From: a virus
Strand: one strand, 5' to 3'
DNA length: 64,000 nucleotides
IMG/VR virus record: IMGVR_UViG_3300030107_004423
Span: 18,924-82,923 of that record
The position numbers were made by a program, and so were the translations under genes. Shown here in pieces: positions 1-64,000 of the stretch (position 1 is its first letter; every line of letters starts with the position of its first letter). Under the pieces are notes generated by a model. It saw only the letters and a program-made list of their open reading frames with translations. It ran no database searches and was not told the DNA's origin.

Positions 1-32
1 CCTCCAGGATCTATATCGTAATTCATATTCAT
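1..32 (-). CDS. Start of an unknown gene, cut by the left edge
   Basis: Only the first ten codons (MNMNYDIDPG) are inside the window; the gene continues leftwards. The start is supported by a strong AAGGAGG site just upstream and by its place directly after the 215-aa gene in the same minus-strand operon. In cassette B the gene in the equivalent place is the 181-aa internal-virion candidate at 52410, so a virion role is possible, but ten residues do not allow any family assignment. Confidence 0.6.
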   Translation of the reverse strand, partial: MNMNYDIDPG

Positions 33-43
33 TTTAGGCCTCC

Positions 44-691
44 TTAATATATATCTTTTTTAAATTTTATTAAATCTTTTGTTGATTCGTTCCCTCTAAC
101 AGGCAGCATTCCGCTAAATTTAATATTTTCATTAGCTCCTGATATTCTATCTGCTACATTCATTGCAGTATCAGTAGTTAAAGGTAATCTATCTACATCT
201 ATATTTCCACCCTTACCAAATATAGACATCAAATCTTCTTTTATATTTGACACCTTCTTAAGTTCTAGAGGGCCTGGTGCTTCACCTGTTAACTCGCTCA
301 TATATTTAGAAGTCATCCCTTTTCCAACTCCTTTTATACTAGAGCCTATTAAGCTTTCTGTACTCAAAGGATCTAAAGAGCTTTCATAAGTAGATTGCAA
401 ATCTTGTCTAAATCTAGGGTCTTTAGGCATATCACCAGCAAATAGATTTCCTATTGATTTTCCAAGAACATCACCACCAGCTTGTTTAACTCCTTGAGCA
501 ATAAAACCTCCACCAGGAATAAGATAATTTAAAGCTAGTGTAGTAAATAAACTCCCTGCAGATTGGAATAATCCTGCATTCTCTATATAATCTTGTAGCT
601 TTTGAAAATAATCTATTTTATCTGAAGTATGTTTTGTTTTCTTAGCATAATATTGACCGCTAGACTTTCTTTCATATTTATTCCCTGCCAT
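44..691 (-). CDS. Putative internal virion protein, 215 aa
   Basis: Not recognised by family. The N-terminus is basic and polar (Lys/Tyr rich). Residues about 45-75 form a glycine-rich hydrophobic stretch (LALNYLIPGGGFIAQG), followed by a mostly helical, charged region. It follows the 239-aa receptor-binding candidate by 12 bases. The 226-aa protein at 52955 sits in the equivalent position after the fibre of cassette B and likewise has a glycine-rich hydrophobic segment, so both may be small internal or ejected virion proteins. That is inferred from context; I see no convincing full-length alignment between them. Confidence 0.6.
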   Translation of the reverse strand: MAGNKYERKSSGQYYAKKTKHTSDKIDYFQKLQDYIENAGLFQSAGSLFTTLALNYLIPGGGFIAQGVKQAGGDVLGKSIGNLFAGDMPKDPRFRQDLQSTYESSLDPLSTESLIGSSIKGVGKGMTSKYMSELTGEAPGPLELKKVSNIKEDLMSIFGKGGNIDVDRLPLTTDTAMNVADRISGANENIKFSGMLPVRGNESTKDLIKFKKDIY

Positions 692-703
692 TGTAACCTC
701 TCT

Positions 704-1423
704 TTAAAATGTTCTATTGCTTGTATTTAATTCTGGATCTTGAGCTGATACAGAGCCCCTTGTCTTTATTGTCTCAGCTATATTCCATCTATATACTACT
801 GTTATATTAGTATCATCCATATTATCAGGAGTTGTAAGTTTTACAGAATATATCTTTCCCTTTGTTAATGCATTAGTACCTGAATCCATAGTACCTAATT
901 TCATTTCATGTACTGTGTTTGCAGCCAAATCTACAATCTCTTGTTTTGTACAAACAGGAGACTTAGCTACAGGCAATTCAGTGCCATCACTTTGCTCAAA
1001 TATTTCGTATTTTAATGGAGTAGTACCATCCGATATAGCATTCTCTGATCTAAACAATATCTTCATTATATGACCATTGTATGGAGCTAATAAAGTCAAA
1101 TGTTCATTAGCACCTGTTAGTGCTGTTCCTTCTGAAGTAGTTTGACTACTTAAAGGAATATAAGCAGTAGTACCAGCTCTATTAAAATTACATGTATGTA
1201 CTCCATAAGTATATATAGGTTTAATCATACCTCTATCTCTAGTCACTTTATTATAATTTCTTTTGTATATAGTATTTTCAACTCTAACATATTCAACTAA
1301 ACCTTCTTTAGTTACTCTTAACTCTGGAACTCCAATAGATAAATCAGAAAGACTAGGAACTCCTCTTCTTATTACTAGTTTATCTTGCTTTCTTTTTAAC
1401 TTATTTCTTAAAGTTTTATCCAT
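704..1423 (-). CDS. Tail adaptor with fused receptor-binding-like domain (cassette A), 239 aa
   Basis: The first ~60 residues (R-N-L-K-KQ..., G-P-LSD, GVPE-R, Y-R--N--Y) align with the whole 74-aa protein at 55851 in cassette B, so this is a shared attachment module. Residues ~75-239 are beta-rich and end in VVYRWN, compatible with a small receptor-binding or carbohydrate-binding head; this is inference. The start ATG overlaps the stop of the nozzle gene (TAATG), implying translational coupling. In cassette B the anchor stands alone and is followed by a separate 730-aa fibre, so here anchor and head look fused. Confidence 0.6.
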   Translation of the reverse strand: MDKTLRNKLKRKQDKLVIRRGVPSLSDLSIGVPELRVTKEGLVEYVRVENTIYKRNYNKVTRDRGMIKPIYTYGVHTCNFNRAGTTAYIPLSSQTTSEGTALTGANEHLTLLAPYNGHIMKILFRSENAISDGTTPLKYEIFEQSDGTELPVAKSPVCTKQEIVDLAANTVHEMKLGTMDSGTNALTKGKIYSVKLTTPDNMDDTNITVVYRWNIAETIKTRGSVSAQDPELNTSNRTF

Positions 1424-4400
1424 TAAATATTTTTCAACCTGTAAACTATAGATATATCATGTATTTTAAATGTACTTGGAACTTTAACAGATCCAGATTC
1501 TATTTTAAATCTTATAGAATAAGCATTAGTTATTTTAGCAGAAGGCTTTAATACAGCTATATGATCTCCTGCAGCACCTTCTAAATTACTATCAAATTGC
1601 AACCAACTACCAGTATTATTTACCATATAAACTACATCTGCATTTAAACTTGTACCTCCAGAATAAGCTATTATTAATTTGTATATATTCTTTCTTACTC
1701 CTGGAAATCCTAAATCATAATCTTTTGTTCTTATATCTAAATCACCTACTATAACATGCTGAGAATCATCAGTCCATTTAAAAACACTAGTATCACTAGT
1801 TGCTGTAGTGTTGCTAGTTTGAGTTATAAGCATTGTATTTGCACCATAAACTAGATCACTATTACCATCTACAACAAAATTAGTCTTATATGCATCTACA
1901 ACTCTTGTTTCTTCTAATGATTGCTGAGATCCTCTTGTCCATGATTTACTTATTGTATCATAAATAAAGCATCTTGGGTCTGTTGTACTACCACTAGATA
2001 TATCATCATAAACTATTATATGTGGACCTTTTGGAAAGAATCCTACCATAGGTGTTAATTCTGTTTCACCACTACCTGAATCTGATTTGTCTGCAACTAA
2101 AAAATCTTTCCATGTAGATAAGTCTATAACTCTTCCACCTTCTTCTCCTTCTTTGACAAATAAATCTTTTACATCTTCTCCATTATAATTAAATACTCCT
2201 AAATTATTTGCCCATGTAACTCCAAGAGAAGTTCTTGCTACACTAGCAGAATGCTTTACTCCCTTATACATAATAGTATCTTCCATAGTGGTTTTACCAT
2301 CTGCATCTATACTTAATATATGTAGCTTATTCTTTTTAAATTGTAATATTCTATCCCCATAAGATTCTAAATGTACTACCTCATCTCCATCTTGGATAGA
2401 AGCTTCATCTATCATATTTGAAGTAAATACATCATACCTATTAGGCCTAGATTTAATCATAGCATCAGGCATTTGAGTTTCATTACCTTCTCTATCTTTT
2501 ATAGTAACATTACCTATAACAACTCTTCTACCTAATATAGCTGCTGTTTTAAATTTTATTTCTAGATTTGGGTCTACTATATCATAACCAGTATTATCTT
2601 CATATGTTATTAATTCTGAGGGAGTAAATAAAGGCTCAGTCTCAGTATATAAAACTTCAGGATTAGTTTGCTCGGCTCCATTTGAATATCCTATAGCATG
2701 TTGCCATCCTTTAGTTGCATAAGTACCAGTAGACATATCCTTTATGCCTTTGTATAAATCAACTTCAGCTTGTAAATACCAAGTACTTGTACCAGCTTCT
2801 CTCATATATATATTTACACCTGTAATTCTATCATTCCAATACTTCAATTCATTGACACCTGTATACACACGTATAGATGCTTTATTACTAGTAAAGTTTC
2901 CATTCATTATATTGCCTAATTCATTACTAGTACCAAGACTTCCAGCTGTATCTCCATCGAAATTAAAGTGTGGATCTCCACTACTATTTTGAATAACATG
3001 CAAAGAAGATTCTTGTCCAGTAGGATTTTCATTATCATATATCAAACTATAAGCACAATTCCATACTCTATCCCATCCAGCTCCTTCGTCATTTTCAGTA
3101 GTATATAAAGCTATATCATCAGCATCTCCATTAGCACTATATAGCCTTACATGTATAGCATGTTTTTCAGAAGGCACACTTCCGTAATTTGTTGCAGTAC
3201 TACTTCCACCTGATCCATCTAAATCTGTCCCTGGATGTGTATTGCCACCTGATCCTGTTGATCTTGCAAGTACTGTAAATTCTGAGCTATGATCATTAGT
3301 CAATAACTCAGAAGGCCCTTTTACTTCTGCATCACCAGTATGCCAACCTTCAATTTTATATGATTGATCTACAGGATAAGGACTTCCACTTCCTTTATCT
3401 GTTGTATAATTAGTGCTAGATGCTGCGTGTCTATTCCCTGTATAATATCTTTCTTTATTTATGTATCCTAACCATTGTGTTGTATTAGAACCTGATGCAT
3501 CTGAACATCTTATAGCTCCATCCATATTATAATATACATGCTTAGCACCTGCAGTAGATCCCATGTCTAATACATTTGTGGATGACCAACTACTTAAGCT
3601 GTTATCATCAAAATACTTACTATGAACAAAGCTATCTGCATCCCCACTTGCATCACCTAGTATTAAATAATCATCTGTAGTATTAGTTTGATCTACAATT
3701 CTTAAATCTAAAGCTTCCATTATAAAAGATGGTCCAAATGTCAATGTTTGATTTGAGTTCGTTGCTGTAGTATCTGCACTTACTTTAAATAAAGTTGCAC
3801 TTATTATTTTTATAATAGTGCTGCCTGCTGCTATTCCTGTACCACTAACTGTCATACCTACAGCTAAATTTGCTGTGCTGTCACATTGAACTACATGAGG
3901 ATCACTTCCAAAAGTATCTTCAGAGCTTAAAGCTGAAGAATTAGTATCACAAGTAGCATCTGTAAATGAAGTGCTAGTTGCTGTTATTTTAAAATCACAA
4001 CTACCATCATTAACATCAGCATGAGATGTAACTAATACTTGATGAGTTCCAGGGGTACTTTTTCCAGCTAAAGCTACATTATCAGCAGCAAAAAATCCTG
4101 CACCACCAGCTAATACTAATGTATCTATTGTTCCTGCTACTTGTCTTAATTGATATGTAAAGAGATATGTAACACCACCAGTTGGTGTCTTTGTCCATTT
4201 ACCATCTATATCTTGTACTATTGTATTAGCACTAGCATTATGTTGATATAATATTTGAGTAGAGCTCCTACTAAATCCATTAGCAACAACCCAATCAGTG
4301 CCATTATCAAAACTTGAATAGCTATTAATAAGCATATTTCCTATAGAAAGATTTGCATATCTTTTATCATGAGGAAATCTATGTAAACCATATCCTGGAT

Positions 4401-4863
4401 TTATAGTAACTGTTGGTACTGTAGAATTAGCACCTTGTAAAGTAGCTACAACTAAATCAGCTGTATTAGATGTACTGCCAGGATCAGTAAATCTTATAGC
4501 TTCATCTACAACATACCCATTGCCTGGATTTGCTATTTCAAATGTAGGAATACCAGAAACATTTGTTGTTACCTTTACACGTAAGCCAACTCCACTACCA
4601 CTAGTACTTGTTTGTAAAAATGCTGTATGAGTTTGACTAGCCTGCCAAAGCCCGCTAGGAGTTGGAGTCAAATCATCTACAGTAAGTACACCAGTATCGC
4701 TAGAGCTATGAGCAATAGTACCACCCATAGTTCTGATTGTACCTTTCCTATCTACCATTATATCATCAGCTTTATATAATTCATTTTCAGCTAAATCTCT
4801 AATGTTAGTATGGGTATTTAATCCACCAGAAAAATCTATTTGCTTAAATATATCTTTAGGCAT
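1423..4863 (-). CDS. Tail nozzle/hub protein A, 1146 aa
   Basis: The N-terminus (MPKDIFKQIDFSGGLNT...ENELYKADDIMVD..G.IRTMGG) matches the pattern of podovirus tail hub/nozzle proteins and aligns with the 1164-aa protein at 56075; both end in a similar ISIVYR.K block. The C-terminal third (DAMIKSRPNRYD, EASIQDGDEVVHLE, DRILQFKKNKLHI) is clearly shared with copy B, while the middle diverges. Residues ~61-142 hold a TPTPS...GYG/GNGY...FTDP domain also present in the 1822-aa fibre. At ~1150 aa it is about twice the size of classical nozzle proteins, through inserted beta domains. Role inferred from family pattern and position after the adaptor genes. Confidence 0.75.
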   Translation of the reverse strand: MPKDIFKQIDFSGGLNTHTNIRDLAENELYKADDIMVDRKGTIRTMGGTIAHSSSDTGVLTVDDLTPTPSGLWQASQTHTAFLQTSTSGSGVGLRVKVTTNVSGIPTFEIANPGNGYVVDEAIRFTDPGSTSNTADLVVATLQGANSTVPTVTINPGYGLHRFPHDKRYANLSIGNMLINSYSSFDNGTDWVVANGFSRSSTQILYQHNASANTIVQDIDGKWTKTPTGGVTYLFTYQLRQVAGTIDTLVLAGGAGFFAADNVALAGKSTPGTHQVLVTSHADVNDGSCDFKITATSTSFTDATCDTNSSALSSEDTFGSDPHVVQCDSTANLAVGMTVSGTGIAAGSTIIKIISATLFKVSADTTATNSNQTLTFGPSFIMEALDLRIVDQTNTTDDYLILGDASGDADSFVHSKYFDDNSLSSWSSTNVLDMGSTAGAKHVYYNMDGAIRCSDASGSNTTQWLGYINKERYYTGNRHAASSTNYTTDKGSGSPYPVDQSYKIEGWHTGDAEVKGPSELLTNDHSSEFTVLARSTGSGGNTHPGTDLDGSGGSSTATNYGSVPSEKHAIHVRLYSANGDADDIALYTTENDEGAGWDRVWNCAYSLIYDNENPTGQESSLHVIQNSSGDPHFNFDGDTAGSLGTSNELGNIMNGNFTSNKASIRVYTGVNELKYWNDRITGVNIYMREAGTSTWYLQAEVDLYKGIKDMSTGTYATKGWQHAIGYSNGAEQTNPEVLYTETEPLFTPSELITYEDNTGYDIVDPNLEIKFKTAAILGRRVVIGNVTIKDREGNETQMPDAMIKSRPNRYDVFTSNMIDEASIQDGDEVVHLESYGDRILQFKKNKLHILSIDADGKTTMEDTIMYKGVKHSASVARTSLGVTWANNLGVFNYNGEDVKDLFVKEGEEGGRVIDLSTWKDFLVADKSDSGSGETELTPMVGFFPKGPHIIVYDDISSGSTTDPRCFIYDTISKSWTRGSQQSLEETRVVDAYKTNFVVDGNSDLVYGANTMLITQTSNTTATSDTSVFKWTDDSQHVIVGDLDIRTKDYDLGFPGVRKNIYKLIIAYSGGTSLNADVVYMVNNTGSWLQFDSNLEGAAGDHIAVLKPSAKITNAYSIRFKIESGSVKVPSTFKIHDISIVYRLKNI

Positions 4864-4999
4864 TCTTCTTCCTTAAAATTATACTGGATGGGGTATATTC
4901 AACAATGATAGACCCACATGAACTTAAAGGAGTAGTGAACTTTTGCGGTTCAGTACATACCCCATACCAGTAATATTTAAGTTTACTTGAGGATGACAC
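4856..4999 (-). CDS. Conserved overlapping small ORF (copy A), 47 aa, GTG start
   Basis: This ORF starts at a GTG inside the end of the 59-aa gene and stops just inside the nozzle gene. It is supported by its counterpart at 59572: both encode the pattern YW.GVC.E...FTTPL.SCGS.I...Y. Both copies use the same GTG position and the same reading frame relative to the 59-aa gene. No signal peptide or family is recognisable; conserved Cys residues and a small size might suit a lysis accessory or tail component, but that is a guess. The coding sequence also forms a long hairpin (see 4883-4971). Confidence 0.6.
   Translation of the reverse strand: MSSSSKLKYYWYGVCTEPQKFTTPLSSCGSIIVEYTPSSIILRKKNA
4883..4971 (-). 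promoter_or_regulatory. Long stem-loop just upstream of nozzle gene A
   Basis: Bases 4883-4896 pair with 4957-4971 over 14 bp with a single bulged A at 4966; 4882-4972 adds one more pair. The ~60-base loop holds a segment shared with copy B (GACCCACA.GAAC, GGAGTAGT.AACT on the plus strand). The equivalent hairpin in cassette B has different arm sequences that are still complementary. It could be a processing site, attenuator or translation control element for the nozzle gene; the function is inferred. Confidence 0.6.
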
Positions 5000-5162
5000 C
5001 TTTAACCACAGCCTCAACTGATTCATAAATAGCTTCTATTATCTTTCCTTCAGTTTTTTCATTGATAATAGGTATATTTATATTCTCATTTAACTCTTTA
5101 ACCATTTTAGCTTTCATTTCATCATTAAAGATGTAGTTTGCTATCATATCCTTCATGTCCAT
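4983..5162 (-). CDS. Conserved small protein (copy A), 59 aa
   Basis: Translates as MDMKDMIANYIFNDEMK...; 57 of 59 residues match the copy at 59675. A GGAGAAG ribosome site lies 4 bases before the ATG. The protein is helical and soluble-looking, with an acidic/basic mix and no membrane segment (NINIPIINEKTEGKIIEAIY). It follows the 34-aa membrane peptide and precedes the GTG small ORF. Function unknown. The strong conservation against divergent tail genes argues it belongs with the phosphoesterase/membrane core of the cassette rather than with receptor binding. Confidence 0.8.
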   Translation of the reverse strand: MDMKDMIANYIFNDEMKAKMVKELNENINIPIINEKTEGKIIEAIYESVEAVVKGVILK

Positions 5163-5172
5163 TTAACTTCTC

Positions 5173-5277
5173 CTATTTGCTTGACCATTCTCGCCATTTA
5201 ATCTTAACAGCTATATAGCATATCCATATAGGTATTGATATAAATATACTCTTCACTATAGCTATTAATAATTCCAT
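5173..5277 (-). CDS. Small membrane peptide (copy A), 34 aa
   Basis: Residues 2-25 form one hydrophobic helix (ELLIAIVKSIFISIPIW), followed by a basic tail (KIKWREWSSK). The ATG overlaps the stop of the 76-aa gene (TAATG). The paralogue at 59865 differs at three positions only. Such single-helix peptides next to endolysin or holin-like genes are often lysis factors, but nothing here proves it. It could equally modify the host membrane during DNA delivery. Confidence 0.75.
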   Translation of the reverse strand: MELLIAIVKSIFISIPIWICYIAVKIKWREWSSK

Positions 5278-5507
5278 TATTGATTCTTCCAATATCTTTT
5301 TCTAGCCTTTGCTTCAAAATAATTATCAGTAGAATCTTCTGGAGCTAAGATGTATTTATCATTTATTAAATAAAAATCATCTTCTTCCCAACTACACACT
5401 AATCCTTCACTATCGTAATGCTCTTCAATCCTTGGATACATACAATTTAATCCTTCACCAATAATAGTAAAGGATATTGCATATGTAAGATAAGTAGTAA
5501 AATCCAT
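5277..5507 (-). CDS. Conserved small protein (copy A), 76 aa
   Basis: The first ~20 residues are hydrophobic (TTYLTYAISFTIIGEG) and may be a signal anchor; the rest is acidic with a C-terminal basic patch (EAKARKRYW). The copy at 60054 differs at six of 76 residues. The ATG sits at the end of the 153-aa gene. No family is recognised. Its location between the holin-like 153-aa protein and the 34-aa membrane peptide suggests a membrane or envelope role. Confidence 0.8.
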   Translation of the reverse strand: MDFTTYLTYAISFTIIGEGLNCMYPRIEEHYDSEGLVCSWEEDDFYLINDKYILAPEDSTDNYFEAKARKRYWKNQ

Positions 5508-5968
5508 TACTTTTTACCTCTTTTTAATGGTTTGTCGCTTCCCCATACTGCATCTTTATCAGTCTGTAATTCACACGTAGTTCCACCATCTCCACCAACT
5601 TCAACAACTTTATCATTTAATTTAACTTTCATTGGAGCTTTAGTTAAAACATAGTCCATTAATTTTTCTAGAGAATGGTTTGCAGCTTCATTAGCTTTAG
5701 CAGCATCTGATGGCTTTTCAGGTGGTGCAGTCATTTGTTGCAATACATTTATAAGACCTAAAGTAACAGTTGAAACTAAACCAGTAACTACAGCTAAAGC
5801 CTCAGACTTAAGGTAATAAGCAGAACCTACAAGAACTCCAACCATAATCATAATAGCTGGTACTGATTGTATTCCTACATAATATCGTAGTGAATCAGCC
5901 ATCATCCTTTTCTTAACTGCCCTCTCTTTTTTAATCTTATCTATTTCTTCTTTACTTAACTGAGCCAT
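5507..5968 (-). CDS. Holin-like membrane protein (copy A), 153 aa
   Basis: Two adjacent membrane helices lie at about residues 31-50 and 55-75 (VPAIMIMVGVLVGSAYYL, ALAVVTGLVSTVTLGLINVL), preceded by a basic N-terminus and followed by a soluble tail containing a GGDGG stretch. Two helices with a charged N-terminus fit a class-II-like holin, though the ~75-residue tail is long. It differs from the copy at 60284 at only two of 153 residues, both in the N-terminus. It overlaps the phosphoesterase gene by 17 bases. Holin is the best guess, not proven. Confidence 0.75.
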   Translation of the reverse strand: MAQLSKEEIDKIKKERAVKKRMMADSLRYYVGIQSVPAIMIMVGVLVGSAYYLKSEALAVVTGLVSTVTLGLINVLQQMTAPPEKPSDAAKANEAANHSLEKLMDYVLTKAPMKVKLNDKVVEVGGDGGTTCELQTDKDAVWGSDKPLKRGKK

Positions 5969-6743
5969 TTATCATTTCTCCCCATACGCTAGTTTTACCT
6001 TTTATTATTTCTACTACCTCTACTTTGAAATCACCATTCTTAAACCAATCAACTATAGCAAATGCATGATTCCAATTATGTAAATTACCTTTAAGCCATG
6101 TATTAGCTTCTGACTTCATATCCTTTAAACATCCAAGACTCCATGCTGACTGAGTACCACCTAATCCAGTCTCTGTAAATCTCTGTAAATCATGTGTATG
6201 TCCATATATAATATTTTCCTTATACGCTGATAAATGCTTTTTAGCGTGATGTATAGGAACATAATCACCATGTGTAAAGTTTAATTTGCCTATTTTGAGC
6301 TTATTAGTGCTTATATAGGGCCAATACTCATAACCTCTATCATCTAGCCTTAAAGCCTTTTTAGTCTCATATTGCGGCAAATATGGATGTTTATGTACAA
6401 AGTTATCCAACCATACTTCATGATTACCTTGTATGAAATGCCTTTCAGTACAATTTACTTTATTCAAAGAGCTGTCTATAATATCCATACCTTTGTTAAC
6501 CTGTCTCACTTCTTTGTTTAACATTGGTATTAAAACTTCTAATGGAGGTTTTTCTTTGTGCCTCCAGTGATGCGGACTGAATGTTTCCCATTCACCTGTA
6601 TCACCTAAATCTATATAGATATCGGGTCCTACTAACTCTATTGCTTTACATACTACATTTATTGCTTTTTTATCGTGTAACGGGAAATGCTTATCTGGTG
6701 TAACTATAGCTCTTTTTATTACACCATTTTTAACATTAGGCAT
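5952..6743 (-). CDS. Calcineurin-like metallophosphoesterase (copy A), 263 aa
   Basis: All metal-site motifs of the calcineurin-like phosphoesterase fold are present: DKH (D17, H19), GD (D48), GNHE (106-109), THGD (H158) and GHTH (181-184). The family hydrolyses phosphomono- or diesters using two metal ions; the substrate cannot be read from sequence. The copy at 60729 differs at 17 residues, all before residue 148 except one next to the C-terminus. It lies inside the late tail/membrane cassette, so it may act on host envelope or nucleotide signals late in infection; that is inference. Confidence 0.93.
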   Translation of the reverse strand: MPNVKNGVIKRAIVTPDKHFPLHDKKAINVVCKAIELVGPDIYIDLGDTGEWETFSPHHWRHKEKPPLEVLIPMLNKEVRQVNKGMDIIDSSLNKVNCTERHFIQGNHEVWLDNFVHKHPYLPQYETKKALRLDDRGYEYWPYISTNKLKIGKLNFTHGDYVPIHHAKKHLSAYKENIIYGHTHDLQRFTETGLGGTQSAWSLGCLKDMKSEANTWLKGNLHNWNHAFAIVDWFKNGDFKVEVVEIIKGKTSVWGEMINGSVK

Positions 6744-6751
6744 ATAGCCTC

Positions 6752-6898
6752 CTATTTTATCTCTTTAAATATCTTTATACACATATAGATAAATGTTGCA
6801 ACCCCAACTAGTAAGCTTACCACTGGTGGTACCATTTCCATAAAAGATATCCAAAAACCTCCCATTCCAACTCCTGCTGTTCTTAATGTATCTGCCAT
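6752..6898 (-). CDS. Small membrane protein (copy A), 48 aa
   Basis: Contains one long hydrophobic segment (about residues 22-42, MVPPVVSLLVGVATFIYM) after a glycine-rich N-terminus, ending in a basic tail. The ATG overlaps the stop of the upstream tail gene (TAATG), and an AGGAGG for the phosphoesterase follows the stop. The copy at 61529 is almost identical. A second membrane partner of the 153-aa protein, for example an antiholin or pinholin, is possible but not shown. Confidence 0.75.
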   Translation of the reverse strand: MADTLRTAGVGMGGFWISFMEMVPPVVSLLVGVATFIYMCIKIFKEIK

Positions 6899-8031
6899 TA
6901 TCTTATTCCTACTTTAGGAGCTTGTATTTGCCTTATAGTCTTAATTAAACTCCCATCGTACTTATCTATTTTCTTATAAAATTCTTTCATATAATATTCT
7001 TTAGCCTTAAACTCTCCTTGATCTTCCATAGCCCTAGCTTTCATATAGCATATTATAGCTCTACAAAGATATGGTGGTAAATCTAAATCAAAGTCCTCAT
7101 CTTCCATTACATTTACATCACTAACTAAATAACAATGATCTCTATATGCGCCATATATTAAAGCGCTAGAATTAGCAACTGCTGTAGTGTTAGGACTAGT
7201 ATCAACATATTCTTCTTCTACGCTTGTAATGCCTGCAGATTCATCTAATACTATAGGAACATAAACTTTATTTTTTATATACATTTGATGTTCTTCTTCT
7301 TGAGATCCATCTCCAACATCTATTGAATGTACTTGCCATAATCCTGCATTTAAAGTTGTAGTATTGTATATATAAATATAATCACCAGCCTCAAATATAT
7401 TACCAAGCCATATATTGCTAGCATTATTTGCATTAATCTTAGATAAAACAACTCCGCTTGTAGATAATGCTTCAGCTCCTATGTCTATATTAGAAGATCC
7501 TGTAACACCTGCTACTGTTTGGTTTACTTTTGTATAAGTTTGTATTAATCCGCCATTATCTACAGCTTGTACTTTATGAATACCATTCCATCTTGTGCTG
7601 TTTTTAATAAGTATATTTTCATTTACTGCTACTGCGCTATAAGGAGAGGATCCCCAATTAGGAGCAGTAGAAAGATGACTTCTAATAAATGAAAGGTATC
7701 CATCCTTTACAGTCCATCCATTTAACCAGAATTTATTAGACATATTTTTTAATTCATCGCTTACCCAATATGTAGGAGAATAAGCATATTCTATTTCTAA
7801 GCCATTTGTAATAGTCTCTAAAGGACTTTGCCATTCTTCAAAAGAACCTATAGAGCTACCACCACTACTTGGTATCCATTGACCGCCAGCAGCTTCACAA
7901 GCATCTTTAGTTGTATGGCTTCCTACAGTACAATGAGCTACAGCTTTAAATCCAGAAGATGATCTACTTTCAGATTCTACTATAGCAAGTTTATTACCTC
8001 TTATATAATATGCATATTTTTTAAATGCCAT
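6898..8031 (-). CDS. Tail adaptor/completion protein A with large insertion, 377 aa
   Basis: The start at 8031 (MAFKKYAYY) is preferred because AGGAG lies six bases upstream and the N-terminus then matches the 121-aa paralogue at 61675 (MGASREYAYY). N-terminal ~15 residues (YAYY..G..LAIVE) and the C-terminal ~65 (RAI.CYMKAR..ED...F..KEYYM.EFYK.IDK) are shared with that paralogue; the ~250 residues between are absent there and look beta-rich. The insert opens with a Cys-x11-Cys motif followed by GGQW near residues 35-60. The helical C-terminus resembles ring-adaptor proteins. Overlaps the 93-aa gene by 11 bases. Confidence 0.7.
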   Translation of the reverse strand: MAFKKYAYYIRGNKLAIVESESRSSSGFKAVAHCTVGSHTTKDACEAAGGQWIPSSGGSSIGSFEEWQSPLETITNGLEIEYAYSPTYWVSDELKNMSNKFWLNGWTVKDGYLSFIRSHLSTAPNWGSSPYSAVAVNENILIKNSTRWNGIHKVQAVDNGGLIQTYTKVNQTVAGVTGSSNIDIGAEALSTSGVVLSKINANNASNIWLGNIFEAGDYIYIYNTTTLNAGLWQVHSIDVGDGSQEEEHQMYIKNKVYVPIVLDESAGITSVEEEYVDTSPNTTAVANSSALIYGAYRDHCYLVSDVNVMEDEDFDLDLPPYLCRAIICYMKARAMEDQGEFKAKEYYMKEFYKKIDKYDGSLIKTIRQIQAPKVGIR

Positions 8032-8302
8032 CATTATCTCCTCTAGCAGGCTTATAAATACTTCTAGGTATACTTTCGTATTCATTTTCTGAATTATTTT
8101 GATTTTTACATCTAATATCTATAATTTTAATAGCATTATGAGGTATATCATAATATCTTTGATCTTTTTTTAAATCTTGTCTTTCTACTTCAATATGGGT
8201 CTCGCTTTTTAAATTTATTTCTTCCAAAGCATCTTCAATATAAGCTATAGCTAGTCCAGTTTGATTCATACCAGCTCTTTCCATTAATTTTTGAACTTTC
8301 AT
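8021..8302 (-). CDS. Tail adaptor-like small protein A, 93 aa
   Basis: Starts MKVQKLMERAGMNQTG and ends with a YDIPHNAIKIIDIR...IPRS block. Both halves match the two ends of the 437-aa protein at 62040, which carries ~340 additional residues between them. The block resembles the short beta region seen in podovirus gp4/gp11-like ring adaptors, so a head-tail connector role is plausible. The gene overlaps the stop of the 233-aa adaptor gene and the start of the 377-aa gene. Confidence 0.7.
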   Translation of the reverse strand: MKVQKLMERAGMNQTGLAIAYIEDALEEINLKSETHIEVERQDLKKDQRYYDIPHNAIKIIDIRCKNQNNSENEYESIPRSIYKPARGDNDGI

Positions 8303-9003
8303 TATCTACCGCCTCTTTGTTGTTTTTGTTGTGGAGGTTTTCCAAAAGAATTGCTATAGTCTGCTTTTAAAGATTCTAAATGAGTATTTAAAGTTCTTGC
8401 CAATTCACTATCTTCCTCTGTTATGTTAATTTCTGCAATCTTAGCTTCTATTGATCTTATAGCTGCAAAAGTAACTACTAAATATACCATTTCTGCAGGA
8501 AAATACTTAACATCATCATGAGTATTATTTAAAGCTACACCATTACCATCTACTGGACTATTATTAATATAGTACACTTCAATACCATTATTACTACTTG
8601 GAACAGGATATACATTTACAATACCAGTATCATCTAATACATAAGCAGGATGATATTGAGATGCATAATGTATGCTATCTTTATCTACTACTCTTGATTG
8701 TAGAGCTACACTTACTTTTCTACACTCTCTCCATGCAGTAGATCCATCTGAACTTCCATCAGCTCCAGCTTCCCTTAAAACTGTAAGTATCTTTGCTCTA
8801 CCTATTTCTATTCCTTGAGAATCACTTGCAGTTTTTCTTATAAAAAGATCAGCATCTTGAGGTCTTGATGCTATAATTTTATTAGTAACATCTATAACAC
8901 CATCTCTTAAGAATTGACTTAATTCTGTATTGTCTGGAGTAGTACCACTATCAGATATTGTTATTCCTGTTAAAGCTGATACTTGTGAATTAAAATTTGC
9001 CAT
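8302..9003 (-). CDS. Head-tail ring adaptor A, 233 aa
   Basis: The N-terminus has NTELSQFLRDGVIDVTNKII; the middle is beta-rich (Y.PAYVLDDTGIVNVYPVPS, IEVYYIN); the C-terminus is a helical hairpin (VYLVVTFAAIRSIEAKIAE...LESLKADYSNSF). This layout fits adaptor proteins (P22 gp4 / T7 gp11 type) that sit below the portal. The partial gene at 63353 is its paralogue with the same three parts. A good AGGAGA site precedes the ATG. It starts cassette A directly after the head genes. Confidence 0.78.
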   Translation of the reverse strand: MANFNSQVSALTGITISDSGTTPDNTELSQFLRDGVIDVTNKIIASRPQDADLFIRKTASDSQGIEIGRAKILTVLREAGADGSSDGSTAWRECRKVSVALQSRVVDKDSIHYASQYHPAYVLDDTGIVNVYPVPSSNNGIEVYYINNSPVDGNGVALNNTHDDVKYFPAEMVYLVVTFAAIRSIEAKIAEINITEEDSELARTLNTHLESLKADYSNSFGKPPQQKQQRGGR

Positions 9004-9018
9004 TTATCTCCTAAGGCG

Positions 9019-9059
9019 CCCGCCCTCCTAGAAGAACCCATATCATTCCAGGAGAGCGA
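9019..9059 (-). promoter_or_regulatory. GC-rich hairpin between head and tail genes
   Basis: The 89-base gap between the 198-aa and adaptor genes holds an unusually GC-rich imperfect inverted repeat (CGCCCTCCT with AGGAGAGCG, one mismatch) in otherwise AT-rich DNA. It lacks a T-run on the minus strand, so it may act as an attenuator, RNA-processing site or mRNA stabiliser separating head from tail expression. Confidence 0.4.
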
Positions 9060-9092
9060 GCTTTTTAGTTTGTTAGTTAACTGTTATGCATC

Positions 9093-9689
9093 CTATGTTG
9101 TTGCAAATGCCCCTGTAGCCGCTGAACCACCATTACCTTGGTTGCCCCCTACGCATTCTACATGCCATTTACTACCATTGAAAACAAACGTTAGTTTGGT
9201 GCCAATTCCCCAGCCGCCATTTGTAGCGCCTGTTAAATTCAAGAAATCGTCACCAGTTCCGTCTGCTATATCTATAGTATATCCAGCACCAGCAGCAACT
9301 GCTGTTTGCTTTAATACATATGATGTAGCAGCAAAGAACTCACCTGCTGTTCCATACTTATGAACTGCCGAATCAGCTAAAGCTGCGATATATAATACTA
9401 CTATCTTATCGCCAACTGTAGAACTAGCAGCTGCAGGCAGTGTATATGCCGCAGCATCTGTATCATTTAGATGATATGTTGTATTTGCTGCTAATGCTCC
9501 TGCAGCTGTTAATGCAGTTACGCTAGTATGAATACCAACACCTTTATTGATTTCATTAGCAGTAACTGTTAAATCACTAACTACACCAAAATCAGTTTCT
9601 GATATTGTCGCAAGCTCTTTAACTTCATCATAGGTAATCTCAGAGTCTGAGTGACCAGCTAACCAGTATTTTCCTTTACTTTGAGCCAT
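9093..9689 (-). CDS. Head decoration/minor structural protein candidate, 198 aa
   Basis: Ala/Thr/Gly-rich beta protein with a C-terminal block GTKLTFVFNGSKWHVECVGGN typical of head-fibre or decoration proteins that present a beta-sandwich. It follows the capsid and 205-aa genes in the head block and precedes the tail adaptors. GC content is visibly higher than in neighbours, as for the capsid gene. No specific family recognised; head decoration is inferred from position and composition. Confidence 0.55.
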   Translation of the reverse strand: MAQSKGKYWLAGHSDSEITYDEVKELATISETDFGVVSDLTVTANEINKGVGIHTSVTALTAAGALAANTTYHLNDTDAAAYTLPAAASSTVGDKIVVLYIAALADSAVHKYGTAGEFFAATSYVLKQTAVAAGAGYTIDIADGTGDDFLNLTGATNGGWGIGTKLTFVFNGSKWHVECVGGNQGNGGSAATGAFATT

Positions 9690-9703
9690 TGTCTACCTCC
9701 TTA

Positions 9704-10321
9704 TTATACTGTTGAGAATGCAAGTGAACCATTAACTGATCCGTCACCAAGTTCAACGCCTCTAAAAGCAGGTGTCCAAACGCCTTCTTCTTCGCAAAAG
9801 AAAGCCCATTCTGCACCAGTCATTGTTTGATTATTAGTTGCACTACCTGCATAAGTAAGAGTATTATTCCCAAATGCTATATTTACAATAGTGCCGCCTG
9901 CCATACCTACAGTTGGAGTATTGACAGAGTGGTAATTAGGAGACATTACAGTTCCTGCACCAGCTCCACCAGCAGCAACATTCAAGTTCCCAGCTTTGAA
10001 TGTTTCTCCTGAAGCGCATGATATAACGTGATTCTGACCGCCATCAAATTGAGCAGCATGTCTGTATACAGTCAATCCGCCTACTTTAGCAGCAGGAAGA
10101 GTTGTTGCAGCAGCACCTGTGTCAGCTACACCAAGAGACTCGCAGAGTTGACCATCAACTAATGTTATTCCACTTCTTGATTTGGCTTCTGTTGTATCAG
10201 CAGCTAATTGTATAGTTAGGTGTCCAAAATTCCAAGAATTTAAAGCAAGTTTATTTTCCCAAAACTTAGCACTAACCATATGGCCATCAAATGAATTTTG
10301 TCCGTATAATGGATTTGCCAT
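9704..10321 (-). CDS. Head decoration/minor structural protein candidate, 205 aa
   Basis: Lies 15 bases after the capsid gene. The sequence is Gly/Ala/Thr rich with a long beta-type low-complexity centre (NVAAGGAGAGTVMSP) and a hydrophobic aromatic C-terminus (EWAFFCEEEGVWTPAFRGVE). A strong ribosome site precedes the ATG. Location directly after the major capsid gene is the usual place for decoration or head-completion proteins; function inferred from that. No clear paralogue elsewhere in the window. Confidence 0.55.
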   Translation of the reverse strand: MANPLYGQNSFDGHMVSAKFWENKLALNSWNFGHLTIQLAADTTEAKSRSGITLVDGQLCESLGVADTGAAATTLPAAKVGGLTVYRHAAQFDGGQNHVISCASGETFKAGNLNVAAGGAGAGTVMSPNYHSVNTPTVGMAGGTIVNIAFGNNTLTYAGSATNNQTMTGAEWAFFCEEEGVWTPAFRGVELGDGSVNGSLAFSTV

Positions 10322-10336
10322 TTTAAACCTCCTTTA

Positions 10337-11896
10337 TTAAGTCCAGATAGAATGAGTCTCAGGACAGCACCATTCCATTCCAGCTTCAGTTAAGATTTGA
10401 TCTACTCTACGATCGACCCCAGAGTTCTCTAATGTTTGAACTCCTACGTAGACTGATGTATCTCTATTAAGACCGTTACCAACTAATGGTCTGTATGCAC
10501 AATATTTCATATTAATACCAAGCATTTTAACTTGAGTACCATCTAAATGAACATTACGTGCAACATTAATATCTCCATATACAGTTGATATAGTAGTAAC
10601 ATCAATACCGAATACTTTTTTCTTATTAGCTATTGAAAAATCAGCTCTATAGTTAGAAGAAAGCTCTAGATTATTTCTAAAGTATCCAGATAATTTATGC
10701 ATCCAATTAAATACTTCTGTAGAACAGAAGAAGATAGTTGAAGAAGCATTATTATATCTAGGATCTAACATTGCTGAAAGATCATCTAAGAAATCATCTT
10801 GAGTTTTAGTTGCTATTGCAAGGCTAAAAGTATTACCATATGTTGAAATATAGTTTACAGCACCTTCAGTAGTATTATATGTACTATTTTGACTACCAAA
10901 AAGCATTGCATTTTCAATATCCCATTTATGTTCAATCAGCTTTTCTTTCCAGATACGTGCCCACTCATTACCTTCATACTTAAGAACTGTAGCTCTATCA
11001 GTATTGTTCATCACACATGATGTTTTGAAGATTTGAGTTTGGCCTGTAGCTGTTACATAAGGCTGATCTTGCCATGTTTCGGGATATCCACTACCAGCTG
11101 CAAAAGCACTACCAACAACATATGATTTAAAGCCTTCCATATATTCAGTACTCTTAGCTACTGTAGTAACACTAGCATCTGCACCCAATCCAGCGCCAGT
11201 AGGACTATCTGCTGAAGTATCATCAGTAGTACCTGCTGCAGATGTAAATACTATACTTGAAGCACCCTTAACACAAGTAACATTTAATATAGCTTTATTA
11301 ATTACACTTGAATTTGCTGTTGCAGAATCAGGATGAGAATCCAAATCAACTGAATTTACTTTCCATAAAGTGTATCCTGAAACAGTACCAGCTGTTGAAT
11401 TTCCTGTGCTAGAAGCATGAGGAACTTTGATTATTTGACCAGGAATAAAGAACAATGGTTGTGTACCTTTAGCTCCTTCATGATAATCAACTGTTTTTCC
11501 ATATATATTACCTTGATTACCGTTATTATTATAATCAGTAAAAAAGCTCATAGTATATACATTACCTTCAGCTGGAGATAATGCTCCATTATTAGCTGAT
11601 GTTGTAGGTATAGCTGCTGATGTTGTACTTAAATCAGCTAAATAGCCATACCTTTTAGTGTATGAAGATCTCTTCTCTGTAAATTTAAAAGAAGGATCAT
11701 CAGTAGGCTTCTTAGAAACCTTACTCAAGAAACGGAAAAACGGATCTTGCGCTAAAGAAAGTTCTGATACCATATCACCGAAGTTATACTTTCTTCGTAA
11801 AGCACCAGTACTTAAACTAGTAGCGGATCCAGTTCTGCCGTCATTATAAGTACCAGAAGTATAATTACTTCCAGTTACGTTTAGAATGTCAGACAT
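10337..11896 (-). CDS. Major capsid protein, 519 aa
   Basis: Position (after portal and scaffold), size and the N-terminal region (LSLAQDPFFRFLSKVSKKPTDDP..F..E.R) fit a major capsid protein of the N4/SU10-like coat families within the HK97-fold group. The C-terminal region includes typical capsid blocks (FFCSTEVFNWMHKLSGY, DRRVDQILTEAGMEWCCPE). Cleavage of an N-terminal delta region is not evident. Assignment rests on synteny and motif impression. Only one copy exists in the window, unlike the tail genes. Confidence 0.8.
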   Translation of the reverse strand: MSDILNVTGSNYTSGTYNDGRTGSATSLSTGALRRKYNFGDMVSELSLAQDPFFRFLSKVSKKPTDDPSFKFTEKRSSYTKRYGYLADLSTTSAAIPTTSANNGALSPAEGNVYTMSFFTDYNNNGNQGNIYGKTVDYHEGAKGTQPLFFIPGQIIKVPHASSTGNSTAGTVSGYTLWKVNSVDLDSHPDSATANSSVINKAILNVTCVKGASSIVFTSAAGTTDDTSADSPTGAGLGADASVTTVAKSTEYMEGFKSYVVGSAFAAGSGYPETWQDQPYVTATGQTQIFKTSCVMNNTDRATVLKYEGNEWARIWKEKLIEHKWDIENAMLFGSQNSTYNTTEGAVNYISTYGNTFSLAIATKTQDDFLDDLSAMLDPRYNNASSTIFFCSTEVFNWMHKLSGYFRNNLELSSNYRADFSIANKKKVFGIDVTTISTVYGDINVARNVHLDGTQVKMLGINMKYCAYRPLVGNGLNRDTSVYVGVQTLENSGVDRRVDQILTEAGMEWCCPETHSIWT

Positions 11897-11946
11897 TTGT
11901 CTATCTCCTTTGTTAAGTTCGAGATAGACTTAATTATTATATAAGC

Positions 11947-12873
11947 CTACCCAAACAAGTTATCAACTTTATTATCAAAGCCTAAGATATTATCAAAGAC
12001 ATCTCTGTCTACTGATTGATCTTTACTACCTTGATTATTTGCTCCTGATGCGGTTGTAGGCATATTTCTAACATTTTGCATTTGATTTAACATATCTTGC
12101 TTAGTAGCATTTGCTACATTAGCATTTGTCTTGTCTTTATTTAATAAATAATGTATATCATCTAAAGTCATAGTATGTTTTTTTGCATCTTCTTTAAACT
12201 GTGCAAATTGTTCATCAGACATATTATTCTTTTGCTTAAATTCTTGCTCTTGTTGAACTTTTATTCTTTGTTGTCCAGCTTGTACAGCTTTTGTTTGTTC
12301 AGTTTTGATCATTTGCTGAACTCTGTTTTGAACCATACCGTCAACATGGGCATTCATAAGCTTAGCACTGTCTGAATCTGGATTTGACATAGCTTCTTGT
12401 GCATCAAATACAAAATCCTCTTCGAGATCTAATTTTTGTTGTATAGTTTGAGAAGGCTTACCTCCACTAACTAAATAATCTCTAACATGCTCTACTAAAC
12501 CACCATCTTTTTTCATAGCTTCAAGAACAGGTACGAAAGCTTCTACTTCCTTATACTGATCTCTCCACTTAACAGCTTCTCTGCTACTATCTTTGTAGCG
12601 TGTTTCCCAGTCTGTGCTGTTATCAGGCTGAGCACTTTCCACATTATCGGAGCCAACTTGTTGATTATCGTAGGTTACCTGTGCGGGGCTACTATCTTGT
12701 TGGGTTGCCTCAGTGTTGTCTATAATGCCGCCATTAACGACATTTTCTAGTTCATTAAAGAAATCGCTGGAGCCTGAAGTAGATTCTGGTACTGCTGATT
12801 CTGCTTGTTCAAATGAATCAGCTTGCATTCCTATTTCAGGGTTACCTTGACTTTCTTGTTGGTTGTCTATCAT
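11947..12873 (-). CDS. Scaffold protein, 308 aa
   Basis: Highly acidic Gln/Asn/Ser-rich N-terminus (~1-110) followed by a helical, coiled-coil-prone region (QQRIKVQQEQEFKQKNNMSDEQ) and a flexible C-terminus ending FDNILGFDNKVDNLFG. This composition and the portal-scaffold-capsid order are diagnostic of podovirus scaffolds, which guide procapsid assembly and then leave. No protease motif is visible. Confidence 0.8.
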   Translation of the reverse strand: MIDNQQESQGNPEIGMQADSFEQAESAVPESTSGSSDFFNELENVVNGGIIDNTEATQQDSSPAQVTYDNQQVGSDNVESAQPDNSTDWETRYKDSSREAVKWRDQYKEVEAFVPVLEAMKKDGGLVEHVRDYLVSGGKPSQTIQQKLDLEEDFVFDAQEAMSNPDSDSAKLMNAHVDGMVQNRVQQMIKTEQTKAVQAGQQRIKVQQEQEFKQKNNMSDEQFAQFKEDAKKHTMTLDDIHYLLNKDKTNANVANATKQDMLNQMQNVRNMPTTASGANNQGSKDQSVDRDVFDNILGFDNKVDNLFG

Positions 12874-12908
12874 TTATTCTCCTTTTGGATAAATTAAACC
12901 ATTGTAGT

Positions 12909-15212
12909 TTAATCATTCTTTTTGCTATTTTGCAAATTGTTTTTCATATTCTGTAATATATCGCCTTGTCTTGCTTTATTTAACTCGGCATTATTGCTCA
13001 TTACATTCTGCAGAAGTTTTTGTTTTGCTTCTGTTTCTGTGAATTGCTTGCCCATTTGAGATTTAACTTCTTCTTTCTTTTTATTTATCTCAACATCGGC
13101 TTGCATTACTTTTTGTTTGATACCAGCTTGTACCAACTGCCTTTCAAGCGTCTCAATAGTGCCATCTTTGTCTTTAACAGCTTCGGATAATTGTTGTATC
13201 TGTCCTTGAAGTTGCGCATATAATGATTTCCTTTTTACTATATTTTCTTTGTTTTTAATATCAGTTTCAGCTAATACAGCAATATCATCAACAACTCCAA
13301 GTTGCATTAATTGCTTTAGCTCTTCTAAATAAGCCCATCTATTAACAGGCATAGTAGAACCTGATACTATTCTTATATCAAATTTCTGAGCACTGATATC
13401 CATAGATTTTCCTATAGCTTCTCCCATATCATTATATATTGGAATATTAATTTCTTGATTCTTTCCTTCTTGTATTGCAGAAGGTTGTATTATTCTAAAT
13501 CTTTTATTTGCAGTATAAACAGATTGACACATCTGGACAACTATATCACCTAATTGTTTTAATGCAGGTTCAATAGATGTATGCATCCATTGTTTAATCC
13601 TTCTTGTTCCGTATTCATCTAAAGCTAACATACCTCTATATGTTTCACTAGCTCCTCCAGAATCTCCCATCATAGAGCTATATATACCTGCTAAATATTC
13701 CATATCACCTTTACCTTCTTGTACTATTTGAAAGAAAGCATTTGCTAATGGTGCAGGCATAACAGGTGTTGGTTTTTCTACTCCTGGCCTAATAGGTAAC
13801 AAAGCTCCTGGACTTGCAGAATATTTTTCCCATATATCTGCATCTAAAGAACCTTCTTCATACATCCATCTTAATGATGATCCTAATGAGGCATTATGAA
13901 CCATTATTTGATGAGCCTTATTAATTTCTTGTTGCTTTCCTATCAAAGGAGCTACAGCACTTATAGGAAATGGTGTCCCTGTCCATTTAAAATGGAATGG
14001 AACTATAGGATATTCTTTAATAGTATCAGGTAAAATATATTCATATAACAATTTGTCACTAGCTGTACAAGTTTGCTTTATTCTAGTATCATAAAATTGA
14101 ATAGTATCTACTATATTTTCTGCTATAGTAGGGTCTTTTAATAGTATTTTATATTCTTTTTCACTTATAATCTGATTTTCTATTTTAGATGCTTCTGCTT
14201 GCAATTTACTCATACATTCTTTTTGAAATGCTTGTATTTGATCCTGCATAAGTTTTTTAGCTTTTTCCATTTCTAAATTGTATCTTTCAGGAAGCATTTG
14301 ACCAGACTGAACTGCTTGTTCCATTTTAGCTTGTTGTTCCATTAATTGAACTTGCATTTCATTGGCCATTTCTTTGACCATAACCTCACATTGTTGCTTT
14401 ATAGCTTCTAACTCTTGTTTATTAGGTGGTATTCTATAAAATAAATTTATATAGGATATCTTGACTTTCTCATATGTTTCAAAAAATTCTACAAGTTGTT
14501 CCATCTCACCATCAGAAGTTATACCAAATGAATTTTGCTCATTATGATCATTATGCATAAATAATTTTTGATCATCATCTCCCAAAGGTCTTTCTGTATA
14601 AGTATTATTATTATCTTCAGCAGATGCTTGTAATATTTTTCTTTTTGATCCTGGAAATAGTTTTATTAAATGAGATTTAGGCAATACTTTTCTTATCATA
14701 ATAAAAGAAGCATCTTTAAATAGCATATCTCTAGACTTAGGATCTACAAATAAATCAAATGGCTCTGGTTGTTGTATGATTACTTCTCCCATTCCATTAT
14801 CTGCATCTTTATCTACAGATACTAACATATAGCCTACACCTTTTGTAATACTATCATTTATGGCATTGTTATAAAGTGTCCCTCCATTAGAATAATCCCA
14901 TACATAATCAGTTAAATCAGAAACGACAGAAGCAACATCAGTATCGCTCCCTTCAGTTCCTATAGCTTGCCATCTAGGATTATTATCAGTAGCATAAAAA
15001 TTTAACATTTCAACTACAGGTAATATCCTATTAATAGTAAATGTAGGCATACCTTGTTCTTCTAATAACTCTTTTTCATTATGAGTTAATTGTTCATCAT
15101 GAGCAAATTCATAACCTTTTTGGTTAATATTCTCCCATTGTTTTCTAGTAAAGTTATTAGCTAGATTATATAAAGACCTTATTTCACCTACTCTTTTATT
15201 TTGCTTTGCCAT
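12909..15212 (-). CDS. P22-type portal protein, 767 aa
   Basis: Forms the dodecameric DNA gate at one capsid vertex. Length, the N-terminal helix (RSLYNLANNFTRKQWENI), the stem/crown region around DMEYLAGIYSSMMGDSGGASETYRGM and the long Gln-rich coiled-coil C-terminus fit the P22-like portal family. Residues ~265-345 carry an extra helical, Met/Gln-rich insertion. The start overlaps the end of the small Cys-rich membrane gene. Single copy. Confidence 0.88.
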   Translation of the reverse strand: MAKQNKRVGEIRSLYNLANNFTRKQWENINQKGYEFAHDEQLTHNEKELLEEQGMPTFTINRILPVVEMLNFYATDNNPRWQAIGTEGSDTDVASVVSDLTDYVWDYSNGGTLYNNAINDSITKGVGYMLVSVDKDADNGMGEVIIQQPEPFDLFVDPKSRDMLFKDASFIMIRKVLPKSHLIKLFPGSKRKILQASAEDNNNTYTERPLGDDDQKLFMHNDHNEQNSFGITSDGEMEQLVEFFETYEKVKISYINLFYRIPPNKQELEAIKQQCEVMVKEMANEMQVQLMEQQAKMEQAVQSGQMLPERYNLEMEKAKKLMQDQIQAFQKECMSKLQAEASKIENQIISEKEYKILLKDPTIAENIVDTIQFYDTRIKQTCTASDKLLYEYILPDTIKEYPIVPFHFKWTGTPFPISAVAPLIGKQQEINKAHQIMVHNASLGSSLRWMYEEGSLDADIWEKYSASPGALLPIRPGVEKPTPVMPAPLANAFFQIVQEGKGDMEYLAGIYSSMMGDSGGASETYRGMLALDEYGTRRIKQWMHTSIEPALKQLGDIVVQMCQSVYTANKRFRIIQPSAIQEGKNQEINIPIYNDMGEAIGKSMDISAQKFDIRIVSGSTMPVNRWAYLEELKQLMQLGVVDDIAVLAETDIKNKENIVKRKSLYAQLQGQIQQLSEAVKDKDGTIETLERQLVQAGIKQKVMQADVEINKKKEEVKSQMGKQFTETEAKQKLLQNVMSNNAELNKARQGDILQNMKNNLQNSKKND

Positions 15213-15496
15213 GTGTTATCCTTTTTAAAGTTCCAATAAACGTAGTGATTACATATAGTATCGCTATCGCATATAAATTCAATATTGTGTGCATAATGCA
15301 CATGATCAGCACTGCAATAATCAGGACAAAAGTAGGAGCTGCTCCAAGGATGTACAACAGTGACCATTTCACCAAGCCTATTGTTTCCTTTAAAAGGCTT
15401 ATCCTTGATTTTATGCTGAACATATCCTGCCACATATGCTAAAACTCCTAATATTACAAATTGCTTAATCACGTATTTCGAAATGTGGAAAGTCAT
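15188..15496 (-). CDS. Small Cys/His-rich membrane protein, ~102 aa, start uncertain
   Basis: The frame gives a hydrophobic segment (YVIKQFVILGVLAYVAGYV) and then a Cys/His-rich soluble domain (CPDYC..DHVHYAH...C.....C). It overlaps the endolysin gene end and the portal start. I chose ATG at 15496; a GTG at the endolysin stop or an earlier ATG at 15541 are alternatives, and no site has a good ribosome sequence. A spanin-like role next to the endolysin is conceivable, but the frame could also be spurious; a competing hydrophobic frame (15196-15435) covers the same bases. Confidence 0.45.
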   Translation of the reverse strand: MTFHISKYVIKQFVILGVLAYVAGYVQHKIKDKPFKGNNRLGEMVTVVHPWSSSYFCPDYCSADHVHYAHNIEFICDSDTICNHYVYWNFKKDNTWQSKIKE

Positions 15497-15857
15497 CAAA
15501 CTTATTATCCTGCACTTCAAAATCTTGGTCCCAATCTCCACCCCAGCGAAGATTTACACCCATACTTTTTCCTATTCCAATGACAAAGCCCGCAAAAAGA
15601 GTTTGACGCTCCCTGTCAGCCCAATCAACAGGATAAGGAGTAATGTCCACAGCCCTAGATGGATCAGCATTATGGCGACCATTTGGGTACTTGACTTTAG
15701 TCTTACCTTCTTCAAATAATTTATCTTGTCTTTCTTGGCTTCTATGCCCTTCGAGTACTGAGCAATCCACGTGTTTAATAACTTCATTCATTACATCCTG
15801 TAATTTTTGGTCGCATGTTGCTAACCTTTCTTTTGATCTTTTTCCAAATTTAGGCAT
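15465..15857 (-). CDS. Endolysin, M15-type L-Ala-D-Glu peptidase, 130 aa
   Basis: Compact VanY/M15-like zinc peptidase that cuts peptidoglycan stem peptides. Visible motifs: LEGHRS.ERQ, H62 in GRHNADPSRAVDI with D71, W-GGDW at 105-109 and H125 in FPHFEI; H62, D71 and H125 are the expected zinc ligands. No signal peptide, so it needs a holin or similar for export. The ATG overlaps the stop of the 27-aa lysine-rich peptide. Confidence 0.9.
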   Translation of the reverse strand: MPKFGKRSKERLATCDQKLQDVMNEVIKHVDCSVLEGHRSQERQDKLFEEGKTKVKYPNGRHNADPSRAVDITPYPVDWADRERQTLFAGFVIGIGKSMGVNLRWGGDWDQDFEVQDNKFDDFPHFEIRD

Positions 15858-15940
15858 TAATACCCTCCATATTTCCTAGTTCTTTTACTTGTTGTTGTCT
15901 TTTTTTTCTTTGGTTTCGATGCCTTTCTTTTGTAAGCCAT
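15857..15940 (-). CDS. Lysine-rich micro-protein, 27 aa
   Basis: Short ORF with ATG preceded by AGGAGAATATTCA and overlapping the endolysin start (TAATG). About half of the residues are Lys/Arg, ending KYGGY. It resembles protamine-like or nucleic-acid-binding peptides; a similar basic peptide of 23 aa lies at 59969 in cassette B. It overlaps the 42-aa ORF in another frame. Function unknown. Confidence 0.6.
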   Translation of the reverse strand: MAYKRKASKPKKKKTTTSKRTRKYGGY

Positions 15941-16013
15941 TGAATATTCTCCTATAGTTTTCTTCAAAATCTTTTGACCATTTTACTCTATACTTATCAC
16001 CTTTACCATTCAT
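15885..16013 (-). CDS. Small unknown protein, 42 aa
   Basis: Starts MNGKGDKYRVKWSKDFEENY. Its ATG overlaps the stop of the 51-aa membrane gene (ATGA), implying translational coupling. It is charged and probably helical. The 3' half shares DNA with the 27-aa lysine-rich ORF in a different frame, so at least one frame is constrained by the other. No family recognised. Confidence 0.55.
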   Translation of the reverse strand: MNGKGDKYRVKWSKDFEENYRRIFNGLQKKGIETKEKKDNNK

Positions 16014-16165
16014 ATTTTGTCTATAACCTTTTTCATTATTATTTTACCTACCCATAATATAGCTATAACTCCTACCACAGTTACAACATCTAATGTATGA
16101 TTCCCGCTATCACTTTTTATAGATCCTACTGGAGTTTCTATACTGAATTGTCTTTCCTCTGTCAT
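16010..16165 (-). CDS. Small membrane protein after large terminase, 51 aa
   Basis: The N-terminus is polar (MTEERQFSIETPVGSIKSDSG) and residues ~25-45 form a membrane helix (DVVTVVGVIAILWVGKII), then a basic tail. The ATG overlaps the terminase stop (ATGA). One helix with polar outside and basic inside fits a small holin or spanin partner of the endolysin two genes downstream. Inferred from topology and place. Confidence 0.65.
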   Translation of the reverse strand: MTEERQFSIETPVGSIKSDSGNHTLDVVTVVGVIAILWVGKIIMKKVIDKI

Positions 16166-17715
16166 GCTGTAACCCAGCTTCTTGCTTTTGGTTTTTTCTT
16201 ATACCAACCTTCCTTAGACTCTTTATAATCTTGTGGAGGATGCGCATACTTACACGCATAGGCCAAAGCGTCAATCGTATCGTCATGTGCCATCCTCGGA
16301 CCAAAAGTAATAATTTCCCTATGTAAATCATACTGAGACTTTTTAATATGAACTTGCCCCACTGCAAACCTTTGTGCAAGTATTTCTTGAATCCTGTCCC
16401 GCTTTGACATACGAGTTCCAGGCTTTTCTTCTTTAAACGGTATAATAAATTCATTTCTCCTCCTCATTTCAGCTCTGATAGCTTGAAAGATAGGCTTTGA
16501 CATAGTTGTATCTTCAATAGTAAATAAAGTAGGATTATAAAATTTAGCATATTCAAATATATAATCAACTATTCCTTTTTTGCCAGTACCTGGTACTCCC
16601 AATACAGGTAATGTTCTATTTCTGATATAATCTAAAACATATAAATTATTGTCTGGAGTGACTGCAACAACGATGATAACACTGAAATCCGAATTACGCC
16701 TTGCTGAATCAGTTGCTGGATCAACACCAACAAATATATTACATGGTTTTGCATCATCCCCATCTGGTATAATAAATTTAAGCCCACTTTCATCCTCCTG
16801 AATAAATTGTCCGTCCCAATATTTAATATGATCTCTTGTGAAAATAGAATCTTCTTCACTTTGGACTTCCATCATATATTCTTGATAAAACTTTTGAGGC
16901 TGACCAGAGTCTTGGTAAAATTTCTTTTTTCTCTCCATTTCTTCATGACCAAACCAAGAAGGCCAAAGAGGTGTTCCATCATCTTGTAAAGCTTTATATG
17001 TTATAACTTTCCAAGCAAAATCCTCTTTTTCTTTCTTAGCTTTTTCATGACCTATTAAAATCTTTTGTATAAAAGCATCAAAATGCACAGGAGTTCCATT
17101 TATACGCAATCTCCCTGTTTTAGGTTCAAGTGCGGGGAATACCACAGCTGTAACAAGATTGCTTATTTTAGACCTTGATTCTGGCGTAATTGTATTATTT
17201 TCATCTTCAAAGTCATCAAGTATAATAAGATCATATCTTTTATGTAGCTTAGCCCCGCCACGAATACCTGATAAATTAGATTTACTAATAAGCTTACAGT
17301 TATTCTTAAGTTCGATATCATCTTCTGTCCATTTCCTGCCTTTTAAATTTCCAAAATAATATTTTATTTTATCATTATATTCCAAATGATATTTGATATA
17401 ATCTAGGTTGGGGACTGATATTTTAGAACTAGCAGCCACCCAACCATAGAATAAGGGTTCTTGTGTAAAGCAAAAGTCTTGCATTATATTACACTTAGTT
17501 AATACTGTTTTGCCGTGTCCTCTTGGCAATATAACAGCTAACTGTCTAACACTAGTATCAGATAAAGAATCAGCTACTTCATAATGAAAGAATGGACTTT
17601 CAGATCTCATAAAATCTTCAGGTAAAAATAATTTACCAAAAGCTATAAGATCTTTACTAGCTAGCCTTAAATCTTCTTCAGCCTTACTAACGTTATGTGT
17701 ATTAATATTACTCAA
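16162..17715 (-). CDS. terL: Terminase large subunit, 517 aa
   Basis: DNA-packaging motor. Walker A LPRGHGKT (63-70), Walker B LIILDD (163-168), and a C-terminal RNase H-like nuclease with D332 (VGVDPATD) and a late AHDDTIDA block. The reading frame begins with TTG overlapping the stop of the 72-aa gene (GTTGAGTAA); no ATG lies before the ATPase domain, so TTG with translational coupling is the best start. Followed by the 51-aa membrane gene. Confidence 0.93.
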   Translation of the reverse strand: MSNINTHNVSKAEEDLRLASKDLIAFGKLFLPEDFMRSESPFFHYEVADSLSDTSVRQLAVILPRGHGKTVLTKCNIMQDFCFTQEPLFYGWVAASSKISVPNLDYIKYHLEYNDKIKYYFGNLKGRKWTEDDIELKNNCKLISKSNLSGIRGGAKLHKRYDLIILDDFEDENNTITPESRSKISNLVTAVVFPALEPKTGRLRINGTPVHFDAFIQKILIGHEKAKKEKEDFAWKVITYKALQDDGTPLWPSWFGHEEMERKKKFYQDSGQPQKFYQEYMMEVQSEEDSIFTRDHIKYWDGQFIQEDESGLKFIIPDGDDAKPCNIFVGVDPATDSARRNSDFSVIIVVAVTPDNNLYVLDYIRNRTLPVLGVPGTGKKGIVDYIFEYAKFYNPTLFTIEDTTMSKPIFQAIRAEMRRRNEFIIPFKEEKPGTRMSKRDRIQEILAQRFAVGQVHIKKSQYDLHREIITFGPRMAHDDTIDALAYACKYAHPPQDYKESKEGWYKKKPKARSWVTA

Positions 17716-17926
17716 CTATTTCTGCTTCTTCCTCTTTTTCAGATGTTTCTTCACCAATAAGTCCTTGAAGAACTTCTATAGCTCCTAAACATCTTTTAGC
17801 TAACTCATCTGCAGCCGCTCTATCTTGAATAGCTTTATTATATTGAGTTACTACAGATTCAAGCTCAGGCTTTAAATCTTCTTTTTTTATAATATCTTCT
17901 ACTTGTGGGTCTTGTTTTTTACTCAT
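17708..17926 (-). CDS. Small acidic helical protein, 72 aa
   Basis: Predominantly helical with a very acidic C-terminus (EETSEKEEEAEIVE). It overlaps the terminase start and the end of the 87-aa gene. Small acidic proteins between fibre and terminase genes are often assembly chaperones, but nothing in the sequence identifies it. Function unknown. Confidence 0.7.
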   Translation of the reverse strand: MSKKQDPQVEDIIKKEDLKPELESVVTQYNKAIQDRAAADELAKRCLGAIEVLQGLIGEETSEKEEEAEIVE

Positions 17927-18186
17927 AGTGCTTTTATATCCTTTATTATTTCTGTTAATGCATCTTTTTTTGTTGTTAATTCAGAAATTTCAGCTTCAAT
18001 ACTTGCTTTATCTGATTCATAATGATGAAGCTCTACTTCAGACTTATTATCAGCTAAAGCAGTGCCTGTTTCACTATCCCATCTTTTTTGTGTTAGATAG
18101 TAACGAGTAATTCCATCACTATCATCAGCTTTACTAAAACTTACTGCTGATTTACTTTTTAAACTTACATAGTTTTTTATATTCAT
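17923..18186 (-). CDS. Small protein downstream of the fibre, 87 aa
   Basis: N-terminal ~50 residues are beta-like (YYLTQKRWDSETG); the C-terminal ~35 form a coiled coil (SIEAEISELTTKKDALTEII). It overlaps the fibre stop by four bases and precedes the 72-aa gene. A tail-fibre assembly or chaperone role is suggested by position only. No family recognised. Confidence 0.7.
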   Translation of the reverse strand: MNIKNYVSLKSKSAVSFSKADDSDGITRYYLTQKRWDSETGTALADNKSEVELHHYESDKASIEAEISELTTKKDALTEIIKDIKAL

Positions 18187-21100
18187 TTCAATCTCCTTTT
18201 TAATTCATTAACTTCTTTAGATAATTCTTGCACTGCTTTAATAAGAGGCACAACTAATGCTGAATATTGTATTCCTTGTTTTCCATTTGCATCTTCTGAC
18301 CAACCACTAAAACTTGTACCACTTTTTTCTATTGTTTCTTTTACTTCTTGTGCAATTAATCCGTCCCAAACCTTTTCATCATCAAACTCATCTCTAACAC
18401 CATCTTCATATCTTTTTTCTCGTATCTCTTTATCCCAATCGGCAGGGTGTAATTTTTTATATTTTCTTGGCTTTAAATCATTTATAAAATCTAATCCTAA
18501 TGTATTATTTTCTATATCTTTTTTAATTCTTTTATCTGAATCTATAGTCCAATCTACTTGGATATTAGCATTAGCAATAGAAGCATTACCTATTTTAACA
18601 CTATTTAATGCTGTTGTTGTTGCTTGATAGCCTATACAAATTTGATTATCAGCATCTGCATCAAAAGCTACATCTGAACCAACACCTGTATTATTTGCAC
18701 CTGTAGTAATTCCATCACCTGCTTGATATCCTACCATCGTATTTTCATTGCCTGTAGTTAATGTATCTAATGCTTCATCACCTATTCCAACATTTTTATC
18801 ACCTGATAAATTCATATATCCTGCTTTAGTACCAATTAAAACATTTTGATTAGCAGTACAATGTCCTGCATCAGCACCTACATTGCCTGACATAGCGTTC
18901 CAACCTAATATTACATTTTCATAACCTGTATTACTATCTGCATCATCACTTTCACCATTTCTAAAAGCTGAAGAACCTATTGCTATATTTCTACCTGCAC
19001 CACTTGCTCCTGTTGATTTGTATCTTCCTGCTTGATAGCCAATATATACATTATCATTTGATGTAGTGTTTTCATATCCTGCTGTATATCCTAAAAAGAA
19101 ATTATATTGCCCTGTTGTATTTTTATAACCTGCATCAGAACCTATACCTGTATTAAAACTTGCTGTAGATGTGTACAATGCTCTGCGACCCATTGCTACA
19201 TTGTAGCCACCTGTTACATTAGTACTTAACGATTTTGGACCAACTGCTGTATTGTAATTTCCTGTAGTGATATTTTGCCCTGCCTCATCTCCTACTAATG
19301 TATTACCTACACCATATGTTAAATCAACACCTGCATTATATCCGATTGCTACTTGTCTATCTGTTTCGCTTAATGTAGCATTTACTACTACTACTGCTGT
19401 ATTTGATGTACCTGCGTGTGGGTCTGTAAATGTTAATTCATCATCTGATTTATATCCGTACCCTGCTGTATTAACTGTAAATGTAGGATTTCCTGAACCA
19501 TCAGTTTCTATATCAAATGTTGCTCCTGTTCCATTTACCGAATCATCACTTGTTGCTGGTATATTTGTATGTGATTGACCTGGTTCCCAAGCATCTGATG
19601 GTGTTGGAGTGGTATCATCTACTGTACTTATTCCACCACTTACTCTTAAATTTTTAAATGCTCCTACTCCTATAGCAACACAACCTGTTTGACCACTATA
19701 AGAACCCATAGCATTACCTATAGCTACTACATTACTTGCATTAAATACATTACTACCAGCACCACTACCAATCATGGTATTTAAATTACCTAATACATTT
19801 CCACCTGCACCTGCACCTATTAAAGTATTTTGTTTAGCAGTAGTCATATCAGTACCTGCATAAGCACCAATTACAGTATTGTTGTATGATGATGCTGATG
19901 TTCCAAGTATTAATGTATCTGAAGAAGCTATATAATTACTTAAACTATATAATGCTCTATATCCAATAGCAATATTTCTTTCACCTGAATATGCAGCCAT
20001 TCCACCACCATCACCATAACCTCTTAATCTATTAGCACCCTTACCTGCACCAAGCGTTTCGTAACCTAATGCAATGTTATTATTAGCAGTTGTTACATAT
20101 TTACCTGCTGATTGACCAAGAAAAAATGAAAATTGCGTAGACGTAGCACTTTCACCTGCACTATTACCTATACATACATTATACCCACTTCCATCATAAT
20201 TTTGAAGTTTTAATGAGTTTTTTCCAATCGCTATATTATCACTACCTGTATCTTCTGTCTTTAGTGCTTCATATCCTATAGCAATATTATTTGAACCTGT
20301 TAAATTTTTACTTAATGTACTACTTCCAATCCCTATATTTTTTTCTGCTGTAAAATTAACAGCCGATTCAGAACCTGTAGCAAAATTATCTCCCATTGAT
20401 TTGTAACCAAAAGCAATATTATCTGATGCGCTTAATGTAGCTGAAGCATAATTAGTAGCTTCGTGATAAGTTCCATTGACAAAAGCATAAGCACCCATAG
20501 CAATATTATAATTACCTGTCTTGTGATTTTGACCTGCAAAAGTACCACAATAAAAATTATCTGCACCTGTTGTTGTGCTTCTACCTGCTTGGCTACCAAG
20601 CGCTGTATTTCTATTCCCTGTAGTTAAATCATTTAAAGCATAATTACCTATAGCAGTGCAATTCATATAATTAGAAGCAGTTGTTCCATATAATGAACCG
20701 TGTCCTATACTTATATTTCCTCTATTACTTGAGCCTGTATTATCTCCTAAAGTGCCATAATTATATCCTGCACTATTGCCTATATGTATATAATCTGCTG
20801 AATAGTTACCATATGCAGTTTGCCAACCTACTGCTACAGTTCCACGAGCATTTAAAGCATTCCTACCTGCTTCATATCCTAATGCTGTCGATTTAAAAGG
20901 CACTCCATCTCCTTTTGTGTTGCTATGCCCTTTTAATGAATAATAGCCTACTGCTGTATTACTATGCCCTGTTGTTGTAGTGTCGCCTGAATATGCTCCT
21001 ATATATGTATTTCCATCTGCTGTTGTTATTTCTTCACCTGAATATGCCCCTAAAAATACATTTTTTTCCCCTGTAGATAAAGAAGTCCCTGAATAAGAAC

Positions 21101-23651
21101 CAACAGCAACATTTTTATCTGCTGTAAATGCTGTAGATGTTCCAACATTATCAGAATGTCCTAAACTTTTATATCCAACAGCCACATTATCAGATGCATC
21201 ATTATCTGCCCAACCTACACTACCATCTCCATTAGGGTCTTCTGTATTATAGCCACCTCTCATTGCTTCGTTGCCTATAATTGTATTTCTTGCACCACCT
21301 CCTAAATATGCTCCTGCAAAATATCCTATACCTGTACTTGTTGCTCCTGACCTATATAAAGCATAATTACCTATAGCAGTACCACCTGTTTGTGTTGTTA
21401 TAGCACCTAATGCAGATTTACCAATACACATATTACCAGAACCTGAAGTGATTAATGCTCCTGCTCCTGCTCCTAATGCTACATTTTGTGAGCCACTTGA
21501 TATATCTCCTAATGCAACCTTACCAATAGCTGTATTTTCTCCACCTGTAAATGCACTTGAATTTGCAGTTCCCATAGCACTGTACCCTAAAGCTACATTA
21601 CCACTGCAATTATTATCTCCATAACTATTAGCACTTGTTCCGTTTCTACCTGCTCTTGCACCTACAAAAACATTATATCCTAATTGTGAAGCACCTGAAT
21701 ATCCCCAAGTTTCTCCTGCTTTATCTCCAATAAAAACATTCCAACCTGTATTTGAACCACCTCTTACTTGATATCCTGCTTGATATCCAATAGCTACTGT
21801 ACCATAATCACTTCGACTTGCAGTCATATTTACTAAAGATTCATACCCTATTGATACATTTCTTGAACCTGTTAAATTTTCACTTAATGCTTTAGTACCT
21901 ATAGCAACATTCTTTTCTCCTGTAAAATTAGCTACATCATCTCCATAATTATGTCCCATTGCATAATGACCAATAGCAATATTATCTTCGCCTGTATTAT
22001 TACCTTTATCATCTGATTCACCATTTATTAAAGCATAATTTCCTATAGATATATTCCAATCTGATGCAGTTCTATATCTACCTGATACATAGCCAATAGC
22101 AATATTATCATCTCCTGATTGCATATCTATCATAGAATGAGTACCAATAGCTGTACATCTATGAGCATCTTGAATATGTTGCATAGATGTATTTCCAATA
22201 GCTATGCTGTTTTGTGCTGTAAAATTAGTTTCACCTTGCCCTTGCATAGAAGCATAACCAATAGCTACATTTTGATATCCTGTATTATTAGCAGGTGCTG
22301 TACTATGTCCGTGTGTCATAGAAAATACACCAATAGCTACATTATATGAGCCAAGATTTATATCACTTGTTCTATCTGCACCACCTAAATATCTACCTGC
22401 TTGTTTCCCTAAAAAGAAATTAGCATCTCCATATTGACATTGATATCCTGCTTGATATCCTATTGCTACATTACCAAATGTTTGCTGATTATTTCCTGAC
22501 GACTCTGTACCTGCATCAAGCAATGCTTGATAACCTATAGCAACATTAGAATTAGAATATCTATTGTCTTTTAATGTTTCATAGCCTAAAGCCATATTAT
22601 AACTTGCAGTGATTGCATTTAATAATGATGATTGACCTATAGCTACATTACTTGTGCCTGTAATAAAAGCATTCACACCTTGCGAATTATCAGAATCATA
22701 TAATGCCTTTTGGTAACCATACATAGCTTGGTCGCCAATAGCTACATTACTACCTGCTCCTCTTAAATTTCCTAATGTTTGAAATCCTATAGCTACATTT
22801 TTATCATCAGCACCATCATTAGCATTCATCAATGCACCCCTACCAATAGCTACATTTCGTTCAGGGTCTGTATCTCCTGTCATTACAGAATGCATAGCTT
22901 GATAGCCTATTATTACGCTACTTTGTCTTGCTAAAGAAATATTATTATATTGACCTAATTCTAAATATTGATTTCCTGATACTCCGTGTACAGTTAATGC
23001 TACATTTGCAGTATTTTTATCTCTTAAATAAATAGAATTTGCACCAATACCAAATTGCCAAGTATCATATGTATCTCTTGCTATTTCAAATGGTCTTGCT
23101 AAACTCGATGTTCCACTTATCTGTACTTCGCCATCTTCATATACTATAAGCCTATTATTTCCACCACTCATTAATGTTAATTGTATAGCATTGCCTGATG
23201 TATAATCAGTTAAATTAATTCTACCTCTTGATGTTGCATTAGCAAATATACTTACATTGACTGCTTGTGCATCACCTGTAAATGCTAAATTTTGATAATC
23301 ACCACCAGCAGCTTTTGATATAGCAACAGATCCTCCAAATGTAGTTGTGTTAGTACTTGGGTCCATTGCCATAAGTACACTTGAAGTTAATGCAGAACCA
23401 TTAGATATTTTTAATATATCTGAATCACTATTATCTACACCTACAGACCAAGATTCATCAGCTGTTTTCATTTCAATAGCTGCATCACCAGAACCTGTTT
23501 GTTCTACTTTTAGGGAGGGTACAGTACTATCATTAGACTTTAATACATCTAATATATAATCTGTATCTACAGCTGTTTTACCAACAGCAATAGCCTTCTG
23601 TCCACTTACGGGACTAGGAGTGCTTATAAATCCGCCACCAATTAACGCCAT
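18183..23651 (-). CDS. Giant YadA-like tail fibre with S74 self-cleaving chaperone, 1822 aa
   Basis: From about residue 245 to 1690 the protein is made of many repeats of the type N-VAIG--A-----G, the beta-roll unit of trimeric autotransporter (YadA/Hia) head domains. An ~84-aa TPTPS...GYG domain interrupts them at ~1344-1427. The C-terminus is a Peptidase_S74 intramolecular chaperone: S1705 and K1710 in DSDKRIKKDI fit the Ser-Lys dyad, so the last ~118 residues would be cut off after trimer folding. It ends in a coiled coil (VQELSKEVNELKRRLK). Likely host-recognition fibre; no enzymatic domain seen. Confidence 0.88.
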   Translation of the reverse strand: MALIGGGFISTPSPVSGQKAIAVGKTAVDTDYILDVLKSNDSTVPSLKVEQTGSGDAAIEMKTADESWSVGVDNSDSDILKISNGSALTSSVLMAMDPSTNTTTFGGSVAISKAAGGDYQNLAFTGDAQAVNVSIFANATSRGRINLTDYTSGNAIQLTLMSGGNNRLIVYEDGEVQISGTSSLARPFEIARDTYDTWQFGIGANSIYLRDKNTANVALTVHGVSGNQYLELGQYNNISLARQSSVIIGYQAMHSVMTGDTDPERNVAIGRGALMNANDGADDKNVAIGFQTLGNLRGAGSNVAIGDQAMYGYQKALYDSDNSQGVNAFITGTSNVAIGQSSLLNAITASYNMALGYETLKDNRYSNSNVAIGYQALLDAGTESSGNNQQTFGNVAIGYQAGYQCQYGDANFFLGKQAGRYLGGADRTSDINLGSYNVAIGVFSMTHGHSTAPANNTGYQNVAIGYASMQGQGETNFTAQNSIAIGNTSMQHIQDAHRCTAIGTHSMIDMQSGDDNIAIGYVSGRYRTASDWNISIGNYALINGESDDKGNNTGEDNIAIGHYAMGHNYGDDVANFTGEKNVAIGTKALSENLTGSRNVSIGYESLVNMTASRSDYGTVAIGYQAGYQVRGGSNTGWNVFIGDKAGETWGYSGASQLGYNVFVGARAGRNGTSANSYGDNNCSGNVALGYSAMGTANSSAFTGGENTAIGKVALGDISSGSQNVALGAGAGALITSGSGNMCIGKSALGAITTQTGGTAIGNYALYRSGATSTGIGYFAGAYLGGGARNTIIGNEAMRGGYNTEDPNGDGSVGWADNDASDNVAVGYKSLGHSDNVGTSTAFTADKNVAVGSYSGTSLSTGEKNVFLGAYSGEEITTADGNTYIGAYSGDTTTTGHSNTAVGYYSLKGHSNTKGDGVPFKSTALGYEAGRNALNARGTVAVGWQTAYGNYSADYIHIGNSAGYNYGTLGDNTGSSNRGNISIGHGSLYGTTASNYMNCTAIGNYALNDLTTGNRNTALGSQAGRSTTTGADNFYCGTFAGQNHKTGNYNIAMGAYAFVNGTYHEATNYASATLSASDNIAFGYKSMGDNFATGSESAVNFTAEKNIGIGSSTLSKNLTGSNNIAIGYEALKTEDTGSDNIAIGKNSLKLQNYDGSGYNVCIGNSAGESATSTQFSFFLGQSAGKYVTTANNNIALGYETLGAGKGANRLRGYGDGGGMAAYSGERNIAIGYRALYSLSNYIASSDTLILGTSASSYNNTVIGAYAGTDMTTAKQNTLIGAGAGGNVLGNLNTMIGSGAGSNVFNASNVVAIGNAMGSYSGQTGCVAIGVGAFKNLRVSGGISTVDDTTPTPSDAWEPGQSHTNIPATSDDSVNGTGATFDIETDGSGNPTFTVNTAGYGYKSDDELTFTDPHAGTSNTAVVVVNATLSETDRQVAIGYNAGVDLTYGVGNTLVGDEAGQNITTGNYNTAVGPKSLSTNVTGGYNVAMGRRALYTSTASFNTGIGSDAGYKNTTGQYNFFLGYTAGYENTTSNDNVYIGYQAGRYKSTGASGAGRNIAIGSSAFRNGESDDADSNTGYENVILGWNAMSGNVGADAGHCTANQNVLIGTKAGYMNLSGDKNVGIGDEALDTLTTGNENTMVGYQAGDGITTGANNTGVGSDVAFDADADNQICIGYQATTTALNSVKIGNASIANANIQVDWTIDSDKRIKKDIENNTLGLDFINDLKPRKYKKLHPADWDKEIREKRYEDGVRDEFDDEKVWDGLIAQEVKETIEKSGTSFSGWSEDANGKQGIQYSALVVPLIKAVQELSKEVNELKRRLK

Positions 23652-23660
23652 ATTATTCCT

Positions 23661-23990
23661 TTAACAAAGTATCATTCGCACAGTAGCATTGGTAGAGCCA
23701 TCTCTTCTCCAATGCAAATAAATAGTCTTACCCAATCCTTTAGGTATTTTCATAGATGATATACCTAATGGTATCTTTAAATCATTAGTATCACTGCAAT
23801 TAGTAGTAGCTTGATTGTCAAATAATATATCTATAGGAGATGAAGCATCTATTATTGCTATATGATGATTAGAAACATCTACATGTTGTGTAGTAGTATC
23901 TGTAGTAGTAACTGCTGTTTGTACATCCCATATAGCTGAAGTATCTACATTAACTGCTTCTTGTGTTGAATATTTTCCAAGTACACTCAT
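23661..23990 (-). CDS. Minor structural protein candidate, 109 aa
   Basis: Begins MSVLGKYSTQEAVNVD and has a central beta region ending PKGLGKTIYLHWRRDG. The layout (short Y-T-QE start, I-P-G--IY--W end) recalls the 99-aa protein at 24476, so the two may be distant paralogues. Placed just upstream of the fibre gene in transcription order. A virion-surface or fibre-attachment role is possible, inferred from context. Confidence 0.6.
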   Translation of the reverse strand: MSVLGKYSTQEAVNVDTSAIWDVQTAVTTTDTTTQHVDVSNHHIAIIDASSPIDILFDNQATTNCSDTNDLKIPLGISSMKIPKGLGKTIYLHWRRDGSTNATVRMILC

Positions 23991-23999
23991 TAATACTCC

Positions 24000-24473
24000 T
24001 TATTGTAATATATGTATATAACAATTAGTAAATCCTGTTATAGTAGTATCTTTGTCTCCTGAAAATATATCTCTGATTACTAATCTAGTAAATGCAGTAT
24101 TTGCAGCTGCCATATGATAGGCACCTACTGTATTTCCAGAATCAGTATATACAGTTAAAACACTATTAGTTCCTCCGCCATCTGTTTGAGATGATAAAAA
24201 TACTCCAATATTTCCACCAGACTCTATTGAATTTATATTAAAATCATAAGTAACTACAATTTGCTCTGCATGACTTGGTATTGTAAATGCATCTGAATAT
24301 ACCATCCAATCATCATCATTATCGATAACATCCCAACCTAATCCTCCACTAACTTCAGAAAATGTATCTACATCGCTTTGACTCCAACTTGAAAAAGCTG
24401 TAAGATCTATAGTATTGATAAGTTTAAATGGAGTATTTCTTTGATTAATTGCGCTACTACTTAATCCTAACAT
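24000..24473 (-). CDS. Beta-sandwich (CBM-like) structural protein, 157 aa
   Basis: After a short Ser/Asn-rich N-terminus it shows alternating beta strands with aromatic residues (SSWSQSDVDTFSEV, YDFNINSIESGGNIGVFLSSQ, ITGFTNCYIHIL), the look of a jelly-roll carbohydrate-binding domain. Surrounded by the 99-aa and 109-aa genes and upstream of the fibre. Probably a virion adhesion component; no family match claimed. Confidence 0.55.
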   Translation of the reverse strand: MLGLSSSAINQRNTPFKLINTIDLTAFSSWSQSDVDTFSEVSGGLGWDVIDNDDDWMVYSDAFTIPSHAEQIVVTYDFNINSIESGGNIGVFLSSQTDGGGTNSVLTVYTDSGNTVGAYHMAAANTAFTRLVIRDIFSGDKDTTITGFTNCYIHILQ

Positions 24474-24475
24474 AA

Positions 24476-24775
24476 TTAACCTCTATATACTATTGCTGCA
24501 TCACCACTTCCAACAGTAACTCCAGACCATCTACCATATATAGTAACTCCTGCTGGAACTTCTATTGTACTGCATGTATCCCAATAATCTGTATCTTCCG
24601 ATGTTAAAGTTAAAGTTGCAGCACCAACTCCAGATGTAGTTCCAAGACTAGTAACTGCTATATATGTATTAGCATTTACAGTAGCATTAGTTACATAATC
24701 GTAACCTGATTGACCTAGACCTATGTTTTGAGATTCTTGTACAGTATACTTCTGCATACCTTTTGCGTAAGCCAT
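24476..24775 (-). CDS. Minor structural protein candidate, 99 aa
   Basis: Begins MAYAKGMQKYTVQESQN, then Thr/Val-rich beta strands ending EVPAGVTIYGRWSGV. Similar organisation to the 109-aa protein. AGGAGG ribosome site is excellent. Lies three genes upstream of the giant fibre. Likely a small beta-rich virion protein; exact role unknown. Confidence 0.6.
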   Translation of the reverse strand: MAYAKGMQKYTVQESQNIGLGQSGYDYVTNATVNANTYIAVTSLGTTSGVGAATLTLTSEDTDYWDTCSTIEVPAGVTIYGRWSGVTVGSGDAAIVYRG

Positions 24776-24786
24776 ATTATCCTCCT

Positions 24787-24816
24787 GCCCTAAGCACTGG
24801 CTGTGCGTGAATGGGC
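24787..24816 (-). promoter_or_regulatory. Nested hairpin before the 99-aa gene
   Basis: GCCC (24787-24790) pairs with GGGC (24813-24816), enclosing an inner GCAC...GTGC hairpin. On the minus strand it ends directly before the AGGAGG of the 99-aa gene. Possible processing or translation-control element separating the terminase-side genes from the fibre block; short stems, so low confidence. Confidence 0.3.
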
Positions 24817-24833
24817 TTGTTTGTTGTTATTAA

Positions 24834-25310
24834 CTATACCTTTAAAAACTGTAAAGGTTTTCTAAATTCTTCTAAAGTCATATCTTTATTAAAAGATTTA
24901 AACTTGCCTGACTTAATTAAATCTATAGCTATCTTATTATTCCATATACTAGTAGCTTTTGCTTCATCATCATCCCATGGAATATTTTCACTATCTTTTT
25001 TATGGTACTCTTCTAACCAATTAGCTAGCTTAGGACCAAATACATTATACAGCTCTAATAATCCATAATAGGATTTAAGAGCTTCTTTCTCTCCTTCAGG
25101 CATACTATCATATAATTTAAGATGATCTTCTACATCCTTTACAGGATCCATCTCCATCATCTTGTCATTTAAAAATGCAAGCAATGCTTGACTTGAATCT
25201 TTTTCTTCAGCTACAGGTTCTTCTTTAACTTCTTCTTTAAATATATCTAAGTCCATATCATCTTTAGTAGCTTCATTCATTTGATTAAATGCAGATACAT
25301 TTGCGTCCAT
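24834..25310 (-). CDS. Acidic unknown late protein, 158 aa
   Basis: Acidic N-terminal half (DDMDLDIFKEEVKEEPVAEEKD) and a helical C-terminal half with aromatic residues (YYGLLELYNVFGPKLANWLEEYHKK). No membrane helix or motif. It lies between the 251-aa gene and the small beta proteins. It could be an assembly factor or chaperone. Function unknown. Confidence 0.65.
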   Translation of the reverse strand: MDANVSAFNQMNEATKDDMDLDIFKEEVKEEPVAEEKDSSQALLAFLNDKMMEMDPVKDVEDHLKLYDSMPEGEKEALKSYYGLLELYNVFGPKLANWLEEYHKKDSENIPWDDDEAKATSIWNNKIAIDLIKSGKFKSFNKDMTLEEFRKPLQFLKV

Positions 25311-25314
25311 TTAT

Positions 25315-26070
25315 TTAATATCCTGCTTCTTCTATTTCTGGTAATAAAAAAGGAGCTGCTCTGCCTAACCTTTTATTAGGATTTAATTGCTCTGCAATTT
25401 TTTGAGGAAACGGTTTAAGTGGATTTAATTGCTCTGCAATTTCTTGAGGAAATGGTTTAAGTTTTCCAAGATCTTTTATATTTGGAACTCTGCCTATTGT
25501 TTCAACCCATTGATTTCTTAACAGTTCTGTTTCTATTATATCTGCCTCTCTTCTAAGATTTTCAATATCTTTATATTTACCCGCCAAAGGACTTCTAAGG
25601 CTTCCTGGTCTTCCAAAAGCATCTGACATCCTACCTTTATTTGTCATTTCTATAGCTAAATCATCAGCTTTTTTTAGTCTATCTAAATAAGATTTTTGCA
25701 TCATCCCAACTTCTTTTTTACTATATAAAGCAGGCTTTTTAGACATTCCAGTTGCCATTTTCATAATATCATCTTTAGACATTTTTTGAGCTACAGGCAA
25801 ATATGATTTTAAAAGGTTTTTTATATTATTTATTTTAGTTGCTTGATTTACAGCTTTAGCAGCGCTTCCTCCTCCAGCCAAAGAAAGTATCATATTTAGA
25901 GCTTCTCCTGAATATTCTGGCATTTGTAAAGCATCATCGAATATTTCTGGGAATAATCTTCCACCTTCTGGAAACCAAGCATTATCAGATGTAGTTCCCC
26001 ATTCCCCTTGGTTATCTTCTGCTCCAGCAGTCATTTGCCCAAATGCATATTTATTTACTTCATTAGTCAT
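25315..26070 (-). CDS. Unknown late protein with 14-residue tandem repeat, 251 aa
   Basis: Start at 26070 (MTNEVNKYAFGQ) has AGGGAG six bases upstream; a TTG six bases earlier is less likely. Helical, basic, with two direct 14-residue repeats of KPFPQ-IAEQLNP near residues 208-236. A Gly/Ala-rich hydrophobic stretch (ALNMILSLAGGGSAAKAV) is present. Possibly an internal virion or assembly protein, from location among late genes. Family not recognised. Confidence 0.65.
   Translation of the reverse strand: MTNEVNKYAFGQMTAGAEDNQGEWGTTSDNAWFPEGGRLFPEIFDDALQMPEYSGEALNMILSLAGGGSAAKAVNQATKINNIKNLLKSYLPVAQKMSKDDIMKMATGMSKKPALYSKKEVGMMQKSYLDRLKKADDLAIEMTNKGRMSDAFGRPGSLRSPLAGKYKDIENLRREADIIETELLRNQWVETIGRVPNIKDLGKLKPFPQEIAEQLNPLKPFPQKIAEQLNPNKRLGRAAPFLLPEIEEAGY
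25379..25462 (-). repeat. 42-bp tandem repeat, two units
   Basis: Units 25379-25420 and 25421-25462 are direct in-frame repeats differing at only a few bases, encoding the KPFPQ[EK]IAEQLNP motif twice. The similarity suggests a recent tandem duplication. Confidence 0.9.
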
Positions 26071-26084
26071 TTCCAACTCCCTAT

Positions 26085-26687
26085 CTATTTTTTTCTATTA
26101 GGAACATTATGTAAAAATTCAATTATATCTCTTTCTTTAATTTTTAATGCATCTGCAGGATTTTCTGTTCCTAACACTCTTTTAGCAAAATCCTTTCTTG
26201 CTTGACTTTCCTTTTTTAGTCGTTCATCTATTTCTTTTTTTCTAAGATTAGCATCTGAGATAGTATATATAATCTGCATAATATTATCTTGTGCTTGATA
26301 TCCCTCTTCCCTAGCTTTGTATAAATAATCGTCTAAATCTTTAGCTAAAGTTGCGTACATCATATCACCAACATTAGCTTTTTTAGCTCTATCTACAGCT
26401 TTTTTATCTTTAATATCATAATAATCATCAGATTCAGAATCCCAATAATCTTTAAGAAGACTTTGAGTTGTAGCAGAGCCTTCTCCATAATCTTGTCTAT
26501 ATCTATCAGTAGCTAATTGATTTGCACCTACTCCCCAACCCATTAAATCTAAAAATCTTTCGTCATATTTAGGATATCCAGGTATTTTGTCTATTTCCAT
26601 ATCTAAGGGATAACCATGTTTCATGTTAAATAATCGTGACTCTAACGATTCTTTATTATTTTTATACTCATCATAATCATTAGCCAT
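26085..26687 (-). CDS. Unknown late protein, 200 aa
   Basis: Strongly charged, mostly helical (Lys/Asp/Tyr rich), starting MANDYDEYKNNKESLESRLF. The start has AAGGAG upstream and overlaps the end of the small-terminase candidate by eight bases. No conserved motif recognised. Given its position between terminase-like and virion genes it may be a packaging or assembly factor. Confidence 0.65.
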   Translation of the reverse strand: MANDYDEYKNNKESLESRLFNMKHGYPLDMEIDKIPGYPKYDERFLDLMGWGVGANQLATDRYRQDYGEGSATTQSLLKDYWDSESDDYYDIKDKKAVDRAKKANVGDMMYATLAKDLDDYLYKAREEGYQAQDNIMQIIYTISDANLRKKEIDERLKKESQARKDFAKRVLGTENPADALKIKERDIIEFLHNVPNRKK

Positions 26688-27417
26688 TTCCTAACTCCTT
26701 TGGTCTTTCTGCCGCTTCTAGAGTATCATCTGAAAAACCCTTAAATACAGCACCTGTTAATTGAGTAACTTGCGTCTTATTCTTATCTTCCATATCCATA
26801 ATATCAGCAAGCTTAAATAAAGCTTTCAACTTAGTATCATCCTTAGCCTCTTCTTTATCTATTACTCCCTTTATCTCTCTTAGTATATAACCTTCGTCTA
26901 TACCTAATTCTTCCATATGGGGTTTTAATTCTTCTTTCATACTACTTAATATCCTCGTTGTTTTCATTAATTTAGTGGCCTTCATACCTGCATAATGTGG
27001 ATCATTAGTAGGAAAAGCCTCTAAATAAGCTTTCTTTGGATCCATACCTTTACTCACATATTGCACAAATAAGGCCTCTTTACCAGATAAGGTCTGTCTT
27101 TTCTCTACTCTTTCATTACGTTCTAGGTTTCCACCTATACTATATATATTTACTCTTTTAGAGCTATCCAGCTTCTTCTTATCTGATACTATAAATGTCC
27201 CAGTACATGTCCCTATATAATGGACACACCTATCAGCACCACGTGCCTTCATCATCTTACCTTTACGTAAGATCTGAAGTACCGCACCATCATCAGCTAA
27301 CACCCAGTCACCTATAATACCATCTCTCCAATTACGTAGATAAACAAAGTCATCTGGTAATTCGTCAATGGAATCAAATACTGTGTGTTCTATTTTCCTT
27401 ATTCTGTAGTTTCTCAT
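26680..27417 (-). CDS. Putative terminase small subunit, 245 aa
   Basis: The C-terminal ~140 residues show the Terminase_2-like DNA-binding pattern: LSGKEALFVQYVSKGMDPKK followed by AYLEAFP..., a helix with KLMKTTRI, and a C-terminal helical oligomerisation region. The N-terminal ~105 residues are an extra beta-rich domain (DWVLADDGAVLQILRKGKM, THYIGTCTG-like strands). First larger gene of the minus-strand late operon. It is ~9 kb away from the large subunit, which is unusual. No strong ribosome site is visible; a small GC hairpin sits just upstream. Confidence 0.6.
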   Translation of the reverse strand: MRNYRIRKIEHTVFDSIDELPDDFVYLRNWRDGIIGDWVLADDGAVLQILRKGKMMKARGADRCVHYIGTCTGTFIVSDKKKLDSSKRVNIYSIGGNLERNERVEKRQTLSGKEALFVQYVSKGMDPKKAYLEAFPTNDPHYAGMKATKLMKTTRILSSMKEELKPHMEELGIDEGYILREIKGVIDKEEAKDDTKLKALFKLADIMDMEDKNKTQVTQLTGAVFKGFSDDTLEAAERPKELGNG

Positions 27418-27423
27418 AGGCTC

Positions 27424-27439
27424 AAGGCCGCCAGGCCTT
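27424..27439 (-). promoter_or_regulatory. GC hairpin before the small-terminase candidate
   Basis: AAGGCC-GCCA-GGCCTT forms a perfect 6-bp stem with a 4-base loop seven bases upstream of the 245-aa start codon, where a ribosome site would be expected. It may limit translation of that gene. Very GC-rich against local AT-rich DNA. Confidence 0.4.
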
Positions 27440-27448
27440 GGTAAATAA

Positions 27449-27628
27449 TTAAGCTAATCCCAGAATATTGCTATCAAGTTCTAATAACATTCTTGCCATC
27501 TCTTCTGGGCATAAAACATCTTTATCATCTATTGTAAATATAAGCTCTTCTTCATCAAGATATTCATCAATCTCACAACCATCTCCATTATCATCATATT
27601 TAATAGTCAGATTATATTCCTTCTTCAT
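27449..27628 (-). CDS. Small acidic protein at head of late operon, 59 aa
   Basis: MKKEYNLTIKYDDNGDG..., very acidic (DEYLDEEELIFTIDDKD), no motif. AGGAGG four bases before the ATG is among the best ribosome sites in the window. As the first clear gene of the minus operon it could be a regulator or anti-host peptide; unknown. Confidence 0.75.
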   Translation of the reverse strand: MKKEYNLTIKYDDNGDGCEIDEYLDEEELIFTIDDKDVLCPEEMARMLLELDSNILGLA

Positions 27629-27661
27629 AAGTCCTCCTGGATATAGTTCTCCCTGAGAGTT

Positions 27662-27700
27662 TCAAACTTTTAACTTTAAATTTCCTCTAGAGCCAGTCAT
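27662..27700 (-). other. Possible leader peptide, 12 codons
   Basis: ATG preceded by AAGGGAGAT encodes MTGSRGNLKLKV then TGA. The ribosome site is good, but the ORF is too short to prove coding. It could be a leader peptide of the late operon. Confidence 0.25.
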
Positions 27701-28062
27701 ATCTCCCTTACTCTAGATTTATATTAAAGCAGTTTTTATCGGTTATTGGGGACCCCTCAGTTAACTATATTGATAACCTACAACCCAACTTCTGACCCTA
27801 CCAGCAGAACGATTCTCACGTGTACCTTAAGGGTGATAACTATATTTCAATAATTACCGATGCGATAATATAATCTTTGATATTGGTATTTTACAAATGA
27901 TATTTTTGGAATTGTAATAAAGGTTTTAAAAAATGTGGCATTTTGGTGTGTGGTCTTTTATATAGAGGTACCCCCTTATCAGGGGTTTTTCGTTATCACG
28001 ATTTCGTTATTTTTCATTTGTATTTTTTTTGATTAATTAATTCATAAGAATAAGGAGAGCCA
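27701..28062. promoter_or_regulatory. Divergent non-coding region between late and early genes
   Basis: About 360 bases without a credible gene separate the minus-strand late operon from the plus-strand early genes, so promoters for both are expected here. It holds three GATAAC elements (27773-27778, 27836-27841, and inverted at 27992-27997), a repeated AACTATATT (27764, 27839), ATCGGT/ACCGAT arms and very AT-rich blocks. These could be operators, iterons of an origin, or phage-polymerase promoters. I cannot assign a defined promoter box with confidence. Confidence 0.45.
27970..27990 (+). terminator. Terminator-like hairpin before the first early gene
   Basis: ACCCC pairs with GGGGT across a 7-base loop, followed by TTTT. 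It lies ~70 bases upstream of the first plus-strand gene, so it could stop read-through or attenuate a leader transcript. Confidence 0.5.
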
Positions 28063-28344
28063 ATGGCACTAGAAAATGAAGTAGAAGTTGTAGAAGATAA
28101 CAAGTATGCTAATGCTTTAGATAGTCAGCTGCATAGAGAGTATGATGATGGTAAGGCTGAGTATAAGCAAGCTATTAAGTTATGTCATAGTAAAGCAGAA
28201 CGTAGAAGAGTTACTAATCTATACATGGAAGACTTGATGGATCTAGCAATAGATGCACAAGAAGAGCAAGATTGGGAACTTAGAGCTACTATTAATCTAA
28301 GGATTAAAGCTTTACAACGTAGGGTTTATGCTGGTAATAGGTAA
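28063..28344 (+). CDS. First early protein, 93 aa
   Basis: Highly charged helical protein (acidic N-terminus, basic C-terminus RIKALQRRVYAGNR). AAGGAGAGCC is a strong ribosome site. Followed by a hairpin terminator, so probably expressed as a monocistronic early message. Could be a host-takeover protein; no family recognised. Confidence 0.75.
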   Translation: MALENEVEVVEDNKYANALDSQLHREYDDGKAEYKQAIKLCHSKAERRRVTNLYMEDLMDLAIDAQEEQDWELRATINLRIKALQRRVYAGNR

Positions 28345-28351
28345 TGGTATA

Positions 28352-28376
28352 GGGGAATATTCATTTATTCCCTTTA
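28352..28376 (+). terminator. Hairpin terminator after first early gene
   Basis: GGGAAT (28353-28358) pairs with ATTCCC (28367-28372), flanked by complementary TATA bases, and is followed by a T-rich stretch. The downstream ~175 bases up to the next gene contain no ORF I can support; an 8-bp ATAATGAC/GTTATTAT inverted repeat lies near 28410. Confidence 0.55.
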
Positions 28377-28549
28377 TACTTCTTATTCATATGGTTAGCG
28401 TGGACATGATAATGACGCACACATTAGTTATTATTACACCAACTTATACCACACATATACACATTAATAAGCACTTCCATGCAATTATCTTAGGCAACCA
28501 ATAAGAACATAAAAAGATAGCCATTAATAATAAGATAAGGAGATGTAAT

Positions 28550-28762
28550 ATGTATTTGTATGAGGTGTTTATGATAGTTGAGTCAACTGCTCTTACTGCA
28601 ATATTAAACACTAAGTTAGTCAAAGTGGCAAATGTCATGGCGAAGAACTCAAGTTATGCTTGTCGTAGAGCTAGGTTACATTATGATATTGAATCTGAAC
28701 AGCAATTAGTTGCCTATCAGAGGGTGAGATATAATCATCCAATCATAGATGATGATGACTAA
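28550..28762 (+). CDS. Small early protein, 70 aa
   Basis: Helical, hydrophobic-to-basic N-terminal half (VFMIVESTALTAILNTKLVKVANVM) and an acidic end (HPIIDDDD). AAGGAG lies seven bases before the ATG. Flanked by terminator hairpins on both sides. Unknown; likely an early host-interaction protein. Confidence 0.7.
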   Translation: MYLYEVFMIVESTALTAILNTKLVKVANVMAKNSSYACRRARLHYDIESEQQLVAYQRVRYNHPIIDDDD

Positions 28763-28773
28763 ATTAACTCCTT

Positions 28774-28800
28774 GGGGGATGGAGAGAAATTCCCCCCTTA
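28774..28800 (+). terminator. Hairpin terminator
   Basis: GGGGGA (28774-28779) pairs with TCCCCC (28791-28796) with an 11-base loop, followed by CTTAATTATT. Strong GC stem in AT-rich DNA, placed directly after the 70-aa gene. Confidence 0.6.
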
Positions 28801-28829
28801 ATTATTAATTAAAAGAAAAGGAGTAGTAA

Positions 28830-29108
28830 ATGTTCGTAAAATTACAAGTAAATAAGTTTTATAACTTAAATGAAATAAGATCAGTTGAGATAGTACCATT
28901 TGATAGTCTAGGTACAGATTTAAATAGATCATACATAGCAATATATTATGTAGAAAGACATCCTGATGGTGAATTAAATGACACATTATATTATGGTGAT
29001 GATTGTAAGCATGATAATAATCAGTTTAGAAAGGACGTTGAAGAGATTTATAGAGCTACACACACTAAGATGTGGACAGCTGATCGCCAAGCATTTAAAT
29101 TTGAATAA
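28830..29108 (+). CDS. Small early protein, 92 aa
   Basis: Beta-rich N-terminal half (FVKLQVNKFYNLNEIRSVEIVPF, YIAIYYVERH) with a C-terminal helix. AAAGGAG ribosome site. It is the last gene before the structured RNA candidate, whose closing stem begins three bases after its stop codon. No family recognised. Confidence 0.72.
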   Translation: MFVKLQVNKFYNLNEIRSVEIVPFDSLGTDLNRSYIAIYYVERHPDGELNDTLYYGDDCKHDNNQFRKDVEEIYRATHTKMWTADRQAFKFE

Positions 29109-29110
29109 TA

Positions 29111-29678
29111 GTAGCCTGTGAGCTATCTTCAAGGGAGAGTGAGGTAAGTACGATTGCTCCTTTCGCTTACCTCCTCCTGCAGTTTTAATATTATCTACCA
29201 TAATAGATATTTGAATCATAGACTTTTGGGGAAAGGTTGGTGATCTAGTATTGTGTTCTGACCGAAGATTATGGTAGTAATAAAGCCCTCTTAATAGCCA
29301 AGTGTTGTATGAATAGATATTGGAGTGTCTATAAGTACAAATTTACCACAAAGCCGTGACTTGAGAGGGTATAATTTAAGGGCATAAGAATATCTACAAA
29401 ATGTTATTATAAAGACATTTATAATGGGCTAGTAGATAACACCATACTGATGAGTATGTGGCTCTTATGTCCTAAACATTACACTCTAGAGCTAAGAGTG
29501 GAGTAGGTTAATGGCACAAGCTCTGATGGTTGAATCCTGGGATATATATTGATCAACTTATGAATGCTGTTAGCTAGGGTATGTAAATGTATTAATAACA
29601 ATGCAATAGGCGGAAGGACAACACGAGAGTGATAACAAATACCGATGAGCAACAATGAACATAAATTTCACAGGTTAT
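29111..29678 (+). ncRNA. Large structured non-coding RNA candidate (~570 nt)
   Basis: No supportable ORF lies between 29109 and 29722 in a genome that is otherwise packed. The segment has nested complementary arms. Closing stem: 29111-29122 with 29667-29678 (12 bp, four G-U). Inside: 29141-29148/29166-29173 (8 bp), 29195-29204/29268-29277 (10 bp), 29286-29294/29361-29369 (9 bp, one G-U), 29380-29389/29463-29472 (10 bp, one G-U) enclosing 29391-29397/29432-29438 (7 bp) and 29443-29448/29453-29458 (6 bp, GATG loop), and 29482-29487/29495-29500 (6 bp). All arms nest without conflict. Size and multi-branch form recall ornate large phage RNAs such as ROOL or GOLLD; membership is not claimed. Confidence 0.7.
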
Positions 29679-29700
29679 CCTCCATTAATACAGCCTGTGA
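29668..29700 (+). promoter_or_regulatory. Alternative hairpin competing with the RNA closing stem
   Basis: TCACAGG (29668-29674) pairs perfectly with CCTGTGA at 29694-29700, but also with CCTGTGA at 29115-29121 in the closing stem. AGCCTGTGA occurs at both places, so the two pairings are mutually exclusive. The hairpin ends ~20 bases before the start of the next gene. Confidence 0.4.
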
Positions 29701-29722
29701 TGTACATAGAAAAGAGGTAGCA

Positions 29723-29875
29723 ATGAATAAAGATAGATGGTATGAGTATTGTGATGATATTGGTTGTATATGTCAAGGCCGTGATTATGAAATAATTAAA
29801 CATAACATGCTAGACGGATGGTCAAGAGAAATGTCTGAAGCATTGTTAGGTGAACATAAATATGGAGGTATGTAA
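29723..29875 (+). CDS. Small early protein, 50 aa
   Basis: I start at 29723 (MNKDRWYEYCDDIGC) because GAGGT lies just upstream; an in-frame ATG at 29645 has no ribosome site and would overlap the structured RNA. Contains two Cys (C-x5-C-x-C like CDDIGCIC) and a Trp-rich pattern. It ends overlapping the next ATG (TAATG). Function unknown. Confidence 0.6.
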   Translation: MNKDRWYEYCDDIGCICQGRDYEIIKHNMLDGWSREMSEALLGEHKYGGM

Positions 29876-29982
29876 TGACAGATGCAATGTATGATTTATT
29901 ATATATTATAGATATAGTATCGCAATGTGTATTAAGTGGGAGTATTATGATGTATGTTGTATATCATATAATAAAGAAATGA
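29875..29982 (+). CDS. Small membrane-like peptide, 35 aa
   Basis: MTDAMYDLLYIIDIVSQCVL... is hydrophobic throughout most of its length, suggesting a single membrane helix. TAATG overlap at its start and ATGA overlap at its end place it in a coupled string. Its reality rests on these overlaps. Unknown role. Confidence 0.5.
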   Translation: MTDAMYDLLYIIDIVSQCVLSGSIMMYVVYHIIKK

Positions 29983-30251
29983 ATAAATTAGATAATGTTA
30001 GTAAATATTATTTATTAATGGATTACTATTTATTAAGCTTTATGTTCGCTGACTATAAGAATGATAATAGATACTCACTGATAGTTAAAGAGCTAAATAG
30101 GAGATATAATATGATACCCTGCAAATGTATACAATGTGATATAGATATAGAGGATGCAACAGAAGCATTTTGTGAGAAATGTTTAAAGCGTGGTCCTAAA
30201 GATAAACTTAAAAAACTAATAAGAAAGGGAGTAGTTAATGAAAGAAGATAG
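29979..30251 (+). CDS. Zinc-ribbon-like early protein, 90 aa
   Basis: Start at 29979 gives an ATGA overlap with the preceding peptide; a longer in-frame start at 29925 is less likely. The C-terminal half has C-x-C-x2-C ... C-x2-C (CKCIQC, FCEKC), compatible with a zinc ribbon, followed by a very basic end (GPKDKLKKLIRKG). May bind nucleic acid. Overlaps the next gene by 14 bases. Confidence 0.65.
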   Translation: MNKLDNVSKYYLLMDYYLLSFMFADYKNDNRYSLIVKELNRRYNMIPCKCIQCDIDIEDATEAFCEKCLKRGPKDKLKKLIRKGVVNERR

Positions 30252-30552
30252 AGTATATTGGCTGCAAGGCTGGGAAGGTAGAGTAATTCAAGGTGGTTTA
30301 TATCGTAGTGATATAGCTGCAGTAATTAAACTACAAGAACAACATATAAATGGTCATGTAGTAGGTATTAAAATAAGTGAGAAAGAATCAGGTAAAGATA
30401 ATTATACAATTCAATTTATAATAAATACCGAAGATCAAATAGCTACTAATTATGAAAACAAAAAAGAGATGAATAAGCAATACGATGATAAACATAGAAC
30501 TACTGAATTTACAGAAGGCAAGTTATTTAAAGAGGATGATGATAATGTATAA
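30238..30552 (+). CDS. Early protein, 104 aa
   Basis: Beta-rich start (VYWLQGWEGRVIQGGLYRSD) then mixed strands and an acidic-charged C-terminus. AAGGGAG ribosome site lies inside the previous gene. No family recognised. It overlaps the next gene by eight bases, so is part of a coupled early string. Confidence 0.65.
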   Translation: MKEDRVYWLQGWEGRVIQGGLYRSDIAAVIKLQEQHINGHVVGIKISEKESGKDNYTIQFIINTEDQIATNYENKKEMNKQYDDKHRTTEFTEGKLFKEDDDNV

Positions 30553-30694
30553 AAAAGATAACGAAAAATGGGAAGAAGTACCAATGGAAGATTTATGGGA
30601 AGATGGTGAATTAACTGAACAAGAGGTAGCAACTACATTATTTGTAAGAGTAAGGAATCAAGGTATTTGGAAAATAATAAGGAGAATACAATGA
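30545..30694 (+). CDS. Small acidic early protein, 49 aa
   Basis: Start at 30545 (MYKKDNEKWEEVPMEDLWED) is chosen because it overlaps the end of the preceding gene; earlier in-frame ATGs lie within that gene. Acidic N-terminal half with several Trp, basic C-terminal end (KIIRRIQ). Unknown. Confidence 0.55.
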   Translation: MYKKDNEKWEEVPMEDLWEDGELTEQEVATTLFVRVRNQGIWKIIRRIQ

Positions 30695-30987
30695 GTTATT
30701 ACAATACTAACAAGTTGATGGGTAAAGATCTAGAAACAGCTATTAATAAAGCTAAATCACAGGAATCACAGCTAGAGCTACACATGAAAGTTAACTCTAA
30801 TAATAGCTACACACCATTTCAATTACAAGAAGCATTTATTACAGATTATAATATAATATTTCCTATAACATCTGTACGTAGAGCTTTAACTAACCTTACT
30901 AATAATAATATTCTTATTAAAAGTGAGAAAACAGTCATTGGTGATTATGGTAGTCCTAATCATACATGGCAATATAAGGAGAAATAA
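30691..30987 (+). CDS. Winged-helix-like DNA-binding protein, 98 aa
   Basis: Start at 30691 has AAGGAG seven bases upstream. Residues ~40-98 fit a winged helix: helix (SYTPFQLQEAFIT), recognition helix (ITSVRRALTNLTNNN) and wing (ILIKSEKTVIGDYG...HTWQYK). This pattern is common in phage replication or transcription regulators. Possibly an early regulator. Family assignment is by pattern only. Confidence 0.6.
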   Translation: MSYYNTNKLMGKDLETAINKAKSQESQLELHMKVNSNNSYTPFQLQEAFITDYNIIFPITSVRRALTNLTNNNILIKSEKTVIGDYGSPNHTWQYKEK

Positions 30988-31172
30988 TGGCACTTGGAGA
31001 AGTTAGAAAGCGTACTATTACTATGTACGATAAAATGATTAAATATTATAAAAATAACATTGGAGAGATAAGTGAATATGGCAATACTGTTATTACTGAA
31101 GATCTAATAAAGAATATTGAAAAGAGAAGATCTGAATTGTCTGAAACTTATGATAGCCGATGGGTAAGATAA
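30987..31172 (+). CDS. Small helical protein, 61 aa
   Basis: Highly charged helical sequence (TMYDKMIKYYKNNIGEI...LIKNIEKRRSELSETYD). GGAGAAATA ribosome site, one-base overlap with the preceding gene. No family recognised. Confidence 0.6.
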   Translation: MALGEVRKRTITMYDKMIKYYKNNIGEISEYGNTVITEDLIKNIEKRRSELSETYDSRWVR

Positions 31173-31330
31173 AATCTTATTACTGGAAAGAAAGCATATC
31201 ATTTGATGATAGTTTAAATGACTATTTATATTATATGCATGTTAAAGAACAACAAGAAAAAGGAGAACGTAGTGAAGCAAAAATACGTAAAGTATCAACA
31301 AGGAGATGTGTTGATGTTAAGAATAAATGA
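31160..31330 (+). CDS. Small overlapping protein, 56 aa
   Basis: ATG overlaps the end of the 61-aa gene; the reading frame runs 59 bases into the following GTG-start gene. Composition is protein-like (SYYWKESISFDDSLNDYLYY), charged in the second half. Its SD is weak and the long overlap makes it uncertain. Confidence 0.4.
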   Translation: MGKIKSYYWKESISFDDSLNDYLYYMHVKEQQEKGERSEAKIRKVSTRRCVDVKNK

Positions 31331-31703
31331 TAATGAAGAAATGATGGACTCATTTATTAAGTTTAATGGTAAAAGTACCATTCATAGTAGAAAAAATCCA
31401 AAAGAATCATCTGTTGCTACATTAGCATTGGGTGAGGCAACTGGACATCATCATTCTATAGATGTAATGCATGATGAAAATAAAGATGTAGAAGTTACTA
31501 GACACTTTAATAATTGGGGATGGAATAATAGAAATAATCAAGGCTTAGGTCGAGTTCCTGAATATTTTGAAGTATCTGGCTCTGAAGCAACTATTAAGCA
31601 TCAAGAACATGAAGCTATTACATTACCAGAAGGTGTTTATAGAGTTAGAATAGTTAAAGAATATGATCCATTCTCTAACACAGTAAGTGGGGTAGCAGAC
31701 TAA
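31272..31703 (+). CDS. GEATGHHH-motif protein, 143 aa
   Basis: GTG start at 31272 has AAGGAG six bases upstream; an ATG 54 bases earlier lacks a site. Conserved-looking blocks: YQQGDVLMLRI near residue 9, GEATGHHHSID around 53-63, and HEAITLPEGVYRVRIVKEYDP at the C-terminus. This combination appears in uncharacterised bacterial and phage proteins encoded beside a larger partner, as here (341-aa gene). The His triplet could bind metal. Function unknown; possibly part of a two-gene counter-defence or toxin-like unit. Confidence 0.6.
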   Translation: MKQKYVKYQQGDVLMLRINDNEEMMDSFIKFNGKSTIHSRKNPKESSVATLALGEATGHHHSIDVMHDENKDVEVTRHFNNWGWNNRNNQGLGRVPEYFEVSGSEATIKHQEHEAITLPEGVYRVRIVKEYDPFSNTVSGVAD

Positions 31704-32728
31704 TGTATAAAAATATAAAAACACTTATGAGGCATGGTAAAGTAAATGAAGCTCTTATCTGTAGAGGTGGTGCTAAATTCATGTATAATATGTTTTATTT
31801 TGTCAAAATGGCTAAAAATAAGATAAATGTATACAAAGGCAATACATGGCAACAAGGAAAGTATGTAAAAACTCCTGTAGCTAAATTAACCAATGAATAT
31901 ATTATGTTATGTCCAAGAACTGCTTCTGAAAGATATAATAGACCTCCTGATGAAGCTCAAATAGCTAGAAAATGGGATATCTGGGATATTGGATCATTCT
32001 TATCTCTTAATCTATTATATAATACTTATACTAGATATAGCAGAGGATATGACATAGTACATGCAAATGGTAATGAGTTTATTCCATTTTCAAATAAAAT
32101 GAAGTTTGATTGGAATGGAAAGCTAATATCTAAAATACCTAAATGGGCTAATGAAAAGTATAATCAATATTTAGATGAAGATAAGTCTATTAGAAATAAT
32201 GGTGCTAAAGCTAGATATCATGATAAGAAAGCTATTGAAAGATATGAGGCTTCTGAAGGTAATTTTGAATATATACCTATTGATGATGTATTTAAGCATC
32301 GTAATTCAGATAGAAGGCGTAGATTAATAAATCACTTTGGTATAGAACAAGTATTGTCTCCATATAAGCAAAATGTATTAGATAAAGCTACTGTTAATGG
32401 ACTACCATATGAATTGGTACAAATAACAATACCATTATCATGGAGTGAATGGTCAGGACAATCACAAACAGTTCATCCAGACAAAGTATGTACATATCTT
32501 AAAATGACCAATCCTAGTACAGGAGAGTATCATTTAGAAGGTGTTGCTACTAAAGCTGATAATAACTGGGATCATATAGCTGATCTTACTGTTAAATCTG
32601 CTCTTGCATGGAGAGATGGTGAAAATGAAAATACTAGATTCACCCCACTTGATATGCCTGATGGAGTAGCTGAACATGATGGTGGATTGTCTGATTATGC
32701 TTATGTAGAGCCTACAACATTAACCTAA
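31703..32728 (+). CDS. Uncharacterised partner of the GEATGHHH protein, 341 aa
   Basis: Starts on the last base of the preceding gene's stop (TAATG). The C-terminus has a compact conserved-looking block SGQSQTVHPDKVCTYLKMTN followed by STGEYHLEGV and a tail AALAWRDG-like segment, reminiscent of DUF6745-type proteins, an assignment I hold loosely. The N-terminal half is basic and helical. The fixed pairing with the upstream gene suggests joint action. Function unknown. Confidence 0.55.
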   Translation: MYKNIKTLMRHGKVNEALICRGGAKFMYNMFYFVKMAKNKINVYKGNTWQQGKYVKTPVAKLTNEYIMLCPRTASERYNRPPDEAQIARKWDIWDIGSFLSLNLLYNTYTRYSRGYDIVHANGNEFIPFSNKMKFDWNGKLISKIPKWANEKYNQYLDEDKSIRNNGAKARYHDKKAIERYEASEGNFEYIPIDDVFKHRNSDRRRRLINHFGIEQVLSPYKQNVLDKATVNGLPYELVQITIPLSWSEWSGQSQTVHPDKVCTYLKMTNPSTGEYHLEGVATKADNNWDHIADLTVKSALAWRDGENENTRFTPLDMPDGVAEHDGGLSDYAYVEPTTLT

Positions 32729-32738
32729 GGAGGGTTAC

Positions 32739-32903
32739 ATGACAGAGGAGATGATGATAACTGATAATAAAGATGGTGTTATTGCAACACGTAATCGCAT
32801 ATCAGTTACTGTTGATAGAGAGAGCAACGTAGTTTCAATGAAAGACCTAGAGTATACTTTTGAAGATATATTTGCTTTGGCAGATAAACTTAAAAACATT
32901 TAG
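32739..32903 (+). CDS. Small protein, 54 aa
   Basis: MTEEMMITDNKDGVIATRNR... with a very strong AAGGAGGG site. Predicted short beta strands then a helix (YTFEDIFALADKLKNI). Followed at once by a strong terminator, so it closes a transcription unit. Unknown function. Confidence 0.7.
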   Translation: MTEEMMITDNKDGVIATRNRISVTVDRESNVVSMKDLEYTFEDIFALADKLKNI

Positions 32904-32927
32904 AGGTAATTTGAATTGAAGCTACAT

Positions 32928-32978
32928 GGGAGGTGTAATAAAGGTTGTAAAAAACCCTGCACCTCCCCCTTTTCTCTT
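32928..32978 (+). terminator. Strong rho-independent terminator
   Basis: GGGAGGTG (32928-32935) pairs with CACCTCCC (32960-32967); an inner GGTT/AACC pair lies in the loop. CCTTTTCTCTTT follows. It ends the 28.8-32.9 kb gene string. Confidence 0.75.
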
Positions 32979-33005
32979 TGATAGATATCATGAAAGTATT
33001 ATATT

Positions 33006-33173
33006 ATGCAGATGGAAAACAACCAAGAATATAATATTGATGATGAAATTATAAAGGTCTATTTAAAAGTTTATTTAAATGCTTTAGAACTAAAAAAAGA
33101 CCCTAAAGTCATAAACATTATTCAAAAGAGAATGATGTTTTTAGTAAAAAGAAAAAGAATAGATAATAATTAA
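33006..33173 (+). CDS. Small basic helical protein, 55 aa
   Basis: MQMENNQEYNIDDEIIKVYL... with a very basic end (KRMMFLVKRKRIDNN). The ribosome site is weak, and a second ATG two codons later is an alternative. Codon usage and amphipathic helix look protein-like. Unknown. Confidence 0.5.
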   Translation: MQMENNQEYNIDDEIIKVYLKVYLNALELKKDPKVINIIQKRMMFLVKRKRIDNN

Positions 33174-33175
33174 AT

Positions 33176-33236
33176 CCAGTATGGGAATCCATGCTATAAG
33201 GAACTAGACATCCATAGAAGATTCCGTCTAGGCTGG
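33176..33236 (+). promoter_or_regulatory. Pseudoknot-like leader upstream of ERF gene
   Basis: GGAATC (33184-33189) can pair with GATTCC (33220-33225), while CTAGAC (33204-33209) pairs with GTCTAG (33226-33231). The order A-B-A'-B' makes an H-type pseudoknot with the two 3' arms contiguous. CCAG/CTGG (33176-33179, 33233-33236) can close it. It sits 33 bases before the ERF start and could control its expression. Confidence 0.45.
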
Positions 33237-33268
33237 TATATTATCTAATTTCACAACAGGAGAACCCA

Positions 33269-33733
33269 ATGGAAGAACAATCGCAAGAAGTAATTCCTGC
33301 TGTCCAACAGGTCCCGCCAGAAAACACGAACTCTGAGTGGAAATCTGACCAAATCGACAAGCTAGCAGGAGCTTTAGCAAAGGCACAGTCTGAAATAAGA
33401 GGTGCAGCTAAGAAAAGTAAAAATCCATTCTTTAATAGTAATTATGCTGATTTACATACAGTAATAGAATCTTGTATGCCACAATTAAGCAAGAATGGTA
33501 TATCTGTAGTTCAAGGAACTGATTTCAATAGAACAGATGGATGGTTTGTAACAACAATGTTGATGCATTCATCAGGACAATGGATAAAGAGTAGTTGTAA
33601 GATCATATTAGGCCCAAAGCAGGATATTCAAGCATTAGGTAGCGCAATAACATATGGTAGAAGATATGGATTGTCATCTATAGCTGGTATAGGTCAATTT
33701 GATGATGATGGTAATAGTATTTCAAAAAAATAA
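33269..33733 (+). CDS. erf: ERF-family single-strand annealing protein, 154 aa
   Basis: Phage recombinase that anneals complementary single strands. The ERF pattern is clear: LAGALAKAQSEIRGAAK, KNPFFNSNYADLHTVIESC, L-K-GISVVQ, MLMHSSGQWIKS and the hallmark ALGSAITYGRRYGLSSI.GI. Length is at the short end for the family and it lacks a long C-terminal tail. Followed by the SSB-like gene, a usual partner. Confidence 0.9.
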   Translation: MEEQSQEVIPAVQQVPPENTNSEWKSDQIDKLAGALAKAQSEIRGAAKKSKNPFFNSNYADLHTVIESCMPQLSKNGISVVQGTDFNRTDGWFVTTMLMHSSGQWIKSSCKIILGPKQDIQALGSAITYGRRYGLSSIAGIGQFDDDGNSISKK

Positions 33734-33744
33734 AGGAGAGCTAA

Positions 33745-34293
33745 ATGGCTATTAAGACAATGTCTGCCTCAACTGGAGGTGGAAGTAAATATTCTGAAGG
33801 GTGGCATGAAGCTACTATATCTAAAGCAGAATATGGTGACTGGAATGGTAAAAAGTATCTAGAAGTATGGTTTGATGGTTATGGTGAGTACCAAACTATG
33901 AAAGTTTGGGAAACTATAAGTTCAAAAGATAATGAAGAATTTGCTATAGCTAGAGTATTTAAATATGCTCAAGCAGGCATTATAGCAGTTCTTGATGATC
34001 CTACTGGCAAAAGACCAATAATTCAATTTGACGATGAGGCTCAAGGATTAGTAGGTAAGAATGTATCTATATACTTATATCCTGATCCAAAGAAACCTCA
34101 GTATAATAGAATATCTAGTGAATGTGCACCTATTCCAGGAAAATATGAGCATATGACATTCAGTGAAGACATTTGTAATAGTATTCAAACTGGTGCAGCT
34201 AAGAGATTAGAAACATATTTAGCTAAAAAAGCTAATAATGTTACAGTCCCAGTTACAGAAACTAATACACAATCAGCTGATATCCCTTTCTAA
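33745..34293 (+). CDS. DUF669-like single-strand DNA-binding protein, 182 aa
   Basis: Residues ~20-150 form an OB-like beta domain (GWHEATISKAEYG, KKYLEVWFDGYG, GLVGKNVSIYLYPD) matching the DUF669-type proteins that accompany ERF genes. The C-terminus ends SADIPF, like the DDIPF interaction tip of SSB proteins, which recruits replication partners. Eleven bases after the ERF stop, with AAAGGAGAG. Likely acts as the phage SSB. Confidence 0.75.
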   Translation: MAIKTMSASTGGGSKYSEGWHEATISKAEYGDWNGKKYLEVWFDGYGEYQTMKVWETISSKDNEEFAIARVFKYAQAGIIAVLDDPTGKRPIIQFDDEAQGLVGKNVSIYLYPDPKKPQYNRISSECAPIPGKYEHMTFSEDICNSIQTGAAKRLETYLAKKANNVTVPVTETNTQSADIPF

Positions 34294-34315
34294 AAGATAT
34301 AAAGGTAAAGTAATT

Positions 34316-34355
34316 AGGGGATATAAGTTTTAGCCGACCCAATGTCCCCTTTTTA
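34316..34355 (+). terminator. Hairpin terminator after SSB-like gene
   Basis: AGGGGAT (34316-34322) pairs with GTCCCCT (34344-34350), one G-U, followed by TTTTT. Separates the ERF/SSB unit from the primase-helicase unit. Confidence 0.65.
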
Positions 34356-34369
34356 CATTAAGGAGAATA

Positions 34370-34552
34370 ATGAAATTAAAAAAAGCAATAGAAAATCTAT
34401 TAATTATGTATATGCCTGAAGAGAAAAGACACTTTGAAGAATCTTCTAAAATGGCTATGGATCATAATATAGATGTAGGTGAAAATGATCATATATATTT
34501 CTCCTTTTATAGACTAAAGATTGGTTTAGAGAGAGGAGAATTTGATGATTAA
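34370..34552 (+). CDS. Small protein before primase-helicase, 60 aa
   Basis: Charged helical protein with AAGGAG ribosome site, ending in frame across the start of the primase-helicase gene (overlap of eight bases). Contains no recognisable motif. Translational coupling to the primase suggests a replication accessory, which is inference only. Confidence 0.65.
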   Translation: MKLKKAIENLLIMYMPEEKRHFEESSKMAMDHNIDVGENDHIYFSFYRLKIGLERGEFDD

Positions 34553-36293
34553 AGAGTTTGCATTTGGATTATCAAATAGACATCACTTTAGTGATTCAGC
34601 AGATATGGAGAAGTATGCTGGTATGGCTCAAGATACATTTATGTCACTGTATGATTATGATGCTCATGTGGTAGATTATGTAAAGAAAAATCATACATTA
34701 TCATCTTATGATGGGATGCTTTACATGCCTAATGAATATATATTAGATGTAGATGGTTCAAACTCAGAAGAAGCGAGACAGGCAGCTATTGGTTTGACTA
34801 TACTATTAGATGATATGTGCATACCATACCAGTTGTATTTCTCAGGAACAGGATTTCATTTAGGAATACCTGAAGCTGCATTTAGATGGAAACCATCACC
34901 TGATTTGCATTTAAAAGTAAAAGATGAGATGAAAGCACAAGGAATATATGAATATGCTGATGCATCGGTATCAGATAAAACAAGGCTTATTCGAATTGTC
35001 AATACTTTGAATAGTAAATCTAAGTTATGGAAAATACCATTAAAACCAAGTGAGTTACATGGAACTATAGATACTATATTAGAACTTGCAAAAACTAAAC
35101 GCTCAACATATGAATGGAACACAGCTGTTAGAGATAATGACTGTGAACCAGTATTTGACGTATTGAAAAGAAAAACTGTAGCTAGTGATAAAACATTTGA
35201 AACAGTAACTCTTGGCAGAAACCCTGATCCTATATGGTATACTTGTGTACAAAAGATGGTAGCAGGTAGTGCTCAAGGATCAAGACATCAGATAGCTTTA
35301 CGCATAGCAGCACATTTGCGTTGGAGATATCCAGAGCATATGGTAAGATTGGTAATGGAAGATTGGAGACAAAGAGTTGATCTTAAATCACACCCATTTA
35401 CTAAAGCTGAAATGGATAAAATAGTTACTGATTGTTATGAAGGTCATAATGGTAATGGATATAACTATGGTTGTTCAGATATTTGGATGGATAAATATTG
35501 TAGTACTAATTGTAGGCTTTATAAGTCTAAGAAATCACAAAATACTATGGATGCTAAAGCCATGGAAAAGGAATTAGTTGATTTTCTTACTACAAATCAT
35601 GATCCTATAAATATAGGCAAACCTTATGGACAAGATTTCCCTGTTTATCCAGGAGAAGTAGTAATTATACAGGCACCTCCTAAATCTATGAAAACAATGT
35701 TCTTACAGAATATAGTTAATATGTTCAAAAGAAACACTTATTTTGTAGAAATGGAGATGAGTCCACGTCAAATGTGGATGAGATTTGTAATGATGGAGAA
35801 TGATTGGGATGAAAAACAGTTAAAAGACCATTATAGTCAATATGCTAATGGTATAAGTCAGCAATTTGACTGGTTAACTGTAGATTATAACAGTTGTTTT
35901 CCACATGAATTACAAAAACGTATAATGTTACTACCAAGAAAGCCTGAAATAGTAGTTATAGACCATATGGGCTTATTAAGAAGTCAAAAATCAGATAATA
36001 ATATGAAAGTAGAGGAAGCTTCACAAGCATTAATGGAACTTGCTGTAAAAAATAATATTATCGTATTTGCTGTATCTGAAATAACTAAATCAGCTTTTCA
36101 AGAAGGTATGAATATAGCTTCAGCAAAAGGTTCATTTAGAGTAGCTTATAATGCAAATAAAGTGCTATCTATTACTCCATTTAAGGAGAAAGAGACTAAT
36201 TTAATTAGATCTTTAAGGATAGAAAGTACAGCTAATAGAGAAAAAGAGCATCTTGATGTTAATTTACCTGTTAAAGGAGCTAAAATAGGATGA
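34545..36293 (+). CDS. Primase-helicase fusion (AEP primase + DnaB-like helicase), 582 aa
   Basis: ATG at 34545 (MIKEFAFG) has GGAG upstream; TTG one codon earlier is less likely. N-terminal archaeo-eukaryotic-type primase: catalytic DVD (D68, D70), GTGFHL with H105, and a third acidic site near SVSDKTRLIR. A Cys cluster (C..., KYCSTNC) lies near residues 310-325. The C-terminal half is a RecA/DnaB-like helicase: Walker A APPKSMKT (degenerate, Met replaces Gly before Lys), MEMSPRQMW, Walker B PEIVVIDHMGLL. Core replication enzyme; no DNA polymerase is in the window. Confidence 0.88.
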   Translation: MIKEFAFGLSNRHHFSDSADMEKYAGMAQDTFMSLYDYDAHVVDYVKKNHTLSSYDGMLYMPNEYILDVDGSNSEEARQAAIGLTILLDDMCIPYQLYFSGTGFHLGIPEAAFRWKPSPDLHLKVKDEMKAQGIYEYADASVSDKTRLIRIVNTLNSKSKLWKIPLKPSELHGTIDTILELAKTKRSTYEWNTAVRDNDCEPVFDVLKRKTVASDKTFETVTLGRNPDPIWYTCVQKMVAGSAQGSRHQIALRIAAHLRWRYPEHMVRLVMEDWRQRVDLKSHPFTKAEMDKIVTDCYEGHNGNGYNYGCSDIWMDKYCSTNCRLYKSKKSQNTMDAKAMEKELVDFLTTNHDPINIGKPYGQDFPVYPGEVVIIQAPPKSMKTMFLQNIVNMFKRNTYFVEMEMSPRQMWMRFVMMENDWDEKQLKDHYSQYANGISQQFDWLTVDYNSCFPHELQKRIMLLPRKPEIVVIDHMGLLRSQKSDNNMKVEEASQALMELAVKNNIIVFAVSEITKSAFQEGMNIASAKGSFRVAYNANKVLSITPFKEKETNLIRSLRIESTANREKEHLDVNLPVKGAKIG

Positions 36294-36469
36294 TACAGAT
36301 AACAAAATGGATAGATCCACATGATAAGGTATGGCATAAAGGTAAACTTGTGCCTGCCTTTGATTGGCTAACAGATCTACAAGTAAAACTAGAAAAGTTA
36401 ACTAAAAAAAGAGTAACAATAAGAACTGATGAAGGCAAAGTAGCTTTATTCAGAGAAAGGTTAAGATGA
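36290..36469 (+). CDS. Small protein in replication unit, 59 aa
   Basis: MIQITKWIDPHDKVWHKGK..., with ATGA overlaps at both ends (primase-helicase stop, DUF932 start). Compact beta-helix-beta look with basic C-terminus. The tight overlaps make it a likely real gene. Unknown function. Confidence 0.7.
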   Translation: MIQITKWIDPHDKVWHKGKLVPAFDWLTDLQVKLEKLTKKRVTIRTDEGKVALFRERLR

Positions 36470-37251
36470 AGAACCCATACGCAGAAATGCGAAAAGTACC
36501 TTTGAATTATGAAGGTATTCAATCATCTGCTTACTCTGTTCAATACCAAGAATCTCTTGATGAATGGAAAGAGGCAGGAGTTGTAGGTAATAATTACATG
36601 TTATTACCAAATATTAAAGTAAAAGAAGCTGCTGATGAAGTAGCTTTATTATCAAATATCCCATTTGAACATGATAAAACATTCTTTGATGGCAAAAGAT
36701 ATGTATATTCATTAAGATCTACAAACATTATAGGTAATGTTAAACCAGGAGATGATATGGCATTAGGTATTCAATTCTGGAATAGCTATGACGGCAGTAG
36801 ATCCTTTGGATTCTCTATGATGCTTTATAGATTAATATGTACTAATGGTATGCTAAGTAAACAATACTTTAATACTTTTAGATTTAAACATGAACCAAAT
36901 AGCAATGGATGGGAAGAAAGCTTAAATCAAGTAGTCAATACTATTAATTCCACATCTCAAAATGGTCTTGATAGTATGATAGGAAAATTAAAAAAGCTTG
37001 ATAATCTTAAAATAACATCTAAAGAACTAGGTAGAATTAGACATAAACATCTTTCTGATATACCGTCTGGTTTATGGGGAAATATTATAGATAGATTCTT
37101 AGATCCTTCTAAAGAATATCATTCAGAAACTAGTGGATGGGGATTACTTAATGCTGCTACAGATATATTGTGGCATAAAGATAAACCTACAATAGCTAGC
37201 TATAATCAGAATGCATCTATAGTAGATGGATTGTGTAAAGCAATATCATAA
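36466..37251 (+). CDS. DUF932 protein, 261 aa
   Basis: DUF932/phage-plasmid-like family: hallmark blocks are GIQFWNSYDGSRSFGFSMML and YRLICTNGM in the centre. Found in many phages and plasmids near recombination genes; molecular function is not established. Starts by ATGA overlap with the 59-aa gene. Shorter than many members, lacking an extended C-terminus. Confidence 0.8.
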   Translation: MKNPYAEMRKVPLNYEGIQSSAYSVQYQESLDEWKEAGVVGNNYMLLPNIKVKEAADEVALLSNIPFEHDKTFFDGKRYVYSLRSTNIIGNVKPGDDMALGIQFWNSYDGSRSFGFSMMLYRLICTNGMLSKQYFNTFRFKHEPNSNGWEESLNQVVNTINSTSQNGLDSMIGKLKKLDNLKITSKELGRIRHKHLSDIPSGLWGNIIDRFLDPSKEYHSETSGWGLLNAATDILWHKDKPTIASYNQNASIVDGLCKAIS

Positions 37252-37261
37252 ACTTTCACAC

Positions 37262-37327
37262 GAGCAGGTACGCTTCTTATAAAACGCCAATAATAAGTAT
37301 AGCAACTTACCTAATAGCTGCCTGCTC
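37262..37327 (+). promoter_or_regulatory. Intergenic hairpin before the 75-aa gene
   Basis: GAGCAGG (37262-37268) pairs perfectly with CCTGCTC (37321-37327), closing a ~52-base loop that contains further arms (CTTAT/ATAAG). It lies between DUF932 and the next AAAGGAG site. Candidate leader, small RNA or processing site. Confidence 0.4.
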
Positions 37328-37346
37328 AACAATTTAAAGGAGAACA

Positions 37347-37574
37347 ATGGGAGTACGTTTTAGAGAAACCAAAGATAAAATAGGTGATTATAAAGATAGT
37401 ATGGATAATATTAACGAATCTATAAAAACCTTGAAAGAGAAAATAGAAATTCTTGAAGAAAGGTTAAGTAAGGCTGAAGGTATTATCAAAATTATTCATT
37501 ATGAATCAAACCCAGCATATCTTGAAGGTTTAAAATTTAAATACGAAGAAATGTATGGAGACAAAAATGAGTAA
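37347..37574 (+). CDS. Coiled-coil protein, 75 aa
   Basis: Residues ~8-55 are a regular heptad coiled coil (DSMDNINESIKTLKEKIEIL...). AAAGGAG ribosome site. Probably a small oligomer; function unknown. First gene of a coupled string up to 39286. Confidence 0.7.
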   Translation: MGVRFRETKDKIGDYKDSMDNINESIKTLKEKIEILEERLSKAEGIIKIIHYESNPAYLEGLKFKYEEMYGDKNE

Positions 37575-37785
37575 AAATGTATTAAAAGGTGAAATGGATA
37601 ATGTAGAAAGAAGATCTAGCGCCAGAAAAACATACAATAAGGAAAGAATATATAGTAAAGAATATGCTTCATGCAAAGATGCTAATACTAGATTTATGAA
37701 GATGGCTAATTTAGCTTCTGATAATGGTAGATGTTGGTGGATATATAACTATATAATGGCTAATTCAAAATACAAAGGAAAATAA
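37567..37785 (+). CDS. Small basic protein, 72 aa
   Basis: Start at 37567 gives an eight-base ATGAGTAA overlap with the preceding stop and a GGAG site. Basic, with NKERIYSKEYASCKDANTRF and a Trp pair (CWWIYNY) near the C-terminus. No family recognised. Confidence 0.6.
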   Translation: MSKNVLKGEMDNVERRSSARKTYNKERIYSKEYASCKDANTRFMKMANLASDNGRCWWIYNYIMANSKYKGK

Positions 37786-37786
37786 T

Positions 37787-38149
37787 ATGGAAATAATAGG
37801 AGATGTTATAAAAAAACGTCAAAATCTAAGTGTAGAAGATGAATATCCCAGAATGTGTGATTCATTTGAACATATTACTGATGAAATGTTTGAATTGTTT
37901 AAAAAGAAACAGTCAGACTACGGTCCTACAAATATAGGTATGGGTAATCGTACTATAGAAACAGATGAAGATGTTCAAAGATCAATGATAGGATTGGTTG
38001 TTAGAATGAATGATAAAGTTCAAAGACTAATGAATCTTGTTCTTGACCGTAAAGATCCACAAAATGAATCTGTAGAAGATACATTGATAGATATAGCTAA
38101 TTATGCAGTAATGGCTAAATTAGTTATGGATAAAGAGTGGGGAAAATGA
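37787..38149 (+). CDS. DUF1599/MazG-like nucleotide-related protein, 120 aa
   Basis: Matches the DUF1599 (nucleotide modification associated) pattern: a helix with FELFKKKQSDYGPTNIG, then LVVRMNDKVQRLMNLVL and ESVEDTLIDIANYAVMAKLV. The family is an all-alpha NTP-pyrophosphohydrolase-like fold, probably acting on nucleotides during phage DNA synthesis. Starts two bases after the preceding stop. Confidence 0.75.
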   Translation: MEIIGDVIKKRQNLSVEDEYPRMCDSFEHITDEMFELFKKKQSDYGPTNIGMGNRTIETDEDVQRSMIGLVVRMNDKVQRLMNLVLDRKDPQNESVEDTLIDIANYAVMAKLVMDKEWGK

Positions 38150-38370
38150 AGATAGTTGCTAAGCTATCTAAAGAGCATTATAATTGTTATATGTGTTCTT
38201 TTTCAGGATATGCAGAAAGATATATTGTAGTTCCACATATAGTAGATACAGATAAAGAATATACAATATGTAGTGCATGTGCTAAAAGAGAACATGGTAG
38301 TAAAAATAAAGTTAAATTATTAGATGTCATAGAAGAAAGGACAAAAACATGGCTACAAAAAAAGCAATAA
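38146..38370 (+). CDS. Zinc-finger-like small protein, 74 aa
   Basis: Start at 38146 overlaps the preceding stop (ATGA) with GGGG upstream. Two Cys pairs, CYMC and CSAC, about 33 residues apart, suggest a treble-clef or ribbon zinc site. The C-terminus is basic. Possibly a nucleic-acid-binding regulator. Overlaps the next gene. Confidence 0.65.
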   Translation: MKIVAKLSKEHYNCYMCSFSGYAERYIVVPHIVDTDKEYTICSACAKREHGSKNKVKLLDVIEERTKTWLQKKQ

Positions 38371-38570
38371 AAGAAGTTCAAGAAAAAGCTGAAAAACACC
38401 ATAAAAATAGAGTTGATCAACTTTTCACTATGTTTGAATCTCATGGTGAGATGCTTGCAGATCATATAGGCTATATAAATGATATAAATAAAAGAATTGA
38501 TGAATTAGAGTCTGAATTAAATCAGAGTAAGGCATTAATTACCACTATGAGAGGAAGAATGGGAGTATGA
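38349..38570 (+). CDS. Coiled-coil protein, 73 aa
   Basis: Basic N-terminus (MATKKAIKEVQEKAEKHHKN) then a heptad helix (INDINKRIDELESELNQSKAL). AGGAC site inside the preceding gene. Function unknown; resembles small structural or regulatory coiled coils common in phages. Confidence 0.65.
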   Translation: MATKKAIKEVQEKAEKHHKNRVDQLFTMFESHGEMLADHIGYINDINKRIDELESELNQSKALITTMRGRMGV

Positions 38571-38785
38571 AGCAGAGAACAAAACCTACACGTAATGAGA
38601 TAAAAACTGTATTAAATAATATGTTAATAGAAATGTCTCAAATGTCTGAATTTCTTAAAGGATTAGACACTTCATTTGCAGCTTATTTAGAGATGAAAGG
38701 TGATGGAGATAAATTAAATAAATTCATTAAAGCTAAGATAAAGGAGGCTAAGGATGCCCAGCAAGAGCAAAGCAAAGGGGAATAG
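38567..38785 (+). CDS. Small helical protein, 72 aa
   Basis: ATGA overlap with the previous gene. Helical with a Met-rich centre (MLIEMSQMSEFLKGLD) and a Lys-rich C-terminus. It overlaps the resolvase gene by 32 bases. Unknown. Confidence 0.65.
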   Translation: MKQRTKPTRNEIKTVLNNMLIEMSQMSEFLKGLDTSFAAYLEMKGDGDKLNKFIKAKIKEAKDAQQEQSKGE

Positions 38786-39080
38786 GTTTGAAAGAGAAAT
38801 AGTTAAGATAGCTAAGGAGCATGGATTTGAATCTAGAAGAGCATGGGGATCAAATGGTCAAGCTTTAGGAATGCATGAAGAAGTAGATCTAACTCTAGGT
38901 AAAAATCCTGAACTTAAAATACAGGCTAAATGTAGAAAGAGTATAGCTTCTTATCTTATCCCTAGTGAGCATGTAGATGCAGTAGTTTGCAAGGAAGACA
39001 GAGGTGAACCCTTGATGATAATGAGATTAAATGATTGGCTCAATATGTTTTGGGTTAACTGTATGACGGAGGATAGATGA
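38754..39080 (+). CDS. Hjc-like Holliday-junction resolvase, 108 aa
   Basis: PD-(D/E)XK nuclease pattern of archaeal Hjc-type resolvases: E in KGNRFEREIVKIA, D in EEVDLTLG, and Q-x-K in LKIQAKCRKS, followed by a YLIPSEHVDAVVCKED segment. It would cut branched DNA before packaging. AAGGAGG ribosome site lies within the preceding gene. Works with ERF/SSB in recombination-dependent replication. Confidence 0.82.
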   Translation: MPSKSKAKGNRFEREIVKIAKEHGFESRRAWGSNGQALGMHEEVDLTLGKNPELKIQAKCRKSIASYLIPSEHVDAVVCKEDRGEPLMIMRLNDWLNMFWVNCMTEDR

Positions 39081-39286
39081 AACAGCTGTTAAAATTAGGA
39101 GATCATACATTCTTTGGATTAAGTTTGTTAAAATTAGATTTAAGGCAAAATGTATATGTTCTTATGATAACATTGATATTTTTTACTTTTGATTTTTCAT
39201 TTAGAAAATGGGGAGTAAGAATAGGAATGTCAAGTGGCGACTCTGAAGTATTTTTTAAAATACACTTAGGAGCTCAATGGAGTTAA
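39077..39286 (+). CDS. Small membrane-like protein, 69 aa
   Basis: ATGA overlap with the resolvase gene. Hydrophobic centre (VYVLMITLIFFTFDFSF) suggests one membrane segment; the end is WGVRIGMSSGD...HLGAQWS. Last gene of the plus-strand unit, before the convergent terminator. Confidence 0.6.
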   Translation: MKQLLKLGDHTFFGLSLLKLDLRQNVYVLMITLIFFTFDFSFRKWGVRIGMSSGDSEVFFKIHLGAQWS

Positions 39287-39296
39287 TTAATCAATT

Positions 39297-39324
39297 AAGT
39301 AGGGATAGTTATCTGTCCCTACTT
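39297..39324. terminator. Convergent bidirectional terminator
   Basis: AAGTAGGGA (39297-39305) pairs perfectly with TCCCTACTT (39316-39324), a 9-bp stem with a 10-base loop, flanked by T-rich DNA on both strands. It separates the converging plus (69-aa) and minus (905-aa) genes and includes the stop codon of the latter. Confidence 0.75.
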
Positions 39325-42036
39325 TCCTCTTAATTCTTCAGATAAAGCTATTAACTTTAAACTACCACTTTGATTTTTCTTTTTATTAAGCTTAAAAGGT
39401 TTAAATCCTAAGTACTCTTTAGATGCTTTATTTATAGCCTTTCTATTATCTTTTATCCAAGAACGTGGATATAAGCCTAATTCATGCCTAACTATATCCA
39501 TACCTCTTCCATCACGTATAGCAGGCCCAGTTTTTGTCATCCACCTTGCAAACTCAGTATTTAATTTATTCCACATATTTCTTTTTTCTACAGTATCTAT
39601 TCTTTTCTTTGGGCCAACCCAATCAGGAACATCACCTTCTCCATAATAATCTATATAACCTGTAAGCATTCTTTGCCAATTTTCATCTGGCATTTTATAT
39701 AGTTGAAGTGCATTTAACCCATATAATATATCGCCTACTAAAGGCCCTGTATAATCATTTATTAACCCTCTTTTTCCTTCTAGTTCTTTAGGGGGTTTTT
39801 TAGATTTTAACGTCTTTCTACCTTGAACATTTGCTTTAAATTCTTCTACTGGAAGAGTTAGATAATCTTTCATATCTCTAATTCTTCTTACAGTATCATT
39901 CTCTAATAAATTATTAAAATCTAAGTTAAATCCTACAGATAAAGCTTGTACAGCTGTATATATTCCTGCAAATCTTAAAGCTTGTCTTAATTCAGGAGCA
40001 TCCCATTGAGCTGATAAGGCAGCATCTTTAGCTCCATGCAATATTTTAGATTGAAGATTTAAAAATGACATAGGATAATGTAAAAATTGGAACACCATCT
40101 CACCAGTAGCAGTAGCATAATCTCTACCTTTCATTTTAGGAAGTCCATCAGGACCAATTTCACCTGCAGGAGCAGTACCACCTATAGCTCTTGCTTTAGC
40201 ATGTGATGCATATTCAAAAGCAAAAGCATTAACAGATTTTAATGCAAATCTAGTGGCCATTTGCTGTATTTTACGGTTATTAGCTGAATCTAATTTTTCT
40301 ATAGCATTATAATCTGTAGGTTTTAATATATTATGATCTTTTAAAGATTCATAAGCTTGAACCCATGCAATTCTAAACATCCATTTACGAGTAGCATTCT
40401 CAGTAAACCTATGGAATACCAAAGATTTACCTACTACATTATCTATCATAGGATCTAAAGTTTTTAAAACTCCTCTATCTCTATATGTAACCTTATTTTT
40501 TACTGGATCAAATATAATATCACTTTGATTAACAGAAGAAGGTATTAATCCTTCAGCTACTAATTCTCTACCACCTTCTGCGAATTTAAATCCCTGCTCC
40601 GTTTCTATTTTAGTAAGCATAGATTCATAATGAGAATTATATTTTCCTATAGCAGCTGTAGCACTAGATATACCATTTTCTGCAAAGAAGTAGGCAGCAC
40701 TAGCACCATTTCTTATAGCTCCTGTAACAGACAATCCCATAGATTTTAAAGTTTCAGCTGCCATTAAACCTCTAACCATAGCATTTACATAATTAGGTCT
40801 TTCTAAGTTTCCTTTAGTAGCTACTTGAAAAGTATCCTCAAGATATCCTCTCATACTTCTTATAAATTCAGGATTAGTATCATCTTTTTGAAATTTTCTT
40901 ATAGCTGGTAAATATTGTTCTTGTATAAAATTGATTTTATTAAAAGCTATTACATCTTTAGAGTAGTTAGTCAGTATAAAGAATGGATTCTTACTCCATG
41001 AATTATTTAAAAGCTCGTTACGAGATTTAGCAGCATCTGGTATCATAGTTTCTATTTTATCAACCACAACTCCTAAAGCAGTGTCAGCCTCATTTCCTTT
41101 TTTTGCTTCTAATGCTTGCCTCATTTTATAATTAACCTCAACTATATTATCCATTATATAGTGAGGAAGATAACCACCTTCTTTAATTCCCTTGCCTATC
41201 TTTTCTTTGGCTTGTCTGATTCTTTCTACATATTTTTGGCCTGTCTTAGGAAGTAACGGACTATCATAAACCATTTTAACTACATTTTCCATTCTATCTA
41301 ATCCATTTATTAATACTTTTCCCATATTATCCAATAAAGATCTAGATTCTTTTACAGCTAAAATAACATTCCTATCATATTTAGTGCCTCTTTGAGTATT
41401 TTTTAAGAAATTAGTATTATCCATCTCCATTAAAGATATATAATCATTAATTACTTCATCTCCATATTTAGTAAATAAATCGTTATATTCTTTTGTATAT
41501 TCAGTGTTAACACCTTCATCACCTTCAACCATTATAAGTCTTTCCAGGTCAGCTAATCTTTTTTGGTATTTTTTTACTTCTTTTTTAGATTTGCCTGTTT
41601 TTAATATTAAAGCATTTCTTATATGACTAGCTATAGATTTAGATGTTGTTAAATATTGATCTAAATTATTACGTTCATAGTTAATAGCTTCATTTACTTT
41701 TTCATAAAATACTCTTGTTACTGGAGAATAGTTAGCTATAGCATCAGATACATAAAAATATCTTTTAAAAGTACCTATTTTTCTATACTTGTAATTATAT
41801 TCTATGTTATCTATTTCTTTTTTCATTCTATTTATCATACCTTCTGAGAAATTAAAATCACTGCTAAAAGGAATTTTAAATAAATGTTCAGATACATCAT
41901 TTATATATAACTCAGCATTTCTATCATTAGGACTAGACCCACCTATTTTCCCAATACTTTTAGATAGCTTTTTGTTCCAATGACTAACGACATCTTCAAA
42001 TCTTTTATTTGGTACACCGTAAAAACAATCTATCAT
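39319..42036 (-). CDS. Large internal virion protein candidate, 905 aa
   Basis: Long, mostly helical, Lys/Asn-rich protein immediately downstream of the giant polymerase gene (stop/start overlap TAATG). The N-terminal ~300 residues are coiled-coil-like; residues ~420-480 contain an Ala/Gly-rich amphipathic region (VTGAIRNGASAAYFFAENG) that could insert in membranes. Its C-terminus is basic (KPFKLNKKKNQSGSLK). The layout resembles large ejected core proteins or polyvalent-protein modules; no enzymatic motif identified. Confidence 0.65.
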   Translation of the reverse strand: MIDCFYGVPNKRFEDVVSHWNKKLSKSIGKIGGSSPNDRNAELYINDVSEHLFKIPFSSDFNFSEGMINRMKKEIDNIEYNYKYRKIGTFKRYFYVSDAIANYSPVTRVFYEKVNEAINYERNNLDQYLTTSKSIASHIRNALILKTGKSKKEVKKYQKRLADLERLIMVEGDEGVNTEYTKEYNDLFTKYGDEVINDYISLMEMDNTNFLKNTQRGTKYDRNVILAVKESRSLLDNMGKVLINGLDRMENVVKMVYDSPLLPKTGQKYVERIRQAKEKIGKGIKEGGYLPHYIMDNIVEVNYKMRQALEAKKGNEADTALGVVVDKIETMIPDAAKSRNELLNNSWSKNPFFILTNYSKDVIAFNKINFIQEQYLPAIRKFQKDDTNPEFIRSMRGYLEDTFQVATKGNLERPNYVNAMVRGLMAAETLKSMGLSVTGAIRNGASAAYFFAENGISSATAAIGKYNSHYESMLTKIETEQGFKFAEGGRELVAEGLIPSSVNQSDIIFDPVKNKVTYRDRGVLKTLDPMIDNVVGKSLVFHRFTENATRKWMFRIAWVQAYESLKDHNILKPTDYNAIEKLDSANNRKIQQMATRFALKSVNAFAFEYASHAKARAIGGTAPAGEIGPDGLPKMKGRDYATATGEMVFQFLHYPMSFLNLQSKILHGAKDAALSAQWDAPELRQALRFAGIYTAVQALSVGFNLDFNNLLENDTVRRIRDMKDYLTLPVEEFKANVQGRKTLKSKKPPKELEGKRGLINDYTGPLVGDILYGLNALQLYKMPDENWQRMLTGYIDYYGEGDVPDWVGPKKRIDTVEKRNMWNKLNTEFARWMTKTGPAIRDGRGMDIVRHELGLYPRSWIKDNRKAINKASKEYLGFKPFKLNKKKNQSGSLKLIALSEELRGK

Positions 42037-45000
42037 TATCTACATGATCTCCTTCTATCTATTTGGTTTTCTTTCCAATTTCTAAACATATTTCTTACTC
42101 TTTTTTGATCTACTTGACCCTCAGGAACAACTGTAGTTCTAACTGTTTGCCCTACACCAGCTTTTATAAGAGAAGCTTCCATGTCAGGAGTGATTATACC
42201 TGATAATATGTCAACTAGTGGTTGATTAGCTCCTTCTGGTAAAGCATAGTCTTTTAAAAATAAGGAACTTTTATTTAATTTCCTAGTAGTTTCATTGCTT
42301 CTTCCAGATATAAAATCTTTATGTTCATTATACTCAGATACTATCATAGTAGCTTCATCATGATGTCCATTTTTATGCAAGTAATTAAACACTTCTGTAA
42401 ATATCTTTTTATTCATTCTTAATATAGGCATAGGAGTATCGCCTTCTGCATACTCTCTAGCTATAATATCAGGTCTTAAAAGCATTTTAGCTTTATAATA
42501 TATTAAAGAACCACTTTCGCCTAATTCTTTTATTATATATTGAGGTCCTAATACTTGTCCATTTAAGTCTGTAATATTATTCTTAAAAAACTTAGATAGC
42601 TCTAATTCTTTTCTCATATGATAATTATTAAATATATCTTCAGCTAAAGCTCCTGTTTGTCTATATTCTCTTAAAGCATTTTTCCAACCATCCATAATAG
42701 TTTTTCTAGTTTGAGCTGCCACAGATTCATATTTTCCATAAGTAGCTCTATCTACAAAATTCATAGGTAGAGAATTATATGTAAAGTTCCAAGCATAACC
42801 ATCTAAAGCTGAATCTCTAGTAATTCTTGTTCCTACTATTGGTTGTTGTAATATTAAATGCTTTCCTCTTAAATTTTTAGATCTTTGACCAGGAGAAACT
42901 GTTTGTACAAATTGCAATGCATCAAAATTTGGAACTCCATCAGTATATAATTTCCCTACTACTTTATATATAACATGATCTTTATTATAATCTTGGTTAT
43001 AATATTTAGGAGTTCTTCCATCTTTATTAGGTTTGAAGTCTTTTATGTATTTTTTCTGATTATCTTTGATATTCTTTAATACTTCATTTCCTCTTAAAGT
43101 CTCTATAATAGTCTTTGCACTTGATATATTATTTAATAAATCTGTAGTATGTTCTATTATAGCTCTATTACCTGACTTCATTCCCATGTGATAATTTAAC
43201 TTGTTATGTAGGAAATTTTCTTCACTTATTAATAGATCATGCACTAATGAAGCTTTTTCAGCATTTCTAGGTAAGTATCCTATTTCATCCAATTTTAACA
43301 ATGTTTCTCCATTTGCTATCATTTCTGAATCTGTAATGCCTAGTACTCTCATCATAGCTATGTCATTTAAAAGCTTGTCTGTACCTATTTTATAATTACT
43401 GATATTAGGATTATCCCAAGCATTGTCAATTTCAGTAGATTTAAACATTTGTTTTTTTACTATCTCATCCATAACAACGCCTATGTTGTTTTTTCTTATA
43501 GCTTCTGTAATACTTTTAGCGCCAAATTTTATAACATTATTTCTTGGTCTTATTTTCCCTTGTAATGCTAATATCTTTAACTCATCTATATCTCTAGCTG
43601 TTACATCTGATTTTTTTCCAGTTTTAGGATCTGCCTCAACTGAAAAGAAAAGAGGTACTAATTCATTAAGTTTATTGTTAATGTCTACATCAGCTCTTTT
43701 ATACTTTCTTACCAAATTAGTAAAAACAACTTGATTAGGATTGCTAAAGAATCTTCTCATATCAGAATATCTTTGTTGTATATCCCAAGAAGTAGCTTTC
43801 TTAGGTCCCATATCTCCATATATTTGATTAAATATGGCTGCAGGTTGCTTTAATATATTTATAACTTCATATACTATATCTCTATGAACGCTATTTTCTG
43901 GATGATTAAACATCTTTCCTGTTAGATCAGTTTCACCATCACCATATATCATATAGTCTAACCCTTTATCACCAGCTATTTTGTCGCTTAGATTTGCTAT
44001 AAAGTCAACTACACTCTGATTACCTTTTTCTAATCTGTTAAACATACCTTTGTTATTGACTAGAGTATTTACATCATAATCAAAATTATCTTTCATTCTT
44101 TTTCCATCTATGGAGAAATCATTTAGATACATCCATTCTATAGCACTTTGCATTCCAATTACTTTTCCAACTTGCATAGAATCAAAATGTATTTTTTGTT
44201 TTAATTCTGATATATCATTAGAGCTAACAGTTCCTGCAGGTAATAATCTACCATCATTATCTTTTCCTATTCCATATATATTTGCTTTTCTAGGTGTAGA
44301 TTCTAATACAGGATATTCCTCTTGAAAACTTGCCATCTTAAAAGAATGCTTTAAAAATTCTTTAGTTTCTTTAGTAGAATAATCATGAGTATGTCTTACA
44401 TGATCCCCATCCCAATCACCTTGAGCATTAGCTCTAGAGTCATATGAATTTAATTTAAATGCTGTACCTATTCCTGAGTCTTGCTTTCTAACTCTTACAG
44501 GCATAAAATCAGAAGGACCTTTTCTAGGACCTCTTTCAACATTTATAACCAATCCAAAGTTGTTATTTTTCAATCCTTTCCATCCTTGTGTATTCATGGA
44601 TTTTTGTATAAATTTTTGAACTCCTGCAATAGAAGGAGCTCCTCCTTCTCCACCCATAACAGCATGTATTTTTTGACGAGATTTATTTTTAAATATAGCA
44701 TCTAAATACTCTACAAATTCAGCTACTTTTTTAGGTACCTTAATATTTTTATCAGCATCTATAGATACTCTATTTCCATCTTTGTCTAATACATTAGTTC
44801 TATAGCCCGCATCTTGATATTCCATTAAAGGATTATATATATTTGTAAATTTGCCATTCTCGTAATTAAATGTATAATCTATATCGTTATCTCTAAATAC
44901 AAAAGAAAGCTCTTTCATGCTATGCACAGGCATAAAATCAGCGTCTGCACCCATAACAGCTTCACCTAACTGTATTCTAGCAGTACTTTTCACATCTCCC

Positions 45001-48000
45001 GCTTGATCATATATATCTAATCCTATAGGATTTTTAGAATTTAAATCAGGTATTATAAATGGATATGCAAATTTAGGATTTCTTGGCTGTACAATTATAG
45101 GCAAAGCATTTTCTTCCCAAGTCTTGACTATAGCTTCCCTTACGACAGCATTTCTACTTGTAAATCCAAAATTAAGCATAGCCTCTGCAAAAGATTCTAT
45201 TTTCATTTGGTGAGCACCAGCAGTTTTAGCTTTATGCATTATCATATACGAAGCCAATTCATTATTTGCAGACTTTCTCAAAGCATTACTAAAATTACCT
45301 ACTTCATTTATTTTATCTGTAAGTTTTTGCCAACCATCTCTTACTCCAATAACAAGATCTTCAGGCATATAATGACTCCAAGGATGAGGAACAGGAGAAT
45401 TATTACTCTTATGACCACCATATCTAAGATTTACTCCATCTAAATTATGCATCATTATATTGTCATTAGTTAGATTTCCTATGTCTGATATCAGATCTAA
45501 ATTATTTGCCGTTCTAGGTACCAATTTCTTCCCAGAAACAGCATTTCCTGCATAGCCTTTAGCTGCAGAAGCTCCTTTTAAAAATGACAATCCTTTCTCA
45601 TTCATAGCAGTAGCTATATTAGGATCAAATATAAACAAACCCTTATCATACATAATATAATCTACATTCTCTGCACCACCCCTAGCTATAGAGCCTTTAA
45701 AGCCATTTACAATCCCTGATTCTCCTAAATTAGCGTGCATTAAATTTTTAATATCCTCACTAATATATATAGCTCCATCTATTATTGATTGATCTAGTGT
45801 ATTTTTAAACCTTTCTGGGTTAGAATATCTTTCATTCAAATGCGATTTAAGAGTGCTATTTTGTATATCATTGTCAATTTGATTTATTATTCTACCTCTT
45901 ACAAGTAAGGGATTTCCATCTACTTCATCATCATAATACCCAGTTCTTAATTGCTTATTAGGATTGTCTAGATCATCAGCTATTCTTAATATAGATGCTC
46001 TTTTATCTGGTGATAATTCTGTCAATCCACTAGCTAAAGCTCTTAAAGAATTAGAATCTCCTAGATTTTTTAAAGAACCACCTTCTGCTAATTTCTGATA
46101 TTTAAGATTTTTACCATTCATAGCAAAATGACCTGCTTCTAAATCATTTATAGCATCTGGAGTCCATAACTTATCAAATCCTGCTGTATTTAATTTTGCA
46201 TTATACATAGCTCTAAGCCTATGCTCTGAACTATTAACTTTCTCAGGATCCCAAGCTCTTTTAAAATTATCTATAGTTTGCTTGTTCACATCAGGATCTG
46301 ACTCATATCTAGATACTGTTTCATCGTACCAATTATTATACATTTTATCTAATTGTTTTAATGTTTTTGTAGACTCTATAAATGCTAATGGCCTTCCATA
46401 TGAAACTTCTACGTATCTAATCTTATCTCCAGGCTGCATTTTTATTCTAAGAAAACTTAAAGCTAAATCATCATAGTTTAATTGCTCTCCATCTAGAACC
46501 TCAGTTACATATTTTTGCTCAGGTCTATTTTGAGCTATATCAGATTCAAATCTTAATTTAGATGTTTCTCCATTTCTGCCTTTATATGCGCTTATGTCTG
46601 AATAAAACCTTCCATCTATTATACCTGATTTAGCTATAGGTATTACCATTGTTAAATCTTGGTTGAACATATCTATTAGCATATTTGCAGGAGTATTAAA
46701 TTCAGTATTATCAGGTCCTGATACCCATTCTCTTACAATACTTATAGTTCCATCAGGATTTTTAATTTCTTTTAATCTTATTATGGGTTGCTCTCTAGTA
46801 TTTCTTACTATTTCAGATAGAAAGAATAAATCATCATCTAACTTTTTAGTTTTAAGCTCAGGATTTATAATTCCTTTTAGACTATCAAAATCACGATTCT
46901 TTAACATTTTCATATACTTTGCATCTATTTGATTATCTTTATCTAAAAGTCCATATTGACCAGCTATAGTAATTTTAGTTTTAGTATTAGGGCTTTTATA
47001 GTTTTGCATCATTCTCTCATATTCATTTAACATGTGAGAGTTGTCTAAGTCATTAGGAGTTTTTCTTCCTGCAAGTTCTTGATTTAATCCTGTTATTAAG
47101 TCTTCTAATGATTTAAAGCTATTATTTTGCAAATATGCTTCAAAAAGCTGATCTAAAGTAGCTTTTTCAGATCGCTTTCCTATTTTTGAGGATAACTCAT
47201 CTATTAATCTATTATGCTCCCATATAGCCCCTTCTCTAAAGCCCTGACCTTTATATATCAATTCAACTAATAATGATTGTATATTAGAGCTAGAAAGGCT
47301 GTTTTCAGTTATCATATTCATCAAAGCATCATACGTACTGCCTGTTCCATCTGCTAATTCTTTTATTCTCAAATCTAAAGGTAATTGATTTCTATCAGCA
47401 TCTATTAACATATTTTTAATAGATTCATAATCTATAGCATTAGGTATTAATTTCTCTATATTTTCTAAATTTAATAATGCTTTTTTCATATCGCCTTTGA
47501 TAATATTATCTTCCATAAGATTCAATTCAGCAACAGCAGAATCCTCATCTATTTGAGGCACAAGCCTTATAGCTTCTTTTGTAGATTTGATTATTTCTTT
47601 ACTATAAATTTCAGGCATCAATTTATGAATAGTTCTTAAAGCTGCTATATTAGTTTCTTTTCCTGCTTCTAAAGGAAATTCTATTATATCTCCAGTAGCG
47701 GGAGGTTGTATAACATTACTAGGTAAGCTCTCTTTTATTTCATTATAGAATCTTATATATTCTTCAGGATCCAATCCGTTTCTTTCTGCAAGATATCTTA
47801 TTCCTTGATCTGTCATCATTGTAATTTTGCCAGATTCTCTGTCTATATCTATTAAAGCATTCTCATTTAGACTATCTATGACTCTAATGTTTTGAGGTTT
47901 AACTCCTATAGTTTCATATAGCCTACTTTTTATATAATCTATATTATCGTTTAATAATAAACTCTCAGGAGTAATTGAATATCCTAACCCTTTGTAAGCT

Positions 48001-50528
48001 TTTATTAAATCGACAGCTTGACTTTCTTGTATAGGTATTCTGTTTTTCTTTCTAATAGGATCAGCTACAGCAAATTTACTTCCCTGATATAATAATTGGA
48101 TTATACCTTGCACTTGTTGTTGCATATTAAAATCACCTATTTCCAAGCCTTCTGAATCTACTATTTTATAGTTTAAAGGATTATTGATATTACCATTTTC
48201 ATCTGTTATTACATTTAAAGCACTATCTCTAAATTTAATCTCTTTCTTTTGAGTATCAGGATTTAATTTTCCTATAGCAAGATCACCTATATTTTTTTGG
48301 CTTTTTATAGAATGTGAATCTAACCATGTTCTTAAATAAGGATTTCCTTCTGGATCTCCTATATTAAGATACATTTCAACTCCATCTCCTAATCCCATTC
48401 TGTTAAGAGTCCCTTTTAATTCTTTATTAATTCTTTCTAATCTTTTTATTGTTGGGCTTCCATCTTTTTCTGCAATTCTTGGCAAATCTTCTGAGGATAC
48501 TTCTTGAGCCATGTTTCTTTTTTTCAAATGGCTTAATAATCTATATAACTCATGTACAGAATTTGATTCTACTTCAAAATCAAATCCTCCATAATTAATT
48601 ATTCCATTTGCATCAACAAATGTATTTAATATTCTATCTTCAGCACCTTTACTACTTTCTCTTCCTAGTCTTTCAAAGTACTTTTTATATAAATTTCCTA
48701 TACCATCTGCCTGATTTACTATAAATTCGTTCATAAATTCAGTATATTTAATATCAGCTAATGGCTTATCACCAACTTTTATTTTAGACAAAGCTTCATT
48801 CATAGCGGCTCTTTGCTTAGGAGTTAGGTGACTTGGATCAAACCCTCGATAGTTTTGAGATTCCATAGTTCCTAAAGCACTTCTTAATATCATCCATTCT
48901 TTAGAAAGCTCATTTAGTTCTCCTTTGGATTTTTTAGAACCTGTAGGATTTTCATCATTAGCTATTTTTTCATACTGCTTAAATATATTATTAATTTCTT
49001 CTACGGTAGGATCTCCTCTTAATCCTATATGAGCACTTACAACATAGTCTTGAAAATCTTTAACCTTTAAATAATCAGATACTTGATCATGTTTTATACC
49101 AAGTATTCCCATTAATTCATAATGGTCATTTAAGTTTTCAGCAAAAGCTCCTCTAGTTCTTGACTCTGGATCTCTTAACCATCCGCCTCTACCTCTAGAC
49201 ATCATACCACCTAATAATAAATGAGTAAGTAATTCCTCACCTGGCATATCTTTTAATGAAGCAGGACTTTTAAATAAACCCAAATTCATAACTCCTGCAC
49301 CTACAGCCATTCTGGTTATAGTCATCGCATTAAATGTATCAGCAAGATATTCTTTCCTAAACATTTTAACCATATCTATTTTGCCAACACTATTTTGTAT
49401 TTGACCCATTATATCTACAGCATCATCTAATACCTTGGGATCTTTTATGTCTTTAAATCCTGTTAAGAAGTCATCTAAATGATATTCATTCCCACTTTTG
49501 GCAGTCCATTTAGTTTTGGAAAACATATTACCTTTTTTACCACCAGCTATAACTTTCATCAAACCTAGTAAATCTTCGCCACCATTAGGACCTGCAGCTA
49601 CTTTAGCATAGTTAGTCTTTTTAAAATCAGCCCTTAAAACATTCCATAATTCACCCATTCTTCTTTCACCACCACCTGGAATAGCCCTAACTAATGGGAA
49701 GGCAAAAGACATAGCTAAACCGTTTCCTATAGCTGTTCCTGGTGCAAATTCGGTATCTTCTCTAGCCGCTGCATGTATAGCATTACTTAATGTTCCTTGA
49801 ACGCCTAATACAGCCATATCTTCAGCTACTTCACCAATATATCTAGACATCCATTTTCCTACTGGACCACTTCCTAATCTTCTTCCTGCATAACCTTCTA
49901 TCCAATGACTTACAGAATTTAAATGCTCTCCATTTTTCAATCCTTTTGAAAGACCATTCATTATATCGCCTATTAAAGCATCATCAGCCTTCAATCCTGC
50001 TTCTTTTATACCATTTCTTAAGGCTGCTTCAGTATTATTCATTAAAGTTCTATTTACTTGCTCTAATGTTTCTCCACCTAATTCATGTTGATATAATAAT
50101 CTTTTACCTTCTTTAGAAAATATTTCTTTATTTAATCCTTTTTTAGCAGCTTGCTTAAATGCATCGTCTTTGATATTTTTAGTAGCAGATTTAATAGCTT
50201 GATTAGCTATAGCTTTAGATCCTTTTACAGCTGAAACTCCAGCTCTCATCCCTCTTCCTAGTAATCCCATAGGCACAAAAAATCCAGCTGCTTCTCCTAT
50301 GGCTGCACCAACTCTTTCAGAAGTATTTTTTTCTTCCCAAGATTTAGTTGGAGCTGCAAACTCAGTAAGTCCTAAAGTACCTGAAGATAATGCATGCCAA
50401 GCAGCAGAGCCTAGCATATCATACATACTAAATTTATCATCTACATCCTCTTCTTTAAATTCAGGATATAAACTATCATCTGTTATACTTACAGGTTTTC
50501 TTGAAAAATAATCTTCTGGTAATGGCAT
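42036..50528 (-). CDS. Giant single-chain double-psi-beta-barrel RNA polymerase, 2830 aa (virion candidate)
   Basis: D2038-W-D2040-G-D2042 in RANAQGDWDGDHV is the DbDGD magnesium motif of RNA polymerases of the beta-prime/QDE-1/YonO/crAss gp66 class. About 430 residues upstream lies D1584-GAIYIS...G1609-F-K1611-G, matching the DG...IS...GxKG signature of the first barrel. The segment before DWDGD (GPSDFMPVRVRKQD) also fits the family. The N-terminal ~300 residues have Gly/Ala-rich hydrophobic stretches (GAAIGEAAGFFVPMG) like ejected proteins. Internal-virion-type genes flank it on both sides, so packaging in the capsid is inferred. Alternative: an unrelated giant with a chance motif; two ordered motifs make that less likely. 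Confidence 0.8.
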   Translation of the reverse strand: MPLPEDYFSRKPVSITDDSLYPEFKEEDVDDKFSMYDMLGSAAWHALSSGTLGLTEFAAPTKSWEEKNTSERVGAAIGEAAGFFVPMGLLGRGMRAGVSAVKGSKAIANQAIKSATKNIKDDAFKQAAKKGLNKEIFSKEGKRLLYQHELGGETLEQVNRTLMNNTEAALRNGIKEAGLKADDALIGDIMNGLSKGLKNGEHLNSVSHWIEGYAGRRLGSGPVGKWMSRYIGEVAEDMAVLGVQGTLSNAIHAAAREDTEFAPGTAIGNGLAMSFAFPLVRAIPGGGERRMGELWNVLRADFKKTNYAKVAAGPNGGEDLLGLMKVIAGGKKGNMFSKTKWTAKSGNEYHLDDFLTGFKDIKDPKVLDDAVDIMGQIQNSVGKIDMVKMFRKEYLADTFNAMTITRMAVGAGVMNLGLFKSPASLKDMPGEELLTHLLLGGMMSRGRGGWLRDPESRTRGAFAENLNDHYELMGILGIKHDQVSDYLKVKDFQDYVVSAHIGLRGDPTVEEINNIFKQYEKIANDENPTGSKKSKGELNELSKEWMILRSALGTMESQNYRGFDPSHLTPKQRAAMNEALSKIKVGDKPLADIKYTEFMNEFIVNQADGIGNLYKKYFERLGRESSKGAEDRILNTFVDANGIINYGGFDFEVESNSVHELYRLLSHLKKRNMAQEVSSEDLPRIAEKDGSPTIKRLERINKELKGTLNRMGLGDGVEMYLNIGDPEGNPYLRTWLDSHSIKSQKNIGDLAIGKLNPDTQKKEIKFRDSALNVITDENGNINNPLNYKIVDSEGLEIGDFNMQQQVQGIIQLLYQGSKFAVADPIRKKNRIPIQESQAVDLIKAYKGLGYSITPESLLLNDNIDYIKSRLYETIGVKPQNIRVIDSLNENALIDIDRESGKITMMTDQGIRYLAERNGLDPEEYIRFYNEIKESLPSNVIQPPATGDIIEFPLEAGKETNIAALRTIHKLMPEIYSKEIIKSTKEAIRLVPQIDEDSAVAELNLMEDNIIKGDMKKALLNLENIEKLIPNAIDYESIKNMLIDADRNQLPLDLRIKELADGTGSTYDALMNMITENSLSSSNIQSLLVELIYKGQGFREGAIWEHNRLIDELSSKIGKRSEKATLDQLFEAYLQNNSFKSLEDLITGLNQELAGRKTPNDLDNSHMLNEYERMMQNYKSPNTKTKITIAGQYGLLDKDNQIDAKYMKMLKNRDFDSLKGIINPELKTKKLDDDLFFLSEIVRNTREQPIIRLKEIKNPDGTISIVREWVSGPDNTEFNTPANMLIDMFNQDLTMVIPIAKSGIIDGRFYSDISAYKGRNGETSKLRFESDIAQNRPEQKYVTEVLDGEQLNYDDLALSFLRIKMQPGDKIRYVEVSYGRPLAFIESTKTLKQLDKMYNNWYDETVSRYESDPDVNKQTIDNFKRAWDPEKVNSSEHRLRAMYNAKLNTAGFDKLWTPDAINDLEAGHFAMNGKNLKYQKLAEGGSLKNLGDSNSLRALASGLTELSPDKRASILRIADDLDNPNKQLRTGYYDDEVDGNPLLVRGRIINQIDNDIQNSTLKSHLNERYSNPERFKNTLDQSIIDGAIYISEDIKNLMHANLGESGIVNGFKGSIARGGAENVDYIMYDKGLFIFDPNIATAMNEKGLSFLKGASAAKGYAGNAVSGKKLVPRTANNLDLISDIGNLTNDNIMMHNLDGVNLRYGGHKSNNSPVPHPWSHYMPEDLVIGVRDGWQKLTDKINEVGNFSNALRKSANNELASYMIMHKAKTAGAHQMKIESFAEAMLNFGFTSRNAVVREAIVKTWEENALPIIVQPRNPKFAYPFIIPDLNSKNPIGLDIYDQAGDVKSTARIQLGEAVMGADADFMPVHSMKELSFVFRDNDIDYTFNYENGKFTNIYNPLMEYQDAGYRTNVLDKDGNRVSIDADKNIKVPKKVAEFVEYLDAIFKNKSRQKIHAVMGGEGGAPSIAGVQKFIQKSMNTQGWKGLKNNNFGLVINVERGPRKGPSDFMPVRVRKQDSGIGTAFKLNSYDSRANAQGDWDGDHVRHTHDYSTKETKEFLKHSFKMASFQEEYPVLESTPRKANIYGIGKDNDGRLLPAGTVSSNDISELKQKIHFDSMQVGKVIGMQSAIEWMYLNDFSIDGKRMKDNFDYDVNTLVNNKGMFNRLEKGNQSVVDFIANLSDKIAGDKGLDYMIYGDGETDLTGKMFNHPENSVHRDIVYEVINILKQPAAIFNQIYGDMGPKKATSWDIQQRYSDMRRFFSNPNQVVFTNLVRKYKRADVDINNKLNELVPLFFSVEADPKTGKKSDVTARDIDELKILALQGKIRPRNNVIKFGAKSITEAIRKNNIGVVMDEIVKKQMFKSTEIDNAWDNPNISNYKIGTDKLLNDIAMMRVLGITDSEMIANGETLLKLDEIGYLPRNAEKASLVHDLLISEENFLHNKLNYHMGMKSGNRAIIEHTTDLLNNISSAKTIIETLRGNEVLKNIKDNQKKYIKDFKPNKDGRTPKYYNQDYNKDHVIYKVVGKLYTDGVPNFDALQFVQTVSPGQRSKNLRGKHLILQQPIVGTRITRDSALDGYAWNFTYNSLPMNFVDRATYGKYESVAAQTRKTIMDGWKNALREYRQTGALAEDIFNNYHMRKELELSKFFKNNITDLNGQVLGPQYIIKELGESGSLIYYKAKMLLRPDIIAREYAEGDTPMPILRMNKKIFTEVFNYLHKNGHHDEATMIVSEYNEHKDFISGRSNETTRKLNKSSLFLKDYALPEGANQPLVDILSGIITPDMEASLIKAGVGQTVRTTVVPEGQVDQKRVRNMFRNWKENQIDRRRSCR

Positions 50529-50531
50529 ATT

Positions 50532-52400
50532 CTATCTTTCTTCTATTTTTTGTTTTTCTGCTTCTAATAAAGTCATAGCATATCTAAGATCAGGATTCAT
50601 ATTTAAAAAATCAGGGTCTTGAGCTAGTTTTTGTATAGCTTTATCAACATCAGATAAATTAGTGTTGTTTTCTTTTATGTTATATTGATTAGAAAGTTTA
50701 TCTATAGCTTTTAAGGCAGGGCTCATATCTATACTTTCAATATTCTTATAATCTAAATAAGCTTTTTCAAACTTTTCCCAATCATCTAGTAAATTAATAG
50801 CATCATCTCTATCTGCTGCATTAGTAAAGGTACTTTTTAACCATCCAACAGGAGGAGCATCTGCCCATTCTTTTGCCTTATTCAATATAACATCTCTTAA
50901 AAGTTTCATTTGATCTTGACTAAGATCAGGAGGAATAACAAACCCGCCCCGTTCTACTGGATTGTAAAGATTCATTAAAGCTGGATTATTGCCTGTCTCT
51001 TCTCTAAATAATTGTAATAATTCAGGGAATTTTGGTGATGGACTAGCGCCCCATCTTTTAAATATTTTTGCAGATTCTATATAATTATTGAGAGTATTTA
51101 AATTTAACGACTCTTGATCTTTTACTTTCTGAATTTCATCTCTAAAATTAGTTTCAGCTTTAGACCCTTTTGTTAGCCAATCCATATATTCAGAGCCTAA
51201 ATCTTTACCTCCAAAATTATCTTCCAAAGATTTGAATACTACTTGCTGTTCATCTTTATTTAATCCTATGCCTGTAGTGCTTTCCTTGAAAATACTAAAT
51301 GCTTCATTTTTAGACAATCCTTTTATTTTAGATTTAAAATCACTGTTAAATGAATTTAAATTTTGATTTGATTCAAAATTATAAACTTCTCTAAACATTT
51401 CATTAGATTCATTTGCAGAATTTATAATATTACTCATTGCAGCTGGATAAGCGCCTTGTATAGCTTTTAAAGCAGCATTAGATATATCTGTACCTGATTG
51501 CATCCAATCAGCAAAATCTTTAACATTAGAAAATCCTAATGCTACTTGTATTCCTTGCTGTACCTTTTCATCATTAGTTATCAAAGAAAAATCATAATCA
51601 TCAGTCAATATAGTTGTTCTTAAGCCCTCATAATCAACTACAGCAGAATCCATATTGAATTTATCTAAAGTAGCAACTTGATTAGCATGCTCTATAGGAG
51701 TAGGTTTATTAGCTAAGTAAGCATTTTTTAATCCTGCTATATTTATACTACCATCTCCTTTAGTATAATCATTAACCATCTGATCAAACTCAGGTTCATC
51801 TATCATTAAGTTTCTGCCTACATATTTTTGTAAATTTTCATCATACCATATTTCTTGAGATTTTAAATCTTGACTTAATTTATGCAAACCTGAAATATCT
51901 GATCCCAAAGATTTTATTGTATTTTGTATATTTTCAAGATTGCCTTCAGCAACTCCTTCAAATGTATTGGCTACATTTTTAAATCCAGAACTTATATCTG
52001 CCATATTTAAAGATTTGTATTTACCTGCCATCTCCGCAACCAATTTATCTCTTTCATCTTCTTTATTATAAAATTCTTTTATAAGTAATTCTCTTTCAAG
52101 TAATTTCCCTGCAGACATATTTTTAATGTCTTCTTGCATTTTAAATATTTTCCACTCTGGTGTAAACTCAACATTAAAGCCTTCAGACTTAACTTTTGGC
52201 AAATTACCAGAATAATCTATATTTTCTTGACCATATCTTGCAACCAAACTATTTTCATATTCAGCCTTTCTAAATCGAGCCTCTTCATCATATTGTTCTT
52301 TTGCAATACGGTTTTGCTGAGCAACTATATTAAGCTCATGAACTTTGCTTAAACCACTTGTAAGTATTGATAATGCTTGTAATGCGTCTGAATTTCCCAT
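50532..52400 (-). CDS. Internal virion protein candidate, 622 aa
   Basis: Almost entirely helical, polar, Gln/Asn/Lys/Glu rich, with a coiled-coil N-terminus (VAQQNRIAKEQYDEEARFRK) and no enzyme motif. It sits three bases before the giant polymerase start in the operon. Such long helical proteins next to injected RNA polymerases form the internal core or ejection channel in podoviruses. Function inferred from architecture and position. Confidence 0.65.
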   Translation of the reverse strand: MGNSDALQALSILTSGLSKVHELNIVAQQNRIAKEQYDEEARFRKAEYENSLVARYGQENIDYSGNLPKVKSEGFNVEFTPEWKIFKMQEDIKNMSAGKLLERELLIKEFYNKEDERDKLVAEMAGKYKSLNMADISSGFKNVANTFEGVAEGNLENIQNTIKSLGSDISGLHKLSQDLKSQEIWYDENLQKYVGRNLMIDEPEFDQMVNDYTKGDGSINIAGLKNAYLANKPTPIEHANQVATLDKFNMDSAVVDYEGLRTTILTDDYDFSLITNDEKVQQGIQVALGFSNVKDFADWMQSGTDISNAALKAIQGAYPAAMSNIINSANESNEMFREVYNFESNQNLNSFNSDFKSKIKGLSKNEAFSIFKESTTGIGLNKDEQQVVFKSLEDNFGGKDLGSEYMDWLTKGSKAETNFRDEIQKVKDQESLNLNTLNNYIESAKIFKRWGASPSPKFPELLQLFREETGNNPALMNLYNPVERGGFVIPPDLSQDQMKLLRDVILNKAKEWADAPPVGWLKSTFTNAADRDDAINLLDDWEKFEKAYLDYKNIESIDMSPALKAIDKLSNQYNIKENNTNLSDVDKAIQKLAQDPDFLNMNPDLRYAMTLLEAEKQKIEER

Positions 52401-52409
52401 ATCTATCCT

Positions 52410-52955
52410 TTAACTATATTGATCAATAAAATCGTCAAAATCACCGCTTGCTGAGCCTTTATAGGCATCTCCAGTAGCTGTACTATAATCCATTAGGAGT
52501 TGTGTTTTTTGTTTCTTTAGATCTTGTATGAAATCTATTTGTGATTTTTGAGATTCCATATTAATATCTCCTAAACTTAACTTATAATTATCAATTAGGC
52601 TTTGCTCTGACCTTGTAGTCAAATCAACTCCTGTAGCCATGTTGCCTTTCATAGCAACTGTATTTGCATAATTATCTATTTTACTTAATTGATTTCCTAC
52701 ATTCATTCCTAAAGCTTTAATTTTAGATTCTTCTTGTTGCTGAAGAAATCCATCACTTCCAAGCATTGATTGTCCATAATCTTGTAAATCACTTATCCCA
52801 GATTGAACAAACCCTTTAGATCTTTTTATTAAAGCATCTTTTTCGCTAACTGCTCCTCCAGAAAGCCAATCGCCTAAACCATGCTTTCCTAATGTTTGAT
52901 CCCATGCTTCACTTGCACTTGTCCTTCCTTCTAACCATGCTGAAAGTACTGACAT
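52410..52955 (-). CDS. Internal virion protein candidate, 181 aa
   Basis: Helical, Gln/Ser/Asp-rich with amphipathic start (SVLSAWLEGRTSASEAWDQT) and no Cys. Overlaps the 226-aa gene by one base (TAATG type) and precedes the 622-aa gene. The equivalent slot after the 215-aa gene in cassette A is cut by the left edge. Probably an ejection or core protein; inference. Confidence 0.6.
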   Translation of the reverse strand: MSVLSAWLEGRTSASEAWDQTLGKHGLGDWLSGGAVSEKDALIKRSKGFVQSGISDLQDYGQSMLGSDGFLQQQEESKIKALGMNVGNQLSKIDNYANTVAMKGNMATGVDLTTRSEQSLIDNYKLSLGDINMESQKSQIDFIQDLKKQKTQLLMDYSTATGDAYKGSASGDFDDFIDQYS

Positions 52956-53635
52956 TATTTTCTCCTTTTACTTAAGAAATTACCCAAACTTAACAACCCT
53001 CCTAAAACAGGAGCACCTATTCCTATTGCGCTTGGTATTGCACTTAATCTATCTCTATTAGCTAGACCATATCCTATAGCACCTATAGCTAAAGATTTTC
53101 CTAGCAAGTTAATTAAATTATTACCAGCAGCACTTTTAGCTCCTTCTACTGCGCTATCTGCAACGCCTTTAACTTTTTTTGTAAGACTTTTAACACCTTC
53201 CTTAGTTTGATCTCCTATATTAGTAGCACCTCTAACATCTTCCATTTCAGGCTTTAAAAGATTTGCACCTTTATTAATAGCACTTTTGTTAGGCATATAA
53301 GATTGATTTTCAAGAATACTTGGAGTTGTTGCTGTTTTCCCTGCATCTGTAAGACTTACTCTACCTCCAGCAGGAGTATATAAATCTTGAAAAACATTTG
53401 TAGACTTTTCATATATAGGATTGTCTTGAGCATCTTTTATATCAAGCATTTTATTAGTATCAAATGTTTGTTGCTCACTCCACATACCATGAAGATCTCC
53501 AGCTATTTTTGCACTAGCTTCTATCCTTTGAGATTGCTCTTTTTCTAATTCTGCTAACTTATCACCTATTACTGAAAGCTCATATCTACTTTCATATGGA
53601 TCAAAAGCACTCATATTTCTATATTTAGGTGGCAT
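52955..53635 (-). CDS. Internal virion protein candidate, 226 aa
   Basis: Charged N-terminal half (SVIGDKLAELEKEQSQRIEA) and a Gly/Ala/Leu-rich C-terminal half (LLGKSLAIGAIGYGLAN, SAIGIGAPVLGGLLSLGNF) ending SKRRK. The hydrophobic, glycine-zipper-like segments suggest membrane insertion during DNA ejection. Located after the 730-aa fibre like the 215-aa protein after its receptor-binding gene in cassette A. Confidence 0.62.
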   Translation of the reverse strand: MPPKYRNMSAFDPYESRYELSVIGDKLAELEKEQSQRIEASAKIAGDLHGMWSEQQTFDTNKMLDIKDAQDNPIYEKSTNVFQDLYTPAGGRVSLTDAGKTATTPSILENQSYMPNKSAINKGANLLKPEMEDVRGATNIGDQTKEGVKSLTKKVKGVADSAVEGAKSAAGNNLINLLGKSLAIGAIGYGLANRDRLSAIPSAIGIGAPVLGGLLSLGNFLSKRRK

Positions 53636-53658
53636 AATTTTTTCCTTTATATTTTCCT

Positions 53659-55851
53659 TTAAGGATTGTAATGGGTAGCATATGTTACATGAACTACCAT
53701 TGAAGTTAAACTATTATTTGTTATTGCATTATTAAATTTTAAACATAATGGTTTATTATTTAGATCAGTTAATCCTTGACTCATTTCAGAATTTGCATCA
53801 ACTCGCAATCTATAAACCCTATCACCTGCTTCGGATTTCATGAAATTCTTTAAATAACTCCACAATCCAGCTCCACTAGTAGTCGATCCATTGGTTCCAC
53901 TGCCTAAGTATAGGCCTGAACTAGAACTAACGGTTGAATTTCTATCAACAAATACAACACAGCTAATAGGAATAATCATATAGTCAGATCCTGGAGCAGC
54001 AACTAATTCTAAAGCTGTAGTATGCATACTATTTATAGTTGCTTGGTTTGCTGATACTTTATTAAATACTACTGCAGCAGCACCTCCAGTTAAATCAGTT
54101 TCACTGACATCATCAGAAATCCAATAAGGTTTTCCATCTGCCTTAGTATATAAATAACCACCATTACCAGCTGAAGGAGCAGATGGACTAGAACCTTGCT
54201 CAGATTTAATATTTAATAATCCATTTATTGTTTGTTTTGAATCATCACCAAATCCTAGAGTTACGCCAACTTTTCCAGTAATACCACTAGTTTCACCTAA
54301 AGCATAAAAAGCTTGTTTTAGGAGACTGCCTGCTGCAACATACATATACATTTCTCCAGCTTCAGAACCTGCTGTATTGCTGTTACATAAAAATCTTATA
54401 TTTCCATAATCTTGAGAATTATTAGCACTATCATAACCTTCTGCTGTAATAGAAAGTATTGAATCTGCATCATTGGTTGATGTCCCACCTCTATTTTTAA
54501 GAAATACTATTTGAGAAGGTTTATTGTCAGCTGTTGTATTTTTTATAGTTATTTGTGGTTTATAAGATGTTGAACTTGCAAAAGTAGCAGCATCACCATT
54601 AACTGTTAAATTTCCTGCAATAGTAGTATTAGAACTAGCTCCATTTGCTATAGTAACATCTAGTTCAGCATCAGCATCACCATCTTCTATTAATAATCCT
54701 TGTTCTAAACCACCATCATGAGATGCTATATTAAATTGTAATTTACCACCTTCATTACCAGCAGTAGATTCTTCTATAGAGCCTATTATAGTAGCATATG
54801 TATGAGCAGCGCTACCAGCATCTTCACCGTCAAAAGATATAGTTCCAAGAGTATCATTAGCAGGACTAGATCCATTTTTATTAAATCTTAATTTACCTGC
54901 ATTACCATCTGCATTTGTATTTTCTATTGTTATTACGGGATATTCACTGCCAGAGTTAGAAAAAGTTATATCTCTATTATTAGAATCATTATATGTTATT
55001 ACTTCTTTATTTTCTACTGCTATTGTAGCTTCTGCACTTCTAGATATTGTAGTATTATCTGCATGCCCTAATTCTATAGATCCTATACCTAAAGTATGAG
55101 AAGTAGAATTTGCTATATTGCTTTGTGCTAATGTATTGGTAAAGCTACTAGCTCCTAAATCAACAGCTATTTTATTACTTTCTATTACTAGACCACCATT
55201 AGATTTTAAATCTACAGCTAGTCCTAATGTACCATTTCCTGTAGTAGATGTTATACCGTCACCAGCAGTTAAATCATTCACAGCTGGTCCATCAGTTCCT
55301 CCTATTAATAATTTACCATCAGTAGACATAGCAACAGAACCAACAGTATCAGTTCCACTATCTTGACTTATTAATACAGCTTTATCTGTTAAACTAGTAG
55401 CTCCAGTTCCTCCAGAGGCTACTGGAAGAGTGCCATCAAAATCAATAGTTACTTTATCATCACTAGTATCTGTACCTTCAGCTACTGTAGTAGTTATATT
55501 TGTTCCACCTAAAATTTCTAATGTATTTCCGTGACCAACAGGTCTATTAGATCCAGAATTTCCCTCTACGTTAAAAGAATGCGCAGATTGCAAATCAATA
55601 GTACCATTGCCATTAGCTATAACTAATGGGCTTTGTACAGTTATAGTTGCTTTATTTAAAGAATTATCAGAACTTTTGCCAATCAATATTTCTCCATTAG
55701 CATATGTAGTTTGACCAGTACCTCCATCAGCTACTGCTAATGTAGTACCAGTGCCAGACCCAAGACCAACAGCTACTTTTCCAGGTCCAGTTTCTGTTAA
55801 GCCTAGTCCACTTAAATCTATCTTAGTTATATTTTTATATTTTTTAGCCAT
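53659..55851 (-). CDS. Tail fibre, 730 aa
   Basis: N-terminal ~75 residues include the repeat GGTGQTTYANGEILIGKSS, typical of phage fibres; the rest is Thr/Ser/Gly/Asn-rich beta-helix-like sequence with TISFDGEDAG and QGLLIEDGD-type blocks. The C-terminal ~140 residues form a distinct globular domain (MIIPISCVVFVDR...LCLKFNNAITNNSLTSM..HVTYATHY), probably the receptor-binding head. No S74 domain is present, unlike the 1822-aa fibre. It follows the 74-aa anchor directly. Confidence 0.8.
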   Translation of the reverse strand: MAKKYKNITKIDLSGLGLTETGPGKVAVGLGSGTGTTLAVADGGTGQTTYANGEILIGKSSDNSLNKATITVQSPLVIANGNGTIDLQSAHSFNVEGNSGSNRPVGHGNTLEILGGTNITTTVAEGTDTSDDKVTIDFDGTLPVASGGTGATSLTDKAVLISQDSGTDTVGSVAMSTDGKLLIGGTDGPAVNDLTAGDGITSTTGNGTLGLAVDLKSNGGLVIESNKIAVDLGASSFTNTLAQSNIANSTSHTLGIGSIELGHADNTTISRSAEATIAVENKEVITYNDSNNRDITFSNSGSEYPVITIENTNADGNAGKLRFNKNGSSPANDTLGTISFDGEDAGSAAHTYATIIGSIEESTAGNEGGKLQFNIASHDGGLEQGLLIEDGDADAELDVTIANGASSNTTIAGNLTVNGDAATFASSTSYKPQITIKNTTADNKPSQIVFLKNRGGTSTNDADSILSITAEGYDSANNSQDYGNIRFLCNSNTAGSEAGEMYMYVAAGSLLKQAFYALGETSGITGKVGVTLGFGDDSKQTINGLLNIKSEQGSSPSAPSAGNGGYLYTKADGKPYWISDDVSETDLTGGAAAVVFNKVSANQATINSMHTTALELVAAPGSDYMIIPISCVVFVDRNSTVSSSSGLYLGSGTNGSTTSGAGLWSYLKNFMKSEAGDRVYRLRVDANSEMSQGLTDLNNKPLCLKFNNAITNNSLTSMVVHVTYATHYNP

Positions 55852-56075
55852 TATACTTCTATTGTTATTCCTACTGAGCTTGTACCTTCTGAATCAAATC
55901 TTGTTCTCCACAATTTATTATTATACCTTATATACATACATAATTGCTCTTCATCTGTAAATCTAAATTCAGGAACACCTTCTTTCATATCTGATAATCT
56001 TGGTTTTCCTTTACCAATATTAACTCTTTCTTGCTTTTTATGTATTAAATTTCTTATAGTTCTATCAAAGCCCAT
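55851..56075 (-). CDS. Short tail anchor protein (cassette B), 74 aa
   Basis: Aligns with the first ~60 residues of the 239-aa protein at 704 (RN-I-KKQ, GKP-LSD, GVPEFR, MYIRYNNKLW). The receptor-binding-like half is missing, so the protein is either a stand-alone anchor for the 730-aa fibre next door or a truncated derivative. ATG overlaps the nozzle stop, and the fibre ATG overlaps its own stop. Confidence 0.7.
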   Translation of the reverse strand: MGFDRTIRNLIHKKQERVNIGKGKPRLSDMKEGVPEFRFTDEEQLCMYIRYNNKLWRTRFDSEGTSSVGITIEV

Positions 56076-59000
56076 TATTTAATACCTTTCACTCTGTATA
56101 CTATTGATATATCGTTTATTTCAAATCCAGCAGGCACTGTGCCATCGCAAGTAAGTTTTAAAGCAAATGACTTAATATTATTTGCTTCTGATGATGTATT
56201 AGGCTTTAATTCCGCTATTGTCCAATTAGAATCTACATGAGCTAATTCATTGCTTGTAAAATTATCTCCATCTTTAAATACTTTTGAAAATGATTGAGCG
56301 CCATTTACATCATATTTAACTTGAACATTAGTAGTGCCACCTCCACTTTTATATGTAATATACACTTTATAAATCTTTTTTCTTACTCCTGGGCTACCAA
56401 AGTCAATATCCTTTGTTGTAAGTAGTAATTTGCCACTAGAAACAGTACTAGGAGATGGATTCCACTTTCTCATGTCTGCAGCTATTTGATATACTAAATC
56501 ACCATCCCAATCCAATACCATATTTGTTTTATTGGCAGCCTCAAAAGCTTCAGTACTTTTTGACCAAGACTGAGTAACTAAATCATAAATATATGCATCA
56601 GTTCCAGTTCCTAAATCATTAAATATTAAATGTTTTTCCTTAGGTATATACGATACATTTTGATTTGAAGTAATAAAGCTTCTCCATGTACTAGCTTTAA
56701 TTAATCTTCTTCCTTGTTTTTGTAACAAATCAACTACTTCTTTACCATTATATAAAAAAGCTCCATACTTATTAGCAAAAGCTATACCTATATCAGTTTT
56801 TGTAGAAGCATTTATATTAGATATACCTCTATGCTCTAAAGTATCTTCTAAAAATTCTATATCTTGTGATATATTTATTATGTGTAATTTATTCTCTTTA
56901 AATTGTAATATCCTATCAGCATATTCTTCTAGTTTAATTATCCTATCTCCATCTTGTACAGATGCTTCTACAAGTCTATCATTAGTAAATGTATCAAATC
57001 TATTAACATGGGATTTCATCATAGCATCAGTTTTTATATCTGTATGCCCAAATTCATCTACTATTTCAGGAGCGGCTATATATAATTTCCTATTAGCAAC
57101 TACACCAGTTCCATATTTAGGAGTTAATTGTAAGGCTGTTACATTATCATTAGGATATCCTGTTTCTAATTGATATGTTATTAATTCGCTAAAATCATCA
57201 TTAATAGTAGAGCAAGAAACACTTGTTGAATTATGAGCTACCCAAGGTTCAAAAGAAGTGGATGTTATAGCCTTTCCTCCTTTTTCTAAGTCATATCTAG
57301 ATTGTAAATACCAATCAGTACTTTCTTTATCATTTTCTCTAGCATAGACCTTAAACCCTGTTATTCTTGGATTAATATCATCAGGATTAGAAGCGTTAAT
57401 AATAAATTTCAATCTATACCCAAAGCCATCATATGCTTGTTGATCTCCACCACCACCACCTCCACTACCAGCTGTCCAATAAGTAACAACACCATCTCTA
57501 GATCCATTTTGATAAAAATTATTTATTTTATAAAGTGGAGATTCTTGAACATCATCATATATAGTAGTTACAGCAAAATCCCAATGTTTCTCTTTCCAAT
57601 TAGTTTCATAACCAGATTTAACATATTCTTCCATTGTAACTATTACACTGCCAGCCTCTGGTGGATCCATATCATTTACATAATTCTCTTTAAAATTAAA
57701 ATCAAACATATCATGAGCATCTAACCTGCAAACAGTATTCACCCATCTTTTTTCAGAATATGACAAAGGAAAGTTAGTAAATATTCTAAATGTTGCTCCA
57801 TCAGCATTAGTATTATCTGTAGCATTTTGACTTAAATCAAATTCAGTTGGACCAAACCCACCGTCACTTGCTCTGTTTTGTATTGTAGTTCCTGCAGGTA
57901 TTGCATTAGTACCATTAGTCTGTTCAATATACCATCCAGGCCTAATTGTCTTATCGATATCAAATACTTGTTGACCACTAGTACCTATATTAACTTCATC
58001 ATCACCAGAGTCGACAGAAACTGGAGATTGAGCTCCAGAACTTGGAAAAGTACCTGTTACCTCGGCTTGCTCAAAATTAACAAATCTTGTTCTATCTATA
58101 TAAGAATAAAAAATTCCAGGACTAGAATAGTTTCCATCAGTTATTCTTAATGTTCCATCTATTATAGTATAAAATGGTTTTGAATTTGCTCCACTTATCA
58201 ATCCTGTCATTCCTGAAGTCCATGCATTGTCATATACACTAAAAAAGTACGATTTTCCTGTAGCATCATTATCGTGCAATAATAAATAATTATCAAATTG
58301 TATTGGATGCTCTGGGTATGATAATGATTCAATATCAACCGATACATAAGAATCTTCTTTATCTGCAGAGACATCTCCTAAATCAACTGCTTTAATATAT
58401 AGCTTGTCATTTATAGCCCATGGAGTAGTACCATCATTTTTATATCCATTACCATTGGATGTTATAACTAAATTAGAACCTGCTTCGGTAGCAGTTGTGC
58501 TTCCAGTAGAATTTCTAACCATTCTAACTTGAAATCCATTTCTTTTACCTACATTCTTTAGTCTATATACTGTCGATTTGTTATCTGCAAAAGATCTTAA
58601 TATACCAGTAGAATTATTAGCCCAATAATAAGCATTTTTTTTAAGATTTCCATAACCTCCAGAAGTACCGTTTCTAAGACCACCACCTCTTACAGACATG
58701 TTTAATGCATCGTTATGATCTTGTACTCTATTCCAATGATCAGTACTTTCACTCATAAAGAAATATGCAGATCCAGATAAATCTTCATCAAAATCTCTCC
58801 AGCCAATAGAATCTTGATTTTCAACGCTCATTCCCATCCATCCTTCTAAATTCTTCCAATCATCATCTGTAGCTACTCTCCAACCACCATCTGGTGGAAA
58901 ATTAGCATGATTAATAGCTGCATGATTGTATAAAAATCCAAAAGTATCTTGATTTCCATCTACTCCATCTGGAAATGCTCTGTGAGGATTATTACTAGTT

Positions 59001-59569
59001 GTCCAAGTATCATCATTTGCTGTTGTAGCTTCAGTGCCATTTGTATTCCCATTTCTAAAATGAGTTGCTTTCCAATCTTGTTGCATCCAATCTAAATCAC
59101 CAAGTTTTATCCAAGTATAGCTATTTGTTCCATCCATAACTCCTGATGCTAATGTATTCGTACCAGCAATATATACAGTAGCTCTTATTCCAGAATCAAC
59201 AGTCCTATTAGTATCTTCATATAATGTTACATTTGTATAAGTTCCTGCTACTAAATCTGCTACATCTCCTGTATAGGACGCTGAATTAAAAGTATCTACA
59301 GTAGAAACTCCAGTGGCTACTGTAGGTAGTCCAGCACCTCTATAATCATGATTAAATTGAAACAATCCATAACCTGGATTTATATCAATATCAGATTTAT
59401 CAGAACTTAAAGATCTATCTGCATTTTTACCTACAGTTTTAATTCTACCTAAATCTTCAACAGATACACCAGTAGCTTCAACAAGCTCATTAGGAGCTAT
59501 ATCTCTAGCATCAGAAGCTTCGCTTATTCCACCTTCAAATCTATCTATTTTAACTATTTGTTTTGGCAT
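56075..59569 (-). CDS. Tail nozzle/hub protein B with C-type-lectin-like insert, 1164 aa
   Basis: Paralogue of the 1146-aa protein: N-terminus (DRFEGGISEASDARDIAPNE...), C-terminal blocks (DAMMKSHVNRFD, EASVQDGDRIIKLE, DRILQFKENKLHI) and end (ISIVYRVKGIK) agree. Residues ~150-352 resemble the fibrobacter-succinogenes-major-domain/FGE-type C-type lectin fold: LGDLDWMQQDWK, RNG, FGFLYNHAAIN, GWRVATDDDW..LE, and NGFQVRMVR. That domain is absent from copy A and could bind a surface ligand. Otherwise a beta-rich nozzle. Confidence 0.75.
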   Translation of the reverse strand: MPKQIVKIDRFEGGISEASDARDIAPNELVEATGVSVEDLGRIKTVGKNADRSLSSDKSDIDINPGYGLFQFNHDYRGAGLPTVATGVSTVDTFNSASYTGDVADLVAGTYTNVTLYEDTNRTVDSGIRATVYIAGTNTLASGVMDGTNSYTWIKLGDLDWMQQDWKATHFRNGNTNGTEATTANDDTWTTSNNPHRAFPDGVDGNQDTFGFLYNHAAINHANFPPDGGWRVATDDDWKNLEGWMGMSVENQDSIGWRDFDEDLSGSAYFFMSESTDHWNRVQDHNDALNMSVRGGGLRNGTSGGYGNLKKNAYYWANNSTGILRSFADNKSTVYRLKNVGKRNGFQVRMVRNSTGSTTATEAGSNLVITSNGNGYKNDGTTPWAINDKLYIKAVDLGDVSADKEDSYVSVDIESLSYPEHPIQFDNYLLLHDNDATGKSYFFSVYDNAWTSGMTGLISGANSKPFYTIIDGTLRITDGNYSSPGIFYSYIDRTRFVNFEQAEVTGTFPSSGAQSPVSVDSGDDEVNIGTSGQQVFDIDKTIRPGWYIEQTNGTNAIPAGTTIQNRASDGGFGPTEFDLSQNATDNTNADGATFRIFTNFPLSYSEKRWVNTVCRLDAHDMFDFNFKENYVNDMDPPEAGSVIVTMEEYVKSGYETNWKEKHWDFAVTTIYDDVQESPLYKINNFYQNGSRDGVVTYWTAGSGGGGGGDQQAYDGFGYRLKFIINASNPDDINPRITGFKVYARENDKESTDWYLQSRYDLEKGGKAITSTSFEPWVAHNSTSVSCSTINDDFSELITYQLETGYPNDNVTALQLTPKYGTGVVANRKLYIAAPEIVDEFGHTDIKTDAMMKSHVNRFDTFTNDRLVEASVQDGDRIIKLEEYADRILQFKENKLHIINISQDIEFLEDTLEHRGISNINASTKTDIGIAFANKYGAFLYNGKEVVDLLQKQGRRLIKASTWRSFITSNQNVSYIPKEKHLIFNDLGTGTDAYIYDLVTQSWSKSTEAFEAANKTNMVLDWDGDLVYQIAADMRKWNPSPSTVSSGKLLLTTKDIDFGSPGVRKKIYKVYITYKSGGGTTNVQVKYDVNGAQSFSKVFKDGDNFTSNELAHVDSNWTIAELKPNTSSEANNIKSFALKLTCDGTVPAGFEINDISIVYRVKGIK

Positions 59570-59571
59570 AT

Positions 59572-59691
59572 TTAATTTTTGGGAGAGATGTATGTTATCT
59601 CAATAGTCGACCCACACGAACATAGAGGAGTAGTAAACTCAGGAAGCTCATAACATACTCCCTCCCAATATTCCTTACTTAAGTATAACAC
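59572..59691 (-). CDS. Conserved overlapping small ORF (copy B), 39 aa, GTG start
   Basis: Counterpart of the ORF at 4856: GTG start inside the end of the 59-aa gene, shared pattern YW.GVC.E...FTTPL.SCGS.I...Y. It ends with PKN just before the nozzle start rather than overlapping it. Conservation of frame, start and Cys/Gly pattern across divergent copies supports translation. Function unknown. Confidence 0.6.
   Translation of the reverse strand: MLYLSKEYWEGVCYELPEFTTPLCSCGSTIEITYISPKN
59579..59668 (-). promoter_or_regulatory. Long stem-loop just upstream of nozzle gene B
   Basis: Outer arms 59579-59585/59662-59668 (7 bp) and inner arms 59590-59598/59650-59658 (9 bp) form a hairpin at the same place as the one in cassette A, with different arm sequences. 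The loop shares GACCCACA.GAAC and GGAGTAGT.AACT with copy A. Arms complementary in both copies argue for an RNA structure. Confidence 0.6.
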
Positions 59692-59854
59692 CTTTAACTA
59701 CAGCTTCAACTGATTCGTAGATAGCTTCAATTATCTTTCCTTCAGTCTTTTCATTAATGATAGGTATATTTATATTTTCATTTAACTCTTTAACCATCTT
59801 TTCTTTCATTTCATCATTAAAGATGTAATTAGCTATCATTTCCTTCATGTCCAT
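59675..59854 (-). CDS. Conserved small protein (copy B), 59 aa
   Basis: MDMKEMIANYIFNDEMKEKM...; two substitutions from copy A (4983). The GGAGAAG site and spacing are the same. Function unknown. Belongs to the highly conserved core of the duplicated cassette. Confidence 0.8.
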   Translation of the reverse strand: MDMKEMIANYIFNDEMKEKMVKELNENINIPIINEKTEGKIIEAIYESVEAVVKGVILK

Positions 59855-59864
59855 TTAACTTCTC

Positions 59865-59969
59865 CTATTTATTTGACCATTCTTGCCATTTAATCTTAAC
59901 AGCTATATAGCATATAAATATCGGTATTGATATAAATATACTCTTTACTATAGCTATTAATAATTCCAT
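59865..59969 (-). CDS. Small membrane peptide (copy B), 34 aa
   Basis: MELLIAIVKSIFISIPIFIC..., one membrane helix and basic tail. Three residues differ from the copy at 5173. Here the ATG overlaps the stop of the 23-aa lysine-rich peptide (TGATG), which is not present in copy A. Confidence 0.75.
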   Translation of the reverse strand: MELLIAIVKSIFISIPIFICYIAVKIKWQEWSNK

Positions 59970-60040
59970 CACTTCTTCTTACCTGTTTTTTTCTTTTTAG
60001 GTCTTCCTGGTTTTTTATATGTTCCTGGCCCTTGAGGCAT
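59969..60040 (-). CDS. Lysine-rich micro-protein (cassette B only), 23 aa
   Basis: AAGGAGAACAAT precedes an ATG encoding a Pro/Gly/Lys-rich peptide (MPQGPGTYKKPGRPKKKK...). It is inserted between the 76-aa and 34-aa genes, with no counterpart in cassette A. Similar in style to the 27-aa peptide at 15857. Such basic micro-proteins may bind nucleic acid or phospholipid; unknown. Confidence 0.65.
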   Translation of the reverse strand: MPQGPGTYKKPGRPKKKKTGKKK

Positions 60041-60053
60041 ATTGTTCTCCTTT

Positions 60054-60284
60054 TTATTGATTATTCCAATATCTTTTTCTAGCTTTTGCTTCAAAATAAT
60101 TATCAGTAGAATCCTCTGGAGCTAAAATATATTGATCATTTATTAAGTAAAAATCATCTTCCTCCCAGCTACATACAAATCCTTCACTATCATAAGATTC
60201 TTCTATCCTAGGATACATACAGTTTAATCCTTCACCAACAATAGTAAATGATATAGCATAAATAAGATATGTAGTAAAGTCCAC
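60054..60284 (-). CDS. Conserved small protein (copy B), 76 aa
   Basis: Paralogue of the 5277 gene with six substitutions (for example E-S-Y versus E-H-Y near residue 30). Same hydrophobic N-terminus and acidic body. ATG overlaps the stop of the 153-aa gene. Function unknown. Confidence 0.8.
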   Translation of the reverse strand: MDFTTYLIYAISFTIVGEGLNCMYPRIEESYDSEGFVCSWEEDDFYLINDQYILAPEDSTDNYFEAKARKRYWNNQ

Positions 60285-60745
60285 TACTTCTTACCTCTTT
60301 TTAATGGCTTATCACTTCCCCATACTGCATCTTTATCAGTCTGTAATTCACAAGTAGTTCCACCATCTCCACCAACTTCTACAACCTTATCATTTAATTT
60401 AACTTTCATTGGAGCTTTAGTTAAAACATAGTCCATTAATTTTTCTAAAGAATGATTTGCAGCTTCATTAGCTTTTGCAGCGTCTGATGGTTTTTCAGGT
60501 GGAGCAGTCATCTGTTGCAATACATTTATAAGACCTAAAGTAACAGTTGAAACTAGTCCAGTAACTACGGCTAAAGCCTCAGACTTAAGATAATAAGCAG
60601 AACCTACAAGAACTCCAACCATAATCATAATAGCTGGTACTGATTGTATCCCTACATAGTATCGTAAAGAATCAGCCATCATTCTTTTTTTGACTGCTCT
60701 GTCTTTTTTAATTCTATCTATTTCTTCTTTACTTAGTTGAGCCAT
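60284..60745 (-). CDS. Holin-like membrane protein (copy B), 153 aa
   Basis: Identical to the 5507 protein except K11R and E15D in the basic N-terminus; two membrane helices and the GGDGG-containing tail are unchanged. DNA differs mostly at synonymous positions, so the protein is under strong constraint. See copy A for topology. Holin role is inferred. Confidence 0.75.
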   Translation of the reverse strand: MAQLSKEEIDRIKKDRAVKKRMMADSLRYYVGIQSVPAIMIMVGVLVGSAYYLKSEALAVVTGLVSTVTLGLINVLQQMTAPPEKPSDAAKANEAANHSLEKLMDYVLTKAPMKVKLNDKVVEVGGDGGTTCELQTDKDAVWGSDKPLKRGKK

Positions 60746-61520
60746 TTATCATTTCTCCCCATACACTAGTTTTACCCTTTATTATCTCTACTACTTCTAC
60801 TTTAAAATCACCATTCTTAAACCAATCAACTATAGCGAATGCATGATTCCAATTATGTAGATTTCCTTTAAGCCATGTATTGGCCTCTGATTTCATATCT
60901 TTTAAGCATCCTAAACTCCATGCACTTTGAGTGCCTCCAAGGCCTGTTTCTGTAAACCTCTGTAAGTCATGTGTATGTCCATATATAATATTTTCTTTAT
61001 ACGCTGATAAATGCTTTTTAGCGTGATGTATAGGAACATAATCACCATGTGTAAAGTTTAATTTGCCTATTTTGAGCTTTTTGGTACTTATATAGGGCCA
61101 ATATGTATAACCCCTGTCATCTAGCCTTAAAGCTGATTTAGTCTCGTAAGCAGGCAAATATGGATGCCTATCAACAAAGTTATCTAACCATACTTCATGA
61201 TTACCTTGTATGAAATGCCTTTCTTTACAATTTATTTTATCCAAAGAGCGATCTATAATATCCATACCTTTGTTAACTTGTTTAACTTCTTTATTTAACA
61301 TTGGTATTAAAACTTCTAAAGGAGGTTTTTCTTTGTGCCTCCAGTGATGAGGACTAAACGTCTCCCATTCTCCTGTATCGCCTAAATCTATATAAGTATC
61401 AGGCTTTACTAATTCTATTGCTTTGCAAACTACATTTATGGCTTTTTTATCATGTAACGGGAAATGCTTATCTGGTGTAACTATAGCTCTTTTAACTACA
61501 CCATCTTTAACATCAGGCAT
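60729..61520 (-). CDS. Calcineurin-like metallophosphoesterase (copy B), 263 aa
   Basis: All metal-site motifs (DKH, GD, GNHE, THGD, GHTH) are retained, so both copies should be active. Sixteen of the 17 differences from copy A lie within the first 147 residues; residues 148-261 are identical. An 83-base stretch (60997-61079) is identical in DNA to 6220-6302. It overlaps the 153-aa gene by 17 bases, as in copy A. Confidence 0.93.
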   Translation of the reverse strand: MPDVKDGVVKRAIVTPDKHFPLHDKKAINVVCKAIELVKPDTYIDLGDTGEWETFSPHHWRHKEKPPLEVLIPMLNKEVKQVNKGMDIIDRSLDKINCKERHFIQGNHEVWLDNFVDRHPYLPAYETKSALRLDDRGYTYWPYISTKKLKIGKLNFTHGDYVPIHHAKKHLSAYKENIIYGHTHDLQRFTETGLGGTQSAWSLGCLKDMKSEANTWLKGNLHNWNHAFAIVDWFKNGDFKVEVVEIIKGKTSVWGEMINGSTK

Positions 61521-61528
61521 ATAGCCTC

Positions 61529-61675
61529 CTATTTTAGTTCTTTAAATATCTTTATACTCATATAGATAAAAGTTGCAACCCCAACTAGTAAACTCACTAC
61601 TGGTGGTACCATCTCCATAAAAGATATCCAAAATCCTCCCATTCCAACGCCTGCTGTTCTTAATGTATCTGTCAT
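61529..61675 (-). CDS. Small membrane protein (copy B), 48 aa
   Basis: MTDTLRTAGVGMGGFWISFM..., one hydrophobic helix and basic tail; three residues differ from the copy at 6752. ATG overlaps the stop of the 121-aa gene. Membrane partner in the conserved core; role unknown. Confidence 0.75.
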   Translation of the reverse strand: MTDTLRTAGVGMGGFWISFMEMVPPVVSLLVGVATFIYMSIKIFKELK

Positions 61676-62040
61676 TATCTTATTGCTATAGGTGCTTGCA
61701 TAATTCTAACGCTACCTATTTTATTACTTTCTGTTTTATCTATTAATTTATAAAATTCTCTCATATAATATTCTTTAGTTTCAAAATCGCTCATATCTTC
61801 AGCAATTCTTGCTTTTAAATAATAAACTAAAGCTCTAGCTATTGCATTGCTTATATTTGATATTTCATCTGATTCATCTGATATAGGACTACCATCTACT
61901 GCTTTTGGTACGTATGTATATGTAATATCTATAGATTCTGAAATATTTTCAACTGGAGATTTCCATTCTCCATCATCTAATTCTACTATAGCTAAACTTT
62001 GACCTTCCCAATAATATGCATATTCTCTAGAAGCACCCAT
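61675..62040 (-). CDS. Tail adaptor/completion protein B, compact form, 121 aa
   Basis: Corresponds to the two ends of the 377-aa protein at 6898: N-terminal YAYYWEGQSLAIVE and C-terminal ALVYYLKARIAEDMSDFETK...EFYKLIDK. The ~250-residue insert is missing, so this is the minimal, probably ancestral form. Helical C-terminus fits a ring adaptor. ATG abuts the stop of the 437-aa gene. Confidence 0.7.
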   Translation of the reverse strand: MGASREYAYYWEGQSLAIVELDDGEWKSPVENISESIDITYTYVPKAVDGSPISDESDEISNISNAIARALVYYLKARIAEDMSDFETKEYYMREFYKLIDKTESNKIGSVRIMQAPIAIR

Positions 62041-63353
62041 TATAAATTATCCTCATCTGTAATTGTTGGTCTTCCTATAAATCTAGGAATAGATCTTCTT
62101 TTGTCAGTTTCATTTAAATGATGTTTTACTTTTACATCTAAAACTCTTACTACTTCTTCTGGAAGATCATAAAATCTTTTATTTTTTACTATGTCTATAT
62201 ATTTATTACCTACTCCTTTTAAAATTATATTATTAGAAGAGTTTTCTATAAATGTAGACAAATTATTAGAAGATGCAGTTCCGCCTAAATATAATTTAGT
62301 GCCATCTGAACTAGCACCATGAACATTATAATATCCATTTGAAAAAGTATTATCTGAATTACTATCAATACCAACAGAATTTTCTATTGTTAATTTAGAT
62401 CCTGATTCAAATTGAGAAAAAGAAGAGGCTGATGAAGTATCTGTAACTTCTGTAAGTATTGGGGATATTCTCCAATTATCTAATGTGAATTTACATGTAG
62501 TACCTGCATTATGCATCCATACAAAAAAATAATGCTCTGATGCAGTCGCCTTAAATCCCCATTTATTTTCTATTGTATCACTTGTTTTTCCTATTGGTAT
62601 TATAGATCCTTTTTGATCTAGTGGGGTAGATAATTGTCCATCTATCGGTTTAGATCCAAATGTTTGAGGACTAAAACTAGAATGAGCATTATCACCAGCG
62701 GTTATTGCTTTAGCACAAATTACTTCAGTTTGATATTGTTGATTATCTGCTTCCCATGGAGTATACCACCATGCTGTTTGACCAGCAGCATCGCTTGATG
62801 CTCCCTTATATGTAGATATAGTTGCGTATGCATTTGTATTAGCAATGCTTAGAGTACTGTCAAATTCCCATAAATAATTATCTCCAACTACCAAATTACT
62901 TACTTTATATCCAACACCAAAAACACCACCAACGCCATCTACTCTCCATTGCAAATCAGTCCCACTACTTATATAACCTTGATAATCAGTTCCATTGCCC
63001 ACATCTCCAGTTGCATTGACAGGTATATAATTAAACCTAAAAAACCCAGAAGGAGGATTATTTCTATCTACATATGTTGGAAACGCAGTTCCTCCAGCCC
63101 ATCCAAAATCACTATTTCTAGGCATAATTCCACTACCTAAAGCTCCTATATCTAGTGGATCTTGGTGACTAGCGCTTTTTATATGAGGAGCAAATTTAAG
63201 GGTATTACTTTTTAACAATACCTCTGATTTGGATCCTTTTTTTACATTTATAGAAGAATACATATTCATTTCTTCTAAACCATCTTTTATATATGCTATA
63301 GCTCTACCAGTTTGATTAATACCAGCTCTTTCCATTATTTCTTTAACTTTCAT
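62040..63353 (-). CDS. Tail adaptor-like protein B with large beta insert, 437 aa
   Basis: Residues 1-34 (MKVKEIMERAGINQTG...) and the last ~55 (KRFYDLPEEVVRVLDVK...IPRFIGRP) align with the 93-aa protein at 8021. Between them lies a ~340-residue insertion, Ser/Thr/Gly/aromatic rich, with a carbohydrate-binding-like block (FKATASEHYFFVWMH...TCKFTLDNWRISP). Thus the surface domain sits in this gene in cassette B, but in the neighbouring gene in cassette A. Confidence 0.68.
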   Translation of the reverse strand: MKVKEIMERAGINQTGRAIAYIKDGLEEMNMYSSINVKKGSKSEVLLKSNTLKFAPHIKSASHQDPLDIGALGSGIMPRNSDFGWAGGTAFPTYVDRNNPPSGFFRFNYIPVNATGDVGNGTDYQGYISSGTDLQWRVDGVGGVFGVGYKVSNLVVGDNYLWEFDSTLSIANTNAYATISTYKGASSDAAGQTAWWYTPWEADNQQYQTEVICAKAITAGDNAHSSFSPQTFGSKPIDGQLSTPLDQKGSIIPIGKTSDTIENKWGFKATASEHYFFVWMHNAGTTCKFTLDNWRISPILTEVTDTSSASSFSQFESGSKLTIENSVGIDSNSDNTFSNGYYNVHGASSDGTKLYLGGTASSNNLSTFIENSSNNIILKGVGNKYIDIVKNKRFYDLPEEVVRVLDVKVKHHLNETDKRRSIPRFIGRPTITDEDNL

Positions 63354-64000
63354 TATCTACCTCTCTGAGCTTGTTGCTTAGGAGCCATAACTCCAAAAGC
63401 TGTATTGTATTGTTCTTTTAAATTACCTAAATTAACTGATAAAGCTTGCACTAATTCTATATCTTCTTCATCTATAGTGTATTCAGCTAGTTTAGCCTCT
63501 AAAGACTTTATAGCTGCATATAGAACTACTAAATAAACTTTATCATCGGGGAATATACCTATATCACTATGAGAATAAACTAATGCTGATCCACTTTTAT
63601 TATAAGGGATATTATTTACATAATAAACTTTAAATTGATTTGGGTCCGATCCTGGTGCTGGAAATACACTTATTTTTCCATTTTCTAAGCATGTGTATGC
63701 AGGATTAAATTTAGAAGCATAATCTAAGCTTTCTGAATCTGTAACTAAATATTGTCTTGACGGATCTATTTCTCTACAAGGCCTCCAATTATTAGAAGTA
63801 ACTCCATCTTCACGAACTACAGATATAATTTTAGCTCCATACAAATTCAAACCATTTGCAGTTTGGTCGCTACTTTCTGCCATAAAATGCTTGGTTTGTT
63901 TAGGATCTAAAGATATTATTTTGTTAGTAACATCTATAACTCCATCCTTTAAGAATTGTGATAATTCATTTTGAGTTGGATTTGTAGCGTCTGTAATACT
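63353..64000 (-). CDS. Head-tail ring adaptor B, partial at right edge
   Basis: The frame is open to the end of the window and encodes SITDATNPTQNELSQFLKDG... upstream of the internal ATG at 63883, aligning with the N-terminus of the 233-aa protein at 8302; so the true start lies outside. The middle (Y.SKFNPAYTCLENGKISVFPAPG) and helical C-terminus (YLVVLYAAIKSLEAKLAEY) match copy A. Likely portal-proximal adaptor ring. Confidence 0.78.
   Translation of the reverse strand, partial: SITDATNPTQNELSQFLKDGVIDVTNKIISLDPKQTKHFMAESSDQTANGLNLYGAKIISVVREDGVTSNNWRPCREIDPSRQYLVTDSESLDYASKFNPAYTCLENGKISVFPAPGSDPNQFKVYYVNNIPYNKSGSALVYSHSDIGIFPDDKVYLVVLYAAIKSLEAKLAEYTIDEEDIELVQALSVNLGNLKEQYNTAFGVMAPKQQAQRGR

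Follow-up and report, generated by a model that had tools for sequence, protein, structure and literature searches.

Introduction

RNA structure in bacteriophage T4 shortens the spacing between the Shine–Dalgarno (SD) sequence and the AUG of genes 38 and 25, from 22 to 5 nt and from 27 to 11 nt (PMC3014915). The element described here resembles the T4 25/38 split site (gene 26–25 junction) in that it is intercistronic and lineage-specific, precedes a tail gene, can carry the SD and AUG on opposite sides of a stem, and would shorten the spacing between them by folding (PMC3014915). It differs in that its spacer is ~90 nt rather than the ~20 nt of T4, it has its own mini-ORF, its SD overlaps the upstream stop codon, and the SD follows the stem in relatives of one type (A-type, below), the arrangement here being read from sequence.

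Three other kinds of system invite comparison. As in coupling through overlapping stop and start codons, the two flanking genes overlap without an SD in relatives that lack the insert, and the mini-ORF stop lies 2 nt before the AUG of the downstream nozzle gene or overlaps it, but the element adds an intervening folded mini-ORF. Like the operator hairpin of T4/RB69 gene 43, it stands upstream of a start codon and has loop letters conserved between two relatives; unlike that operator, it does not overlap the ribosome-binding site and has no known binding protein, and across 10–11 members of the wider family its loop is not conserved, so that the pattern of a loop kept on a varying stem does not appear. 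The bypass of T4 gene 60 is similar in that a ribosome may cross a folded gap beside a stop codon, except that two separate proteins are encoded here.

Results and Discussion

Architecture of the record

We analysed a window of 64,000 nt (the whole stretch studied, positions 18,924 to 82,923 of IMG/VR record IMGVR_UViG_3300030107_004423); coordinates below are those of the window unless the contig is named. The record, 82,923 bases long, spans about 1.5 rounds of a ~54.6-kb genome built from two relatives. Contig positions 1–28231 and 54600–82923 (window 1–9003 and 53468–64000) match in gene order, each gene being shifted by almost the same distance, with protein identities between the repeated parts of 22–98%; a terminase and a portal occur once each in the whole record. 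In three more long records of this group (85, 104 and 111 kb) there is a second terminase, and the 59-aa and nozzle genes that flank the element are likewise present twice, 53–60 kb apart, whereas those relatives of 42–58 kb that were checked have a single set. The simplest account is that the record circles a ~54.6-kb genome 1.5 times, switching relative midway; we regard a true double genome as unlikely. We accordingly rejected the presence of two tail cassettes within one genome and treat the two copies, A and B, as the same locus of two different phages. An earlier note on this DNA had suggested that the hairpin may bind a regulator controlling tail gene dosage; the idea of dosage control loses its basis if one locus from two joined phages is being seen twice, and the cassette pair behind it calls for caution because it stems from the joining. 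Among neighbouring genes, PHROGs matches were obtained only to terminase, portal, metallophosphoesterase, helicase/primase and tail-fibre families. Elsewhere in the window (18183–23651), an 1822-aa ORF contains many degenerate short repeats (families D3 and D4).

The flanking genes and the hairpin

The region at 59572–59691 separates two minus-strand genes, of 59 and 1164 aa. The upstream gene of copy B (59675–59854, minus strand) encodes a conserved small protein, MDMKEMIANYIF...VVKGVILK-stop, which is 97% identical to that of copy A (4986–5162, minus strand) and 91% identical to that of locus L003, and has relatives at more than 70 IMG/VR loci. For the downstream gene (56075–59569, minus strand), a Foldseek search with an AlphaFold model returned the nozzle proteins of SU10, P22 (gp10), Sf6 (gp8) and T7 with E values from 1e-14 to 1e-9; by these model matches the 1164-aa product is a podovirus nozzle protein, and the name "nozzle" is right. 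Residues 154–352 of nozzle B form an inserted Fib_succ_major domain (Pfam PF09603, E 1.4e-22) that is missing from nozzle A (1423–4863, minus strand; 1146 aa, 32% identity to nozzle B). Searches of cultured phages by tblastn with the 59-aa and nozzle proteins gave no match, nor did the species genomes searched.

Nested inverted arms occupy 59579–59668. The inner pair, GTATGTTAT / ATAACATAC, is a perfect 9 bp, as first described; the outer stem, given before as 7 bp, is the uninterrupted part of a 10-nt arm pair with one mismatch, TTGGGAGAGA / TCCCTCCCAA. The minus-strand (coding-strand) RNA folds into a 19-bp stem with one bulge at −33.1 kcal/mol (z −3.1), and only 2 of 200 dinucleotide shuffles were as stable, so the hairpin claimed for this region is real. 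Its 5′ arm (59650–59668, minus strand) is UUGGGAGGGAGUAUGUUAU and its 3′ arm (59579–59598, minus strand) is AUAACAUACAUCUCUCCCAA, with one bulged A; between them lies a loop region of 51 nt (59599–59649, minus strand). The stem ends near the upstream stop codon on one side and near the nozzle AUG on the other, 9 nt 5′ of the latter. Together, the minus-strand fold and the structural matches of the nozzle bear out the proposal of a structured RNA before a tail nozzle gene. Copy A has a stem-loop at 4882–4975 (minus strand) whose stem, UACUGG.AUGGGGUAU / AUACCCCAUCCAGUA, differs from that of B and whose predicted energy is −35.1 kcal/mol (z −4.2). An intrinsic terminator was considered and rejected, since a search for a GC stem followed by a T run found none and the letters past the stem are AAAUUAAAU. 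Rfam gave no match for the element at either the gathering score or a relaxed E-value.

Conservation of the stem and drift of the loop

Copies A and B are the only two places in the record with the core GACCCACA(T/C)GAAC...GGAGTAGT. Because the flanking genes and the RNA are on the minus strand, the transcript carries the core as ACUACUCC...GUUCRUGUGGGUC, and the loop region of B contains it as ACUACUCC...GUUCGUGUGGGUC. A search of related phages found the core in four other viral contigs, all of which have this gene pair, and in none of the other relatives examined, a mixed outcome for the refutation criterion that the earlier note had set.

A pattern scan and protein scans extended the family beyond these core carriers to L209/L239, L215, L090, L338, L361, L373 and a truncated L351, giving 10 distinct complete members plus the truncated one, with the translated motif W-E-R-[ST]..[TA]PP.[FY]...CS.GSLTV.Y.SP. 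The conserved part of the family is the outer stem, UUGGGAGAGG/CCUCUCCCAA, while the loop drifts and shrinks by up to 24 nt. Unguided, RNAalifold recovered from ten members an outer helix of 10 bp in which three pairs are doubly compensated. In a model alignment of 16 pairs, which was fitted to the structure and is thus biased toward pairing, 79.7% of cells were paired against 75.0% in shuffled alignments (0/500) and 13 changes affected both sides against 6.0 (0/500), and the values fell when the alignment was slid by one column. Close pairs provide the cleaner evidence: A and L004 differ at two stem pairs, both changed on both sides with none broken, and all four stem differences between B and L003 keep pairing. 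These comparisons show that the stem is kept by compensatory change.

The earlier note had seen in the two copies a conserved loop on a changing stem, and had proposed that a regulator binds the loop as an operator. The description holds for A against B, whose core loops are identical at many positions, and T4/RB69 gp43 operators do hold the loop constant while the stem varies (PMC3014915). Across the ten distinct relatives, however, it is the outer stem that is best conserved and the loop that varies, and the limitation of the core to four further contigs also speaks against a protein-bound operator. Since no other part is as constant across the full family as the outer stem, a recognised loop is not our leading idea, and we regard it as very improbable, the A/B clade being where it might still apply.

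A mini-ORF in the hairpin

The stretch of ~100 bases before the nozzle gene doubles as a mini-ORF of ~40–50 residues. The core lies within a translatable minus-strand frame, YW[YE]GVC..E..FTTPLxSCGS, that overlaps the end of the 59-aa gene and terminates at the nozzle AUG. In copy B this mini-ORF (59572–59691, minus strand) has a putative GTG start, is translated as MLYLSKEYWEGVCYELPEFTTPLCSCGSTIEITYISPKN-stop, and ends 2 nt 5′ of the nozzle AUG; in copy A (4856–5026, minus strand; MNQLRLWLKV...YWYGVCTEPQKFTTPLSSCGSIIVEYTPSSIILRKKNA-stop) it overlaps the nozzle start by 8 nt. An alternative frame in B, MSFLSLLLLYV..., was rejected because it is interrupted in A. When A, L004 and B were compared over the 69 nt that align without gaps, 16 of 34 codon changes in the mini-ORF frame were synonymous; the two remaining forward frames gave 6/38 and 2/32 (p 0.0016 by column permutation). 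This indicates purifying selection on the mini-ORF in A, L004 and B. The loop conservation of these three is largely explained by the mini-ORF and so gives no evidence for a recognised RNA loop. No synonymous excess was seen in L209/L215; outside the A/B clade the codon signal is not strong. The frame is intact in 10 distinct complete relatives, whose indels are all divisible by three in length save for one additional nucleotide towards the end of L006, and the mini-ORF of L351 begins with TAATG on the upstream stop.

It may be the product of the mini-ORF that matters, as a small nozzle-associated or regulatory peptide, with the stem a by-product or a damper of translation. The retention of the frame in all ten complete members with the pattern WER...PP...CS.GS, the synonymous excess in A, L004 and B, and the position of the L351 start would all fit such a role. 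Yet the WER and SP residues are encoded by the stem arms, so that pairing in the stem could account for their conservation; the pairing-preserving 3′-arm changes between B and L003 include amino-acid changes; AlphaFold gave no confident fold for the mini-peptide (pLDDT 63); and hairpin-only inserts such as that of L072 lack an intact frame. We consider a functional peptide quite unlikely.

Translation signals and a possible bridging role

We took SD strength as the energy of the predicted duplex with the anti-SD. On this scale the window's late genes score strongly, the median being −8.2 kcal/mol. Insert-free nozzle genes have almost no SD (−0.1 to −3.2, with one at −5.8 kcal/mol) and must therefore be coupled to the upstream gene; judged from these sequences, translational coupling is the ground state at the junction. 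In copy B an SD-like UAAGGA (59672–59677, minus strand), made up of the stop codon UAA and GGA, lies 3 nt before the stem and gives −6.1 kcal/mol, compared with +2.4 between stem and AUG; in copy A the values are −0.1 before the stem and −6.1 after it. The layout of a split ribosome-binding site, with an SD 5′ of the stem, the AUG just after it and no SD beside the AUG, is thus found in B and not in A. Four or five other inserts, among them L215, L338, L361 and L373, share with A an SD after the stem, whereas L003, L043, L064, L067, L070–L072 and L074 share with B an SD just before it (the stems of L043, L064 and L072 being read by eye for this placement); in L004 and L006 neither flank of the stem carries an SD. 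An SD at the end of the upstream gene occurs in 9 of 11 inserts that lack one after the stem, compared with 3 of 30 insert-free loci (p 3e-5 with kinship ignored); counted by lineage, the pattern is 5/7 versus 1/6 (p 0.10).

The element likely has a role in nozzle expression. We tentatively propose, as a reading that falls somewhat short of an even chance, that the folded spacer and its mini-ORF allow the nozzle gene to remain translationally coupled or to draw on a split ribosome-binding site. In the late mRNA, the intercistronic stem-loop with its mini-ORF, an insertion at the junction of the 59-aa gene with the nozzle gene, would on folding bring the upstream stop and UAAGGA from 102 nt to about 12 nt from the nozzle AUG; predicted distances in other inserts are 7 nt (L043), 14 nt (L071) and 17 nt (L064). 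A terminating or newly bound 30S subunit could then start at the nozzle AUG, by a split ribosome-binding site or by bridged coupling. Ribosomes reading the mini-ORF would instead unfold the stem and stop translating 2 nt short of that AUG, and both routes would link nozzle synthesis to translation of the upstream gene. We hold the proposal no more firmly because the SD pattern reaches p 0.10 when counted by lineage, because the bridging is predicted, and because a screen, as summarised in PMC12548453, points the other way: it found coupling reduced by structure immediately 3′ of the upstream stop codon. Copy A and the other inserts with an SD after the stem, moreover, do not need bridging. Also weighing against the proposal are a spacer (90 nt) far longer than that of T4, the lack of an SD on both sides in L004 and L006, the missing synonymous excess in L209/L215, the low-confidence model of the mini-peptide and the extra base of L006.

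Should this mechanism prove right, uncultivated marine podoviruses would be seen to separate two coupled genes repeatedly by a spacer that folds, and their junctions would offer a natural series for testing the range over which a ribosome can be handed over from stop codon to start codon. Gene finders and RNA libraries miss such an element, which belongs to no annotated RNA family and has an ORF of ~40 codons.

Variation at the junction among relatives

Counting distinct loci with a 59-aa gene before a nozzle gene, we found 21–30 insert-free loci, whose stop codon and AUG overlap or are directly adjacent, and about 18 with an insert of 70–151 nt, nearly all of which form one closing stem. Beyond the family described above there are at least six further insert classes with the same architecture at the same junction and with sequences that are not recognisably related (L049 scored borderline against the family model, at 18.9 bits and E 0.09). 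A closing helix of at least 10 bp was present in 12 of 15 nozzle gaps, compared with 34 of 125 control gaps of the same contigs (Fisher p 1e-4). By this comparison of loci, the element is one version of a variable junction. We also entertain a broader generalisation, which we judge rather unlikely: a recurrent phage class of folded spacers, in which several unrelated stem-loops of ~70–120 nt, one with a real mini-gene, were inserted at one junction and each lets a ribosome cross ~70–100 nt to a start that lacks an SD. If true, the crossing would be longer than in the T4 split initiation sites.

Hairpins of unrelated sequence at the same junction would also be expected of signals for mRNA processing or stability, where the stem would be cleaved by a duplex-specific nuclease of the RNase III type or would shield the 5′ end of the nozzle mRNA, and sequence may drift as long as pairing is kept. 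The stem length is suitable (15–23 bp, bulged), and strong hairpins precede other late genes too, such as the MATFQAQVEALTG gene in L007, L014 and L016. Such a signal accounts neither for the missing SD, nor for the one placed immediately 5′ of the stem, nor for the kept frame of the mini-ORF, and we think it rather unlikely. Alternatively, the stems may be relics of module exchange, linkers with no role in expression left where nozzle genes were swapped. The two copies look as such an exchange might, with 97% identity in the upstream gene against 32% in the nozzle and a DNA similarity that ends inside the element, but the compensatory stem changes and the kept frame point to ongoing selection and make a relic distinctly improbable.

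Several features of individual inserts deserve mention beside the bridging proposal. The 79–83-nt inserts of L043, L064 and L072 make up a second hairpin class with common loop letters, GGAGGTGTGTTCC...ATGATAAATCCTCC; L072 has no intact ORF, and in this single case a TGA, considered as a candidate for recoding, is aligned with a TGG of L064. A third class comprises the 70–71-nt inserts of L067, L070, L071 and L074, with GGAGCAC...GTGCTCC at the same junction. The hairpins of L007, L014 and L016, before the MATFQAQVEALTG / MADFKTQVEGLTG late gene, are very strong, at −33 to −46 kcal/mol per 100 nt. Finally, 13 relatives (L084, L089, L094, L098, L113, L114, L120, L133, L140, L141, L149, L151 and L153) have an ORF of ~70–90 aa ending in ..C.LPEHAQ.. 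directly before the nozzle AUG or overlapping it; we considered this CELPEH ORF as a longer homologue of the mini-ORF and rejected it, the resemblance being one short motif.
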